From: Magnolia sinica | Lineage: Eukaryota > Streptophyta > Magnoliopsida > Magnoliales > Magnoliaceae | Assembly: GCF_029962835.1 (NCBI RefSeq) | Contig: NC_080574.1 | Location: 25,828,001 to 25,892,000, forward strand | Reading direction: 5' to 3' | DNA: 64,000 nucleotides | Part shown: piece after piece, positions 1 through 64,000 of the stretch | How positions within the stretch are numbered: position 1 is the first letter of the stretch | Layout: the number at the start of each line of letters is the position of its first letter | Notes under the pieces: model-generated | Seen by the model: the letters and a program-made list of their open reading frames with translations, nothing else | Database searches by the model: none | Told to the model about the DNA's origin: nothing | Program-made: the position numbers and the translations under genes

Positions 1-222
1 TGTTGCTACTTTAGTGTACTATGACGAAAGGCCTTGATTGGCCAAACTCAGTTACGCTAGGAAAGCAGCTTGATTAATTCCAAATTACACATCTGCGTGG
101 GGAAGATCCTGTGACAGCTACACCAAGTTTCTAGAACTATAAATACGCACTTAAAGACTTATCCTCCGGCAGTATCGAGTTATTTTTTATTAGACTTTTG
201 CAAACAGTATTTTTCTTAAAAA

Positions 223-259
<37 letters not shown>

Positions 260-599
260 TATTGCTTTGAATTGGTTTTAGTCGAAGTTTGTGAAAAATC
301 AAGTTTTCAGAATAACTCGATAAGTTGGATAAGTGCGTATGTTGGCCGAGTACTCCAGATCGGGAGTTAACTTCATCCGGTATTGTCATGTGGACTAGGA
401 CAGGCATTGCAAAGCTTGGGTTATTGAGTACTAGTTAGGTGGTCACTTAGTACTTAAGCACCTATGAGAAGATTATGGTGATCCAGCTGGTCTTACGCCT
501 CTGATTCTTTTGATCGCGATGTTTGGTTCTTTGATTGTTATTAGGCATGTTAGATGGATAAATTTATGTGTCTATCCCACAATGTGATTAAGTGGGAGA
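1..599 (+). mobile_element. 3' non-coding end of a Ty1/copia-like element (probable)
   Basis: No open frame is supported here. The segment ends at about 588-599 in a purine-rich AAGTGGGAGA followed directly by TGTTGG. In plant copia elements of the Angela/Tork type, a polypurine tract next to the 3' LTR has this form. I read the stretch as the region between the end of pol and the 3' LTR of a plus-strand element whose coding part lies before the window. The call rests on this one junction motif and on the composition. Confidence 0.35.
224..257. repeat. (AT)n microsatellite
   Basis: An uninterrupted alternating AT tract of about 34 bp lies inside the copia-like 3' region. Confidence 0.95.
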
Positions 600-1160
600 T
601 GTTGGACGTAGGCTAGTGGGGCCCACTTGTGAGCAATCACTAGTGGGTACGTCCCATGTTTTCTCCGATCTCTTCCTTTGAATTAAATTTCAAATTCAAA
701 TATAAATTTGATTTTTAATTGAAGATAGGGATTTGATCGGATTATTTGGCCTTATCCCAATCCCACCCAAACTCTCCTTCCTCTGTTGTAAAAAGGAATG
801 CGCTTCTCTCATGTAAAGCAATTGAGTCATACGATAAACCGAGAGTATACAGAGAGATATTGTGTGTGCTATAGTTTGTCCATTTTAGCTTGTCCTTGGG
901 ACGATTTGATCCATAGATCGCAATCCGGGGCTACTATATACCGTAGGATCAGAGGTGTGAATAGTTCCATCTGCTCCAGTAGTAGATAGGCGGGCCGTTG
1001 AAGCATCGTTCTTCTGCTTTGTGAAAGTTCTAAACTTCGTGTAGACCGTTAGATCTTGAGGGCTCACCTTCCGCGCTTCCCAATAGATTGGAGGAAGAAA
1101 CTCCCGTTTGAAATCCGCCATTAATAGCGGGTCTCCTTCCTCGTCAAGAAACAGCCGTCA
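600..1160 (+). mobile_element. Copia-like LTR remnant (probable)
   Basis: The segment begins TGTTGGACG immediately after a polypurine tract. It has a TATA-like GTAAAAAGG at about 788-797, and a GC-richer R/U5-like part follows. The 3' boundary is uncertain; I place it near the CA at about 1158. No second LTR is in the window to confirm it. Short open frames here show no protein-family similarity and are not called as genes. Confidence 0.3.
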
Positions 1161-1239
1161 TTGAGTTGTGTGGCCACTCAATTTCCATCAGGTGGGTTCA
1201 GCAAATCCTTGTTGAGCTAAGAATAGAAGAAGAACAGAG

Positions 1240-2010
1240 AAGGAAAGAAGAGAACAGAGGAGAAGAAATGAGAGGTCTGCCATGTGTGGCAGCAGCTCAA
1301 CCGAGCCGAGTTAGGTCCGATTCAGGCTAGAAATGGGGCCTGTTTGGGACTGGCTCGAGTGCTCTTGGATGCTTCTAGCAGCAGCAAAGGGAGAAAGAAA
1401 GTGAAAGAGAAGCAGAGAATGAGAAAGAAGAGAAGAAGAGAGAAAGAGGGGGCGGCCGATTTAATTATTGCCGCACTACTCAGGCAACCCGGACTAGTTT
1501 CGGACCAAGTTGGATCCGATCCAGGCTAGCAATAGGGCTGGTTTGGGCATGATTCGAGCACTGCTGGATGTTTCCAGCAGCAACTATGAGAGAAAGAAAG
1601 AAGAAGTGGGAGATAGGGAGTAGAGAGAGAAAGGATTCGAGGGTGCATGCTGCACCAGCTCGAGTTGAACCGAGTTCAAGCTGAGTCTGGCCAGGCTTGA
1701 CGCTCCATTACTGGATGATTCCAGCGGTAAGAAAATAGAAGAGAATAGAAAGGAGAAGAAGAAGAAGGAAAAGCAGGGAGTTGGGTTGGTTTTGCTGTCA
1801 AGTCAACTGGACTCGACTCGGTTGAGTCACAGCTCGAACCAATCAACTCTCTTGCTGGAGTTTCCTAGCATTAGGGGAAGAAGGAAGAAAAGAGAAAGAA
1901 AGGGAGAAAGAAAAGAGAAGGGAAGGTGAAGAAAGAAAGGGAAGAGAAAGAAGGAAGTTGAGTCGGGTTTAATGGCTACTGAGTTGACTCGGCCGAAACC
2001 GAGTCACCAC
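1240..2010. repeat. Purine-rich block with degenerate 130-200 bp repeats
   Basis: Tracts of GAGAAAG-type purines alternate with a repeated core containing variants of CCGAGTT, CAGGCTAG, CTCGAG and GCTGGATG-TTCCAGCAGC. Cores lie near 1300-1390, 1500-1590, 1660-1735 and 1795-1870, with decreasing similarity and spacing. A frame at 1284-1529 crosses one unit but resembles no protein, so I treat the block as non-coding. Confidence 0.6.
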
Positions 2011-2039
2011 TGTGCCGACAAGTGAAATTCATCGGGTCA

Positions 2040-3330
2040 AGCCAAGTTCGCATAGGTGAGTCAGCACTTCCTTCCCAAGCGAGACTTGTTTCAATATACT
2101 ATTGTCGTTATTGCCATTGTTATTAATGTTAACGATGATTAGCCAGTAATAGGTTATTTATGTCAAAACTAGTTATTTTATATGTAATAATATTTTATTT
2201 ACCGCCCTTAAACATTACCATTAAGGGTAGATCATAATATTTATTACCATTGTAATGCTTATTATTATCATGTAGCTACTATAAATTACATTGCTAGTAT
2301 TAATAGTGGTTTTACTACTATTGATATTACTAACATTGTGATTAATCACACATCGATTAGTGTTCGATCCTAGAAACTAAGTCCAAGGCTGAACTCTAGG
2401 ATGAAAACCTAGTTCTACGTCAATATACTATTTGTGCTAATGTTAATTATTATAAAGAAAATTGTAGTTATCAAGTAGTAGAATCTTATTTAACTCTCTT
2501 AAATATTATCCTTAATAGTAGATCTTAGTGTTTATTATCATCATTAGTGTTACTATAATTATTGCAATTATTAAATGTGGCTAACCATTGATAGGTTAAT
2601 TTTGCTAGTATTGGTTATTATAGATATTAGATATTAACATTAATCATACTATTCCTATTTTGTCATTGTAGGTTATTGATAATAAGATTAGCGTTATTAA
2701 TATTAATAGACAGTTATTATTTATTTTTATTCCATTCTAATATTATTACAATTTAATTATATGAGTTGAACTTCAAACCCTAAACCAAAGTCTAAGATTA
2801 GATTAATGAATAAAACCCTAAATCTAAATGATCCAAGCCATAGGTCATGATCCTAACCATAGATAACATATGAAACTTGGATCTAACCATACAAAATTTA
2901 TAATTCATGATAGGATTCGGTTCTAAGGGCGCAAGTACTTAGCGACACTAGAAGGTGATTCGGTTCATCAGGTGATGATTCTTCTCCTTGAGCTTTTCAT
3001 TTTCTCATTAATTTAAGTTATAGTCTTTATTTTAATTTGTAATTAATATCTCCATTTCATAGTCATATGTGTTAATTATTGGAATCGAATTGCTATATTA
3101 TATGCTTAATATTTATCCTGCAATTTGCTCATGCTTGTGAATTATTTGTGAATTGCTTATGGAACTTAAACTAGTACATCAGTAGAAAATCCCCACTTAT
3201 AAATATACACCCGTACTTGGGATATAACTCGATTGATGGTGATTGCAATGGACCTTCGATCTAGTGGTTATTGAGTGGTGGTTTAGATGGATCATTGATA
3301 TAGGCCTACCATCCGGGGTTGTTGTGTTAA
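2040..3330. other. AT-rich non-coding stretch
   Basis: This is low-complexity, AT-rich sequence with many TTATTA and ATTATT words and no supported gene. It leads into sequence that ends in a gypsy LTR-like terminus at about 4456, so part of it may be interior of a long LTR. No boundary is visible. Confidence 0.4.
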
Positions 3331-3372
3331 GTGGTTTTCAAGGATGGTATTTATTACATGGTTTTAATAATC

Positions 3373-3505
3373 ACCCTATGTGACTTAGTTTTGACATTTA
3401 CCCTATGTGGCTTGGTTTTGGTATTTGCCCTATGTGGCTCGATTTTGGTATTTGCCCTATGTGGCTCGATTTTGGTATTTACCTTATGTGGCTCGATGTA
3501 CCATT
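3373..3505 (+). repeat. 27-bp minisatellite, about 5 units
   Basis: The word CCTATGTGGCT recurs every 27 bp with GATTTTGGTATTT between copies. The period is a multiple of three, so it makes a short repetitive open frame (Leu/Cys/Gly-rich), which I regard as a by-product of the repeat. Confidence 0.85.
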
Positions 3506-3579
3506 TCTATACAACCATGTGATGGTAAGCCCATATACTGTAATATGATTGGTCACTAGTTGACGGATTTCCATTAAAC

Positions 3580-4456
3580 ATCTTAAGATAGTAATCTCAA
3601 GAGCCGGGGATGGTGGTATGGGACCTATGCACGAGTTGTCGGCCTACGCTGGTGACGAGCCCCCGTAGTGACATTGAGCTTATTTAAATTGGTTAATTAT
3701 AACTGGACTAATAATGATTTGGCTAATCATGCATACATGGCACAAACCAGCGTCTATCGCTAACGTACGTGATATACGATAGGCAGTCGTTACACCGCAC
3801 ATAGTATGCTTTCGTTGACGACTAGCCTCTGTCCAACTAGATGTTTTTCCCAGGTCGATGATTGCATGGGTGACAAGTCCAACTTCCACACGGATGTGCA
3901 TCCCCGGGGCGATGACTGCATTCACGCATCCATGCATCTAATAAGACCTGTATCATGTATTATTTTGTAAGCTTTGTTTTATAACTATGCTTACCTAATG
4001 CGGCAGTGTGTAATCTTGAGGGGAATTCACACTGAGTTGGCCACTCATCCATCAAATATACAACCGTACAGGTAGTACAGGTGGCTTAAGTGATATGCAG
4101 GTTCAAACTGATGAGGAGCCGTTATGATGGTCAAGGATGCGTGGTTGTACCTATCAAGGAAGTTGCGCGATCTTGTGGCTTTCGTTTGTATATTTCTTTT
4201 GTATTTCTCATGTATGTAAATCTTTTAATTGTTAATGTTGAGACATTGGTTTGTATAAGTCATTATGGGCAATCTCTTGTATATTCTGAATGTAATTGAA
4301 ATTTTTTCTTATGTTGATTTGTTCATTCTACGCTTATCTATTAACTCTGATGAAAAAAGAAAAAAAAGTTATGGAATTTGGTTCTCTATAAGTTAACACT
4401 CGGGTTTTTGGGAAACGGGTCGTGTACTCAGGTCTTGAAGAGTCGGGGCGTTACAG
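3580..4456 (+). mobile_element. 3' part of a Ty3/gypsy-type LTR (probable)
   Basis: The segment ends in GAGTCGGGGCGTTACA, nearly the inverse of the TGTCACGCCCCGAACTC that opens the LTR-like sequence at 9012. Short inverted termini of this kind are typical of gypsy LTRs of the Tekay/Del type. The preceding T-rich part has words common in the R/U5 region of such LTRs. No gag-pol, primer-binding site or partner LTR is attached, so this is at best a fragment. The 5' limit is arbitrary. Confidence 0.4.
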
Positions 4457-5430
4457 GAATTCACCGCGAAATGCATGGAATTGACTGAGAAGTGAAGTGA
4501 ATTGACTGTGAAATAGATGGAATTGACCGTGAAATAGAAGGAATTGACCGTGAAGTGAAGGGAATTCACCGTGAAATGCATTGAATTGACTGTGAAGTGA
4601 AAGGAACTGACCACGAAATGCATGGAATTGACCGTGAAGTGAAGGGAATTCGCCATAATTCACCGCGAAATGCATGGAATTGCCCGCGAAGTGAAGGGAA
4701 TTGACCGCAAAATGAATGGAATTGACCATAAAGTGAAGGGAATTCACTACGAAATGCATGAAATTGACCATGAAGTGAAGGGAATTCACCACAAAATGCA
4801 TAAAATTAACCGTGAAGTGAAGGGAATTTGCCAGAATTGACTGCGAAGTGAAAGGAATTGACCGCAAAATGCATGGAATTGACTGTGAAGTGAAGGGAAT
4901 TGACCGCGAAATGTATGGAATTGACCGTGAAGTGAAGGGAATTGACCACGAAATGTATGAAATTGACAGTGAAATGAAGGGAATTCACCGAAATTCGCCA
5001 CAAAATGCATGGAATTGACCGCGAAGTGCATGTAATTGACCATGAAGTGAAGGGAATTCACCGCGAAATGCATGGAATTGACCGCGAAATGCATGGAATT
5101 GACCATGAAGTGAAGGGAATTCACCGAAATTTACCGCAAAATGCATGGAATTGACCGTGAAGTGAAGGAAATTCACCGCAAAATGCATGAAATTAACTGT
5201 GAAGTGAAGGGAATTGACCACGAAATACATGGAATTGACCATGAAGTGAAGGGAATTGACCGCGAAATGCATGGAATTGACCGTGAAGTGAATGAAATTC
5301 ATCGAAATTCACCACGAAATGCATCGAATTGACCGTGAAGTTAATGAAATTGACTGCGAAGTGAATGAAATGAATGAAATTGACCACGAACTGATTAAAA
5401 TTGACCGCGAAGTAAATGAAATAGATTTTT
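4457..5430. repeat. 21-bp minisatellite array (about 45 units)
   Basis: Units close to GAATTGACCGCGAAATGCATG repeat every 20-21 bp. GAATTCACC and GAATTGACC variants alternate with GAAATGCATG and GAAGTGAAGG variants, which gives a partial 42-bp superperiod. The array starts at the end of the LTR-like fragment and decays past 5380. Because the period is seven codons, several frames are open on both strands and read as repetitive peptides (HFTVNSMHFAVNS type). They reflect the repeat and are not genes. Confidence 0.92.
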
Positions 5431-5764
5431 GACCATCGACCTGATGGAATGTTAGAAAATAACTAGGTTAGTTGGCTAAAGTAGCTTCTCCTACCCTAAA
5501 ATTATATATGGTACATCAATTAACTCATTCTAGTTTAGGAGATATGCTTATTCAATGAATAAAGAAAGAAATGAATAAAAAGAGAGAAAAATATTTTTAT
5601 AAGCTTATATATATATATATATGAGAAAAATGTAGGGGAAAAAAGTTTTCCTTGCAAATAAAAAAATTAAAAAAATTAAAAAAAAATTGCCAAACTGCCG
5701 CAATACTACTGCCGGTACCGTGGTAGTGCCGAAGCAAACTGGCTGTATTTTTATTTTATTTTTT

Positions 5765-6245
5765 GCCGATGTAATCCCCATTGCTTTTGTGGGTCCCATC
5801 ATGAGGTCTGTGTTATATCCAAACCATCCTTGTATTTGGTGAGCTCATATTAAAGATTAGATGAAAAATAAGACAAATCTAACTATCAAGTGGACCACAC
5901 TGTAAAAGGCAGTGGGGAATTAAACGTCTACCATTGAAACCCCTTAAGGGGTTACAAAAGTTTTAGATCAATATGAAATTTGTTTTTCCTCTTCATCCGG
6001 TCTTTGTGACCTTATGAATAGATGGGATGGAAAGTAAATGTTATGGTGGGCCTACAAAATTTTTAACGGTGAAAATCAAATTTCCCGCTGTTATTTGTGG
6101 TGTGGTCCTGTTGATCTTTGGATATGAATTTTTTATTATTTTTTATTTTTTTGATAATGCTCTGAAATGCTTTCGAAATATGGATGAACGTTTTGGATAT
6201 AATAAATACATAACTGTGGGCCCCATGTAACTCTGACCTCTTTTG
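5765..6245. mobile_element. Long-TIR MITE, family M, copy 1
   Basis: Left arm (5768-5834) and right arm (6182-6240) are inverted repeats of each other: GTGGGTCCCATCATGAGG and ATATCCAAACCATCC at the left match, in reverse complement, GGATATAATAAATACATA and GTGGGCCCCAT at the right. The body has no coding capacity. It shares words such as CAAGTGGACCACAC, AAGTTTTAGATCAA and TGACCTTATGAA with copies at 6292, 7041 and 13136. The superfamily is uncertain; the long TIRs would suit Mutator-like or fold-back types. Confidence 0.7.
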
Positions 6246-6291
6246 AACGGAAGTTGATTGGCTAACGTACCTCACACTTGCTATATAGCTG

Positions 6292-6775
6292 CTGTATTGA
6301 TGTCAGCAAACTCCTTGGATCTGATCATGAGGTATGTGTTGTATCGAAACCATCCATTTATTTGGCGAGCTCATCTGAAGGCTTGAAAAGAAAAATAAGA
6401 TAGATCTAACTATCAAGTGGACCACACTGTAAAAAGCAGTGGGGGATTGAACATCTACCACTGAAACCCTTTTTGGGGTCACAGAAGTTTTAGATCAATA
6501 TGAAATTTGGTTTTCCTCTTAATTTAGGTTTTTATGATCTTATGAACAAATTAGATGGAAAATAAACGTTATAGTCAGCCCTAAAAATTGTTTATCAGTG
6601 AAAATCATTATCTCCGCCGCTATTTTTGGTGTAGTCCAAATCATTCGTGGATTTGATTTTTTTTTTTTTTCTGGACAATACTCTAAAATGAACTCTAAAA
6701 ATGAATGAACTGTGTAGATATAATAAATACATTACTGTGGCGCCATTTAACTTTGATTTCATTTGAACCGTTCGT
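6292..6775. mobile_element. Long-TIR MITE, family M, copy 2
   Basis: It is a close relative of copy 1 in the same orientation. The left arm runs through ATCATGAGGTATGTGTTG and AAACCATCC, and the right arm through GTAGATATAATAAATACA. It has the same internal words, with a T-rich tract at about 6658-6671. The exact ends are not defined. Confidence 0.65.
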
Positions 6776-7040
6776 ACAACTCTGAGATGGAGTGTCAGTG
6801 CTTGTCTTCGCACGACATGTACCTCCATCAATTGGTTGGTGTGTGGTACAGTAGCCAATCCGCTTCCTTTTAAACCGTTTGTACAACTCGGAGTTCAAGG
6901 AGTGTCAGCGCTAGTCTTCGCACCAGCCAATCCGCTTCGGGAAGAAATGGCGAGGTACTTTGGTCCAGTTAAAAGTCGCCTAGCGTACGGTAGGAAAAAA
7001 CTTGAAAAAATAAGGACGGATGTTAAGTAGCGAGTTGACT

Positions 7041-7478
7041 ACTGAAGTCACGTCACCAAGTTCAATAGGCCCGATGTATGTATGGTATCCACACCGTCCA
7101 TCCATTTTGAGATATCATTTTAGGGCATAACATAAAGAATAAAGAATGAGACAAATAAAAAGCTATAGTGGACCCACCACAGGAAACAGTGAGAGAGTAA
7201 TTTCCACCGTTGAAACTTTCCTAAGACCCACCATAATGTTTATTTGAAATACAACCAATTTAAAGTTAAAAAGACATGAAATAAGGGAAAAAAACAAATA
7301 ACATCTTGATCTGAAACTTTCATGGCCTTTGGAAGTTTTTAATGGTGACACTGGAGCTTTGGATTTAACTCATTCTTTGGATATTGCCCTAAAATGATCT
7401 CTCGGGTGGATGAAAGGTGTGGATACAAAACATACATCATGGTGGGGCCCACTAAAGTTGGTGACATCACTTCAGTAT
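7041..7478. mobile_element. Long-TIR MITE, family M, copy 3
   Basis: This copy has the clearest arms. The left one (7041-7126) begins ACTGAAGTCACGTCACCAA and ends ATCATTTTAGGGCA. The right one (7387-7478) begins TGCCCTAAAATGAT and ends TTGGTGACATCACTTCAGT. The two pair as a TIR of about 85 bp with few mismatches. The body is non-coding. I could not identify a convincing target-site duplication by eye. Confidence 0.8.
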
Positions 7479-7564
7479 TGAGTCTTGTTACTCAACCTGT
7501 CAGTAGCTAATCCGTGCCCATAAAAGACCGCTTCACTATCCATTTGTCTGTGTACGCTGGGCAC

Positions 7565-8169
7565 TAGGGGTGCACACGGGTCGGTTCGGTCCGGTTCTGG
7601 GGTGAAACCGGAACCGAACCGTTCCTAACGGTTCTAGGATTTTCATAACCGGAACCAGACCGTTAGCACCCTAGAACCGAACCGAACCGTGAAAACCGGT
7701 TCGGTTCCGGATCGATTCCACGGATCTGGGCTTTTTAAAATCCAGCCCACTTGATACACATTCAATATGGAAAAAAAATGGACGAAGGTTCTATGACAGC
7801 TGGGATGTTCCAAGATTGGATATTTTCAGGAGCAAGGTTCTTCTACTTTGGTGTCCATCGAATCAACGATCATGATTGCTGGATTGTGGCCCTACAGAAG
7901 TGCAGATTGAGGGCCCCAGGTCACCTTGCTGGTGAGCATCCGCAATCGAGATCGTCGGTTATAGTCTTACGTGTATGCTAATCACTTAATCTATGAATTT
8001 TAACGAAGGAAGATGCTTTTTTACTTGATGGGTTCTACTTTCTAGAATTTGATATCAACAGTATAATCAGTTTATCCAGTGTACATTAACAGGATAGGTC
8101 CCACAGGTTAATTTTTGACGCGGGCATGAGAGAGAGAGAGAGGGCAGGGGGCCTGGGTAGCCGCACGCA

Positions 8170-8212
<43 letters not shown>

Positions 8213-8782
8213 GGGTTTTTTTTCTTTTTAAATTGTAGTTCGATTTCATGGTTCGGTTTCACGATTTGGATCCACGGTTCGGTTCGGATCTACATGCCCC
8301 TAAATCGGAACCGAACTGTATTAATGCGGGGGCATTTTCACACTGGGCTCAAGTGGGGGTCGCTTGTGGGATGCAGGGGCACACTTGGGGTGGGTGCGGC
8401 CCACGGAAGAGGTCTCGTGTTTGAGACTCCTTACTAGCGGTGATTAATGTGCATTTCACACCAAGCTCGAGTGGGGTAGCCCATGGGAAGCGGGGACACA
8501 CTCAGGGTGGGCGGCCCATGTGATTTGGGGCCCACGAAGGGGGTTCGGTCGAGGTCCTAACCCATGCGATGTGGGGCTTAGGCTATGAGATAAAGGGATT
8601 AATTCGCCATACTCTAATAGCTCGAGCTTTTAGAGCAAGTGGTTACTTGTCCTGCATCACGTATCCAACGGTTTTTTGAAATTTGGAACCGGAACCGGTG
8701 CACTCTAGAACCGGACCAAACCGGACTGTTGGATCGGTTCCAGTCCGGTTCCACGGTCCTACCGATTCGATGTGCACCCCTA
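7565..8782. mobile_element. Non-autonomous hAT-like element with 8-bp TSD
   Basis: The element starts TAGGGGTGCACACGG and ends with the inverse CGATGTGCACCCCTA. The flanks are CTGGGCAC (7557-7564) and CTGGGCGC (8783-8790), an 8-bp target duplication with one mismatch, as expected for hAT. Subterminal regions are packed with GGTTCGGTTC and CCGGAACC motifs on both strands, a usual hAT subterminal pattern. No transposase is present. Inside are two (GA)n tracts and, at about 8330-8600, two related GTGGGG/GGCCCA-rich segments that may be nested insertions. Confidence 0.82.
8127..8209. repeat. Two (GA)n microsatellites
   Basis: Short AGAGAG tracts at about 8127-8143 and 8173-8209 lie inside the hAT-like element. 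The open frames across them on both strands come from the repeat. Confidence 0.9.
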
Positions 8783-9011
8783 CTGGGCGCACACGAGTAT
8801 TCTAATTGCCTGATACTTTTTAGCAAAAAGATCTGACCTAGGTGGGCCACTTGATTAAAAGTTAGGATCTCCGGCACGGGTGCTCCGATTCGCACATTTG
8901 ACTGCCAGTGGTTTGCTACTCGCGTGCTTAGCAAGAAATCGGATTGCGTACTGGGTACCCAGTACACTTTATCATATTGGGTTAAATCTTTGAGGCCACC
9001 ATTAATGTAAT

Positions 9012-10440
9012 TGTCACGCCCCGAACTCGGAAACCGGGCTTACAAAATTCCCGATCGCCGAATCCAGCGCCGACAGCCTCCGTAGAACCCCATTCTCGGC
9101 TCCCGGTACCCATTTACCAGGTTCTGATCCTGGGATGCTAAAAGGAGGATTTCAAATCATCAGTTCAATTGTAATGAGCATAACCAAAAGCATAACTACG
9201 AACAATAAACATAAGAACACCATCACAAAATCTACTATGATCAAAAACTTTAAGTACAATGCGTCTGAAGGAAAATACAAGATAGTGATAATAACAGGAA
9301 CTCCAAAAGCTCGACTACACGCTCCAACTCTGACGAGGCTACGGCTGCGTCCTGGAATCACCTGCACGCATCAATCGTGCATAAGCTTATAGAAAGCTTA
9401 GAGGGTGGTGTAAGTGTGTGCGTAATATAGGTGTGCTCAGAATGTAAGGTCAGAGTAATGCGGAATCATGGTGATGAGTATATGAATGCAATCAGCCATA
9501 CCAAGGCCATGCGATGCAGAATGCAAGTCAAGCATGTCAATCCTCATCCACATATCAATGTAGCTACTCACTAGAGCATCAAATCAGTGTGGTTCTCAGT
9601 ATGGATAATCACCGGGGTCAAGTACACTCTACGCTAGCTTACCGCCCCTATCCGGACGCACAACTGGGAGGGTGGAAGAGACCTCACTATCCGCCTGCCA
9701 ATATCGGGCCCGGCTCGTCGATAGCGGACCGATTCCTCAAGCTGGTCAAACTCAACCTAGAAATTACCCCCTCACTCAGGCAGGTAAGGTCACACCCATT
9801 TCCAACCGACCACGACACAGTGGGAGACGCGGCCTACTGGTATACGGCCCTCGCGCGCTCGTGTATCCACTCGGTCTCGATGTTGGAGTCATCCTCTGGT
9901 ACCATTGGGTTTAGGGATTTTCACCCAGGGACATCTATGGCGCCCGTCTGCTAGAACCAAATATTTTCGGTATCCAATCCTACCATCCACGATGTGTCTG
10001 TCGAGGCTATGGCCCTGATGTTGCTAGGAAATACAGTAACTACAATCATACAAATGCAAGTGCATGAGTCACACTACCAGTCATGCAACAGTCCTACGTG
10101 TACCATGCATTTATATGGGGCAACTCTGCCTATCAGGGAGCCCATAAACAGTCTGCCCAAGGGCATATGTTATGATCGGTCACTCCTCATATCAGGCATA
10201 CATATGATGCGTATGATCATGAATCATGGATCTATACTAAAAATGTATAAAGAAATCGGCTCTGATCAAAACAAAGATGGGCCTAGACGGCCTACACATT
10301 ACAGTATGGGCCTATTAATGGGCCTTAGGGAGAGTGACAATACGGACATTTAACCAACATTGTACTTGCAATATGGACGTCAAACCAACATTGTTCCCAA
10401 GGCATAGCCCACTATAATAGTCAACACATGAACCATGGTA
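9012..10440 (+). mobile_element. Gypsy LTR-like sequence beginning TGTCACGCCCC
   Basis: The sequence begins TGTCACGCCCCGAACTCGG then AAACCGGGCT, a form common at gypsy LTR starts in plants. A GC-richer middle (9600-9960) carries a 146-codon frame at 9514-9954 that resembles no protein; I treat it as non-coding LTR. At 10315-10400 it contains GGGCCTTAGGGAGAG, GGACATTTAACCAACATTG and a second GGACGTCAAACCAACATTG. The same words make up the type B satellite at 42.6-64 kb, so this copy is a relative of the satellite's LTR-derived half. The right end is not defined. Confidence 0.5.
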
Positions 10441-10720
10441 GAATCACGTTGTAATGGGCCTTATATAGATCTTGTTGGGCCTCGACCCAAGGGCCCAAAT
10501 ACATCAAATGGGCCTCAAACCATGGGCTCATATATCTCAAGTGGGCCTTAGTGAGCAGGCCACAAATACATCAAACTGGGCCTAATCACACGAGCCTTAC
10601 ATACTCCACAATAGGCCTCATAATATGGGCCTTATACAAGTCAAGGTAGGCCTCAACAAGGACCACCAATACATCAAGGTGGGCCTCAACAATGGGCCTT
10701 AAATTATCTCCAAAATGGTT
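10440..10720. repeat. Degenerate repeats of about 35 bp rich in GGGCCT
   Basis: Words such as GGGCCTCAA, GGGCCTTA and ACATCAA recur roughly every 30-40 bp, with drift. There is no coding signal. The block bridges the LTR-like segment and the MITE-derived minisatellite that follows. Confidence 0.55.
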
Positions 10721-10789
10721 GGACAGTTGGATGAAACACATACATCATGGTGGAGCCCACTCTAATGGAGGGTATGGTTTACAATACAC

Positions 10790-11290
10790 ACATAAGTGGG
10801 TCCCATGTGGGGCCTACCATAATGTTTAATTCCCATCCAACCCATTGATAAGGTCATTCAGACCGGGGCCCATAGTAATGTTTATTTTCTAAGCAACCTA
10901 GGGCCCAACATAATGTTTATTTTCCAACCAACTGTTCATAAGGTCATGTGGACCAGGGTAGGGCCCACTATAATATTTATTTATCATCCAATCTATTCAT
11001 AAGATCACGTGGACCAGAGGAGGGCCCACTGGACTGGGCCCCACTGCACTGTTTATATGACACCCAAACTGTTCATAAGGTCACTCAAACCTAGGCCCAC
11101 TGTACTATTTATTTGTCATCCATCTGTTCATAAGGTCACGTGGACCAGGCCGATCACGTGGACCGGGGGGGTAGGGCCCACCACAATGTTTATTTGCATC
11201 CAGACCTGGTCCGGTCACGTGGACCAGGGGCGTCCACTGGAATGTTTATTTGCCACCTAAACCATTCATAGGGTCACGGTTTGGGGGCCC
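10790..11290. repeat. Minisatellite built from an internal MITE segment
   Basis: About seven degenerate units of roughly 60-80 bp contain AATGTTTATTT, a CATCCAA-like word, TTCATAAGGTCA, CGTGGACCAGG and GGGCCCAC in that order. The same order, reverse-complemented, is found once inside the family M MITE at 13136 (TGACCTTAAGAAG, TTGGATGACAAATAAACAT). The array therefore looks like local amplification of one internal MITE segment. Confidence 0.6.
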
Positions 11291-11299
11291 ACTATGATA

Positions 11300-11870
11300 T
11301 GGTCCACTGATCCAGCCCGCCCATTATGCGTGTCCCACTTGGCTGACCGTTTAGACCAAGTTTCAACTGCATCCAAATTTCAGGTTGGCCCCACCAACTG
11401 ATTTTATATGTTTAAGCATGTCTTCACATGATTTTAAATGGTGTGGCCCACCGGAGTTCCGTGTACAGTTAATCTTTGGGGTGGTCACATGGTCCGAGGG
11501 GACCCATCAAATGCACGGTGTTGATGGCTGAAACACATCAAGGTGGGGCCCACAGTTGGGCTGTGAGGGCCCTGCCTCGTCCGCCCGTCCGCCAGCTCCG
11601 CAAGCAGTGCCTGCGCGTGCTTCTGACAATAGCAGCAGCGCTGCTGCTCGTTGTCTATTTTTTTTATAAAAAAAAACCACATGGTTTTCCTGGGGTAGGG
11701 CCCACATTAGATCAATCCGACCCAGCCACTGGTCCCTGTAGATCAATACAATCCCATAGAGTCCAATATTAGGCTGTTTCAGATATACAGGAGCATCAGG
11801 GAGTAAATCAAAGGTAGGAACACCAGTTCTTATACCATGGCCCGCCAGGAAACCAGATCAACCTCATTTT
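11300..11870. other. Non-coding sequence with MITE-like words
   Basis: The stretch contains GTGGGGCCCAC and GTGTGGCCCACC motifs of the kind found in family M arms, a GC-rich part near 11570-11650 and an A/T tract at 11659-11677. The frames at 11476-11772 and 11485-11746 on opposite strands show no family signal. No gene is supported. Confidence 0.4.
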
Positions 11871-11879
11871 TCGGTTCAA

Positions 11880-12290
11880 CGCCTAAAATGATCTGAGGAA
11901 GAGGATGGATGGCTTGGATTGAATATATACATCAAGGTGGGGCCTGCATAAGTGGCCCACCACTTCTTTCTCTTTCTTCCCTTTTTCTTTTTGCAAGCAC
12001 ACACCCATGGCAGTATACACACTCTATGTTTGCCTCACCCGTCCAGCGTCCAGTGACGCTGGACGGTATGGATAAACACATGCATTGTGGTGGGTCCCAC
12101 ATGGACGTGGCCCATCAACTATATATATGTATATATATTTATATATTAGTATAATATAAGTATACTATATATATATATATTCTCACCGGATGGTAAATTT
12201 TTGCCTAAAATGTGGTGGGCCTCACCATTGATGAATGGAGTGGATTTAACATGATTTGGTAGGGCCCACTTCATTCTAGGGTGGGGAAAG
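11880..12290. mobile_element. Family M MITE fragments around an AT-rich core
   Basis: CCTAAAATGATCTGAGG, GGATGGATGGCTTGGAT and CATCAAGGTGGGGCC at 11885-11945 match a right arm of family M. A second arm-like piece lies at 12058-12110. An (AT)n-like stretch covers 12120-12180. The fragments are broken and the original boundaries are lost. Confidence 0.45.
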
Positions 12291-12291
12291 A

Positions 12292-12330
12292 AAGAGAGAG
12301 ACTGAGAGAGAGAGAGAGTGAGAGAGATAT
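12292..12330. repeat. (GA)n microsatellite
   Basis: An imperfect GAGAGA tract lies between MITE fragments. Confidence 0.85.
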
Positions 12331-12389
12331 ACGGTGATAGAGAGGAGGGACCCCGCCACTATGGGCCCTCCATTGATACAACACATACA

Positions 12390-13139
12390 TCAAGTGGGTC
12401 CCACAACAAGTGGCCCTTAAAATTGAAAACAACGGTAGATCACCCACCTCTAGGCCTCCTCCTTGCTCCCTTAGCCTTTTATGCTCCTTGCCTTGCCTTT
12501 TGATGGAGGTTGATGGAAGATTGATGGTGTGGATGAAAGATGAGAGGGTGGGCTACACTTGTTATTTGGGAGAGAGCTTGGATATTGGAGCTCTCATGAG
12601 ATTTGAAAAATTGCTAGAGAATGAGAGGGAGAGATAGAAATAATGGATGAAGGGATGGGTGGAGTGGTGGTTGTAAGAAAAGGATGATGAGAGGTATGGC
12701 TTAGTTTGAAATTGGTGGGAAAGAGAGATGGTTGTGGTTGAAAATGAGAAAAAGAGGAATGGTGAGGTGGAAAGAGAGTGGACTTTTGAAAAAGTAGGGA
12801 TGGGTTGATGTACTTGAGGTAAGGCTTGTACTTGACATTGATTGATGGGACATATCGTAGAGATTCCCTCGAGATTCGCAACGCGCGGTGTTTCTTAGGA
12901 ATGAACGCAGGTCCACATCTCCTAGCCTAGGTATCGGTTCGGTGCGCAAGTCACGGCGTTGGAATCGCGGCGACGGCGCGGTCGCTATGTTACTAGTTTT
13001 GGTTCGAGCTGACTTCGGTATGCGGGACCTGGTTTACGATCGCGCGCAATCGTCGGATACGATGCGAAGGTTGCCGGAATTCGACTGGAAGGACCGCGGA
13101 AGCTAACGGAACGGTACGGACTGGGACACGGGTCTTACA
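12390..13139 (+). other. Non-coding; possible distal end of a long LTR
   Basis: A GA-rich part (12540-12800) is followed by GC-rich sequence with GGCGACGGCGCGG and GCGGAAGCTAACGG, ending GACACGGGTCTTACA at 13139. That ending loosely resembles gypsy LTR 3' termini. It could be the far end of the LTR-like sequence that starts at 9012, which would then be about 4.1 kb with nested MITEs. No 5-bp target duplication is evident. Both the link and the boundary are weak. Confidence 0.25.
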
Positions 13140-13530
13140 TATATGGCCTATCCACGCTATCCATCCTTTTTTTGAGATAATTTTAGTAGTTGATATCAAA
13201 CTTGAAGCATATACAAAGCTCAAGTGGACCCCACCAGTGTGGATTTAACATCTACGATTGAAATATTCAAAAAGGTTTTGGATAAAACTGATATTTGTGT
13301 TTTCCCTCCATCATGTGTGTGACCTTAAGAAGAGGTTGGATGACAAATAAACATCACTGTGGCCCTAGGAAGGTTTCTACGGTGGACATCATTATCCTCA
13401 CTGTTTTTGTGGTGGGGTCCACCCGAGATTTGGATATGCTTCAAGTTTGAGTTCAACCCCTTAAACGATCTAAAAAAAAATGGATGGACGGTATGGATAA
13501 GATACACACATTCATGGTGGGCTCTGCAGA
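13136..13530. mobile_element. Long-TIR MITE, family M, copy 4
   Basis: The left arm (TATCCACGCTATCCATCC then TTTTGAGATAATTTTAG) pairs with the right arm at 13462-13527 (ATGGATGGACGGTATGGATA). The body has AAAGCTCAAGTGGACC, GATATTTGTGTTTTCCC, TTGGATGACAAATAAACAT and GGTGGGGTCCACC. It is non-coding and the best-preserved internal sequence of the family in this window. Confidence 0.7.
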
Positions 13531-13539
13531 GTATACCTA

Positions 13540-14090
13540 CGTAATCCGGTTTGAAAAAATTACCACGGTAGACGAGTCCGTACTATGCCTTTTTTTTTTC
13601 ACCGCCAAAGTGATTTTGTTAGGTGACAATTAGATGTCTAATTTGGTGATTTAGGTTTTTTTGGGTCGAATGAAAAAAGGTGAGTGGCACGTCGAGTCTA
13701 TAAGATACAAAATCCCATCATATTTCTCTTTTTCAGCAAAAGAAACGAACTTTGATACTCTGCAGAAAGTGATGGTCCATACATAAGGACCTAACTCAAC
13801 TTAAACCGTACAAGGTCCTATTTTTTATGGATCCACATCGTACGGAATCCTAATGGTCGACATCTAATGGACGGATAAATGGAGGGTACTCAACGGTCTA
13901 ATTTTAACAAAAAAATTTCTACTAATCATTGATCACATGCGTCCAATCGATATGATTTCAAGGTTATTACTTTTATACAATCTTTTCTGAAACTTGGACG
14001 GTTCAATTTGATTTGCATGTATTCCATGAGCATAAATACTAAGTGACAAGCATGAACTATCCTACTCCAATAGAGTACTGAACAGATCTT
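13540..14090. other. Unannotated intergenic sequence
   Basis: I see no gene, RNA or element boundary here. There is a T/A tract near 13585-13600 and a minus-strand frame at 13926-14213 that runs into the fold-back TIR and looks like no known protein. Confidence 0.5.
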
Positions 14091-14106
14091 TTCTTGAGAA
14101 TAGAGA

Positions 14107-14410
14107 AATTTCCAACTGTACAACCCATTTATGGCCCATTTACCTTTTAAGCCCACTTCTTTTTCCCTCCCCAGAATACTCCCCAGCCATACAGACGTCT
14201 TGCCAAAGGTCAAAAATGCCCCTGCATCTTTTACAAGTACGGTTGGAGCAGATGAGGATGAAAATACCCCTGTTTTTTAAAGTAAAGCTATGGCTATGGA
14301 TTATAACCGTAGCAATAGATAACATAATCCATAGCCATAGGTATCATAGGCCGGTGTGTCAGCCTCCCTCCACTCCTTTTTATATATTTTTTCTTTTTTC
14401 CACACACTCG
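14107..14410 (+). repeat. Left terminal inverted repeat of the fold-back element
   Basis: It pairs with the reverse complement of about 17205-17603. The arms differ by substitutions and by an extra block of roughly 90 bp in the right arm, at about 17300-17385. The distal part contains TAGCCATAGGTATCAT and a T-rich tract that mirrors the A-run at 17234-17247. Confidence 0.75.
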
Positions 14411-14559
14411 TGGGAATGAAGGGATCTTGGAATTCGCCGGAGTTGCATATACTCCACATTCAACTATAAAAACTCATTAACTATTTGGGTAATGCTTTCC
14501 AGTTGGAGATAATCCTGGGACCAGTGTTTGAAATATCGGTATCGCTACAAGTTTCCCTG

Positions 14560-14700
14560 GCCAGGGATACGAAAACAATATCGATATCGTTGATAACTGG
14601 AAATGCGGCAATACAAGCAACACCTAGAATTTACATAGTTGAAGATACTGGTGATTACATTAGCGATATTAATACATTGGTGATACAAGGGAGAGATGTT
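14560..14700. repeat. GATATCGATATC-like palindromic stretch
   Basis: The words ATATCGATATCG, TTACATTAGCGATA and GATACAAGG recur around 14530-14695. The composition resembles the ATCGAT-rich block at 15926-16240 in the same element. No function is evident. Confidence 0.4.
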
Positions 14701-14778
14701 TGAAAGATGAAGAGAAAGATATTTAGAAGATGAAGAGTGGGGTGTTTGGAAGATGAAGAGAAAGGTATGTGGAAGATT

Positions 14779-15560
14779 TCGAGTTTGCCCCGCTCAATTT
14801 CATGTTTGCCCCACTCAATTTTTAGTTTGCCCCGCTGATATTTCATGTTTGCCCCGCTCAATTTTCAGTTTGTGACGATCAATTTCGAGTTTGCCCCGCT
14901 CAATTTCATGTTTGCCTCATTGAATTTCGTTTTTGCCCCGTTGAATTTCATGTTTGCCCTACTCAACTTCCAGTTTACCCCGCTCAATTTCATGTTTGCC
15001 CCGCTCAATTTCATGTTTGTCCTGCTTAATTTCTAGTTTGCCTCACTGAATTTCGTGTTTGCCCCGCTAAGTTCCAATTTCCTCCGCTGAATTTCTAGTT
15101 TGCACCGCTGAATTTCGTGTTTGCCTTGCTAAGTTCCAATTTCTCCCGCTGAATTTCATGTTTGCCTCGCTAAGTTCCAATTTTCAGTTTCCCCCACTCA
15201 ATTTCATGTTTGCCCCGCTTAATTTTTAGTTTGGCCTGCTGAATTTCATGTTTGCGCCGTTGAATTTCATGTTTGCCCTATTCAATTTCATATTTGCCCC
15301 GCTCAATTTCGAGTTTGCCCCGCTCAATTTCATATTTGCCCTGCTCAATTTTCAATTTGGCCCGCTCAATTTTATGTTTGCCCCGCTCAATTTGTAGTTT
15401 GCACCGCTCAATTTCTTGTTTGCATCGCTCAATTTCTAGTTTCCCCCGCTTAATTTCATGTTTACCCCACTCAATTTCCAGTTTCCCCCGCTCAATTTCA
15501 TGTTTGCCCCACTCAATTTCTAGTTTGCCCCGCTGAATTTTCTGTTTGCCCCGCTGATTT
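14779..15560 (+). repeat. 21-bp minisatellite, forward array 1
   Basis: About 37 units close to GTTTGCCCCGCTCAATTTCAT repeat with a 21-bp period; the last few bases alternate between CATG and TAG or CAG. Deletions break the phase in places. Seven-codon periodicity produces repetitive frames on both strands (EIERGKHEIERGK type), which are not credible proteins. Confidence 0.9.
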
Positions 15561-15596
15561 CTGGTCTTCTCTACTCCCGTAGAGAATCTCCACAAG

Positions 15597-15925
15597 AAAT
15601 TTCCTACGGTACGACCCATTTATGGCCCGCAGGAGTAAAGAAGACCAGAAATCTTAATGAGCCTCGTGCAAGTGAGATTGTGGAAAGGCCTTGCCATACA
15701 TCGGACAAACATGATAGTTTTTAGCAATCCGGTCCATTCATCAGATCATAAATAATTTAATTCCTTCTTGCGAGTAAAATGATGCACTCAACACGTAGAT
15801 TTAACATAAGATTATGAGGTACATTGTTAGATGATCCGTTTAACCTTTGCATATGGATTTTATAAAGGAAGGGCCCACATATTTAATGGCCTGGATATCT
15901 CAGAATCGTGCCAAGTTCTCCACAT
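15597..15925. other. Spacer with a partial fold-back terminal motif
   Basis: AAATTTCCTACGGTACGACC and CATTTATGGCCC at 15597-15630 resemble the outer end of the element's TIR, suggesting an internal rearrangement or a nested truncated relative. The rest shows no feature. Confidence 0.4.
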
Positions 15926-16240
15926 AATCAATGGTAAGTCATCGATAATATCGAGACTGAATCGATAGTATCGATAACTAATGATTTATGTCCATTGATG
16001 TAGATGGAAAAACTCGTATCGACATATATCGAGAGTGTCTCGATAATATCGAGATTCAATCTTCGATATATCGAGAATTGCTCAATAATATTGACTTTGC
16101 CTTTGAAATGTCCAGCAGCCAACATTGAAATTTTAATAATTTCTCGATATATCAAGCATGTCCCGATAATATCGACATTCAAATCTCGATATATCGAGCA
16201 ATGCTCAATAATATCGAACGATCTCTCGATATTATAAAAA
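15926..16240. repeat. ATCGAT / TCTCGATA palindrome-rich block
   Basis: TCGATATATCGAG, TCTCGATAATATCGA and close variants recur about every 30-40 bp, many being perfect short palindromes. Open frames exist on both strands but are repeat-driven. The block sits between the oppositely oriented minisatellite arrays. Confidence 0.75.
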
Positions 16241-16284
16241 CCCCTTGTATGCTGCATTTAATGTTTTCACCAAATACTTCATTA

Positions 16285-16715
16285 CTTCGAGCATAAAATT
16301 GAGTGGGGCAAACGTGAAATTGAGTGGGGCAAACTGAAAATTGAGCGGGGCCAACATGAAATTGAGTGGGGCCAACATGAAATTCAGCGGGGCAAACTTA
16401 AATTTCAGTGGGGCAAACTAGAAATTGAGCGAGGCTAACGTGAAATTGAGCAGGGCAAACTAGAAATTGAGCGGGGCAAACCTGAAATTGAACAGGGCAA
16501 ACTAGAAATTAAGCAGGGCAAACATGAAATTCAGCGGGGCAAACATGAAATTTAATAGGGCAAACATGAAATTCAGTGGGACAAACTGAAAATTGAGCGG
16601 GGCAAACTGAAAATATAGCGAGCCTAGCATGAAATTGAGCTGGGCAAATATTAAATAGAGCGAGCTTAGCATGAAATTCAGCTGGGCAAACATTAAATAG
16701 AGGGATCCTAGCATC
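16285..16715 (-). repeat. 21-bp minisatellite, reverse array 2
   Basis: Units close to GAAATTGAGCGGGGCAAACAT are the reverse complement of array 1. About 20 units are present and the last few are degenerate, with GCGAGCCTAGCATG variants. With array 1 it could form a large imperfect hairpin. Confidence 0.9.
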
Positions 16716-16907
16716 AAAGATTGCAGCTGCAACCAGTTTAGAGGATTTCATGTAACCCTAGCCAATATGGAAAATGGTAAAAGTAGAATAATAATATGTA
16801 GATGATAAATGAAGATTTTAGTAAGGAAAACAGGAAGAAAAACGTGCTTATGAGTGTTTTTCTTTGAAATGGGGTGAGAAAGGCATGTGTTTTGAACAGC
16901 AGTGGTA

Positions 16908-17015
16908 TTTCATATTTGCCCCGTTCAATTTCTAGTTTGGCCCTCTCAATTTCCGGTTTCCCCGCTCAATTTCATGTTTGCCCGACTCAATTTCATGTTT
17001 GCCCCGCTCCGTTTC
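16908..17015 (+). repeat. 21-bp minisatellite, short forward array 3
   Basis: About five units of the TTTGCCCCGCTCAATTTC type occur in forward orientation after array 2. Confidence 0.85.
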
Positions 17016-17049
17016 TTTCTGACTTTATCAACAGGATGAATTGCAAATA

Positions 17050-17205
17050 AAAATTCCAGTGACCCATAAGATGTTTTTAATTATGGGTATTCAATCATAA
17101 CCATTTCCTATGGCGTGGTCCACCTAAGGTTTGGATCTACTTCATTTTTCAAAGCATGCCTTAAAATGAGCCATCAAAATAAATGGACGAGTGTTTGGGG
17201 GGAGG
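17050..17205. mobile_element. Family M MITE right-half fragment
   Basis: GGCGTGGTCCACC, GGTTTGGATCTACTTCATTTTT, a CCTTAAAATGA word and AAATGGACGAG match the right half of family M. It lies inside the fold-back element next to its right arm. Confidence 0.5.
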
Positions 17206-17603
17206 GTGGGGGGGGGGGTGGTGAGTGTGTGTGAAAAAAAAAAAAAAAGTGTAAAAAGGAGTTGGGGGAGGCTGTGACACTAGCGTATGGTACTTCTGGC
17301 TACGGTTGTAATTCGTAGCTATAAAGGACAGCCGGATCAGTGTGGCCCTGCAGGATAGGCCAGCAACTGGCAGGGGACCGCCGGTTTATTTTTGGTTATG
17401 GCTACGGATTATGTTATCTAGGTTTACTTTAAAGAGCAGGGTATTATCGTCCTCAACTGCTTCGACCGTACTTGCAAAAAAATGAAGGAGCATTTTCGAC
17501 CTTTGGCAAAACGTCCATACGGCTTGGGAGTATTCTGGGGAGGTAAAAAGAAATGGGCTTAAAAAGGTAAATGGGCTAAAAATGGGTCGTACAGTTGGAA
17601 ATT
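17205..17603 (-). repeat. Right terminal inverted repeat of the fold-back element
   Basis: It is the inverse of 14107-14410 and includes an A-run at 17234-17247, GGAGGCTGTGACAC, GATTATGTTATCTAGG and CAGTTGGAAATT at the outer edge. A second copy of the outer motif (GAAATTTCCAACCGTGC) follows in inverted sense at about 17613-17630. Confidence 0.75.
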
Positions 17604-17639
17604 GTCTATCTGGAGAAATTTCCAACCGTGCAAGAAAAA

Positions 17640-18120
17640 AATGACAGTTGACCAAGCTTGTGACTCAGCTTAAGTCACCATGAGTCATGTTGAGTCGACT
17701 GAATCCACAATCAGACCCAAAGGGTTGATTCAGGCCCAAGCCACATTCACCAGCTAGTTCTTAGTGAATTGACTTGAAAGCTCGTCGAGTTGAGTTGACT
17801 CAGCCTGGTTCTGAATCAAATCACTGAGCTTTAGAATTGTGACCTATGTGTGGCCACATGTGCCAAAATTTGGTGGACATCTGAATTATGCATCGAGTGG
17901 GCCACAACATGTATGCTGAATGAGGGCAGTTGGCAGTTCTATTTACAACCTTCCATTGTTTCATACATGTGTGGCCCACCTGATGAGTTGATTGTCTGAT
18001 ATTTGGGCTAGGTCCTATACACGGTACACCACCTAATGCATGCATTGGATATCCACACTTAGAAGTGCCTGTGGAGAGGTATATATGGGCTTAGGAGAGC
18101 TCTAGACCATCATGTATTTT
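17640..18120. other. Intergenic; TTGACTCAG-rich piece and MITE fragment
   Basis: The part at 17640-17815 is rich in GTTGACTCAG/GAGTCGACT words. The part at 17830-18060 carries GTGTGGCCACATG and GTGTGGCCCACC motifs of MITE type. It lies downstream, in the minus-strand sense, of the last visible kinase exon, where the remaining kinase exons would be expected. None were recognised. Confidence 0.4.
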
Positions 18121-18312
18121 ATTTTACCAAGAGAAATCCCATACCAGGAAAGCCACCAATGCTCCCTGATTTTGCAAATGATCACCTTTAGCTGCTCCCA
18201 GAGCTACTGAAAGCCTATTCTTGAATGCTAGCAGTTCATTGGAGATCTGAGCTGCACCTAGAGAAAAAAAAAAAACCCATAGATCTATGTGACCAACTTG
18301 CCTATAAGTTCA

Positions 18313-18425
18313 ACTCCTGGTCAAGGGTTCGAGTACCCGTAGGTGGTGAAATTCGACTAGCGTGAGTGTGTGGGGGTGTCTGTGCATGTGTAAATAAAAA
18401 ATTACAAAAAAAAAAAAAAAAAAAA
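18313..18425 (+). mobile_element. tRNA-derived SINE, 5'-truncated, with 17-bp TSD
   Basis: The body has a pol III B-box-like GGTTCGAGTACCC, then GTAGGTGGTGAAATTCGACT, a GT-rich tail and a long A-run. It is flanked by a perfect direct repeat beginning ACTTGCCTATAAG (18296-18312 and 18426-18442), a target-site duplication. It lacks the A-box region present in the sister copy at 59025. It is inserted in an intron of the kinase fragment, 25 bp from an exon. Confidence 0.85.
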
Positions 18426-19811
18426 ACTTGCCTATAAGTTCAGATTGGAAGTAACAGCACAATTACCATATAAGTGACTGGAAACACTGCCATTAGCTAT
18501 GTACTCATAAACAAGCATTTGCTGGTTGTTTTCCTGGCAATATCCCAAAAGAATCACAATATTTCGATGCCTGATGGATGACAAGTAGCGTACCTAATAG
18601 AAAATTAAAACTTCATTATATAACGTTTAAACGATAAGAAAAACCAGAAAATGCAGATATTGATGCATATCATTACACGTGCATATGGTTGTGTGCTATC
18701 TTGTAAAACAGAGATTTCTATAAAACAGACTATGTTTTACTTTGAAACTACAGAACTAGATCTACAATAAGAGCCTGAGCTCCCTGTTCAAAACTTCGCT
18801 GTTGTGCATCTAGTTTGTAGATGTGGGGTCCATGTTGGTCGATCCAAGCAATTGATCTGATGGCCCCATATGGATGGACCATTTCCCCTAATATCCCAAT
18901 TTGGAAGATCCTAGGCATCAAATCTTTGGTCTTTCCTACACTGAATGAGGCTTATTTCTGCATTCCTTTTAACCACATATTTGCATGCCAACAGTGGGAA
19001 GGTTAGAGTTGACCAGTTGAGGGGATTTTTCGGGTATGGTCTATCCATGATGGGCCATCAGGTCAATGGCTTGGATAAACCAACCATGGGCTCCATATGT
19101 ACAAATTTGTTGCAAATAGGGAATTTCCCTGGTTGAAACAAATAGGGAACTTGGCCTCTTACAATAATTCTTTTAGAAGTATATAAAATTGTTTTATTTT
19201 TTGTTATTTTGAGCATTTAAATTTGCTTGTCTTTTATTTCCTTGGTTATACATATTGAAAGCTTTTTTTTTTGGTGGAGGTTATGAGTTCGGCCCTTGAT
19301 CGGTGTTTTTTATATTAAGAAAACAGTTACGCACCTAGTAAGCTATGTTTCGACTGACCTGGCCCATTTGGGTGGTTGGTTCCAGTCCAAACTGGTCTGA
19401 TCTGGGTGTTAAAACACAGGCTCCACCAACTCAATTCAGTGCATCCATAACTAAGTAACACGAGCTCTATTTCATAATCTCATGTGGATAAAGATGCGAT
19501 TACCTCTTTGATAAGTTCCTGATTAGGTGCACCAGGCCACTTTTTGATGGCCACAATCATCCCATCATTAAGCAAACCCTTGTACACTTCTCCAAATTTT
19601 CCTTGCCTGATCAGATTGATATCGCTGAAATTCTTTGTAGCCAGGTTTAACTCGTCCAACATAAAACGCCTTGCCTCTCGCGAGTCGGATGGGTGAGGGC
19701 CACCTCTCAGAAGAGACAATTCAATGGCTTGTCCTGCTGTAAATTATCAAGAAAACCACATGATTACTTTCTTCAGACTGAAATCCACATGACTCTCACA
19801 TACTCTTAAGT

Positions 19812-20045
19812 TGGCGTTTGGATATATTAAATAATTGAATTGCAATAATTAGTTCAATCTAGCGGAAATTACCAAATTAGTGCCTTTGTAGTAATAGTAT
19901 TCAAATTGCAGAAGTTACTTTCAAGTTGGAATTGGCAGGGATTTAACTGCAAAATGAATTCTACGGAAGGTAAATGCAATTTGGCCATGTCCGGTTAATT
20001 GAACTGCTATCCCAATTGAATTCAGTAGTGCACCCAAACACATCC
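19812..20045. mobile_element. Possible MITE in a kinase intron
   Basis: GGCGTTTGGATATATTAAAT at the left and TGCACCCAAACAC at the right look like weak terminal inverted repeats around AT-rich filler with AATTGAATTGCAATAATT. Element identity and ends are tentative. Confidence 0.3.
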
Positions 20046-20344
20046 CAAAAGTAAGGCTATGGACCTTGAAGAGATGGATCTGAAGAACCTGTCTCAGAAG
20101 TTCTTGAAACACTCCTCTTATGTAGTAGGCGGAACCATAGGAATACAAGTAGTGCCACCAATCCAACAGCTCCTGCAGCGCTTCCAAGTATCACTGCAAG
20201 AGATGTTGTCATTTGGTACGTGCCAGACTTCAATGATGCAGAACAGGAGCCTGGAAATATATATTCCTAAACATCAAAGCTGAAATATAAAGGACATTAC
20301 TTGATGTCAACAGAATCACTAACTGAAGACCTAAAAAAGAATTA

Positions 20345-20514
20345 TGGCCTGTTTGGCAGACACCTAAAGATTGGTTCATCTCATTTTAGTTAACTGTGAT
20401 TATGCATTAGGAATCATATTTTTTTTTGACAACCAACAATCTTGATCTCTAATACATAATTACAGTTATCTAAAATGAGAAAAACTCATTTTTAGGTGTC
20501 TACCAAACAGGCTC
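20345..20514. mobile_element. Tourist/Harbinger-like MITE with TTA TSD
   Basis: The terminal inverted repeats are about 70 bp: TGGCCTGTTTGGCAGACACC at the left and the inverse of GAGCCTGTTTGGTAGACACC at the right. Both continue into CATTTTAG and AACTGTAATTATG-like words. TTA flanks both ends (20342-20344, 20515-20517), as expected for PIF/Harbinger. The 170-bp body is non-coding. It lies just upstream, in the minus sense, of the kinase membrane-segment exon. Confidence 0.85.
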
Positions 20515-20519
20515 TTAGA

Positions 20520-22118
20520 AGATGCCAATGACATGTCCTAATTCAAGAAACCAAGATCCATAGAAACATGTTTACAGAATTATCGAACACAGGAATGCTG
20601 ATTCAAGAAAGCCCATCTTCAAGTGTCAAACTCCTGTGCCAGATGTGCAATCATTGCAGATGCCTGTGGCATCCGAGACTTTCATCACACATGCATGTTG
20701 AACATTATTGTCGATGTCATTTTTCTAATAATCTATTTCTTGATACACGTGTCCCACCTGATAAACGGACCAACCGGACTTTTGAGCTAATGAACATTCA
20801 CCACAGGCACCAACCAACATCCCGGATCCTGCACACAAGCATTTGTGTCGGTTGAAGATGGGGCATCTGGAATTAGCATCGCCTTGTCGAACCTGTTTCA
20901 ATTACATGATTCCGATTGCATCTCCATATTGATAGTCCTACGAAGGATCGATATAGAGTCAATTTCCGCTCTTTCTTATTGTTATAGAATTTTAAAATAT
21001 AACATATTGCAACCAATTCCATGTTTCTTACTCCAAATCCAAAATCCTGTTATCCATCAATGATCATACTCTGCTATGAATGAGGAAATAAAAGAAAAGA
21101 AGAGAAATCTTGAATTATGTTGACATATTTCAATTTCTGGCAAGAGTAGTTCAATACCCACAACCTTTTCCCGTAAAAAGATCTCAGCACAATCTCAACA
21201 ACGCTTCGCTTCATTTGCCAATCATCGATTGATTCAATCACATTCTCCACACACCCACATTGCTGATACAAAAAATCACCCACATTCACATCAAGAATCC
21301 TCCTTGGCAGATCCTAACAAACCGTCAACCAATTGAAAAAAATGAGATACCTAAAGACAGTTCCACCCAATTCCCCTCGAAACCAATCTGGAAAGTTCCT
21401 GTAAAGACAGTGAACCGATCCACCAAATGCTTCTTGAGTGTTTGATGAGCACAGCTTGATTTGAACAAGCTTCACTTCATATCAATTCAATCAAAATTCC
21501 CATTCGTGCAGGTGTCGTCCTAATCAAAATTCACATGCATTCTTCCTCATTGGACCCCAACAAAACCTCCCACATCAATAGAAAAGAAATCGATGAATAC
21601 CCAGATGCCACCCCATGGCATCTAGAGAACAGTTCCACCTGCTCCTAAACGAATCCGATTCATGATCTCCCACTCGAAAACAATCCCAACTTGCCGGCTT
21701 TCAAAAAAATAAGACCCTGCAACTGCTCTCGGATCCCAATACAACCAACACTCACCTTAGGCCAGGAGAATCTGTATTGTATTTGGATTAATTAAATCGA
21801 GTCTGCTTCTCTGTATCATCGGTTTGAATACTGACAATGGCGACAAACGGACAATGACCCCACACCGACAGTCTGGGTATAAAAACACCATCAAACTACC
21901 ATTTCAAAGTTCAAACCAATTAAAAATTTCAAAAACAAACATTTTTTTCTTCTTATTTTGATGTTTCAAAGAAAACCCATGTGAGCAAAATTCAAATGGA
22001 TGGTAAAAAACCTCGCCACAAAAAAACATGGGTCTTGAACAGTACATACATAGAGAGAGAGATATATAGATATAGATATATTGAGAGAGAGAACATGGGT
22101 CTTGAATAGTATATACAG

Positions 22119-22168
<50 letters not shown>

Positions 22169-22170
22169 TG
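20520..22170 (-). other. Non-coding upstream of the kinase fragment
   Basis: No further kinase exon was recognised. A minus-strand frame at 21074-21289 has no known similarity. A TATA-like GGTATAAAAACACC occurs at 21876-21889 in plus sense. (GA)n and (AC)n tracts lie at about 22052-22165, and CT-rich sequence in minus sense would suit a plant 5' leader. A start site cannot be assigned. Confidence 0.35.
22110..22165. repeat. (AC)n-(GA)n compound microsatellite
   Basis: An ACACAC run is followed by GAGAGA. The 185-codon minus frame across it is repeat-driven and is not called. Confidence 0.9.
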
Positions 22171-22587
22171 AATTATAGGGGCTGTAAAGCAGTTTGAAGG
22201 GGTTGTCTAGTACTGCAACTTGGAGGGATTTGGATGGATTTTTTTTGCCATCCTGTCCTATTTTTGGGATGTTGGGCAATGGCAGCAGAGAGAGAGAGTC
22301 TCCCCCAAAAAAAAAAAATTTAAATTTAACTTTTTTAACCATATATCTATCTATTGAAAGCTGTGGGGTTGTGTTGTTGCTAACATCCAGCTGCATTGAC
22401 GTTGCTCCAACCGAAATGGGGAAAAAAAAAACAATTAATAAAAATAATAACAATAAGAGCTTTGCTAAGCACATGTGCCAGAGTGTCACACATGTGCAAT
22501 AGAGAATCCATCTAGAAGGTTGGTCTCTGAACTGGTTAGAAATTTTCATCAGTAGAGTTTTTTTTTTTTTTTCAAAGAATGATTTTT

Positions 22588-22755
22588 AACCATTGATTTA
22601 CATGGATAATGTTTGGATGGCATAGGCTATCCTATTAAAATAATTATAGTGATGTAGATAATATGATTGTTTTGATATCATCAATGATATCATCAATGGG
22701 TCATGTGCCCAATATATTAATAGCCTAGTGACACACGTGTTACACATGCAACTCT
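22588..22755 (+). repeat. Dispersed repeat, copy 1 of 2
   Basis: It shares ATTGATTTA, GGCTATCC/GCTCGTATCA-like blocks, TTATAGTGATG, GATAATATGATT, GATATCAT and a GTTA/ACACATG end with 23619-23785 in the same orientation. Nearby ATTTGAAATCC words follow each copy. It is probably an old transposon pair; ends are unclear. Confidence 0.5.
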
Positions 22756-22759
22756 TGAA

Positions 22760-24240
22760 AGAATTTTAGATGTAATCCAAGCTTCTACTTTGGATTTAAA
22801 ACCCCCTCTTTAACAGGATTTGAAATTCCTTGTATTTAAAACCCACAATTACTTTATGATGCCAAACCTATAAGGGAATTTGAAATCCTCCCAAATCCAT
22901 GGTGTCAAACTAACCCCAAGTCTAATTATCTAGAAGTGTTCGAAGTCAATTTTGGTGATTTTGCTACTTTTAGTGACTGTACTAGCATTTGAAGTGGAGT
23001 TGAGTTAGGAATTTAAGGCCGGTATAAGCATCATCAATTTGTTTGTAAGAAGGGCAACTCATTTCTATCAATTTTATTTCACTTTGAGAAGTTTTCTTTT
23101 CTTGTGGATTCTAGTCCTTACATAGAGAAAGAAGAGGGATGGTCTTTTTTCTTCTCCTTTTGCCTTTGAGAAGTTTTCTTTGAATGTCGCTAGACATAGC
23201 CCTTCCAAGTTGGGGTCCATTGAATTAACAATCTTATAAATCTAATCACTAAAGCATATCAAGTTAGAAGTCTTGGACACTAATTACATCTTTAAGGCCA
23301 TTTGGGAGCTTGTATCTTTAATGCTTAGATTTTGAATACGGTGATTCAGAATCCTTCACTTATGTTTGGCAACTTGTATTCAAATTGCACTGGAATCCAA
23401 AAATGACAATGCATTGAAATTATGTAGTATATTAATGGGATATTGAATTTGATTACTAAATCAACTTTAATATCCCTAATTAATGTACTTATGTAATGTT
23501 TGACACAATGTTTAACAAGCCCACTAAAATATGTACTTTGGCAAAAAATAATGAAATTCAAAGCCTCGAATGGGCCACAAGCATAAGATCACAACTGATG
23601 AACCAACCAACATTTTTTAACCATTGATTTATGTGGCTAACTTGGACTGCTCGTATCATTCTATTATTGTAATTTTAGTGATGCAACTGATAATATGATT
23701 TTTTTAAGGATATCATAAGTGGGCCAAGTGTGCAATGGATGATTAGACTAACGATAATTATGTTATACACATGTGACTCTCCTACCTTTAAAAATGAGTA
23801 AAATAGAGGAATGACAATTTCAACAAAAATAAGAGATTTCAAGACTCAGCAAACTGAGTATTTAAAATCCACATAGATTCCAAATACTTCCTAATCCACA
23901 CCGCCAAATGATCTCTAGATTCTGAATCCATTCAATACCCCCAGAATCCATTCAACACCCCCATCCACGACCCCTTAATAGATTTATAATTTAAAATTAT
24001 ATGAATACTTTAAATGGTATGAATCAAGGAATAACAATATTTCACTTGTCATCAATCTTGTGGAGACACTAGCCATAGATTCAAAAAACCAAAATCCAAA
24101 CAACCAATCCACTCACCCAAACAAAAAATACGATTGTCCATTTCTAAAATTTAAACCGTGGACATGCGCCCGGTATTAGTTCGCGCCAGCAAAGGATCTC
24201 CTCCAACATCGGCTTTGCTCCGGCAAAGGCATAAAAGGGT
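22760..24240. other. Intergenic sequence, no gene seen
   Basis: AT-rich sequence with repeated GAATTTGAAATCC and AAATCCA words occurs around 22800-22910 and 23825-23960. These may be MITE remnants. No exon, RNA or LTR was recognised. Confidence 0.5.
23619..23785 (+). repeat. Dispersed repeat, copy 2 of 2
   Basis: It is the second copy of the unit at 22588-22755, diverged but collinear (ATTGATTTATGTGG, TTTTAGTGATGCAA, GATAATATGATT, AAGTGGGCCAAGTG). Confidence 0.5.
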
Positions 24241-24660
24241 ATAGAATAATGGATGGATGGTTTGAATCGTACACATACAACAGAGTGGGTCCCGCGAGTG
24301 TACCACCTATTGTTTGGAATGTTACTAGTTCAGACCTGTATCACCTTATGAAAAGTCAAGTGCAATGAATGCAATGGTATTGGGTGGTGTTCAATGGAGG
24401 ACGTTTTTGTCTCCAACCATTTCCTATAGTGTGGCCCACCGAGAATCTGGGTCAGGCAGATTATTAGGACCAATGTCTAAAATGGAATAACCAATCAGAT
24501 GGATGGTGTGGATTCTCACAAAATGGTGGATCCACAATAATATGTATCAACTAAATATTCATGTTTTCACTTTACATAGGCATACGTGACAATACTAATA
24601 GATTAGATGGCAATATATGCCATGCTATGGCTATAGGAATATTTCAATGGTGCACAATGG
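24240..24660. mobile_element. Family M MITE fragments
   Basis: Two arm-like pieces (AATGGATGGATGGTTTGAATC with GAGTGGGTCCC; and GTGTGGCCCACCGAGAATC with CAGATGGATGGTGTGG) surround family-type filler. Boundaries are blurred by decay. Confidence 0.45.
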
Positions 24661-24873
24661 TGACCACTGTATTTCATTTTCCAAAAACAGAAACCAATGC
24701 TGGATGAAGACCATCCATCCACCAAACTTGAAAACCCATGTCCCAAAAACAGAAACCAATGCTTCTCTACTTATTACAAAGTCTACATGATCTTTCGGAA
24801 AGTGCAAAAATTCAATACGTTATATGAATCAAAACAAATCCTAACTTAAAATGCTGAGATGAGTGGGTTATAC

Positions 24874-24993
24874 CTGAAAATGATAACCAACAAGAAGGTC
24901 ATTGATGGAAATAAGTTGGACATGACATATACAAATGTCGACGAAGTTTGTTCTAGTCGTCCAGTATAATACAATATCCTAGCAAGCACAGCC
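24874..24993 (-). pseudogene. WAT1-related (EamA) transporter, single exon
   Basis: One 120-bp minus-strand exon is bounded by TGTTTCAG and GGTATAAC. It encodes 39 residues including LYYTGRLEQTSSTFVYVMS and SNLFPSMTFLLVIIF. This matches the conserved stretch of plant WAT1-related/nodulin-MtN21 proteins, where a Tyr/Tyr-Gly-Leu, Thr-Ser-Ala-Thr-Phe and Asn-Leu-(I/F)-Pro-(A/S)-(I/M)-Thr-Phe pattern covers two of about ten membrane helices. Such proteins move small molecules such as amino acids or auxin across plasma or vacuolar membranes. No other exon was recognised within several kb. A minus-strand frame at 25059-25277 ends at a plausible donor but does not look like the family. It is an isolated fragment on the same strand as the other gene pieces. 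Confidence 0.6.
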
Positions 24994-25019
24994 CTGAAAC
25001 ACACCATAACAAAATATTT

Positions 25020-25040
25020 ATAAAAAAAAAAAAAAAAAAA
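25020..25040. repeat. Poly(A) tract
   Basis: An A-run lies next to the WAT1-like exon. No SINE or LINE body could be attached to it. Confidence 0.8.
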
Positions 25041-25289
25041 CTCCGAAAATCATGGGTATTAAAGACTGCATTTACTTACAAATTTCAGCTGAGTTGGGAA
25101 CATCGATTCTGTTTTCCGGTAACTTTTGGGAATGCATGGTCCATTAAGCAAAAGAGCTTGTTTAAGAAACTTCAGTGATTTTATTTCCAGATAGCTATCT
25201 ATAGCACCTGTAGTGTGCAATGGGTACAAAACCATCCTGTCATGTTGTGTGTGACATCTACTCGGTCTGCATCTCATGTGAATGAATGG

Positions 25290-26536
25290 TCCTAATCATA
25301 GGTGAAGATGCATTCATCATGAGGCCAGTGTGACAAAGGACTTGGACCACCAGCATGTTTTTCAACTTTCTGTTAGACACCTATGCTGCATACATGACCT
25401 CATAATTACCCTGAGTAGATAATCACAGCTATCTGATTAAGAGCCTTTGAAATGGACGATAAGACCATTTTGCATTACCGTCCCTTTTCCTACAAATGAA
25501 TGGTCATGGAGTGTCATACCACATCCAAACTGAGAGTTGGATCTACTTCATTTTTGGGATCATGCACTAGAATGATCTAGAAAAATGGATGGACAGAGTG
25601 AATAAAACTCTTACACAATAGTGTGTAGTGTGTTCCACAAAGCTTTTCCAGCACCACCAAATAACTATGTTGGTGTGTGCTACAACAGCCAACCATTTGT
25701 ATGTGAAATCCTATTCTATCAGTAGATGTGCCTAGAATTGAATATTCTTACGGTTATAGCTATATTGTCGAGCGCACAAGATACTGTTATAGTCCATCAT
25801 TTCTATTATCTTGCTTCACCATGGAATGTCACATGATGATTTTATTGTAGGACATTTTCTGTAAGTGCTGGCTCTTCATTTTTTCCCCCATTTTCAAAAT
25901 GGCTCCTACCTTTATCTCTAGAAAAAAGCAAAGCTAAAAGAAAAGGAAAAGAAAAAAAGAAAAAATGAGGGGCTTCTTTATCTGTTCATGACCCCACGTT
26001 TTTAGACCTTGTTTTCAGTTCAAGCAAAAGATTTTTCTGAGAAAAAAAAAAGAGAGAGAGAGAGAGAAGAGAATCATCCCAAAAGCAGAAAGAACTGCAT
26101 CATCATAATCGTAAAGATACAACTATCTGCATAATATGATCAAAATATACTTCATGTTTGACCTTGGGAAGGTTCCGACAGTGGGCAAACTGTCCCTCTC
26201 ATGGGACAAAATGGCAACTGATGGTTGAAAAAAATCAAACTGATAGGACAATCCTAGCTGCCTAACATTTTCCCACTGAATGTGATCCAATGCCATTTTA
26301 TTTAACTGCCCGTTTTAAGGCCATTAATCTGATGAATAGGAATAACCAACCTGTTTTGATACAACTGCCCACTGCATGCAACTAGAACCCACATATACAA
26401 ATCACTTCTGTATTTTGTATCTCATGTAAACGTTTTGAAATGAACAGACCAATACCTTTCTTAAGCATTGAATGTGGGGTCCATCTATCTCAAACAAAGT
26501 ATCAAGATCTGAGCATACCACTTTCTTTCTTCTTCC
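25290..26536. other. Intergenic; one family M MITE right-half at about 25480-25650
   Basis: GAGAGTTGGATCTACTTCATTTTTGGG-type sequence, an AGAATGATCTAG word and AAATGGATGGACAGAG at 25530-25600 are a family M right arm. The rest has A-rich and (GA)n tracts (26041-26069) and no recognised gene. Confidence 0.5.
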
Positions 26537-26848
26537 TTTTTTTTTTTTTTGGAAAAAAGGGCTTTCCCCTGTCTTTGTTAATTAGCAAAAAGAGATATAC
26601 AAAGACTGGACATTCAGGAGGGCTCCACAATTACATCGGGCCTCACCTATCGTATAGCCAAGATGGGCAGCAGGAAAAGGAAGAAAGGAAAAAAAAAAAA
26701 AAAAAACAGAGAGAGAGAGAGAGAGAGAATTGGATAGACAAAATGGGTGCTTCTCGAGGATGAGAAGAGGGTGACAGGGAATCATGTACGATGAGAGGTT
26801 GAACCTAGCTGTGAAGCACTCCAAGCTCCCAACCCACTCCCTGAGATC
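26537..26848 (-). mobile_element. LINE (L1-type) 3' end, split from its body by a copia insertion
   Basis: In minus sense this is the 3' tail of a non-LTR retrotransposon: a GA/CT-rich 3' UTR, then TTTGTATATCTC, CTAATTAACAAAGACAGG and a terminal A-run (plus-strand T-run 26537-26550). The coding part continues at 31885 on the other side of the copia element. Joining the two at the AGATC duplication restores a continuous LINE 3' end. Confidence 0.65.
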
Positions 26849-27040
26849 TGAAAACAGAGAGGAGCTGAAGGATTTTCTGTATTTGAGACAACCCAAAGGG
26901 GTTGAATATATAGAGATTACAATCATCTATACAAGGAAAATAATAAAATTAGAATCATCTACCTATGGAAACGAACTATACAAGGCATACTAGCTATACA
27001 AGGTATATAAGTTATATAAGGCACGAGAGCCTGTCTAACA
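26849..27040 (-). repeat. Copia 3' LTR
   Basis: In minus sense it begins TGTTAGACAGGCTC and ends TTTTCA. It aligns along its whole length with 31702-31884, apart from a short extra stretch of TATAAG-like repeats. Confidence 0.93.
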
Positions 27041-27052
27041 TCCCCCCTCAAA
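27041..27052 (-). promoter_or_regulatory. Copia polypurine tract
   Basis: TTTGAGGGGGGA in minus sense directly abuts the 3' LTR; it is the plus-strand DNA priming site. Confidence 0.85.
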
Positions 27053-27079
27053 CTAATACTGGTCATCGACAAGTAATAG

Positions 27080-28970
27080 TTTGCCAACTAGAAATGAGTG
27101 ATGTGCAGAAGTGAGGGACTTTGTGAGAATGTCGGCAATCTATTCATGAATGCAACATGTGGAAGAGAAATGAGCCCAGACTAAAATTTCTCGCGGATAA
27201 AGTGACAGTCAACTTCAATATGCTTCGTCCGTTCATGAAAAACCGGGTTAGAGGCAATCTGAATGGCACTTAGATTATCGACATGGAGTGGAATAGGATT
27301 CTGCAGAGGAATGCCTAAGTTGGAAAGAAGTCCACGTAACCAGACAAGCTCACTACACACAGTAGACATCGCCCGATACTCGGCTTCTGTGCTCGATTTG
27401 GAAACAGTGGCCTGCTTCTTACACTTCTAAGGGATGAGAGAAGTGCCGAGAAAAACACAGTAGCCAGTGGTAGATTTTCGTGTGAGAGCGCAACCGGCCC
27501 AATTAGCATCCGAATAAGCACGAAGGTCCACAGTCGTTATGGAGGAGAAGAACAATGATCGATCTAGAGTTCCACGTAGGTACCGTAGGATGTGCAACAC
27601 AGCAGTCATATGAAGAGTCCGAGGAGCAGAAACAAACTGACTGACTACTTGGACAGTGTAGGCAAAATCAGGGCGAGTCATAGTTAAGTAAACCAGACTC
27701 CCAACCAAACGGCGGTATAAGTCGGGCTGTGCAAGTAGATCACCATCGTCATGGCCATATTGAACGTTAAGTTGTAAGCGAGTTTGAACTGTCTTCTGAT
27801 CCGTTAATGATGCCAAGGCGAGAAGATTCTTGGTATATTTATGCTGGCTAACCAGGATCCCATGTTTAGAACGTGAAATTTCAAGCCCAAGAAAGTATGT
27901 TAGATCGCCAAGGTCTTTCATCTTAAAGGATGATTGCAAAACTTCCTTTAAAGCCAAGATGCCAGTAGCATCGCTACCAGTCAGAAGTAGGTCATCAACA
28001 TAGACGAGAATAATGACAATTCCGCGAGCAGTGGTGCGTAAAAATAAGGATGGGTCATGACTACTTTGAGTAAAGCCAACACCTGTAACAACATCGTGAA
28101 AGCGTTGGAACCATGCCCGAGGTGCCTGTTTGAGGTCATACAGGGTTTTCTTTAGGCGACATACTTATTGTCAGGGATTAAAGAGGCAAGAGGAGGTTTC
28201 AAATATACTATTTCTTGGAGGTCTCCATGAAGAAAAGCATTTTTCACATCCATCTGAGCAAGTGGCCAAGAGCGAACGGAAGATATTGTTAGAAGAGTAT
28301 GAACAGTTTTCATCTTGGCCATGGGAGCGTCTCATCATAATCAAGTCCGTATTCCTATTTGTATCCGTGAGCGACAAGTCGAGCCTTGTATCGATCCAAT
28401 GATCCATCAGACTTGAGCTTGACAGAATAAATCCATTTGCTATCAATTAGTTGTTGGTCAGCAGGTCGAGTAACAATGTCCCACGTATGATTATCATCCA
28501 ATGCCGCAAGTTCTTCTGCTATAGCCTTCTTCCAATAATCATGAGTGGCTGCCTGAGAGTATGAAGTAGGAATAGAGACAGTATCCAGAGTAGCATTCAT
28601 GGCAGACATAGAGCATATCAAGCGATTAGGCGCTCGATGTACATGAGCGAAACGACGTATTGAGGTAGGTTCAGGATCTGCAACAAGTACAGTAGGTTCG
28701 GGTTGAGTAATAGGTGGTGGAGCTGTATGTGGTCGACGCGAGTAAACCTGCAACGGACGAGAGAGAGTACTCGAGGCAAAATGAATATAAGGAAAGGTGA
28801 TTAGACCAGGAGATTTTGGGGCTTGCGGAGGAGGAAGAGATGAATGAAAGGCAATATGTTCAAGAAAAACAACATGTCGTGAAACCCGAACACGATGAGA
28901 AACCAGATCATAACATCGAAAGCCCTTCTGAGTTTCTCCAAATCCCAAGTACATACATTTGATCAATTTT
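27080..28970 (-). pseudogene. Copia reverse transcriptase and RNase H (broken)
   Basis: In minus sense, 28966-28355 carries the gag-pol hinge and RT N-terminus (KWIYSVKLKSDGSLDRYKA, RLVAHGYK). A frame break follows. The catalytic YVDD lies at 27991-28002, then DLGDLTYFLGLEISRS, LVGSLVYLTMTRPDFAY and LRYLRGT. RNase H follows with YSDANWAGCALTRKSTTGYC, then VDNLSAIQIASNPVFHERTK and HIEVDCHFIREK. The end reads IADILTKSLT before a terminal stop next to the polypurine tract. Internal defects include a stop just before IADILTK, where glutamine is usual, and frameshifts at about 28130-28350 and 27420. The enzyme would copy element RNA in cytoplasmic particles. It cannot be made intact. Confidence 0.9.
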
Positions 28971-29870
28971 GGAGAGAGTTTGTTATGCTCACGTGAAGCC
29001 AGGTGAACATAACAGACACAACCAAAAACGTGAAATTTGGAATATGCAGAAGGTAAGCAGTTGAGAGCAAAGTATATTTACTGTTCAGAACGTTGGTTGG
29101 CACCCTATTAATCAAGTAGATTGAATGTAACATTGCTTCATCCCAGAAAGAACGAGGAACACTCATAATTGTCATCAGCGTGTTGGCAGTTTCAACAATA
29201 TAACGATTTTTTCGTTTAGCCACCCCGTTCTATTGTGGAGTATCAGAACAGGTGGTCTGATGAATAATCTCATGACCCTGAAGAAATGTACAAAAATCTG
29301 TTGAGAGATATTCCCCCCCCCCTCCCTGAGTCAGAGCGAAGAGTTTGAACTAGAACCCGAAATTGAGTCTCCACCATAAAGTGAAATATCTTGAATTTTT
29401 CAAAAACTTTTGACTTCGAGTGCAAAAAGTAAATCCAGGTGTAACGTGTGAAATCATCAATACATATAACATAGTATCGTAACCTCGAGAGACATAATTG
29501 GTGAAGGACTCCAAACATCTGTATGCACTAGTTCAAACATAGAAGATGATTTTGTAGTACTTAGAGGAAAAAGAATACACTTACTTTTTTAAAGACAACA
29601 AGATGAACAAGAATAATCTAAATCTTTTTTTATTAAGAGAAACGTTCCCTAACATGCCAAAAGAAAATAACTGAATTAATCGATCGGAATGTGGATTACC
29701 CAGGCGAAAGTGCCACAGTTTCCACAATTTGTTTGCCGAACAAATATCTGATAAAGATGGAGAAAAGAAACAATGAGCCAGAGTGACAGATAGATCAAAA
29801 TCCAGCACGTACAAATGACCATGTCGCCTACCCATCCCAAGTACCTTCCCCGTTGCCAGATCCTACCCAA
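28963..29870 (-). pseudogene. Copia integrase (broken)
   Basis: The GAG-pre-integrase part has KLWHFRLGNPHSDRL, in which asparagine replaces the usual histidine of the HPS motif. The core has DDFTRYTWIYFLHSKSKVFE and QTLRSDSG, holding the aspartates of the DDE core. Further on come NGVAKRKNRYIVETANTLM and FWDEAMLHSIYLINRVP. An in-frame TAG precedes NGVAKRK where glutamine is standard. A run of ten C (plus strand, about 29314-29323) lies by a frameshift after the SDSG motif. Confidence 0.88.
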
Positions 29871-29999
29871 AATAATAGTTAGGAAGAAATATGACTAAGC
29901 AGTTATTGGATGTGAGTTGACCAACTGAAATTAAATTGGATGAGAGGTTAGGGACATGAAGCAGATCACGAAGGGTGAACTGGCGATGAGCAGAAGGAG

Positions 30000-31290
30000 A
30001 GAAAGTCAATGATCCAAGGACTGAATAAGTAGTCTAGTGTCATCCGCAGTAGAAATAGCCTGATTTCCGGTGTAGGGACGAATGTCACGAAGATGGGATA
30101 CAGCACCAGTCATATGATTGGAAGCACTTGAATCAAAAAACCATGTAGAAGATGGGGATATACCTGACATACTGGCCGCGGAAATGGCCTGAATGATTTG
30201 TTGGAGCATCGCAGGAGTCAAAGGTGATGAAAGACCTTCAGCAGAAACAATAGATGCAGAATCACTAACAGACGACTCAGAAGAAATAGTGGCAACAATA
30301 GCAAAAAGAGCACGACCACAGCCACGACTACGACCACCACGTCCACGGCCAAAAGAAGATGCATAGGCACGGGTTTGGCAGTCCTGAATACCATGACCAG
30401 TCCGTCAACAATAAGCGCACCATTCTTTGCATTGAGTGACAACATGACCCTCCTTGTTGCAGCCGCGACAAGTCAAAGGAGTGGAACCACGTGTTGGTGT
30501 AGTGGTGGACACAGCAATCACCATATCAGATGATCCTGAAGTTGAGGAAGGAAGAGAGAAATTTTAGTCATTGTTGCTCAGCCAATAAATCATTAATAAC
30601 CGAATTCAATGAAGGAGTAGGGCTATGGTTCAAGAGAGCAGCCCGACAATGCTCAAATTCTGGATGCAGCTTCATAAGAAATTGTCGAACTTGCGCACTC
30701 TCGCGCATAGTTTGGAATATCTTAAAGTCATGAGAAAATGTTGGATCCATCATAGCCATCTCTATCCAAATTGTGACAATTTCGGAGTAAAATGATTGAA
30801 TACTGCCGTCGCCCTAAGTAAGGTTAACGAGATCCTGTTCCAGGTGGTATAACCAGGCCACATTACTCTGTTAATAAATTGTCTGGAGATGCTCCCACAT
30901 TGCCTTAACAGTGCGATGAGGTGTGATGCCAACGACAATGGATCGATTGACCGAATCGAGAATCCAGGTAATAATCCGTCCATTGTTCATTTCCCAATTA
31001 GCTAATTTGTCGGCATCTATGGAAGTGGGGATAGTAACATATCCATCAATTAGTCCCCACAAACTACGACCCTTGATGAAGTTCTGAAAATGGATGGCCC
31101 ATAGAGAATAGTTGGTACCTTTAAAACTACAATGTGGGGCCTCTATACGGGATGAGTCCTTTTCTATTGATCTGAAGAAATGTAAAGCACGCAAAGAGTT
31201 GCAGCAGAAGAAAGTTTTAGATGTACCGTACAGCAGGAGATACCCAAGGGATTGCAGTTTCTGGATCTGGCGGAATAGCAACAACAACAG
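30000..31290 (-). pseudogene. Copia gag and protease (broken)
   Basis: The Gag N-terminal part reads FKGTNYSLWAIHFQNFIKGR, then SLWGLIDG, DKLANWEMNNGRIITWILDS and MWEHLQTIY. Later frames carry LMKLHPEFEHCRAALL. A CCHC zinc knuckle CRGCNKEGHVVTQC is followed by a second, CAYC-stop-RTGHGIQDC, which has a TGA right after its second cysteine. The protease motif is FFDSSASNHMTG, with serine in place of the usual glycine of DSGA. Frame changes at about 30760 and 30870, and the stops, make it non-functional. Confidence 0.85.
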
Positions 31291-31310
31291 GGGTGCTGGA
31301 TTTGGAAAAC

Positions 31311-31690
31311 CTAGATCTTAAGCAACAGCAACAGGGGCGCTGGATCTGGAAAAGCTAGATCTGGAGCAACAACAGGGGTTACTGGATCTGGAATAGATCG
31401 GAGAGCAGAGAGGCGTGCAATAGGGGTGGCCGGACGACATAGGGGTGCTGGACGAGCAGAGGGGTGATCGGACGAGTGGTCGGACGAGTAGGGGCGACGC
31501 TGTAGGGTGGTCGGACGACGCAGTGATGGTCGAACGACGTAGCGGGGGTGGCCGGACGACGCAGGGGCGGTCGAACGAGCAGGGATGATGGTTGGATGCA
31601 ACAGGGATGGGGGCCGAACGCAACAGGGGTGGTGACCGAACGCAGGGATGGTTGGATCTGACAAGTGGTGCCGATTTTGGATCAGTGAAT
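31311..31690 (-). repeat. Copia leader with GC-rich minisatellite
   Basis: Between the primer site and gag, a GC-rich degenerate repeat (GGTCGGACGA, GTCGAACGA, GGGGTGGCCGGACGAC in plus sense) recurs every 20-35 bp. Frames are open across it on the minus strand (Pro/Ser/Arg-rich), but it occupies the untranslated leader position. It is absent from most elements of this size class as I know them. Confidence 0.6.
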
Positions 31691-31701
31691 CTCTGATACC
31701 A
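31691..31701 (-). other. Copia primer-binding site
   Basis: TGGTATCAGAG in minus sense immediately follows the 5' LTR; it is complementary to the 3' end of plant initiator methionine tRNA. Confidence 0.88.
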
Positions 31702-31884
31702 TGAAAACATAAAAGAGTTGAAGGATTTTCTGTATTTGAGACAACCCAAAGGGGTTAAATATATAGAGATTAGAGTCATCTATACAAGGAAAATAATAAA
31801 ATCAAAATCATCTACTTATGGAAACGAACTATACAAGGCATACTAGGTATACAGGGTATACAAGGCATGAGAGCCTATCTAACA
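31702..31884 (-). repeat. Copia 5' LTR
   Basis: In minus sense it begins TGTTAGATAGGCTC and ends GTTTTCA. It is homologous to 26849-27040 throughout. Confidence 0.93.
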
Positions 31885-32255
31885 AGATCGAATCTCTCAA
31901 CCCACTCCCTGCCTTGCGCTGGAGCTCCTGATAAAGCCCATACCGGCGCAATCTAGCACAAGGGAGCCTCTAATGTGTCTTGGGAGATCGGCTCTAGAGC
32001 GATAAAAGGAGTCAACCTGTTTATCGCTACTTAACTTTGCTAGAGCATCCGCGACAGAGTTATCTTCACGGAAGGTGTGGGAAAAAAGCAGGTTAAGTGG
32101 CCGAATCATGCATCTGAGCATTCCACTTGAACTTGTATGCAACATGAAAATTAAAGCATTTGAGCAAGTATTCAAAAAAAGCAAAGGTAAGCTAACAACA
32201 TTTGAGCAATGCAAAGAACTCCAGCTGCAGCACCATTCCACATCTAAAATCCTTT
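31885..32255 (-). mobile_element. LINE body fragment: RNase H C-terminus, 5'-truncated
   Basis: A minus-strand frame at 31897-32241 contains FREDNSVADALAKLSSDKQ and ADLPRHIRGSLVLDCAGMGF. This is the C-terminal RNase H signature of plant L1 LINEs: Arg-Glu-x-Asn-x-Val-Ala-Asp-Ala-Leu-Ala, then Leu-Pro, then Leu-x-x-Asp. The LINE ends abruptly near 32255, the usual 5' truncation from incomplete reverse transcription. Its 3' tail is at 26537-26848. The copia element inserted between them, so it is younger. Confidence 0.75.
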
Positions 32256-32259
32256 AAAA

Positions 32260-33640
32260 TCCATGTATCAGAAAATTGATTTCTTGTCATATAAGTGAAG
32301 ATCTGATGTAGTGAGAAAAATTGAAAAATCATATAGTAGACTAAGGAAATAAAATTTCAAACAAAATTCGCAATGAATCATTAAATACAAAGAAGCAGAA
32401 AATTTAGAATTTCAATCAAACTAGCAGGTCAGGACAATTTTTGAGTAAGAAATGATAACAGAATAGAACTTTTCTGTAAATCTTCACAATGAGCATATGT
32501 TTTTACAATTTTTAGTTGGAACTTGGAATTATAATCTAGTGGTACATATCATGTGCCGTGTACTCATGTTGCATTGTGCACACTCTCTCTATTTTCAAGC
32601 AACCGCTAATTTTCTTCTTGACAGTGCTTTAAATTTGTCTGAATTGGAAATCTTTCCATCTCTTCTCTTCTGTTTGTTTTATTCTCTTAGCTTCCATTTC
32701 TAATGAGTTTTCTCACTGCCTTTACTGAAGGATATGATTGTGGGACGATTCTCATATATTATATGATTATTTTTATTTTTATTTTCTGTGCTCTTGACTC
32801 TCTTCTCAATATCTTCCAAAGAATCTTATTATTATTCAGTAAAATCCAGAAAATCTGGCTGTAATGCTATGTGCATTATAATGACTGACTTTTTTTAATC
32901 AGCCAAATTCTAGTAATGTGAAGGAATTCAGAATGAAGCTTGAGGAGCGGAGACACATGTTCAAGCAAGACAATGTAAGAGCACATGATGAAAACATAGC
33001 CCACGTACAGCTAAAAGTAACTGGGTGATTGGAGTGACAGATAGATTGATTTTAAAAGTTAAAATAACCTATGAGAGGCAAGCATAATCTATCATGTGGC
33101 TAAAAATGAAGAGAACGCAGATCAGAAAGACATTACGCTTGAGAGTGAGTTTCAGGTGTAAGTTGCATACAAGTGAAATCACTTCTTTTGCTCAGGATTT
33201 CAAATGCACTAAAAAAGTTGTGAGTGACTTACAGCTTGTAACTCGCTTACAGGTGAAATTTTCTGTCCAAACACCACCTTTAAGTGGGGTTGCCTGTAAA
33301 CCCTTGACAACTAATAAAACTTCCAGGCATCCAAATGACCCCTAAATGCACCGGAAAATTGAGAAATCATATGATCATTGGTCTAAGCATGTAGTGTCCT
33401 CAGATAGATGGCTAAGAAAGAACTAGAGTGGCAATCTAAATTCAACAAAAAATGCCAAATTTGGGTTGGTGGGTCTTCCCAATCTTGCTTTATTTGGGGC
33501 ATGGTCCATCCACTGTGCGTCCCATCATAGCAACGGTCTCAAAGACTGAACCACAGGCCCCACTTGTACAAATTCAAGGCTTATACAGTAAGTATCCCTG
33601 GGCCAAGGATCAAATTCAAGGAGAAAATCAGATAAGAGGA
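32260..33640. other. Intergenic; MITE-like pieces
   Basis: This is AT-rich sequence. A terminal-like AGGCATCCAAATGACCCC at about 33326-33343 suggests a decayed Harbinger/hAT MITE. GGTGGGTCTTCCC and GGGGCATGGTCCATCC at 33465-33510 suggest family M. No clear gene is present apart from one exon-like stretch at 32903. Confidence 0.4.
32903..32974 (+). pseudogene. Isolated exon-like segment, unknown protein
   Basis: A 72-bp open stretch lies between a T-rich tract ending in AATCAG and a donor-like GTAAGAGC. It reads as 24 codons including NVKEFRMKLEERRHMF, a charged helical composition. I do not recognise the family, and no neighbouring plus-strand exon was found. It may be a captured exon or chance. 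Confidence 0.25.
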
Positions 33641-33649
33641 GATAATTAC

Positions 33650-34230
33650 CATAGTCAATGCGGTCCAACCATGAAAAAACCCATGCTGTCTGATGGCTTC
33701 TCCATCTGGAGACTTAGACATACTTGCCAATAAGCACAAGCTTCCAACTATAGACATTTCCACATTCATGAAGCATGAGCTGTGTTTCTTCACCTGCACC
33801 AAAAGGAAACAATATAGAAAGGATAGAAGAAAATGGAGAAAATGGAGGAATGTAAAGGAGTCTAACTTGAGAAGCCCACTGACAGAGAGAAGAAGCCCAC
33901 TGACAGGCTTCCAACTATAGACATTTCCACAGTCATTAAGCATGAGTTGTTTCTTTACCTGCACCAAAAGGAAACAATATAGAAAGGATAGAAGAAAATG
34001 GAGAAAATGGAGGAATGTAAAGGAGTCTAACATGAGAAGCCCACTGACAGAGAGAAGAAGTAGACCAGAGAGCACAGAAGCAACTAAAACAGGAATGATT
34101 CCATGAAAGAGAACTTGATTTGGGTTACTGCCACTAGAATCCCTGCCAGAACCGTCTCCAAAGCTTAGAAGTATAGCAGCAATTATTAGTAAGAATAGGG
34201 CCCCCATTTGTTTTACTGATTGCTTCTGCC
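33650..34230 (-). pseudogene. Nucleotide-sugar transporter (CMP-sialic acid/UDP-galactose type) fragment
   Basis: Exon 34032-34230 encodes GALFLLIIAAILLSFGDGSG and PVLVASVLSGL, then CQWAS in a shifted frame. Exon 33650-33793 encodes VEMSIVGSLCLLASMSKSPD and GEAIRQHGFFHGWTALTM, ending at a GT donor. These match adjacent exons of plant CMP-sialic acid-transporter-like proteins, Golgi membrane antiporters of nucleotide sugars. A 167-bp tandem duplication (33740-33906, 33907-34073) covers the 73-bp intron plus both exon edges, so the intron occurs twice (33794-33866, 33959-34031). The first exon seems to lack one base before CQWAS, by comparison with the family. A single long frame at 33581-34207 reads through introns and is not the protein. 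Other exons are missing. Confidence 0.72.
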
Positions 34231-34657
34231 TACAGATTGCACCCAGAAAAAATATAGTTAAGTGACTGTCAGAGAACCTGTTAATTCTCTGAAATTACCT
34301 GCAAGCGCATAGCCATTAAAATGGCCTAGCATCAGCCTAGTCGGCAGAAATGCTCAACTCAGAAAATATAAGAAAAGCTTTCTCCTGCCTTTGGAACCAA
34401 TAGGAAATGATTGAAAAGTTAGACATAAGACAGTGATTTACCATCTGGAATAGGCCTAGGAAAATAACCAGTGATTAATAACCACTACATTCAAAGAGTA
34501 AGTGGAGAGAAAAAACAATCTACAATACATCTGGTAGTATAAACTATAAAGTGAGTCGGGAGCCAACAAAAAACATTGAAACTTCTAAAATACTCTTACA
34601 TGTATCAAGACCAATGGACCAAGTCTATGGTTCTTATACTGTTTCCCCTCAGCTAGA

Positions 34658-34813
34658 AGCAAGGTTCTCAAAACTCGGTTTCAGTGTGCAATTCAACAAC
34701 GAATTAAACCAACCAGGCAGACAGTGACTCATCAAAGCAAGGTTCTCAAAACTCGGTTTCAGTGTGCAATTCAACAACGAATTAAACCAACCGGGCAGAC
34801 AGTGACTCATCAA
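34658..34813. repeat. 78-bp tandem duplication
   Basis: AGCAAGGTTCTCAAAACTCG begins at 34658 and again at 34736; the two units are nearly identical. It lies downstream of the last PLC-like exon in the minus sense and makes a short repeated peptide frame on the minus strand. Confidence 0.88.
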
Positions 34814-34861
34814 AGCATACATGTTTATGGTCAAAAGTCCAAAAAGAAAGAAAGAAAGAAA

Positions 34862-36391
34862 AAACTGATGGCTAGGATTATCCAGTGGGGCTTGTGGGAC
34901 TCCCCCTCCATCACTTCTCTGCAACAAAAGATCCACATACAAATAGGCACATATACTAAAGAATTAAAGAAAAAAATAAATAAATAATCCATGAACAAAG
35001 ACCCAAATGCATATAAAAGAAACACAATTCTTTATCATGTTTCCATTTCCATCTTTAATGAAAGTGAGATCTCATGCATTACCTTGTAGAAATCGACAGC
35101 AATGAAGTTGGGCCATCGTTTTCCTGCTGCTTCATGACATGTACCAGTCATGCTAGTAAGTGGAGCTAAGTTGTCCTTACAAGCTGTCGCTAAATTAGGA
35201 TTGTCAGGGAAATAGTTCTCTAAAACAAGGGATCTTGTTGTTGTGTTCATGGGTGATGATTCCGCACGATTAGGATAAGAACTCGCCTTCATCCCACTGT
35301 CACCATCTGCAGTTTCAGCCCAATCACCAAAACCAATAAAAAGAGAATCAACGATAGCTTCACATGTTTATACTCCTATGCATCAGAAATTCAAATTGGA
35401 CAATGCTTCCTATTTTGATGTATTTTATATCAATTTCATTTTATCTCCAAAAGCAAATTGATTCAAGGAGAAAACACAGAAATTTTATATTTTTACTGAA
35501 TTTCATTAATAGTGCAGACCTCCTCATGAGGCAACATTCGCCAACCTGCGAAAAGCATTAGAGCATGCATCAAGCGGTCCACGCTAATAAATAGCCAGGC
35601 CCGAAAATCACGCAGTTCACTCGTCAGGTGGAACACATTTAAAAAAGAACAATGAACATTTTAAAAGAATTACCAGGAGTCCACATTCAACTAAAGCATG
35701 TGGCCTGCCCAATGAATGTACAACAAGCCTGATTCTCATGCCACATCATCTACTCGGCAGGGCCCATGTTATGCATGTGGGCTTAGCAAAGCATGTACTA
35801 AATTTCTACAGGAAAAAAATAAAAAATAAAAAATCATCCTTCTATCTATAAGAGTTCCACTGCAAGATCTGCATGGGATATACATTTATGAAAGGAGAGA
35901 AAACAGGGCTTACATTGGTTTTCTACAACATATCTCCACTCATAGGCATTGCCTTCAAAAGCCTCCCTGGCTGATTTTGAGGTGAATACCAACAAACGCT
36001 GGTTCTTACTAATCATATCATCGATGATGGGCCAATCCTGCCCATTTTTAGGCATCCCTGATACCAGAAACCAAAATTTCCTAAGGCCGGCGGCATTGAA
36101 TACCTTAGTTAGGCCTTGAGGTGATGTGACATAATCTTCTATGAAGATTGTAATGATCTCCAAAGGGTTGGCATCAAGGAACACTTGAATTTCTTTCAAC
36201 ACATTAATAGCAGGTTGTTGTAAGTCAGATAGGTTAATCAGAATTCAATCATTTCATTAGATTTACATAAAAAGAAATCAGCTACGACTTACGAATGCTA
36301 TCAAATTGTAGCATTGGCCTCCAAAGGAGTGGCACAACCAAATGTCATTGTTGAAGTCGTACATGTTAGGCATCACCCCTCTAACATCCTT
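34862..36391 (-). pseudogene. PI-PLC X-domain protein fragment, four exons
   Basis: The minus-strand exons are 36293-36391 (MYDFNNDIWLCHSFGGQCYN), 35914-36217 (KEIQVFLDANPLEIITIFIE, DYVTSPQGL, KNQRLLVFTSKSAREAF), 35083-35306 (YPNRAESSPMNTTTRSLVL, NYFPDNPNLATACKDN, AGKRWPNFIAVDFYK) and a stub from 34918 (RSDGGGVPQA) that diverges by about 34862. They match plant secreted or GPI-type PI-PLC X-domain proteins, which resemble phospholipase C but have unclear activity. Phases agree across introns. Upstream exons with the signal peptide and the first part of the X domain are absent, and the Cys-rich C-terminus is replaced. The acceptor before 36217 reads TTACAA instead of TTACAG. It lies just downstream of a LOG fragment, same strand. 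Confidence 0.8.
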
Positions 36392-36651
36392 CTGCAATGA
36401 TTCAGAGTATAAATAGCAGCAATAAAAAAAATAACCATATCTTTTTTTCGTTCACTTTTTTCTTTTTGCAAAAATAATTATATATTTGTTAAGATGGACA
36501 TCTTGTTCATGAACATTATACAGTAGCGAGCATGTAAATCATATCTTCTATCTAAGAAGACCCACCTACACATACATACAGATCCCATCTTCAAGATACA
36601 AGTATTTCTATGTTGCGTGTATGTGATTTTCTGTTAGTAGAGTTTGCTTAC

Positions 36652-37018
36652 GGGTTTATTATGGATTCCTAGCTGAGCCCAGGTGATGACTTCCAAGAGC
36701 TCTTCTAAGGTTCCATACCCACCTGAAATAAGAAAGGAAATAAGAAAACCTCAAGGCTTTAGGAATCTGATTAAATGGGTTATTGAGAGAAGAAGAACAG
36801 AACCTAGTAATGCGATGAAAGCGTCGGAATGGCGGGACATCTCTGCCCTCCTTTGATGCATGCTGGCCACTGCCTTCACCCTCTCCTTCTGTTTCTCCTG
36901 TAATCTGCCATTAAAGAACGTCTTTCAGCAGCATAAGAAAATAAGAATAGATGAAAGAAGCAAGAGAAGAAAGGCATATCTACTTACTTCTTTGCACATG
37001 AGAGTCTTCAGTATGATC
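36652..37018 (-). pseudogene. LOG: LONELY GUY cytokinin-activating enzyme fragment, three exons
   Basis: Exons 36988-37018 (IILKTLMCKE), 36804-36897 (VKAVASMHQRRAEMSRHSDA then FIALL) and 36652-36722 ([17 protein letters not shown] then LGIHNKP) join in frame. They match LOG, the cytoplasmic cytokinin riboside 5'-monophosphate phosphoribohydrolase that releases free cytokinin. The Glu of GGxGTxxE is present. The proline usually found before GGYGT is leucine (CTA), and the one in the I-P-K motif is also leucine (CTG), both explained by C-to-T changes. First and last exons are missing. The downstream neighbour on the same strand, within 300 bp, is the PLC-like fragment, which is an unusual juxtaposition. 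Confidence 0.8.
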
Positions 37019-37181
37019 CTACAAAGAAAAGGTCGAAAAACGTTCATTAATCCAATGAAAAACAAAACCCATATCAAAAATCATTCCTTTCTTTTATGAT
37101 TGTGTTGGTTTTTCTCACCCTAAAACATGTCCTCCTCCTTTATGAAATGAGTGAGAAAAACTCTGTTTCAACATTAAGAAA

Positions 37182-37361
37182 AGAGTGACAAACTCAGCTC
37201 CCTTCTTTCAACCAACATTTATGAAAAATTTTGTTTTCTTCATCACGGAACAATGATAAAGGTTGATGAAAAGAGTGACAAACTCAGCTCCTTTCTTTCA
37301 ACCAACATTTATGAAAAATTTTGTTTTCTTCATCAAGGAAACAATGATAAAGGTTGATGAA
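37182..37361. repeat. 90-bp tandem duplication
   Basis: AGAGTGACAAACTCAGCTCC begins at 37182 and 37272. The two copies differ at a few sites and by one inserted base. Confidence 0.88.
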
Positions 37362-37389
37362 AAGAGTAGCAAAACCTTGAGGAGAAAAT

Positions 37390-39420
37390 AAAGTGATGAT
37401 GGAATGATTAATGCCCCAGTCGCGATTACAGGATTCAAATGTCTAAAAAGCAAGACATGCACACATGCCAATATGTTAGCATTAATATTATAAAAACTTA
37501 TGTATCAAAAAAATATATTATAAAAACCTACAAAAAAAAAAAACTAACAAGCTTTTATTCTGTTCACAATTTGTTGAGAGAAACCAAGAAGACAAATAGT
37601 TTGATCCGGATCCAACAGAAATAGTACCATGCCTAATCAAATGACACCTGATCATCACATCAAGGATTAAAATAATTTGTGTGATGACTTCCAATGTGTC
37701 CACACGTGCAAACATGGGTAGAAGCCCGATTGTCAAACTTAATTCTAAAGCATTTAAGCAACCATGAAAGGTAAAGATAAATTAGTACAGGGTGCACAGG
37801 ATGAGATTTAGCTTACAGGAATATTAGCTTTTGCCCCCCACGATGGAATTCAATTCTCCAAAAGGTTCCTTACAAGGACAGTTTGAGTCTAAATACACTG
37901 AGCATGATGAAAGGAAAAACAAATCTCAATAGGATACATGGTGCTAATTCAAGGTAATTATGAAATATCAACTAAAAGATGATTTTTTAGAAATTGAAAC
38001 GTGAACTGACAAAATGACAAAATGACAAAGAAAGCAAGAAAAGAATTCACATTTAGATATAAATAGCAAAACAGAATACCTTTGACAAAAATAGAATTGT
38101 AATGAAATCCCAATTTCCTAGTATTCATAATGAGAAAGTAGCCCTCAAATTACAGATAGATTCTTTTCAAATCCAACTTGAAAGTAATGCAATTGCAATT
38201 TGGAGCATGGTTCCTCAATATGAATGCTAAGGAAGGTAACTACTGAATATTTTTCTTGCTCTATTTTTAGTGATTTTCAGCTCCATTGCTGAGCATTAGA
38301 GGAAAGTCGATGTGGGTGTCGTCGTTTGGGGCCCGCCAAGCCTTCAATCAAGTGTTGCAGCGAAGTGCAGATCACAAACCATATGGGGCACATCCAATGG
38401 ACCAATCTTCCACTTCAACAACCACAACTTTGAGTTATAGAAACTTTCCACTAATGTATAAAAGATGAGAAACAGTAACAGATCAAACCTCGAGAACAAA
38501 ACATGGTGAGCACATCTAAGGTCTTGTAGCAATCGTTTGAAGCTTCAACTTTGAACCTGCAGTAGGCCGATGACATTTGGCCGGCTTGGTTATTGCAAGA
38601 TCCAAATGCGATTGAATTAGCTATATATGGGTAGTAATTGTTAATTGATAGTCAGCAACAATTAGATCATTTGGAACATTACTCACGTGAAAACTCAGTT
38701 GTAATTTCTATATTCAACCAAGACCTGACTCAAGACCGACCCAAATCCAAACCATGTGATAAACGGGTTGAATTTGAGTCCTCTGCTCTTACTAATCACA
38801 CCAGCAAGAGTACTGTAATGAAATCCCAACAATGGCCTAGCAGGAGTATTGTAATGAAATCCATAACAAATATACATCAGCAGTTAAAAATACAATGCAA
38901 TGGCAATACACAAGTAGCTTATCTTTTAAGAATCCATCTTCATCTTTCAAAAAGAAAAGGAAAAGAAATAGTTCAATGTCAGATTTGCCCATATTTGCTT
39001 CAGATTTATCAGAACCGATATGAGTGTCCATCTGGACAGGGGATATCCTAAAAACTGGGATATTGGCTCCATGACCTCCATGTCGGATTTGCTTAATTAC
39101 AACTACATAATTGTGACTAAGTAGGGAACTCCGTCACCTTTGGAAGCAATTAACCATCTCTTGCCAAGTGGGCATGGAGGATGAATGGTTCTACATGCAC
39201 AAAGGTCCCCTATGGAAAAGAAAAACAGATATTGTAAAATAAATTAAGCTATATTTACAAAGCTTGTCCATGAACAAGCAAGATGGGGCCTATTCAAAAT
39301 TGAATGGTGAGGATTGCAGCCCTACCAACCAACCAGGTGCGTCCGTGTGTGTGTGTGATTTATACAAGCTTCAGTTTCTCCTCACTTGATCTATGAAAAC
39401 ACTTATGTTCATTTGCAAAA
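37390..39420. other. Intergenic; a 35-bp direct repeat near 38805-38865
   Basis: No gene was recognised; the frames at 38638-39051 (plus) and others resemble nothing known. GAGTACTGTAATGAAATCC and GAGTATTGTAATGAAATCC form a short tandem duplication. An (TG)n run lies near 39341-39355. Further exons of LOG were sought here and not found. Confidence 0.5.
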
Positions 39421-39733
39421 CTCAAGAACAACCTAATTAGATGTTAGTATTAGAATTTTCCATTAAATAGCGTTAGTAGATTGTTTCGCGCCAAGTTACT
39501 AATGAAAACAGAAGCATGTATAAAAACTAAGCTAATTAGATATTAGTAGTAAAATTTAGATGGCTCGTGTCTCTTAATCCCCACAAAACACAAAAACAAG
39601 ATGTGGTCGGATTAAAAACTACATGTGTTAACAACAACTTAATTAGATGTTAGTATTAAAATTTCCATTAAATAGCTTTAGTAGATTCTTCATCGCCATG
39701 TTACTCTTGAAAACAAAGGCATGTATAAAAACT

Positions 39734-39852
39734 AGTGTTTCAAATAGCGCCCGTAGCGTAGCGGTAGTGTACACTATGTACTGTAACGTGATTGTAGCAC
39801 TACATATCATCCTAAATAGTATAAATGTACGCTATAGGGGTCGTAGCATACG
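39734..39852 (+). mobile_element. Deleted copy of the hAT-like insertion in satellite A
   Basis: AGTGTTTCAAATAGCGCCCG to GTAGCATACGTT is homologous to the first part of the element at 40065. It lies at the same point of the neighbouring monomer, before TTAAAACTAAGC. The right-hand part is missing. Confidence 0.75.
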
Positions 39853-40064
39853 TTAAAACTAAGCTAATTAGATATTAGTAGTAGAATTTAGATGACTCGT
39901 GTCCCTCAATCCCCACAAAACACAAAAACAAGATATGGTTGGATTAAAAATTGCATGTGTCAACAACAACCTAATTAGATGTTAGTATTAGAATTTCCAT
40001 TAAATCGCGTTAGTAGATTCTTCAGTGCCACGTTACTCTCGAAAACAAAAGCATGTATAAAAAC

Positions 40065-40686
40065 CAGTGTTTCAAATAGCGCCCGTAGCGTAGCGGTAGC
40101 ATACACTACATACCGTAGTGTGATTGTAGCTCTACATAGCGTCGTAAATAACATAAATGTACGCTATAGGGTTCGTAGCGTACGCTACAACTATGTAGCA
40201 TGTAGCGTCCGTAGCGTAAGCTCCAATGTATTTTTTTTACTATTTTATTTTCTTCACATTTTCTTTGTATCTAATGTTGAGGAATGTGACACTTGTATTA
40301 TACTTGATACTTTTAACCGATGAGATTTTTATTTCTTTTTATAATTATGACTTGTGGTTTCAATTAGACATTATTAATTAAAGTGGTTTGATTAGAAAGT
40401 TGTTGTTGTGCTAATTATTTGATTTGGCTTATATATGTGGATAGGCTTTTGAAAAATGATAACTAATAACTTGTTTGAAGATGCTTATAATTTATAAAAT
40501 TAATCATCTTTTAGGCATATTTATATTTGTTTTTTCTTTTTTACATATTTATTTATTTTTTTCCTTTTTTTCACTATTTATTATATTTGTCCTATTTTTA
40601 AATCAATCATCATTTAGTCTATAATAATGCTACACACTATAGAGGGCTGAGAGCTACGCACCATGCTACCGCTATTTAAAACACTG
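40065..40686. mobile_element. hAT-like element inserted in a type A monomer
   Basis: Terminal inverted repeats CAGTGTTTCAAATAGCG and (inverse of the right end) CAGTGTTTTAAATAGCG bound 622 bp. The flanking 8-mers are ATAAAAAC and TTAAAAAC, a probable 8-bp target duplication with one mismatch. The subterminal left part has many GTAGCGTA words. AT-rich filler has no transposase. The surrounding monomer resumes exactly at AAAAACTAAGC. Confidence 0.78.
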
Positions 40687-43600
40687 TTAAAAACTAAGCT
40701 AATTAGATATTAGTAATAGAATTTAGATGGCTTGTGTTTCTCAATCCTCACAAAACACACAAACAAGCTGGGGTTCAGATTAAAAACTGCATGTGTCAAC
40801 ATCAACCTAATTAGATGTTAATATTAGAATTTTCCATTAAATAGCGTTACTAGATTCTTCCACGCCATGGTACTCCTGAAAACAAAAGCATGTATAAAAA
40901 TTAAGCTAATTAGATATTAATAGTAAAATTTAGATGGGTTGTGTCTCACAATCCCCAAAAATTACACAAACAAGTTGTGGTTCGGATTAAAAACTGCATG
41001 TGTCAACAACAACCTAATTACATGTTGGTATTAGAATTTTTCATTAAATCGTGTTAGTAGATTCTTCCACGACATGTTACTCCTGAAAACAAAAGCATGT
41101 ATAAAAACTAACTAATTAGATATTAGTAGTAGAATTTAGATGGCTCGTGTCTCTCAACCCCCACAAAACACACAAATAAGCTGGGGTTCAGATTAAAAAC
41201 TGCATGTGTTAAGAACAATCTAATTAGATGTTAGTAGTAGAATTTTCAATTAAATAGCATTAATAGATTCTTCCACACCATGGCACTCCTGAAAACAAAA
41301 ACGAGTATAAAAATTAAGCTAATTAGATATTACAAGTAGAATTTAGATGGCTCGTGTCTCTCAATTACTATAAAACATACAAACAAGCTGTGGTCAGATT
41401 AAAAACTACATATGTCAACAACAACCCAATTAGATGTTAGCATTAGAATTTCCATTAAATAGCATTAGTAGATTCTTCCGTGCCATGTTACTCCTAAAAA
41501 CAAAAGCATGTATAAAAACTAAGCTAATTTGATATTAGTAGTAGAATTTAGATGACTCGTGTCTCTCAATCCGTACAAAATACACTGACAAGCTATGGTC
41601 AGATTAAAAACTGCATGTGTCAACAACAACCCAATTACATGTTAGTATTAGAATTTCCACTAAATAACGTTAGTAGATTCTTCCACGCCATGTTACTCCT
41701 GAAAACAAAAGCATGTATAAAAACTAAGCTAATTCGATATTAGTATTAAAATTGAGATGAATCGTGATCAGATTAAAAACTACATATGTCAACAACAACC
41801 CAATTAGATGGTAGTATTAGAATTTTCCATTAAATAGCGTTAGTAGATTCTTCCGCACTATTTTAATCCTGAAAATAAAAGCACATATAAAAACTACGCT
41901 TATTAGATCTTAGTAGTAGAATTTTGATGGTTGGTGTCTCTTAATCTCCACAAAACACACAAACAAGCGATGGTCGTTTTAAAAACTGCATGTGTTTTCA
42001 TGTAACTACGATCAAGCCATGTTACCAAAAAAAAAACTATGTTAAAACTTAGAAATTTTATTAAATTTAGTAGTTCTTTCATTGTATCTTTTATGTTAAC
42101 TTATCTAGCGTATAAAACCATATGTTAACAACTAAACTAGATGTTAGATTAGAATTTCCATTAAATAGCGTTAGTAGATTCTTCCACCACATGTACTTCA
42201 AAACAAAAGCAAGTATAAAATAAGCTAAATAGATATTAGTAGTAGAATTTAGGCTCGTTCTCTCAATCCCCATAAAAACGCAAACAAGTATGGGATTAAA
42301 AACTCATTGTCAACAACAACCCTATTAGATGTTAGTATTAGAATATCCATTAAATAGCGTTATAGATTCTTCCACATCTGAAAACAAAAGCAGTATAAAA
42401 CTAACAATTGGAATTTAGATCTTGCCTCAATTAAACACAACAACATGGTGATTAAAATACCATTTAACAACCAAATTAGATGTTAGTATTAAAATTTTAT
42501 TAAATAAGGTTAGTAGATTCTTCCGCGACATGTTACTCCCGAAAACAAAAGCAAGTATAAAAACTAAGCTAATTAGAATTGGACATTTAACCATCATTCC
42601 CATCAATGTGACATCAAACAAAACATTGCTCCTAGGAAAACCATTTAACAACCAAACATTAGATGTTAGTATTAGAATTTTATTAAATAATTAGTAGATT
42701 CTTCCACGACATGTTACTCCGAAAACAAAAGCAAGTATAAAAATAATCTAAATTAAAAGTAAATAGGAATTGGGTCTCGTTGAAATCAGTGTTAGAAATA
42801 GAATTTCTATTAAATAACGTTAGTAGATTCTTGCGAATTTACTCTGAAAACAAAAAAAGTTAAAAACATGCTTCAATACAGGAACGGTCACAATGTGGAC
42901 ATTTAACCATCATTACCCATCAATGTGGACATCTAACCAACATTGCTCCTAGGCCATTTAACAACCAAATAGATGTTAGTATTAAATTTTTTAAATAAGG
43001 TTAGTAGATTCTTCCGCGACATGTTACTCCAAAACAAAAGCAAGTATAAAACTATCACAATGCGTGCATTTAACCATCATTACCCATCAATGTATCATCT
43101 AACCAACATTGCTCCTAGAATACGGCCTGCTATAGATAGTGCTTGGGTGTTTCTATTAAATAAGTAGTAGATTCTTCCACGACATGTTACTGAAAAACAA
43201 AAGCAGTATAAAAACTGTCACCTCAATATTGTGGACATTTAACCATCATTCCCATCAATGTGGACATCTAACCAACATTGCTCCTAAAGTGGCATTTAAC
43301 AACCAAACTAGATGTTAGTATTAGAATTTCATTTAAATAGCGTTAGTAGATTCTTCCACATGTTACTCCGAAAAAAAAGCAGTATAAAAAGTCACGCCCC
43401 AAACTAAATCAAATGTAGACATTTAACCATTATTGCCATCAATGTGGACATCTAACCAACATTATTCTAGATGGCCATTTAACAACCAAATAGATGTTAG
43501 TTAGAATTTCTATTAAATAGCGTTAGTAGAATTTTTCGCTTTATAAAAAAAACAAGTATAAAAACTAAGCTAAATGTGGACATTTAACCATCATTGCCCA

Positions 43601-44706
43601 TCAATTGGACATTTAACCAACACTAGGAGTGGGCATTTAACAACCAAATTAGATGTTAGTATTAGAATTTCTATTAAATAGCTTAGTAGATTCTTCCGCC
43701 ATGTTACTCCGAAACAAAACAAGTATAAAAATTACGCCCCAAAGCTTAAAGAGCTCCAATGTGGACATTTAACCATCAATTCCCATCAATGGGACATCTA
43801 ACCAACATTGCTCCTAAGTGGCCATTTAACAACCAAACTAATGTTAGTATTAGAATTTCTATTAAATAGCTTAGTAGATTCTTCCACGATATTACTCCCA
43901 AAAACAAAAGCAAGTATAAAACCAGTCGCCTCCTAAACCGGGCTCACAATGTGGACATTTAACCATCATTCCCATCAATGTGGACATCTAACCAACATTG
44001 CTCCTAGAGTGGCCCATTTAAAAACCAAACTAGATGTTAGTATTAGAATTTCTATTAAATAGTTTTAGTAGATTCTTCCACGACATGTTACTCCTCAAAA
44101 CAAAAACAAGTATAAAAACTATCAGACCCCAAATCAGGGACGGTCACAATGTGGACATTTAACCATCATTGCCCATCAATGTGGACATCTAACCAACATT
44201 GCTCCTAATGGCCATTTAACAACCAAATAGATGTTAGTATTAGAATTTTATTAAATAGCGTTAGTAATTTCTTCCCCATGTTACTCCGAAAAACAAAAGC
44301 AAGTATAAAATATGAATCAAAGGTCACAATGTAGACATTTAACCATCATTGCCCATCACTGTGGACATTTAACCAACATTGCTCCATAGGAGTGGCCATT
44401 TAACAACCAAACTAGTTGTTAGTATTAGAATTTCTATTAAATAGAGTTAATAGATTCTTCCGCGACATGTTACTCCTGAAAACAAAAGCAAGTATAAAAC
44501 TGTAGCGCCTTAAACTTGAAAATCAGGCTCACAATGTGGACATTTAACTATCATTGCCCATCAATGTGGACATCTAACCAACATTGCTCCCTAGGAGTGG
44601 CCATTTAACCACTAAAATAGATATTAGCATTAGAATTTTTATCAAATAGCGTTAGTAGATTCTTCCACGACATGTTACTCCTAAAAACAAAAGAAAGTAT
44701 AAAAAC

Positions 44707-44847
44707 TGTCATGCCCTAAACTCGGAAACCGGGCTCACAATGTGGACATTTAACCATCATTGCCCATAAATGTGGACATCTAACCAACATTGGTCCCTAA
44801 GAGTGGCCCACATAGAGCCAAACATAAAGTGAGCCCATGACCTCACA
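44707..44847 (+). mobile_element. Junction monomer 1: full 141-bp LTR-derived insert in type A
   Basis: It begins TGTCATGCCCTAAACTCGG and ends GTGAGCCCATGACCTCACA, flanked by AAAAC at 44702-44706 and 44848-44852. Unlike ordinary type B units it continues past GAGTGGCCCA into CATAGAGCC and then the type A half resumes (TAAGCTAATTAG). Confidence 0.72.
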
Positions 44848-47800
44848 AAAACTAAGCTAATTAGATACTAGTAGTAGAATTTAGATGGCTCATGTCTCTC
44901 AATCCCCACAAAACTCGAAAACCGGCTCACAATGATGGACATTTAACCATCATTGCCCATCAATGTGGACATTCTAACCAACATTGCTCCTATGGCATGG
45001 GTGAGAGGCCATTTCACAATCAAACTAGATATTAGCATTAGAATTTCTATTAAATAGTGTTATTAGAATCTTCCGCGACATGTTACTCCTGAAAAGAAAA
45101 GCAAATATAAAAACTGTCACACCCTAATTTGAAATTGGGCTCATAATGTGAATATTTAACCATCATTGCTCATCAATGTGGACATCTAACCAACATTACT
45201 ACCTAAGAGTGGCCATTTAACAACAAAATTAGATGTTAGTATCAGAATTTCTGTCGTTAGTAGATTCTTCCGCGATATGTTACTCTTGAAAACAAAAACA
45301 ACTATAAAAATTGTCACGCAATGTAGACATTTAACGATCATTGCCCATCAATGTGGACATCTAACCAACATTGCCCCCTAGAAGTGGCCATTTAACAACA
45401 TAACTAGATGTTAGTAATAGAATTTCAATTGAATAGCATTAATAAATTCTTCCGCGATATGTTAATCCTGAAAACAAAAATAATTATAAAAATTGTCAAC
45501 TTGGCCCACAATGTGAACGTTTAACCATCATTGCCCATCAATGTTGACATCTAACCAACATTGCTCCTTAGGAGTGGCCATTTAACAACCAAACTTGATG
45601 TTAGTAATAGAATTTCAATTGAATAACATTATTAAATTCTTCCGCGATATGCTACACCTGAAAACAAAAACAAATATAAAAACTGTCTCGCCCCAAACTC
45701 GGCAACCGGGCTCACAATGTGGACATTTAACCATAATTGCCCATCAATGTGGACATCTAACCAACATTGCTCCCTAAGAGTGGCCATTTAACAACCAAAA
45801 TAAATGTTAGTATGAGAATTTCTATTAAATAGCGTTAGTAGATTCTTCCGCGACATGTTACTCCTGAAAACAAAAGCAAGTATAAAAACTGTCACGCCCC
45901 AAACTCGAAAACCGGGCTCACAATGTGGACATTTAACCATCATTGCCCATCAATGTGGACATCTAACCAACATTGCTCCCTAGGAGTGGCCATTTAACAA
46001 CCAAACTAGATGTTAGTATCAAATGTTAGTAGATTCTTCCGCGAAATGTTACTCCTGAAAACAAAAGCTAGTATAAAAACTGCCACGCCCCAAACTTGGA
46101 AACCGGGCTCAAAATGTGGACATTTAACCATCATTGCCCATCAATGTGGACATCTAACCAACATTGCTCCCTAGGAGTGGCCATTTAACAACCAAACTAG
46201 ATGTTAGTATTAGAATTTCTATTAAATAGCGTTAGTAGATTCTTCCGCGACATGTTACTCCTGAAAACAAAAGCAAGTATAAAAATTGTCACGCCCCAAA
46301 CTCGGAAACCGGGCTCACAATGTGGACATTTAACCATCATTGCCCATCAATGTGGACATCTAACCAACATTGCTCCCTAGGAGTGGCCATTTAACAACCA
46401 AACTAGATGTTAGTATTAGAATTTCTATTAAATAGCATTAGTAGACTCTTCCTCGACATGTTAATCCTGAAAACAAAAGCAAGTATAAAAACTGTCACAC
46501 CACAAACTAGGAAACTAGGCTCACAATGTGGACATTTAACCATCATTGCCCATCAATGTGGACATCTAACCAACATTGCTCCCTAGGAGTGGCCATTTAA
46601 CAACCAAACTAGATGTTAGTAATAGAGTTTCTATTAAATAGCGTTAGAAGATTCTTCCGCGACATGATACTCCTGAAAACAAAAGCAAGTATAAAAACTG
46701 TCACGCCCCAAACTCAAAAACCGGGCTCACAATGTGGACATTTAACCATCATTGCCCATCAATGTGGACATCTAACCAACATTGCTCCCTAGGAGTGGCC
46801 ATTTAACAACCAAACTAGATGTTAGTATTAGAATTTCTATTAAATAGCGTTAGTAGAATCTTCCGCGACATGTTACTCCTGAAAAGAAAAGCGAGTATAA
46901 AAAAGGTCACCACCCAAACTCGAAAACCGATCTAACAATGTAGACATTTAACCATCATTGCACATCAATGTCTACATCTAACCAACATTGATCCCTAGCA
47001 GTGGCCATTTAACAATCAAACTAGATGTTAGTATTAGAATTTCTATTAAATAAAGTGAGAAGATTCTACCACGACATGTTACTCCTGTAAAAAAAAAAGT
47101 AGGTATAAAAATTTTCACAGCCAAAACTTGGAAACTAGGCTCAAAATGTGGATATTTAACCATCATTGCCCATCAATGTGGACATCTAACCAACATTACT
47201 CCCTACGAGTGGCCAATTAACAACCAAACTAGATTTTAGTATTAGAATTTCTTTTGAATCACGTGAGTAGATTCTTCCGCGATATGTTATACCTGAAAAC
47301 AAAAACAAGTATAAAAACTGTCACACCCCAAACTCGAAAACCGGGCTCACAATGTGGACATTTAACCATCATTGCCCATCAATGTGGACATCTAACCAAC
47401 ATTGCTCCCTAGGAGTGGCCATTTAACAACCAAACTAGATGTTAGTATTAGAATTTCTATTAAATAGCGTTAGTAGATTCTTCCGCGACATGTTACTCCT
47501 GAAAACAAAAGCAAGCCCCAAACTCGGAAACCGGGCTCACAATGTTGACATTTAAACATCATTGCCCATCAATGTGGACATTTAACCAACATTGCTCCCT
47601 AAGAGTGGCCATTTAACAACCAAACTAGATGTTAGTATTAGAATGTATCTTAAATAGTGTTAGTAGATTCTCCCGCGAAATGTTACTCCTGAAAAAAAAA
47701 CAATTATAAAAACTGTCACGCCCCAAACTCGGAAACTGGGCTCACAATGTGGACATTTAACCATCATTGCCCATCAATGTGGACATCTAACCAACATTGC

Positions 47801-48418
47801 TCCATAGGAGTGGCCATTTAACAACCAAAATAGATGTTAGTATTTGAATTTTTATTAAATAAAGTTAGGACATGTTACTCCTGAAAACAAAAGCAAGTAT
47901 AAAAACTGTCATGCCCCAAACTCGGAAACCGGGCTCACAATGTGGACATTTAACCATCATTGCCCATCAATGTGGACATCTAACCAACATTGCTCCCTAG
48001 GAGTGGCCATTTAACAACCAAACTAGATGTTAATATTAGAATTTCTATTAAATAGCGCTACTAGCTAGTATAAAAATTGTCACGGCCCAAACTCGGAAAC
48101 CGGGCTCAAAATATGGACGTTTAACCATCATTGCCCATCAATGTGGACATCTAACCAATATTGCTTCCTAGGAGTGGCCATTTAACAACCAAACTAGTTG
48201 TTACTATTAGAATTTCTATTGAATAGCTTTAGTAGATACTTTCGCGACATGTTACTCCTTAAAACAAAAACAAGTACAAAAACTGTCACGCCCCAAAATC
48301 TGAAACCTGGGCTCACAATCTGAACATTTAAACATAATTGCCCATCAATGTGGCCATTTAACAACCAAACTAGATGTTAGTATTAGAATTTCTATTAAAT
48401 TGTGTAGATTCTTAAATG

Positions 48419-48423
<5 letters not shown>

Positions 48424-48491
<68 letters not shown>

Positions 48492-48522
48492 CCGACATTG
48501 TAAAAAAAAAAAAAAAAAAAAA
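48424..48522. repeat. Poly(T) then poly(A) inside a type B monomer
   Basis: About 68 T, then CCGACATTG, then about 20 A, replace the region where neighbours read CTCCTGAAAACAAAAGC. The two runs are complementary and could form a hairpin. Overlapping frames on both strands are meaningless. Confidence 0.9.
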
Positions 48523-49077
48523 GCACGCCAGAAACCAACCTCACAATGTAAACATTTAACCATCATTGCCTATCAATGTGGACGTCTAACCAACATTGCT
48601 CCCTAGGAGTGGCCATTTAACAAACAAAATAGATGTTAGTATTAGAATTTCTGTTAAATAGCGTTAGTGGATTCTTCCCCAAAATATTACTCCTGAAAAC
48701 AAAAAAATTATAAAAATTTAAAATCAAAACCCTTTAACCATCATTGCCCATCAATGTGGACATCTAACCAACATTGCTCCATAGGAGTGGCCATTTAACC
48801 ACCAAAATAGATGTTAGTATTTGAATTTTTATTAAATAAAGTTAGAAGATTCTTCCACGACATGTTACTCATGAAAAAAAAAAACAAGCAAGTGTAAAAA
48901 TTGTCACTGTGCAAACTCGAAAACCGGGCTCAAAATTTGGACATTTAACCATCATTACCCATCAATGTGGACATCTAACCAACATTGCTTCCTAGGAGTG
49001 GCCATTTAACAACCAAACTAGTTGTTACTATTAGAATTTCTATTGAATAGGGTTAGTAGATTCTTTCACGACATTCT

Positions 49078-49370
49078 ATTAAATAAAGTGAGAAGATTCT
49101 TCCACGACATGTTACTGCCGAAAATAAAAAAGTATAAAAATTATCAGTGCGGACATCTAACCATCATTGCTCGCAAGGAGTGGCCGTTTAACAATCAAAC
49201 TAGATGTTAGTATTAGAATTTCTATTAAATAAAGTGAGAAGATTCTTCCACGACATGTTACTGCCGAAAATAAAAAAGTATAAAAATTATCAGTGCGGAC
49301 ATCTAACCATCATTGCTCGAAAGGAGTGGCCGTTTTACAATCAAACTAGATGTTAGTATTAGAATTCTTT
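49078..49370 (+). repeat. Tandem pair of shortened 146-bp type B units
   Basis: ATTAAATAAAGTGAGAAG starts at 49078 and 49224. Both units lack the LTR-start motif and one GTGGACAT copy, reading TATCAGTGCGGACATC instead. A deleted monomer was evidently duplicated. Confidence 0.8.
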
Positions 49371-51959
49371 CACGACATGTTACTCCTGAAAACAAAAGCA
49401 AGTATAAAAACTGTCACGCCCCAAACTCGGTAACCGGGCTCACGATATTGACATTTTAACCATCATTGCTCATCAATGTAGACATCTAACCAACATTGCT
49501 CCCTATGAGTGTCCATTTAACAACCAAACTAGATGTTAGTATTAGAATTTTCATTAAATAACGTTAGTAGATTCTTCCACAACATGTTACTCTTGAAAAA
49601 AAAAACATGTATAAAAATTGTCAAGCCCCAAACTCGGAAACTGGGCCTACAATGTGGACATTTAACCATCATTGCCCATCAATGTGGACATCTAACCATT
49701 ACTGCCCATCAATGTGATAACAACAAAACTAGATTTTAGTATTAGAATTTCTTTTGAATCACGTTAGTAGATTCTTGCGATATGTTACTCGAAAAAATAA
49801 GTATAAAAACTCGCCTCAACTCGAAAGCGGGCTCCTGATGTGGACATTTAACCATCATTGCCATTAATGTGGACATCTAACAACATTGCTCCCAAGGCCA
49901 TTTAATAACCAAACTATATGTTAGTATTAGAATTTTATAAAATAGCGTTAGTAGATTCTTGCGATATGTTACTAAAACAAAATTAAAAGCATAAACTGAT
50001 AGGAGCTCTGATGTGACATTTAAACATCATTGCCCATGTGGACATTTAACCAACATTGCTCCCCAGGAGTGGCAACAAACAAACTAGATGTTAGTATTAG
50101 AATGTATCTTAAATAGTGTTAGTAGATTCTCATGAAATGTTACTCGAAAAAAACAATTATAAAAGCTGTCACCCCTGGGCTAGGCTCACGATGTGGACAT
50201 TTAACCAATATTGCTCCCTAGGAGTGGCCATTTAACAACCAAACTAGATGTTAGTATTAGAATGTATCTTAAATAGTGTTAGTAGATTCTCCCGCGAAAT
50301 GTTACTCCTGAAAACAAAAACAATTATAAAAACTGTCACGCCCCAAACTCGAAAACCGGGCTCAAAATTTGGACATTTAACCATCATTACCCATCAATGT
50401 GGACATCTAACCAACATTGCTTCCTAGGAGTGGCCATTTAACAACCAAACTAGTTGTTACTATTAGAATTTATATTGAATTACGTTAGTAGATTCTTTCG
50501 CGACATGTTACTCGTTCAAACAAAAATAAGTATAAAAACTGTCACGCCCCAAAATCTGAACCTGGGCTCACAATCTGAACATTTAAACATAATTGCCTAT
50601 CAATGTGGACATCTAACCATCATTGCTCCGAAGGAGTAGCCACTTAACAATCAAACTAGATGTTAGTATTAGAATTTCTATTAAATAAAGTGAGAAGATT
50701 CTTCCACGACATGTTACTCCTGCAAAAAAAAGTAAGTATAAAAATTGTCACGGCCCAAACTCGGAAACCGGGCTCAAAATGTGGACATTTAACCATCATT
50801 GCCCATCAATGTGGACATCTAACCAACATTGCTTCCTAGGAGTGGCCATTTAACAACCAAACTAGTTGTTACTATTAGAATTTCTATTGAATAGCTTTAG
50901 TAGATACTTTCGCGACATGTTACTCCTTAAAACAAAAACAAGTATAAAAACTGTCACGCCCCAAAATCTGAACCTGGGCTCACAATCTGAACATTTAAAC
51001 ATAATTGCCTATCAATGTGGACATCTAACCATCATTGCTCCCAAGGAGTGGCCGTTTAACAATCAAACTAGATGTTAGTATTAGAATTTCTATTAAATAA
51101 AGTGAGAAGATTCTTCCACGACATGTTATTCCCACAATAAAAAAAAAAAGGATAAAAATTATCAATGTGGACCTTTAACCATCATTGCTCGCAAGGAGTG
51201 GCCGTTTAACAATCAAACTAGATGTTAGTATTAGAATTTCTATTAAATAAAGTGAGAAGATTCTACCACGACATGTTACTCCTGTAAAAAAAAAAGTATA
51301 AAAATTGTCACGGCCCAAACTCGGAAACTGGGCTCAAAATGTGGACATTTAACCATCATTGCCCATCAATGTGGACATCTAACCAACATTGCTTCCTAGG
51401 ACTAGCCATTTAACAACCAAACTAGTTGTTAGTATTAGAATTTCTATTAAATAGCGTTAGTAGATTCTTTCGTGACTTGTTACTCTTGAAAACAAAAGCA
51501 AGTATAAAACCGGTCGCGCCTCAAACTTGAAAACCGGGCTCACAATGTGGACATTTAATCATCATTGCCCATCAATGTGGACATCTAACCAACATTACTC
51601 CCTACGAGTGGCCAATTAACAACCAAACTAGATTTTAGTATTAGAATTTCTTTTGAATCACGTCAGTAGATTCTTCCGCGATATGTTACACCTGAAAACA
51701 AAAACAAGTATAAAAACTGTCACGCCCCAAACTCGAAAACCGGGCTCACAATGTGGACATTTAACCATCATTGCCCATTAATGTGGACATCTAACCAACA
51801 TTTCTCCCTAGAAGTGGCCATTTAACAACCAAACTATATGTTAGTATTAGAATTTTTATAAAATAGCGTTAGTAGATTCTACCGCGATATGTTACTCCTG
51901 AAAACAAAATCAATTATAAAAACTGCCAAGCCCCAAACTCGGAAACCGGGCTCACAATG

Positions 51960-52095
51960 TTTCATAATAAATATGCAAATGATACGTATGGGCATGTATC
52001 ATAATGCTATACTGTCACATACTCATAATCAGTACCGATAATCAGCCTTGACAATCGGGCTCAATAATCAATCGGCCTAACAAAGGGCCTAAGGG
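51960..52095 (+). mobile_element. Extra LTR-like interior retained in one type B monomer
   Basis: Between CGGGCTCACAATG and AAGGCTCACAATG, the 11-bp GGCTCACAATG being repeated at both sides, lies about 120 bp found nowhere else in the array. It includes GATACGTATGGGCATGTATC, GATAATCAGCC and GGGCCTAAGGGAAGG. The last word, followed by GTGGACATTTAACC, parallels GGGCCTTAGGGAGAG and GGACATTTAACC at 10321-10360. Confidence 0.72.
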
Positions 52096-55000
52096 AAGGC
52101 TCACAATGTGGACATTTAACCATCATTGCCCATCAATGTGGACATTTAACCAACATTGCTCCCTAGGAGTGACCATTTAACAACCAAACTAGATGTTAGT
52201 ATTAGAATGTATCTTAAATAGTGTTAGCAAATTCTCCTGCGAAATGTTACTCCTGAAAAAAAAAACAATTATAAAAACTGTCACGCCCCAAACTCGGAAA
52301 CTGGGCTCACAATGTGGACATTTAACCATCATTGCCCATCAATGTGGACATCTAACCAACATTGCTCCATAGGAGTGGCCATTTAACCACCAAAATAGAT
52401 GTTAGTATTAGAATTTCTATTAAATAGCATTAGTAGATTCTTCCACGACATGTTAGTCCTGAAAATAAAAGCAAGTATAAAAACTATCACGCCCCAAACA
52501 AGGAAACCGGGCTCACAATGTGGACATTTAACCATCATTGACCATCAATGTGGACATCTAACCAACATTGCTCCCAAGGAATAGCCATTTAACTACCAAA
52601 CTAGATGTTAATATTAGAATTTTTATTAAATAAAGTTAGAAGATTCTTCCACGACATGTTACTCATGAAAAAAAAAAGCAAGTGTAAAAATTGTCACGGC
52701 CCAAACTCGAAAACTGGGCTCAAAATGTGGACATTTAACCATCATTGCCCATTAATGTGGACATCTAACCAACATTTCTCCCTAGAAGTGGCCATTTAAC
52801 AGCTAAACTATATGTTAGTATTATAATTTTTATAAAATAGCGTTAGTAGATTCGACAGCGATATGTTACTCCTGAAAACAAAATCAATTATAAAAACTGC
52901 CAAGCCCCAAACTCGGAAACCGGGCTCACAATGTTGACATTTAAACATCATTGCCCATCAATGTGGACATTTAACCAACATTGCTCCCTAGGAGTGGCCA
53001 TTTAACAACCAAACTAGATGTTAGAATGTATCTTAAATAGTGTTAGTAGATTCTCCCGCGAAATGTTACTCCTGAAAAAAAAACAATTATAAAAACTGTC
53101 ACGCCCCAAACTCGGAAACTGGGCTCACAATGTGGACATTTAACCATCATTGCCCATCAATGTGGACATCTAACCAACATTGCTCCATAGGAGTGGCCAT
53201 TTAACCACCAAAATAGATGTTAGTATTAGAATTTCTATTAAATAGCATTAGTAGATTCTTCCACGACATGTTAGTCCTGGAAATAAAAGCAAGTATAAAA
53301 ACTATCACGCCCCAAACAAGTAAACCGGGCTCATAATGTGGACATTTAACCATCATTGACCATCAATGTGGACATCTAACCAACATTGCTTCCAAGGAAT
53401 AGCCATTTCACTACCAAACTAGATGTTAGTATTTGAATTTTTATTAAATAAAGTTAGAAGATTCTTCCACGACATGTTACTCATGAAAAAAAAAAACAAA
53501 CAAGTGAAAAAATTGTCACGACCCAAACTCGGAAACCGGGCTCAAAATATGGACGTTTAACCATCATTGCCCATCAATGTGGACATCTAACCAATATTGC
53601 TTCCTAGGAGTGGCCATTTAACAACCAAACTAGTTGTTACTATTAGAATTTCTATTGAATAGCGTTAGTAGATTCTTTCGCGATATGTTACTCCTGAAAA
53701 CAAAAACAAGTATAAAAATTGTCACGCCCGAAACTCGGAAACTGGGCTCACAATGTGTGCTTTTAACCATCATTTCCTATCAATGTGGACATCTAACCAA
53801 CATTGCTCCCTTGGAGTGGCCACTTAACAACCAAACTAGATGTTAGTATTAGAATTTCTATTAAATAGAGTTAGTAGATTCTACTATGATATGTTACTCC
53901 TGAAAACAAAAACAATTATAAATATTGTCATGCCTAAACTCGAAAACCAGGCTCACAATATGGACATTTAAACATCATTGTCCATCAATGTGAACATTTA
54001 ATCAACATTACTCCCAAGGAGTGGGCATTTAACAATCAAACTAGATGTTAGTATTAGAATTTATATTAAATAGCGTTAGTAGATTCTCTCGTGAAATGTT
54101 ACTCCTGAAAAGAAAAACAAATCTAAAAACTGTCACGCCCCAAACTCGAAAACCGGACTCACAATGTGGACATTTAACCATCATTGCTTATCAATGTGGA
54201 CATCTAACCAACATTACTCCCTAGGAGTGGTCATTTAACAACCAAACTAGATAGTATTACAATTTCATTTAAATAGCGTTGCTAGATTCTTCCGTGACAT
54301 ATTACTCCTGAAAAGAAAAGAAAGTATAAAAACTGTCACGCCCCAAACTCGGAAACCGGGCTGACAATGTGCACATTTAACCATTATTTCCCATCACTGT
54401 GGACATCTAACCGACATTGCTCCCTAAGAGTGGCCATTTAACAACCTAATTAGATGTTAGTATTATAATTTCTATTAAATAGCGTTAGTAGATTCTTCAG
54501 CAACATGTTACTCCGGAAAACAAAAGCAAGTATAAAAACTGACACGCGCCAAATTCAGAAACCAAGCTCACAATGTGAACATTTAACCATCATTGCCCAT
54601 CAATGTGGACATCTAACCAACATTGCTCCCTAAGAGTGGCCATTTAACAACCAAAGTAGAAGTTAGTATTAGGATTTCTATTAAATAACATTAGTATACT
54701 CTTCCGTGACATGTTACTCCTGAAAGCAAAAGCAAGTATAAAAACAGTCACGCCCCAAACACAGAAACCGGGCTCAGACATTTAACCATCATTGTCCATA
54801 AATGTGGACATCTAACCAACATCTCCCTAGGAGTGGCCATTTAACCACCAAAATAGATGTTAATATTAGAATTTTTATTAAATAGCTCCACGACATGTTA
54901 CTCCTGAAAACAAAAGCAAGTATAAAAACTGTCACGCCCCAAAATCTGAACCCAGGCTCATAAAGTGGACATTTAACCATCATTGCTCAATCTAACCAAC

Positions 55001-58000
55001 ATTGCTCCCTAGGAGTGGCCATTTAACAATCAAACTAGATGTTAGTATTAGAATTTCTATTAAATAAAGTTACTAGATTCTTCCACGACATGTTACTCCT
55101 GAAAAAAAATGCAAATATAAAAATTGTCACGGCCCAAACTCGGGATTCGGGCTCACAATGTGGACATTTGACCGTCATTGCCCATCAATGTGGACATCTA
55201 ACCAACATTGCTTCCTAGGAGTGGCCATTTAACAACCAAACTAGCTGTTAGTATTAGAATTTTCAATAAATAGTTAGTAGATTCTTTTGCGACAGGTTAC
55301 TCCTGAAAACAAAAGCAGGTATAAAACATGTCATGCCTCAAACTTGGAAATCCGGTTCACAATGTGGACATTTAACCATCATTGCCAATCAAAGTGGATA
55401 TACCAACATTACTCCGAAAGAGTGCCCAATTAACAACCAAACTAGATGTTAGTAATAGAATTTCTATTGAATAGCGTTAGTAGATTCTTCCGCGATATCT
55501 TACACCTGAAAATAAAAACAAGTATAAAAACAGTCACGCCCCAAATTTGGAAATCGGGCTCACAATGTAGACCTTTAACCGTCATTGCCCATCAATGTGG
55601 ACATCTAACCAACATTGCTCCCTAGGAGTGGCCATTTAACAACCAAACTAGATGTTCGTATTGAAATTTCTATTAAATAGTGCTAGTAGATTCTACCTCG
55701 ATATGTTACTCCTGAAAACAAAAATAATTATAAAAACTATCACGACCCAAACTCGAAAACCGGGCTCACTATGTGCACATTTAAACATCATTGCCCATCA
55801 ATGCATACATTTAACCAACATTGCTCCCTAAGAGTGGTCATTTAACAACCAAACTAGATGTTAGTATTAGAATATATATTAAATAGAGTTAGTAGATTCT
55901 TCCGAGAAATATTACTCCTGAAAACAAAAGGAATTATAAAAACTGTCACGCCCCAAACTCAGTAACTGGGCCTACAATATGGAGATTTAACCATCATTGC
56001 CCATCAATGTGGACATCTAACCAACATTGCTCCCAAGGAGTGGTCATTTAACAACAAAACTAGATGGTATTACAATTTCATTTAAATAACGTCAGTAGAT
56101 TCTTCCGCAACATGTTACTCCTGAAAAGAAGAGCAAGTATAAAAACCATTACGCGCCAAACTCGAAAACCGGGCTTACAATGTGGACATTTAACCATCAT
56201 TGTCCATCAATGTGGACATCTAACCAACATTGCTCCCTAGAAATATCCATTTAACTACCAAACAAGATGTTAGTATTGAAATTTTTATTAAATATCATTA
56301 GTAGATTCTTCTGCGACATGTTACTCCTGAAAACAAAAGCAAGTATAAAAACTGTCACGCCCCAAACTTGAAAACCGTGCTCACAATGTGGACATTTAAC
56401 CATCATTGCACATAAATGTGGACATCTAACCAACATTGCTCCCTAAGAGTGACCATTTAACAACCAAACTAGATGTTAGCATTAGAATTTCTATTAAATA
56501 GCGTAAGTAGAATATTCCGCGACATGTTACTCCTAAAAAGAAAAGCAAATATAAAAACCGTCACGCCCCAAACTTGGAAACCGGGCTCACAATGTGAATA
56601 TTTAACCATCATTGCCCATCAATGTTGACATCTAACCAACAATGCTCCCTAAGAGTATCCATTTAACAACCAAAGTAGAAGTTAGTATTAGAATTTCTAT
56701 TAAATAGCGTTAGTAGATTCTTCCTTGACATGTTACTCATGAAAGCAAAAGCAAGTATAAAAACTGTCACGCCCCAAACTTGAAAACCGGTCTAACAATG
56801 TGGACATTTAACTATCATTGTCCATCAATGTGGACATCTAACCAACATTGCTCCCTAGGAGTGGCCATTTCAACCAAACTAGATGTTAATATTAGAATTT
56901 TTATCAAATAAAGTTATTAAATTCTTCCACGACATGTTACTCCTGAAAACAAAAGCAAGTATAAAAACTGTCACGCCCCAAAATCCGAACACGGGATCAA
57001 AATGTGAATATTTAACCATCATTGCTCATCAATGTGGACATCTAACCAACATTGCTCCCTAGGGGTGGCCATTTAACAATCAAACTAGATGTTAGTATTA
57101 GAATTTCTATTAAATAAAGTTATAAGATTCTTCCACGTCATGTTAATCCTGGAAAAAAAAAAAAGCAAGTATAAATATTGTCACGGCCCTAACTCGGAAG
57201 CCGGGCTCAAAATGTGGACATTTAACCATCATTGCCCCACAAATGTGGACATCTAACCAACATTGCTTCCTAAGAGTGGCCATTTAACAACAAACTACTT
57301 GTTAGTATTAGAATTTCTATTAAATAGTGTTTGTACATTTTTTCGCGACATGTTACTCCTGAAAGCAAAAGCAAGTATAAAACCTGTCGCGCCTCAAACT
57401 CAAAAACTGGGCTCACAATGTGTACACTTAACCATCATTACCCTTCAATGTGGACATCTAACCAACATTACTCCCTAGGAGTAGCCAATTAACAACCAAA
57501 CTACATGTTAGTATTAAAATTTCTATTGAATAGTGTTAGTAGATTTTTCCGCGATATGTTACACCTGAAAACAAAAACAAGTATAAAAACTGTCAAGGCC
57601 CAAACTCGGAAATGGGGCTCACAATGTGGACATTTAACCATCATTGCCCATCAATGTGGACATATAACCAACATTGCCCATCAATGTGGACATCTAACCA
57701 ACATTACTGCCTATGAGTGGCCATTTAACAACCAAACTAGATGTTAGTATTAAAATATCTATTAAATAGCGTTAGTAGATTCTACCGCGATATGTTACTC
57801 CTGAAAACAAAAACAATTAATTGTCACGCCCCAAACATGAAAACCGGGCTCACAATGTGGATATTTAACCATCATTACCCCATCAATGTGTACATTTTAC
57901 CATCATTACCCATCAATGTGGACATTTAAAAACCAAACTACATGTTAGTATTAGAATGTATATTAAATAGCGTTAGTAGATTCTTCCGTGAAATGTTACT

Positions 58001-59024
58001 CCTGAAAACAAAAACAATTATAAAAACTGTCACCCCCCAAACTCAGAAACCGAGCCCACAATGTGAACGTTTAACCATCATTGCCCATCAATGTGGTGGA
58101 CATCAAACCAACATTGCTCCCTAAGAGAGGTCATTTAACAACCAAACCAGATGTTAGTAACATTACTCCCTAGGATAGGTCATTTAACAACCAAACTAGA
58201 TGTTAATATTACAATTTCATTTAAATAGCGTTAGTAGATTATACCGCGACATGTTACTTCAGAAAAGAAAAGCAAGTATAAAAACTTTCACGCCCCAAAC
58301 TCGAAAACCGGGCCGACAATGTACACATTTAACCATCCTTGCCCATTATTATGTACATCTAACCGACATTGCTCCCTAGGAGTGGCCATTTAACAACCAA
58401 ACTAAATGTTAGTATTACAATTTCTATTAAATAGCGTTAGTAGATACTTCCTCGCCATGTTACTCCTGAAAACAAAAGCAAGTATAAAAACTGTCACGCC
58501 CCAAACTCAGAAACCAGGCTCAAAATGTAGATATTTTAACTGTCATAGCCTATCAATGTGGACATCTAACCAACATTGCTCCCTGGCAGTTGTCATTTAA
58601 CAACCAAACTAGATGTTAGAATTTCTATTAAATAGCATTAGTAGATTCTTCCGCGACATGTAACTCCTGAAAACAAAAACAAGTATGAAAATTGTCACGC
58701 CCCAAACTCGGAAACCGACCTCACAATGTCGACATTTAACCATCATTGCCCATCAATGTAGACATCTAACCAACATTGCTCCCTCAGAGTAGCCATTTAA
58801 CAACCAAACTAAATGTTAGTATTAGAATTTCCATTCAATAGCGTTAGTAAACTCTTCCGTGACATGTTACTTCGGAAAACAAAAGCAAGTATAAAAACTG
58901 TCACGTCCCAAACTCGAAAACCGGGCTCACAATGTAGACATTTAACTATCATTGAACATCAATGTAGACATATAACCAACATTGCTTCCTAGGACTGGCC
59001 ATTTAACAACCAAACTAGATGTTA

Positions 59025-59150
59025 CTCGGGTGGTAGACTCTCAGGAGTTTCAACACTAGGTCAAGGGTTCGCGTACCCATAGGTGGTGAAATTCCACTAC
59101 GGCGTGCGTGTGTGGTGTGGGGTGTAGGTGTGTGTGTAAAAAAAAAAAAA
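59025..59150 (+). mobile_element. tRNA-derived SINE with 7-bp TSD
   Basis: Starting CTCGGGTGGTAGACTC (A-box-like TGGTAGACTC), it has a B-box-like GGTTCGCGTACCC, then GTGGTGAAATTCCACTAC, a GT-rich tail and a terminal A-run. GATGTTA flanks both sides (59018-59024 and 59151-59157). It is the same family as 18313-18425 but keeps the 5' part. It interrupts a type B monomer at GATGTTA/GTAGTAG. Confidence 0.87.
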
Positions 59151-59649
59151 GATGTTAGCAGTAGAATTTTTATTAAATAGCGTTACTAGATTCTTCTGCG
59201 ACATATTACTCCTGAAAACAATAACAAGTATAAAGACCATCACGCCCCAAACTTGGAAACCGGGATCACAATGTAGACATTTAATCGTTATTGCCCATCA
59301 ATGTGGACATCTAACCAACATTGCTCCCTAGGAGTGGCCATTTAACAACCAAATTAGATGTTAGTATTAGAATTTTTATTAAATATTGTTAGTAGATTCT
59401 TCCGCGATATGTTAATCCTGAAAACAAAAGCAAGTATAAAAACTGTCACACCCTAAACTTGAAAACCGACCTCACAATGTGGACATTGAACCATCATTGG
59501 TCATCAATGTGGACATCTAACCAATATTGCTCCCTAGTAGTGGTCATTTAACAACCAAACTAGATGTTAGTATTGGAATTTCTATTAAATAGCGTTATTA
59601 GATTCTTCCGCGACATATTACTCCCGAAAATAAAAGAATATATAAAAAC

Positions 59650-59790
59650 GGTCACGCCCCAAACTCAAAAACCGGGCTCACAATGTGGACATTTAACTAT
59701 CATTGCCCATAAATATGAACATCTAACCAACATTGCTCCCTAGGAGTGGCCCATATAGAGCCAAGCATATAGTAAGCTCATGGCCTCACA
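59650..59790 (+). mobile_element. Junction monomer 2: full 141-bp LTR-derived insert in type A
   Basis: It has the same structure and length as 44707-44847: GGTCACGCCCC at the start and TCATGGCCTCACA at the end, flanked by AAAAC on both sides. It is followed by an intact type A half. Confidence 0.75.
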
Positions 59791-60190
59791 AAAACTAAGA
59801 TAATTAGATATTAATAGTAGAATTTAGATGACTCATGTCTCTCAATCCCCACAAAACACACAAACAAGCTGTGGTCGAATTAAAAACTGCACGTGTTAAG
59901 AACAAAACAATTAGATGTTAGCATTAGAATTTTCATTAAACACAGTTAGCTTCTTCCACGCCATGTTAGTCCTGAAAAGAAAAGCAAGTATAAAAACTAA
60001 GCTAATTAGATATTACTAGTAGAATTTAAGTGTCTCGTGTCTCTCAATCCCCACAAAATACACAAACAAGATGTGGTCGAATTAAAAAGTACATGTGTCA
60101 ATAACAACCAAATTAGATGTTAGTATTAGAATTTTTATTAAATAGTGTTAATAGATTCTTCCACGACATGTTATTCCTGAAAACAAAAGC
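59791..60190 (+). repeat. Type A island inside the type B array
   Basis: Nearly two type A monomers follow junction monomer 2 (GTCTCTCAATCCCC, AAACACACAAACAAGC). The array returns to type B at 60198 (TGTCACGCCCC). Confidence 0.9.
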
Positions 60191-63100
60191 AAGTATAAAA
60201 ACTGTCACGCCCCAAACTCAGAAACCAGGCTCACAATGTGGACATTTAACCATCATTACAAATCAATGTGGACATCTCATCGACATTACTCCCTAGGAGT
60301 GGCCATTTAACAACCAAACCAGATGTTACTATTACAATTTCTATTAAATATATTTAGTAGATTCATTCGAAATGTTACTCCTGAAAACAAAAGCAAGTAT
60401 AAAAACTGTCACGCCCAAACTCGGAAACCGGGCTCACAATGTAGACATTTAACCATCATTGCCCATAAATGTGGACATCTAACCAACATTGCTCCCTAGG
60501 AGTGGCCATTTAACAACAAAACTAGATGTTAGTATTAGAATTTCTATTAAATAACGTTAGTAGATTCTTCCACGACATGTTACTCCTGAAGAAGAAAAAA
60601 AAGCAAGTAAGAAAATTGTCACGCCCAAAACTCGAAAACAGGGCTCACAATGTGGACATTTAACCATCATTGCCTATCAATGTCGACATTTAACTTGCTC
60701 CCTAGTAGTTGCCATTTAACAACCAAACTATTTAGTATTAGAATTTCTATTAAATAGCGTTAGTAGATTCTTCCACGACTTGTTACTCCCGAAAATAAAA
60801 ACAAGTATAAAAACTGTTGTGCCTCAAACTCGGAAACCGGGTTCACAATGTGGACATTTAGCCATCATTGCCCATCAATGTGGACATCTAACCAACGCTG
60901 CTCCCTAAGAGTGGCCATTTAACAACCAAACTAGATGTTAGTATTAGAATTTCTATTAAATAGCATTAGTATTCTTCCATGATATGTTACACCTGAAAAT
61001 AAAAAACAAGTATAAAAACTTTCATGCCCCAAACTCAGAAATCGGGCTCACAATGTGGATATTTAACCATCATTGCCCATCAATGTAGACATCTAACCAA
61101 CATTGCTCCTTAGGAGTCGCCATTTAACCATCAAAATAAATGTTATTATTAGAATTTCTATTAAATAGCGTTAGTAGATTCTTCCACGACATGTTACTCC
61201 TAAAAACAAAAGCATAAAAACTGTCACGCCCCAAACTCGAAAACCGGGCTTACAATGTGGACATTTAACCATCATTGCTAATCAATGGGGACATCTAACC
61301 AACATTGCTATCGAGGAGTGGCCATTTAACAACCAAACTAGATGTTAGTATTAGAATTTCTATTAAATAGCATTAGAAGATTCTTCCGCGACATGTTATT
61401 CCTGAAAACAAAACCAAGTATAAAAACTGTCACGCCCCAAACTCGGAAACTGGGCTAAAAATGTATACATTTAACCATCACCGCCCATCAATGTGGACAT
61501 CTAACCAACATTGCTCCCAATGAGTGGCCAACAACCAAACTAGATGTTAGTATTAGAATTTCTACTAAATAGCGTTAGTAGATTCTTCCACGACATGTTA
61601 CTCCTGAAAAGAAAAAAAGTATGAAAACCGTCACGCCTCACACTAGGAAACCGGAAACACAATGTGGACATTAATCATCATTGCCCATCAATGTGGACAT
61701 CTAACCAACATTGCTCCCTAGGAGTGGCCATTTAACAATCAAACTAGATGTTAGTATTAAAATTTCTATTAGATATCATTAGTATATTCTTCCGCGACAT
61801 GTTACTCCTAAAAATAAAAGCAAGTATAAAAACTATCACGCCCTAAAATAGTAAACCGTGCTCACAATGTGTATATTTAACTATCATTGCCCATCAATGT
61901 GGACATCTAACCCACATTGTTCCCTATATGCTAGTATTAGAATTTCTATTAAATAGCGTTAGTATATTCTTTAGCGACATGTTACTCCTGAAAACAAAAG
62001 CAATTATAAAAACTGTCACGCTCGAAACTCAAAAATCGGGCTCACAATGTAGACACTTAACCATCATTGCCCATCAATGTTGACATATAACCAATATTGC
62101 TCCCTAGGAGTGGCCATTTAACAACCAAACTAGATGTTAGTATTAAAATTTCTATTAGATAACGTTAGTAAATTCTTCCACTACATGTTATTCCTAAAAA
62201 CAAAAGCAAGTATAAAAACTGTCACGCCCCAACCTCGGAAATCAAGCTCACCATGTGGACATTTAGCCATCATTGCCCATCAATGTGGACATCTAACCAT
62301 CATTGCTCCCTAGGAGTGGCCATTTAACAACCAGACTAGATGTTAGTATTAGAATTTCTATTAAATAGCGTTAGTAGATTCTTCCGCGAGATGTTACTCC
62401 TAAAATCAAAAGCAATTTTAAAAACTTTTACACCCCAAATTCGAAAACCGAGCTCATAATGTAGACATTTAACCATCATTGCCTATCAATGTGGACATCT
62501 AACCAACATTGATTCCTATGAGTGGCATTTAACAATCAAACTAGATGTTAGTAATAGAATTTCTATTTAATAGCGTTAGTAGATTCTTCCGCGACATGTT
62601 ACTCCTGAAAACAAAAGCAAGTATAAAAATTGTCACGCACTAAACTTGGAAACCGGGCTCACAATGTGTACATTAACCATCATTCCCATTAATGTAAACA
62701 TCTAACCAACATTGCTCCCTAGGAGTGGCCATTTAACAACCAAACTAGATGTTAGTATTAGAATTTCTATTAAGTATCATTAGTATATTCTTCCTTGACA
62801 TGTTACTCCTGAAAATAAAATCAAGTATAAAAATTATCACGCCCTAAACTCGAAAAGCGGGCTCACAATGTGGACATTTAACCATCACTACCCATCAATG
62901 TGGACATCTAGCCAACATTCCTCCCTAGGAGTGACCATTTTAACAAACAAACTAGATGTTGGTATTAGAATTTCTATTAAATAGCGTTAGCAGATTCTTC
63001 CGCAACATGTTTCTCATGAAAACAAAAGCAAGTATAAATTTTGTCACGCCCAAACTCAAAAACCGGGCTCACAATGTGTACATATAACCATCATTATCCA

Positions 63101-63670
63101 TCAATGTGGACATTTAACCAACATTGCTCCCTAGGAGTGGCCATTTAACAATCAAACTAGATGTTAATATTAGAATTTCTATTAAATAGCGTTAGTAGAT
63201 TCTTCTACGACAAGTTACTCCTAAAAACAAAAGCAAGTATAAAAACTGTCACACCCCAAACTCGGAAACCGGGCTCACAATGTGGACATTTAACCATCAT
63301 TGCCCAGCAATGTGGACATCTAACCAACATTGCACCCTAGGAGTGGCCATTTAACAACCAAAATAGATGTTAGTATTTTAATTATATTAAAAAAGCATTA
63401 GTATATTCTTCCGCGACATGTTACTACGGAAAAAAAAATAAGCATAAAAACTGTCATGCCCCAAACTCGGAAACCGAACTCATAATGTGGACATTTAACC
63501 ATCATTGCCTTTCTATGTGGACATCTAATCAACATTGCTCCCTAGGAGTGGCCATTTAACAACTAAACTGGATATTAGTATTAGAATTTCTACTAAATAG
63601 TGTTAATAGATTCTTCCACGACATGTCCATCATTGCCAATCAATATGGACATCTAACCAACATTGCTCCC
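60190..63670 (+). repeat. Type B satellite array, continuation
   Basis: About 17 monomers of the same structure as 42560-59790, with ordinary substitution-level divergence. Confidence 0.94.
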
Positions 63671-64000
63671 TAGGAGTGGTCCTCATATAGTGAGCTCATG
63701 GCCTCATAAAAACAAAGGTAATTAGATGGCTCATGGCCTCACAAAAACAAAGGTAATTAGATATATTAGTAGTAGAAATTAGATGGCTCATGTCTCTCAA
63801 TCCCCACAAAACTCACAAACAAGATGGGGTTCGATTTAAAAATTGCATGTGTCAAGAACAACCCAATTAGATGTTAGTAGTAGAATTTTCCATTAAATAG
63901 CGTTTGTAGATTCTTCCGCACTGTTACTCCTAAAAACAAAATCTTATATAAAAACTAAGTTAATTAAATATTAGTTGTAGAATTTTGTTGACTCGTGTCT
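63671..64000 (+). repeat. Junction 3 and type A monomers running off the window
   Basis: GAGTGGTCCTCATATAG and CTCATGGCCTCA-TAAAAAC repeat the LTR-end junction. A local duplication of about 40 bp (GCTCATGGCCTCA, AAAAACAAAGGTAATTAG) follows, then type A sequence to the window end. Confidence 0.85.

Follow-up and report, generated by a model that had tools for sequence, protein, structure and literature searches.

A composite satellite in Magnolia sinica and its probable origin from an LTR insertion into an older monomer

The window analysed here, a stretch of 64,000 nucleotides of Magnolia sinica (contig C2:25828001-25892000), contains arrays of a satellite (monomer B) in which one half of an older monomer (A) is combined with sequence from a long terminal repeat (LTR). 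A third form, C, is an A monomer that still carries the LTR-derived insert. Since ancestor, insertion stage and product coexist and their joints can be read to the base, it is possible to order the events, from insertion through shortening and duplication to spread. We consider it likely that an LTR inserted into an A monomer and was shortened internally to give C, that a slip of one monomer then produced B, and that B spread by unequal exchange.

The arrays and their three monomers

The assembly searched comprises 1.84 Gb in 127 contigs. Monomers were segmented with the shared half as anchor in nine stretches (254.8 kb including the window, partly non-satellite), and 686 intervals of at most 1,200 bp were kept, two longer gaps being excluded. 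They consist of 429 B, 157 A, 50 C, 16 partial C, two 'bt' and 32 unclassified intervals. The modal lengths are 205 bp for A (43 monomers, with 39 more at 206 bp, or 82 of 157 at one of the two lengths), 206 bp for B (172 of 429, with 63 at 205 bp) and 351 bp for C (30 of 50). The initial annotation had described two types that share one half and keep a period of about 206 bp. Both points hold, A and B being anchored alike on a common half of about 90 bp, and its guess of about 100 B to 15 A in the window comes close to the 94 B, 10 A, 2 C, 1 partial C and 7 unclassified intervals obtained by segmentation. The one B monomer measured consists of 90 bp of shared half, 102 bp of LTR sequence and 14 bp more, and of the 19 uninserted A that were parsed, out of 43 A monomers, 18 divide 90/115 at the place of insertion. 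The window features are as follows, all on the + strand.

9012..13139, +: solo-type LTR, about 4.1 kb, of a family related to the captured sequence, bounded by copy starts and a recurrent 3' end
9012..9045, +: 5' terminus of the LTR, corresponding to the opening 34 bp of the B unique half (94.6% over 37 bp, E=6e-12)
10337..10409, +: inner part of the LTR that holds two GGACATTTAACC-type words and corresponds to the remainder of the B unique half (81.8-83.6%, E to 2e-14)
39437..42324, +: A monomers, for the most part of 205-207 bp, with three larger ones (332, 836 and 333 bp)
42000..44300, +: A and B monomers rich in deletions, 12 events per monomer (n=12), probably poor assembly consensus
44300..63567, +: B block with a period of about 206 bp and two C monomers inside
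44617..45024, +: C monomer (A plus insert), 408 bp, recombined further downstream
44702..44706, +: AAAAC, left copy of the target-site duplication, 5 bp
44707..44847, +: LTR-derived insert TG...CA, 141 bp
44848..44852, +: AAAAC, right copy of the target-site duplication
51834..52188, +: 355-bp B with extra LTR sequence upstream of the words (51962-52174 against L053, 79.8%, E=1e-50)
59560..59910, +: canonical C, 351 bp, followed by an A of 202 bp at 59911-60112
63568..63866, +: partial C that closes the B block on the right, with A monomers after it

The B block reported earlier is real, but its proposed start at 42560 falls in the deletion-rich stretch, and the sequence of the block is more trustworthy from about 44,300 on. 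Because the 12 deletion events per monomer at 42000-44300 compare with 0.4-2.2 in nine other bins and with 5.2 in 48-50 kb, this stretch is probably a collapsed or unpolished assembly consensus. One B monomer contains an unbroken run of 69 T (48423-48491).

A genome-wide count of A, B and A with insert, which the initial annotation had suggested, was made by pattern matching with up to three mismatches, more diverged copies being missed, and gave 224 A sites, 750 B joints and 83 C joints. The B places listed lie on contigs C1, C2, C3, C5, C10 and C15 and on the small contigs C112, C113 and C116, several of the listed satellite places are less than 6 Mb from a contig end, and A is found in the same genomic regions as B. 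The sequences form long head-to-tail arrays at several loci, as satellite DNA does, and part of the monomer comes from a dispersed transposable element (TE), as in composite or TE-derived satellites. We would expect no function beyond array structure. In the window and in C113, A stands at the array edge and B further in, a position that fits A being the older of the two. The two halves of A are themselves weakly alike (for instance at 41430-41634; mean score 19.6 against 9.6 when shuffled, sd 3.0, 43 monomers of 205 bp), and A perhaps goes back to an old dimer whose unit was about 103 bp long.

In C, the A monomer is interrupted at one fixed place by a 141-bp insert flanked by duplicated AAAAC, and the lengths add up exactly (351 = 205+141+5). 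The insert begins with TG and ends with CA (TGTCA...CTCACA, single copies varying), as an LTR does, and AAAAC falls within the 4-6 bp of a target-site duplication, the uninserted A site being known and reading GTATAAAAACTAAGC. The combination of TG...CA ends with a 5-bp duplication is the signature left by LTR integration. The structure of C therefore points to capture by LTR insertion with a 5-bp target-site duplication and later shortening inside the element, which supports the earlier proposal of LTR capture followed by amplification and sharpens it, since the whole insertion survives as C. The joints read GTATAAAAAC-TGTCACG...CTCACA-AAAACTAAGC with individual variation. Among 56 C right joints from the window and L033-L052, the left joint was found within 5 mismatches of 16 in 53 and the right joint within 3 of 16 in all 56. 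When the 351-bp C monomers were parsed by exact short words, the insert measured 141 bp in 13 of 17 (13 more were unparsed); the other four gave 115, 115, 20 and 32 bp, which we take for wrong word matches, and AAAAC was exact on both flanks in 8 of the 17.

The C right joint occurs at 83 genomic places, all of them in clusters of satellite hits. The joint between the head of the insert and its words, the capture joint, occurs at 835 places, and all 100 of those listed are in such clusters; a stand-alone mini-LTR family as source was set aside, none being seen among these 100 listed of the 835.

Block order and the birth of B

A passes directly into B at 29 borders (the A measuring 202-207 bp at 21 of these) and B into A at seven, while B is followed by C 38 times, C by A 38 times, A by C 11 times and C by B five times. 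C stands between B and A in 27 of 50 cases and between A and A in 10 of 50. The A-C-A order is the one that would have preceded a duplication, and A-B-B-C-A is the order expected from a tandem duplication that ends inside the insert; the latter is mostly what is seen. The five C to B borders and the partial C forms indicate that later reshuffling occurred. Five of the 67 B runs end at an edge, and the 62 called right borders are with C (38), partial C (5), 'bt' (2), A forms (7) and unclassified units (10). At six of the seven B to A borders the 'A' retains the LTR head, and at the seventh it is truncated to 157 bp, so that no direct border from B to a full-length A was found in the arrays read. 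Most of the ten unclassified right neighbours resemble a shortened B, and two are A-like but truncated, with 144 bp (C2:137.54M) and 126 bp (in the deletion-rich stretch of the window); these two may hide direct B to A borders.

In the shared half, B and C have in common three alleles that most A lack, as expected if B copies the half to the left of the insert. Column 13 of this half separates B from A, but does not place C cleanly, and one of the three alleles common to B and C is mixed (0.53) in the A that follows C. No part of A stands out as the origin of the ATTT found at the B joint. The initial annotation saw in B an A monomer with one half replaced; replacement by LTR sequence stands, but the block order points to a tandem duplication beside the insertion.

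On the reading that we prefer, a one-monomer slip would have tandemly duplicated the unit formed by the shared half and the first 102 bp of the insert, joining the insert at GGAGTGGCC to the end of the preceding A half and so giving the first B, of 206 bp, directly to the left of C. Unequal exchange would then have expanded B inside the A arrays, and, to judge from the spacing, C and its adjoining A would have been carried along as parts of higher-order repeats. The same LTR insertion could instead have been followed by a deletion of about 145 bp from C, covering the insert tail and the A half, and by amplification of the product. B and C do share the left joint and the shared-half alleles, C minus B is 145 bp, and truncated A-like units exist after B. 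This deletion would nevertheless lead B into an intact A about as often as A into B, whereas full-length A was found at none of the seven B to A borders against 21 of the 29 A to B borders, and the length of A would have been restored by chance. We regard a deletion origin as unlikely, and B is probably not a trimmed C.

These border counts are not independent and overstate the evidence, since the array loci are partly copies of each other. A left-edge series of 206, 332, 816-836, 207, 206 and 206 bp is common to the window, C113 and C2:25.36M, and a right-edge series ending in 127, about 205 and about 740 bp is common to C112, C2:137.46M, C2:137.54M and C1:124.42M.

A length constraint had also been proposed for the common period. 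This found no support, and strict length selection was set aside, since other lengths recur too, among them units of 178, 294 and 351 bp as well as a spacing of 803 bp. In C116, C recurs every 1.4-1.8 kb or so, and in C1:1.716-1.732 Mb the 803-bp spacing is seen, which indicates that other unit lengths are amplified as well. A slip would account for the period in another way. In a misalignment by one monomer the insert faces the A half, and a switch there would yield a unit of about one A length with no selection on length; the observed difference is 1 bp, and a rough count of possible joint pairs puts the chance of A and B agreeing within 1 bp at about 2%. It is conceivable, though we hold it only tentatively, that a new satellite owes its period to the register in which the old array recombines, a one-monomer slip at an inserted foreign sequence stamping the old length on a half-unrelated unit. 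If so, conserved satellite monomer lengths could reflect the mechanism of their birth, without selection or nucleosome phasing. The higher-order repeat of C116 (L035-L038), of about 1.4-1.8 kb, is made of B206, B294, C351, A205 and B178, and 178+294+351 equals 4x206 within 1 bp.

The dispersed LTR family and the donor

The unique half of B had been reported to match an LTR-like start at 9012 and words at 10340-10400. Both matches are significant, the first at 9009-9045 (94.6%, E=6e-12) and the second at 10337-10402 (81.8%, E=5e-13), so that this half consists of 34 bp of the LTR 5' end and a segment lying 1.3-1.6 kb further in. The LTR start is real, since nine of 11 further copies in the genome show similarity from 9009-9012 onward (from 9044 and 9709 in the other two). 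The 3' end, ...GGGTCTTACA (13139 in the window), has 7,470 genomic matches against 21 for the reversed control. The bases after it vary among the matches listed, and GCTCTC, which recurs in some, is probably the start of the internal region. Because its flanks (GTAAT and TATAT) do not match, we call the window LTR solo-type without a recognisable target duplication. When the A half and the shared half were compared with window positions 1-39300, no match was better than E=0.036; the window LTR carries neither half, and the direction is hence from LTR to satellite. The two outcomes named in the initial annotation as contrary to capture, a unique half without LTR match and LTR copies derived from the satellite, were both checked and are at odds with these results.

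The left end of the insert coincides with the LTR terminus, while on the right it has just the final ACA in common with GGGTCTTACA. The insert tail occurs at 4,756 genomic places (control 0), dispersed and in some cases within arrays. Two copies of a second LTR subtype, L053 and L054, contain the complete 3' tail of the insert contiguous with the two words, and pairwise alignment of the last 45 bp of the insert with the window LTR gave no significant match (21 of 200 shuffles reached the score). The second subtype, of which these two copies were read in part, is on both grounds a better donor than the window LTR. A head reading CCCCAAACTC...GGGCTCACAA lies about 1.6 kb upstream of the words of L053, with 700 bases between them unread; this head starts TATCACTCC. 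TCACAA is common to the head at GGGCTCACAA and to the internal GGGTCACAATGAGG, and it is there that the insert joins them.

From the structure of C, an LTR of this high-copy family would have inserted once into one 205-bp A monomer, between GTATAAAAAC and TAAGC, duplicating AAAAC. A first inner deletion between the two TCACAA stretches would have removed about 1.3-1.6 kb, and a second would have joined internal ...CTCACA to the LTR end ...TTACA. This second step we only infer, since the last bases of the insert (CTCACA) fit the internal LTR equally well. The insert would by then have been cut to 141 bp, giving the 351-bp C.

In favour of filler DNA, an LTR fragment taken up in double-strand-break repair without integration of an LTR element, just 141 bp of an LTR of about 4.1 kb are present and the right end is internal LTR sequence. 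We think this improbable, somewhat more so than a deletion origin of B, given that the insert starts exactly at the LTR terminus, has TG and CA at its ends and is followed, where the satellite resumes, by the same 5 bp as stand before it. The reverse course, in which the LTR family took its words from the satellite, agrees with the shared words only and can practically be discarded, the LTR parts existing in thousands and 1.3-1.6 kb apart in the copies read, the window LTR having no A half and no shared half, and A existing without the insert.

Two long B monomers contain further LTR sequence, at 51962-52174 in the window (L053 type) and at 14720-14894 in C113 (L054 type, 86.3%). The 355-bp window monomer was rejected as a common ancestor of B, its left joint being found once genome-wide and the long B of C113 having the other LTR subtype. 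For the same reasons later exchange with dispersed LTRs is likelier, and the B arrays may still be exchanging with them. A 395-bp long B in C2:137.54M (L047-L048) continues past GGAGTGGCC with AT-rich, LTR-like sequence ending GGGCCT; beyond the words and a few bases, this extension had no match among the fetched LTR copies.

Other elements were observed in the window. A terminal-inverted-repeat element (CAGTGTTTCAAATAGCG ... CGCTATTTAAAACACTG), which we take to be hAT-like, lies in two adjoining A monomers (39734-39854 and 40065-40686), one copy being shortened; it is inserted at the same AAAAAC stretch as the LTR, and the pair recurs in C113 and C2:25.36M. A 339-bp B contains an insert (59049-59147) that is 82% identical to window 18309-18401 and looks like a SINE because of its tRNA-like GGTTCGC box and A-rich tail. 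Outside the arrays, a long inverted repeat (14090-14290 against 17618-17419, 84.7%) encloses opposed 21-bp tandem arrays at 14776-15555 and 16292-16702, and 14090-17618 is perhaps a foldback-type element.

Comparison with known systems

Bovine 1.711 satellites reportedly took in a foreign insert that was amplified together with them, and their inserts are said to be far longer than the one described here. For 1.711b, a unit of about 2.6 kb is given (PMC7644632). CRM1TR and CRM4TR of maize are tandem repeats built from LTRs, for which successive deletions at short homologies and growth by gene conversion are proposed; their monomers are wholly retrotransposon, whereas here one half comes from an older satellite and matches no LTR (PMC3648361). 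The Ogre-derived satellites of Lathyrus sativus are likewise plant satellites of LTR-retrotransposon origin, but they expand pre-existing tandem repeats of the 3' untranslated region of the element, whereas in the present case the end of an LTR went into a satellite that was already there (PMC7004042). Composite satellite monomers with segments of different origin are also treated in a review that calls their origin an open question and proposes that graveyards of degraded TEs are tandemised, in contrast to the single insertion into a working satellite, with its intermediate, that we propose (PMC12628747). No case of the same event appeared among the papers listed by a literature search by topic. 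TE-derived and composite satellites are thus already known, and what is new is an insertion stage that survives at the border of the derived block, together with a slip as proposed explanation for the kept period, a mechanical reason for a new satellite to retain the old period that could be tested in any satellite with a TE fragment.
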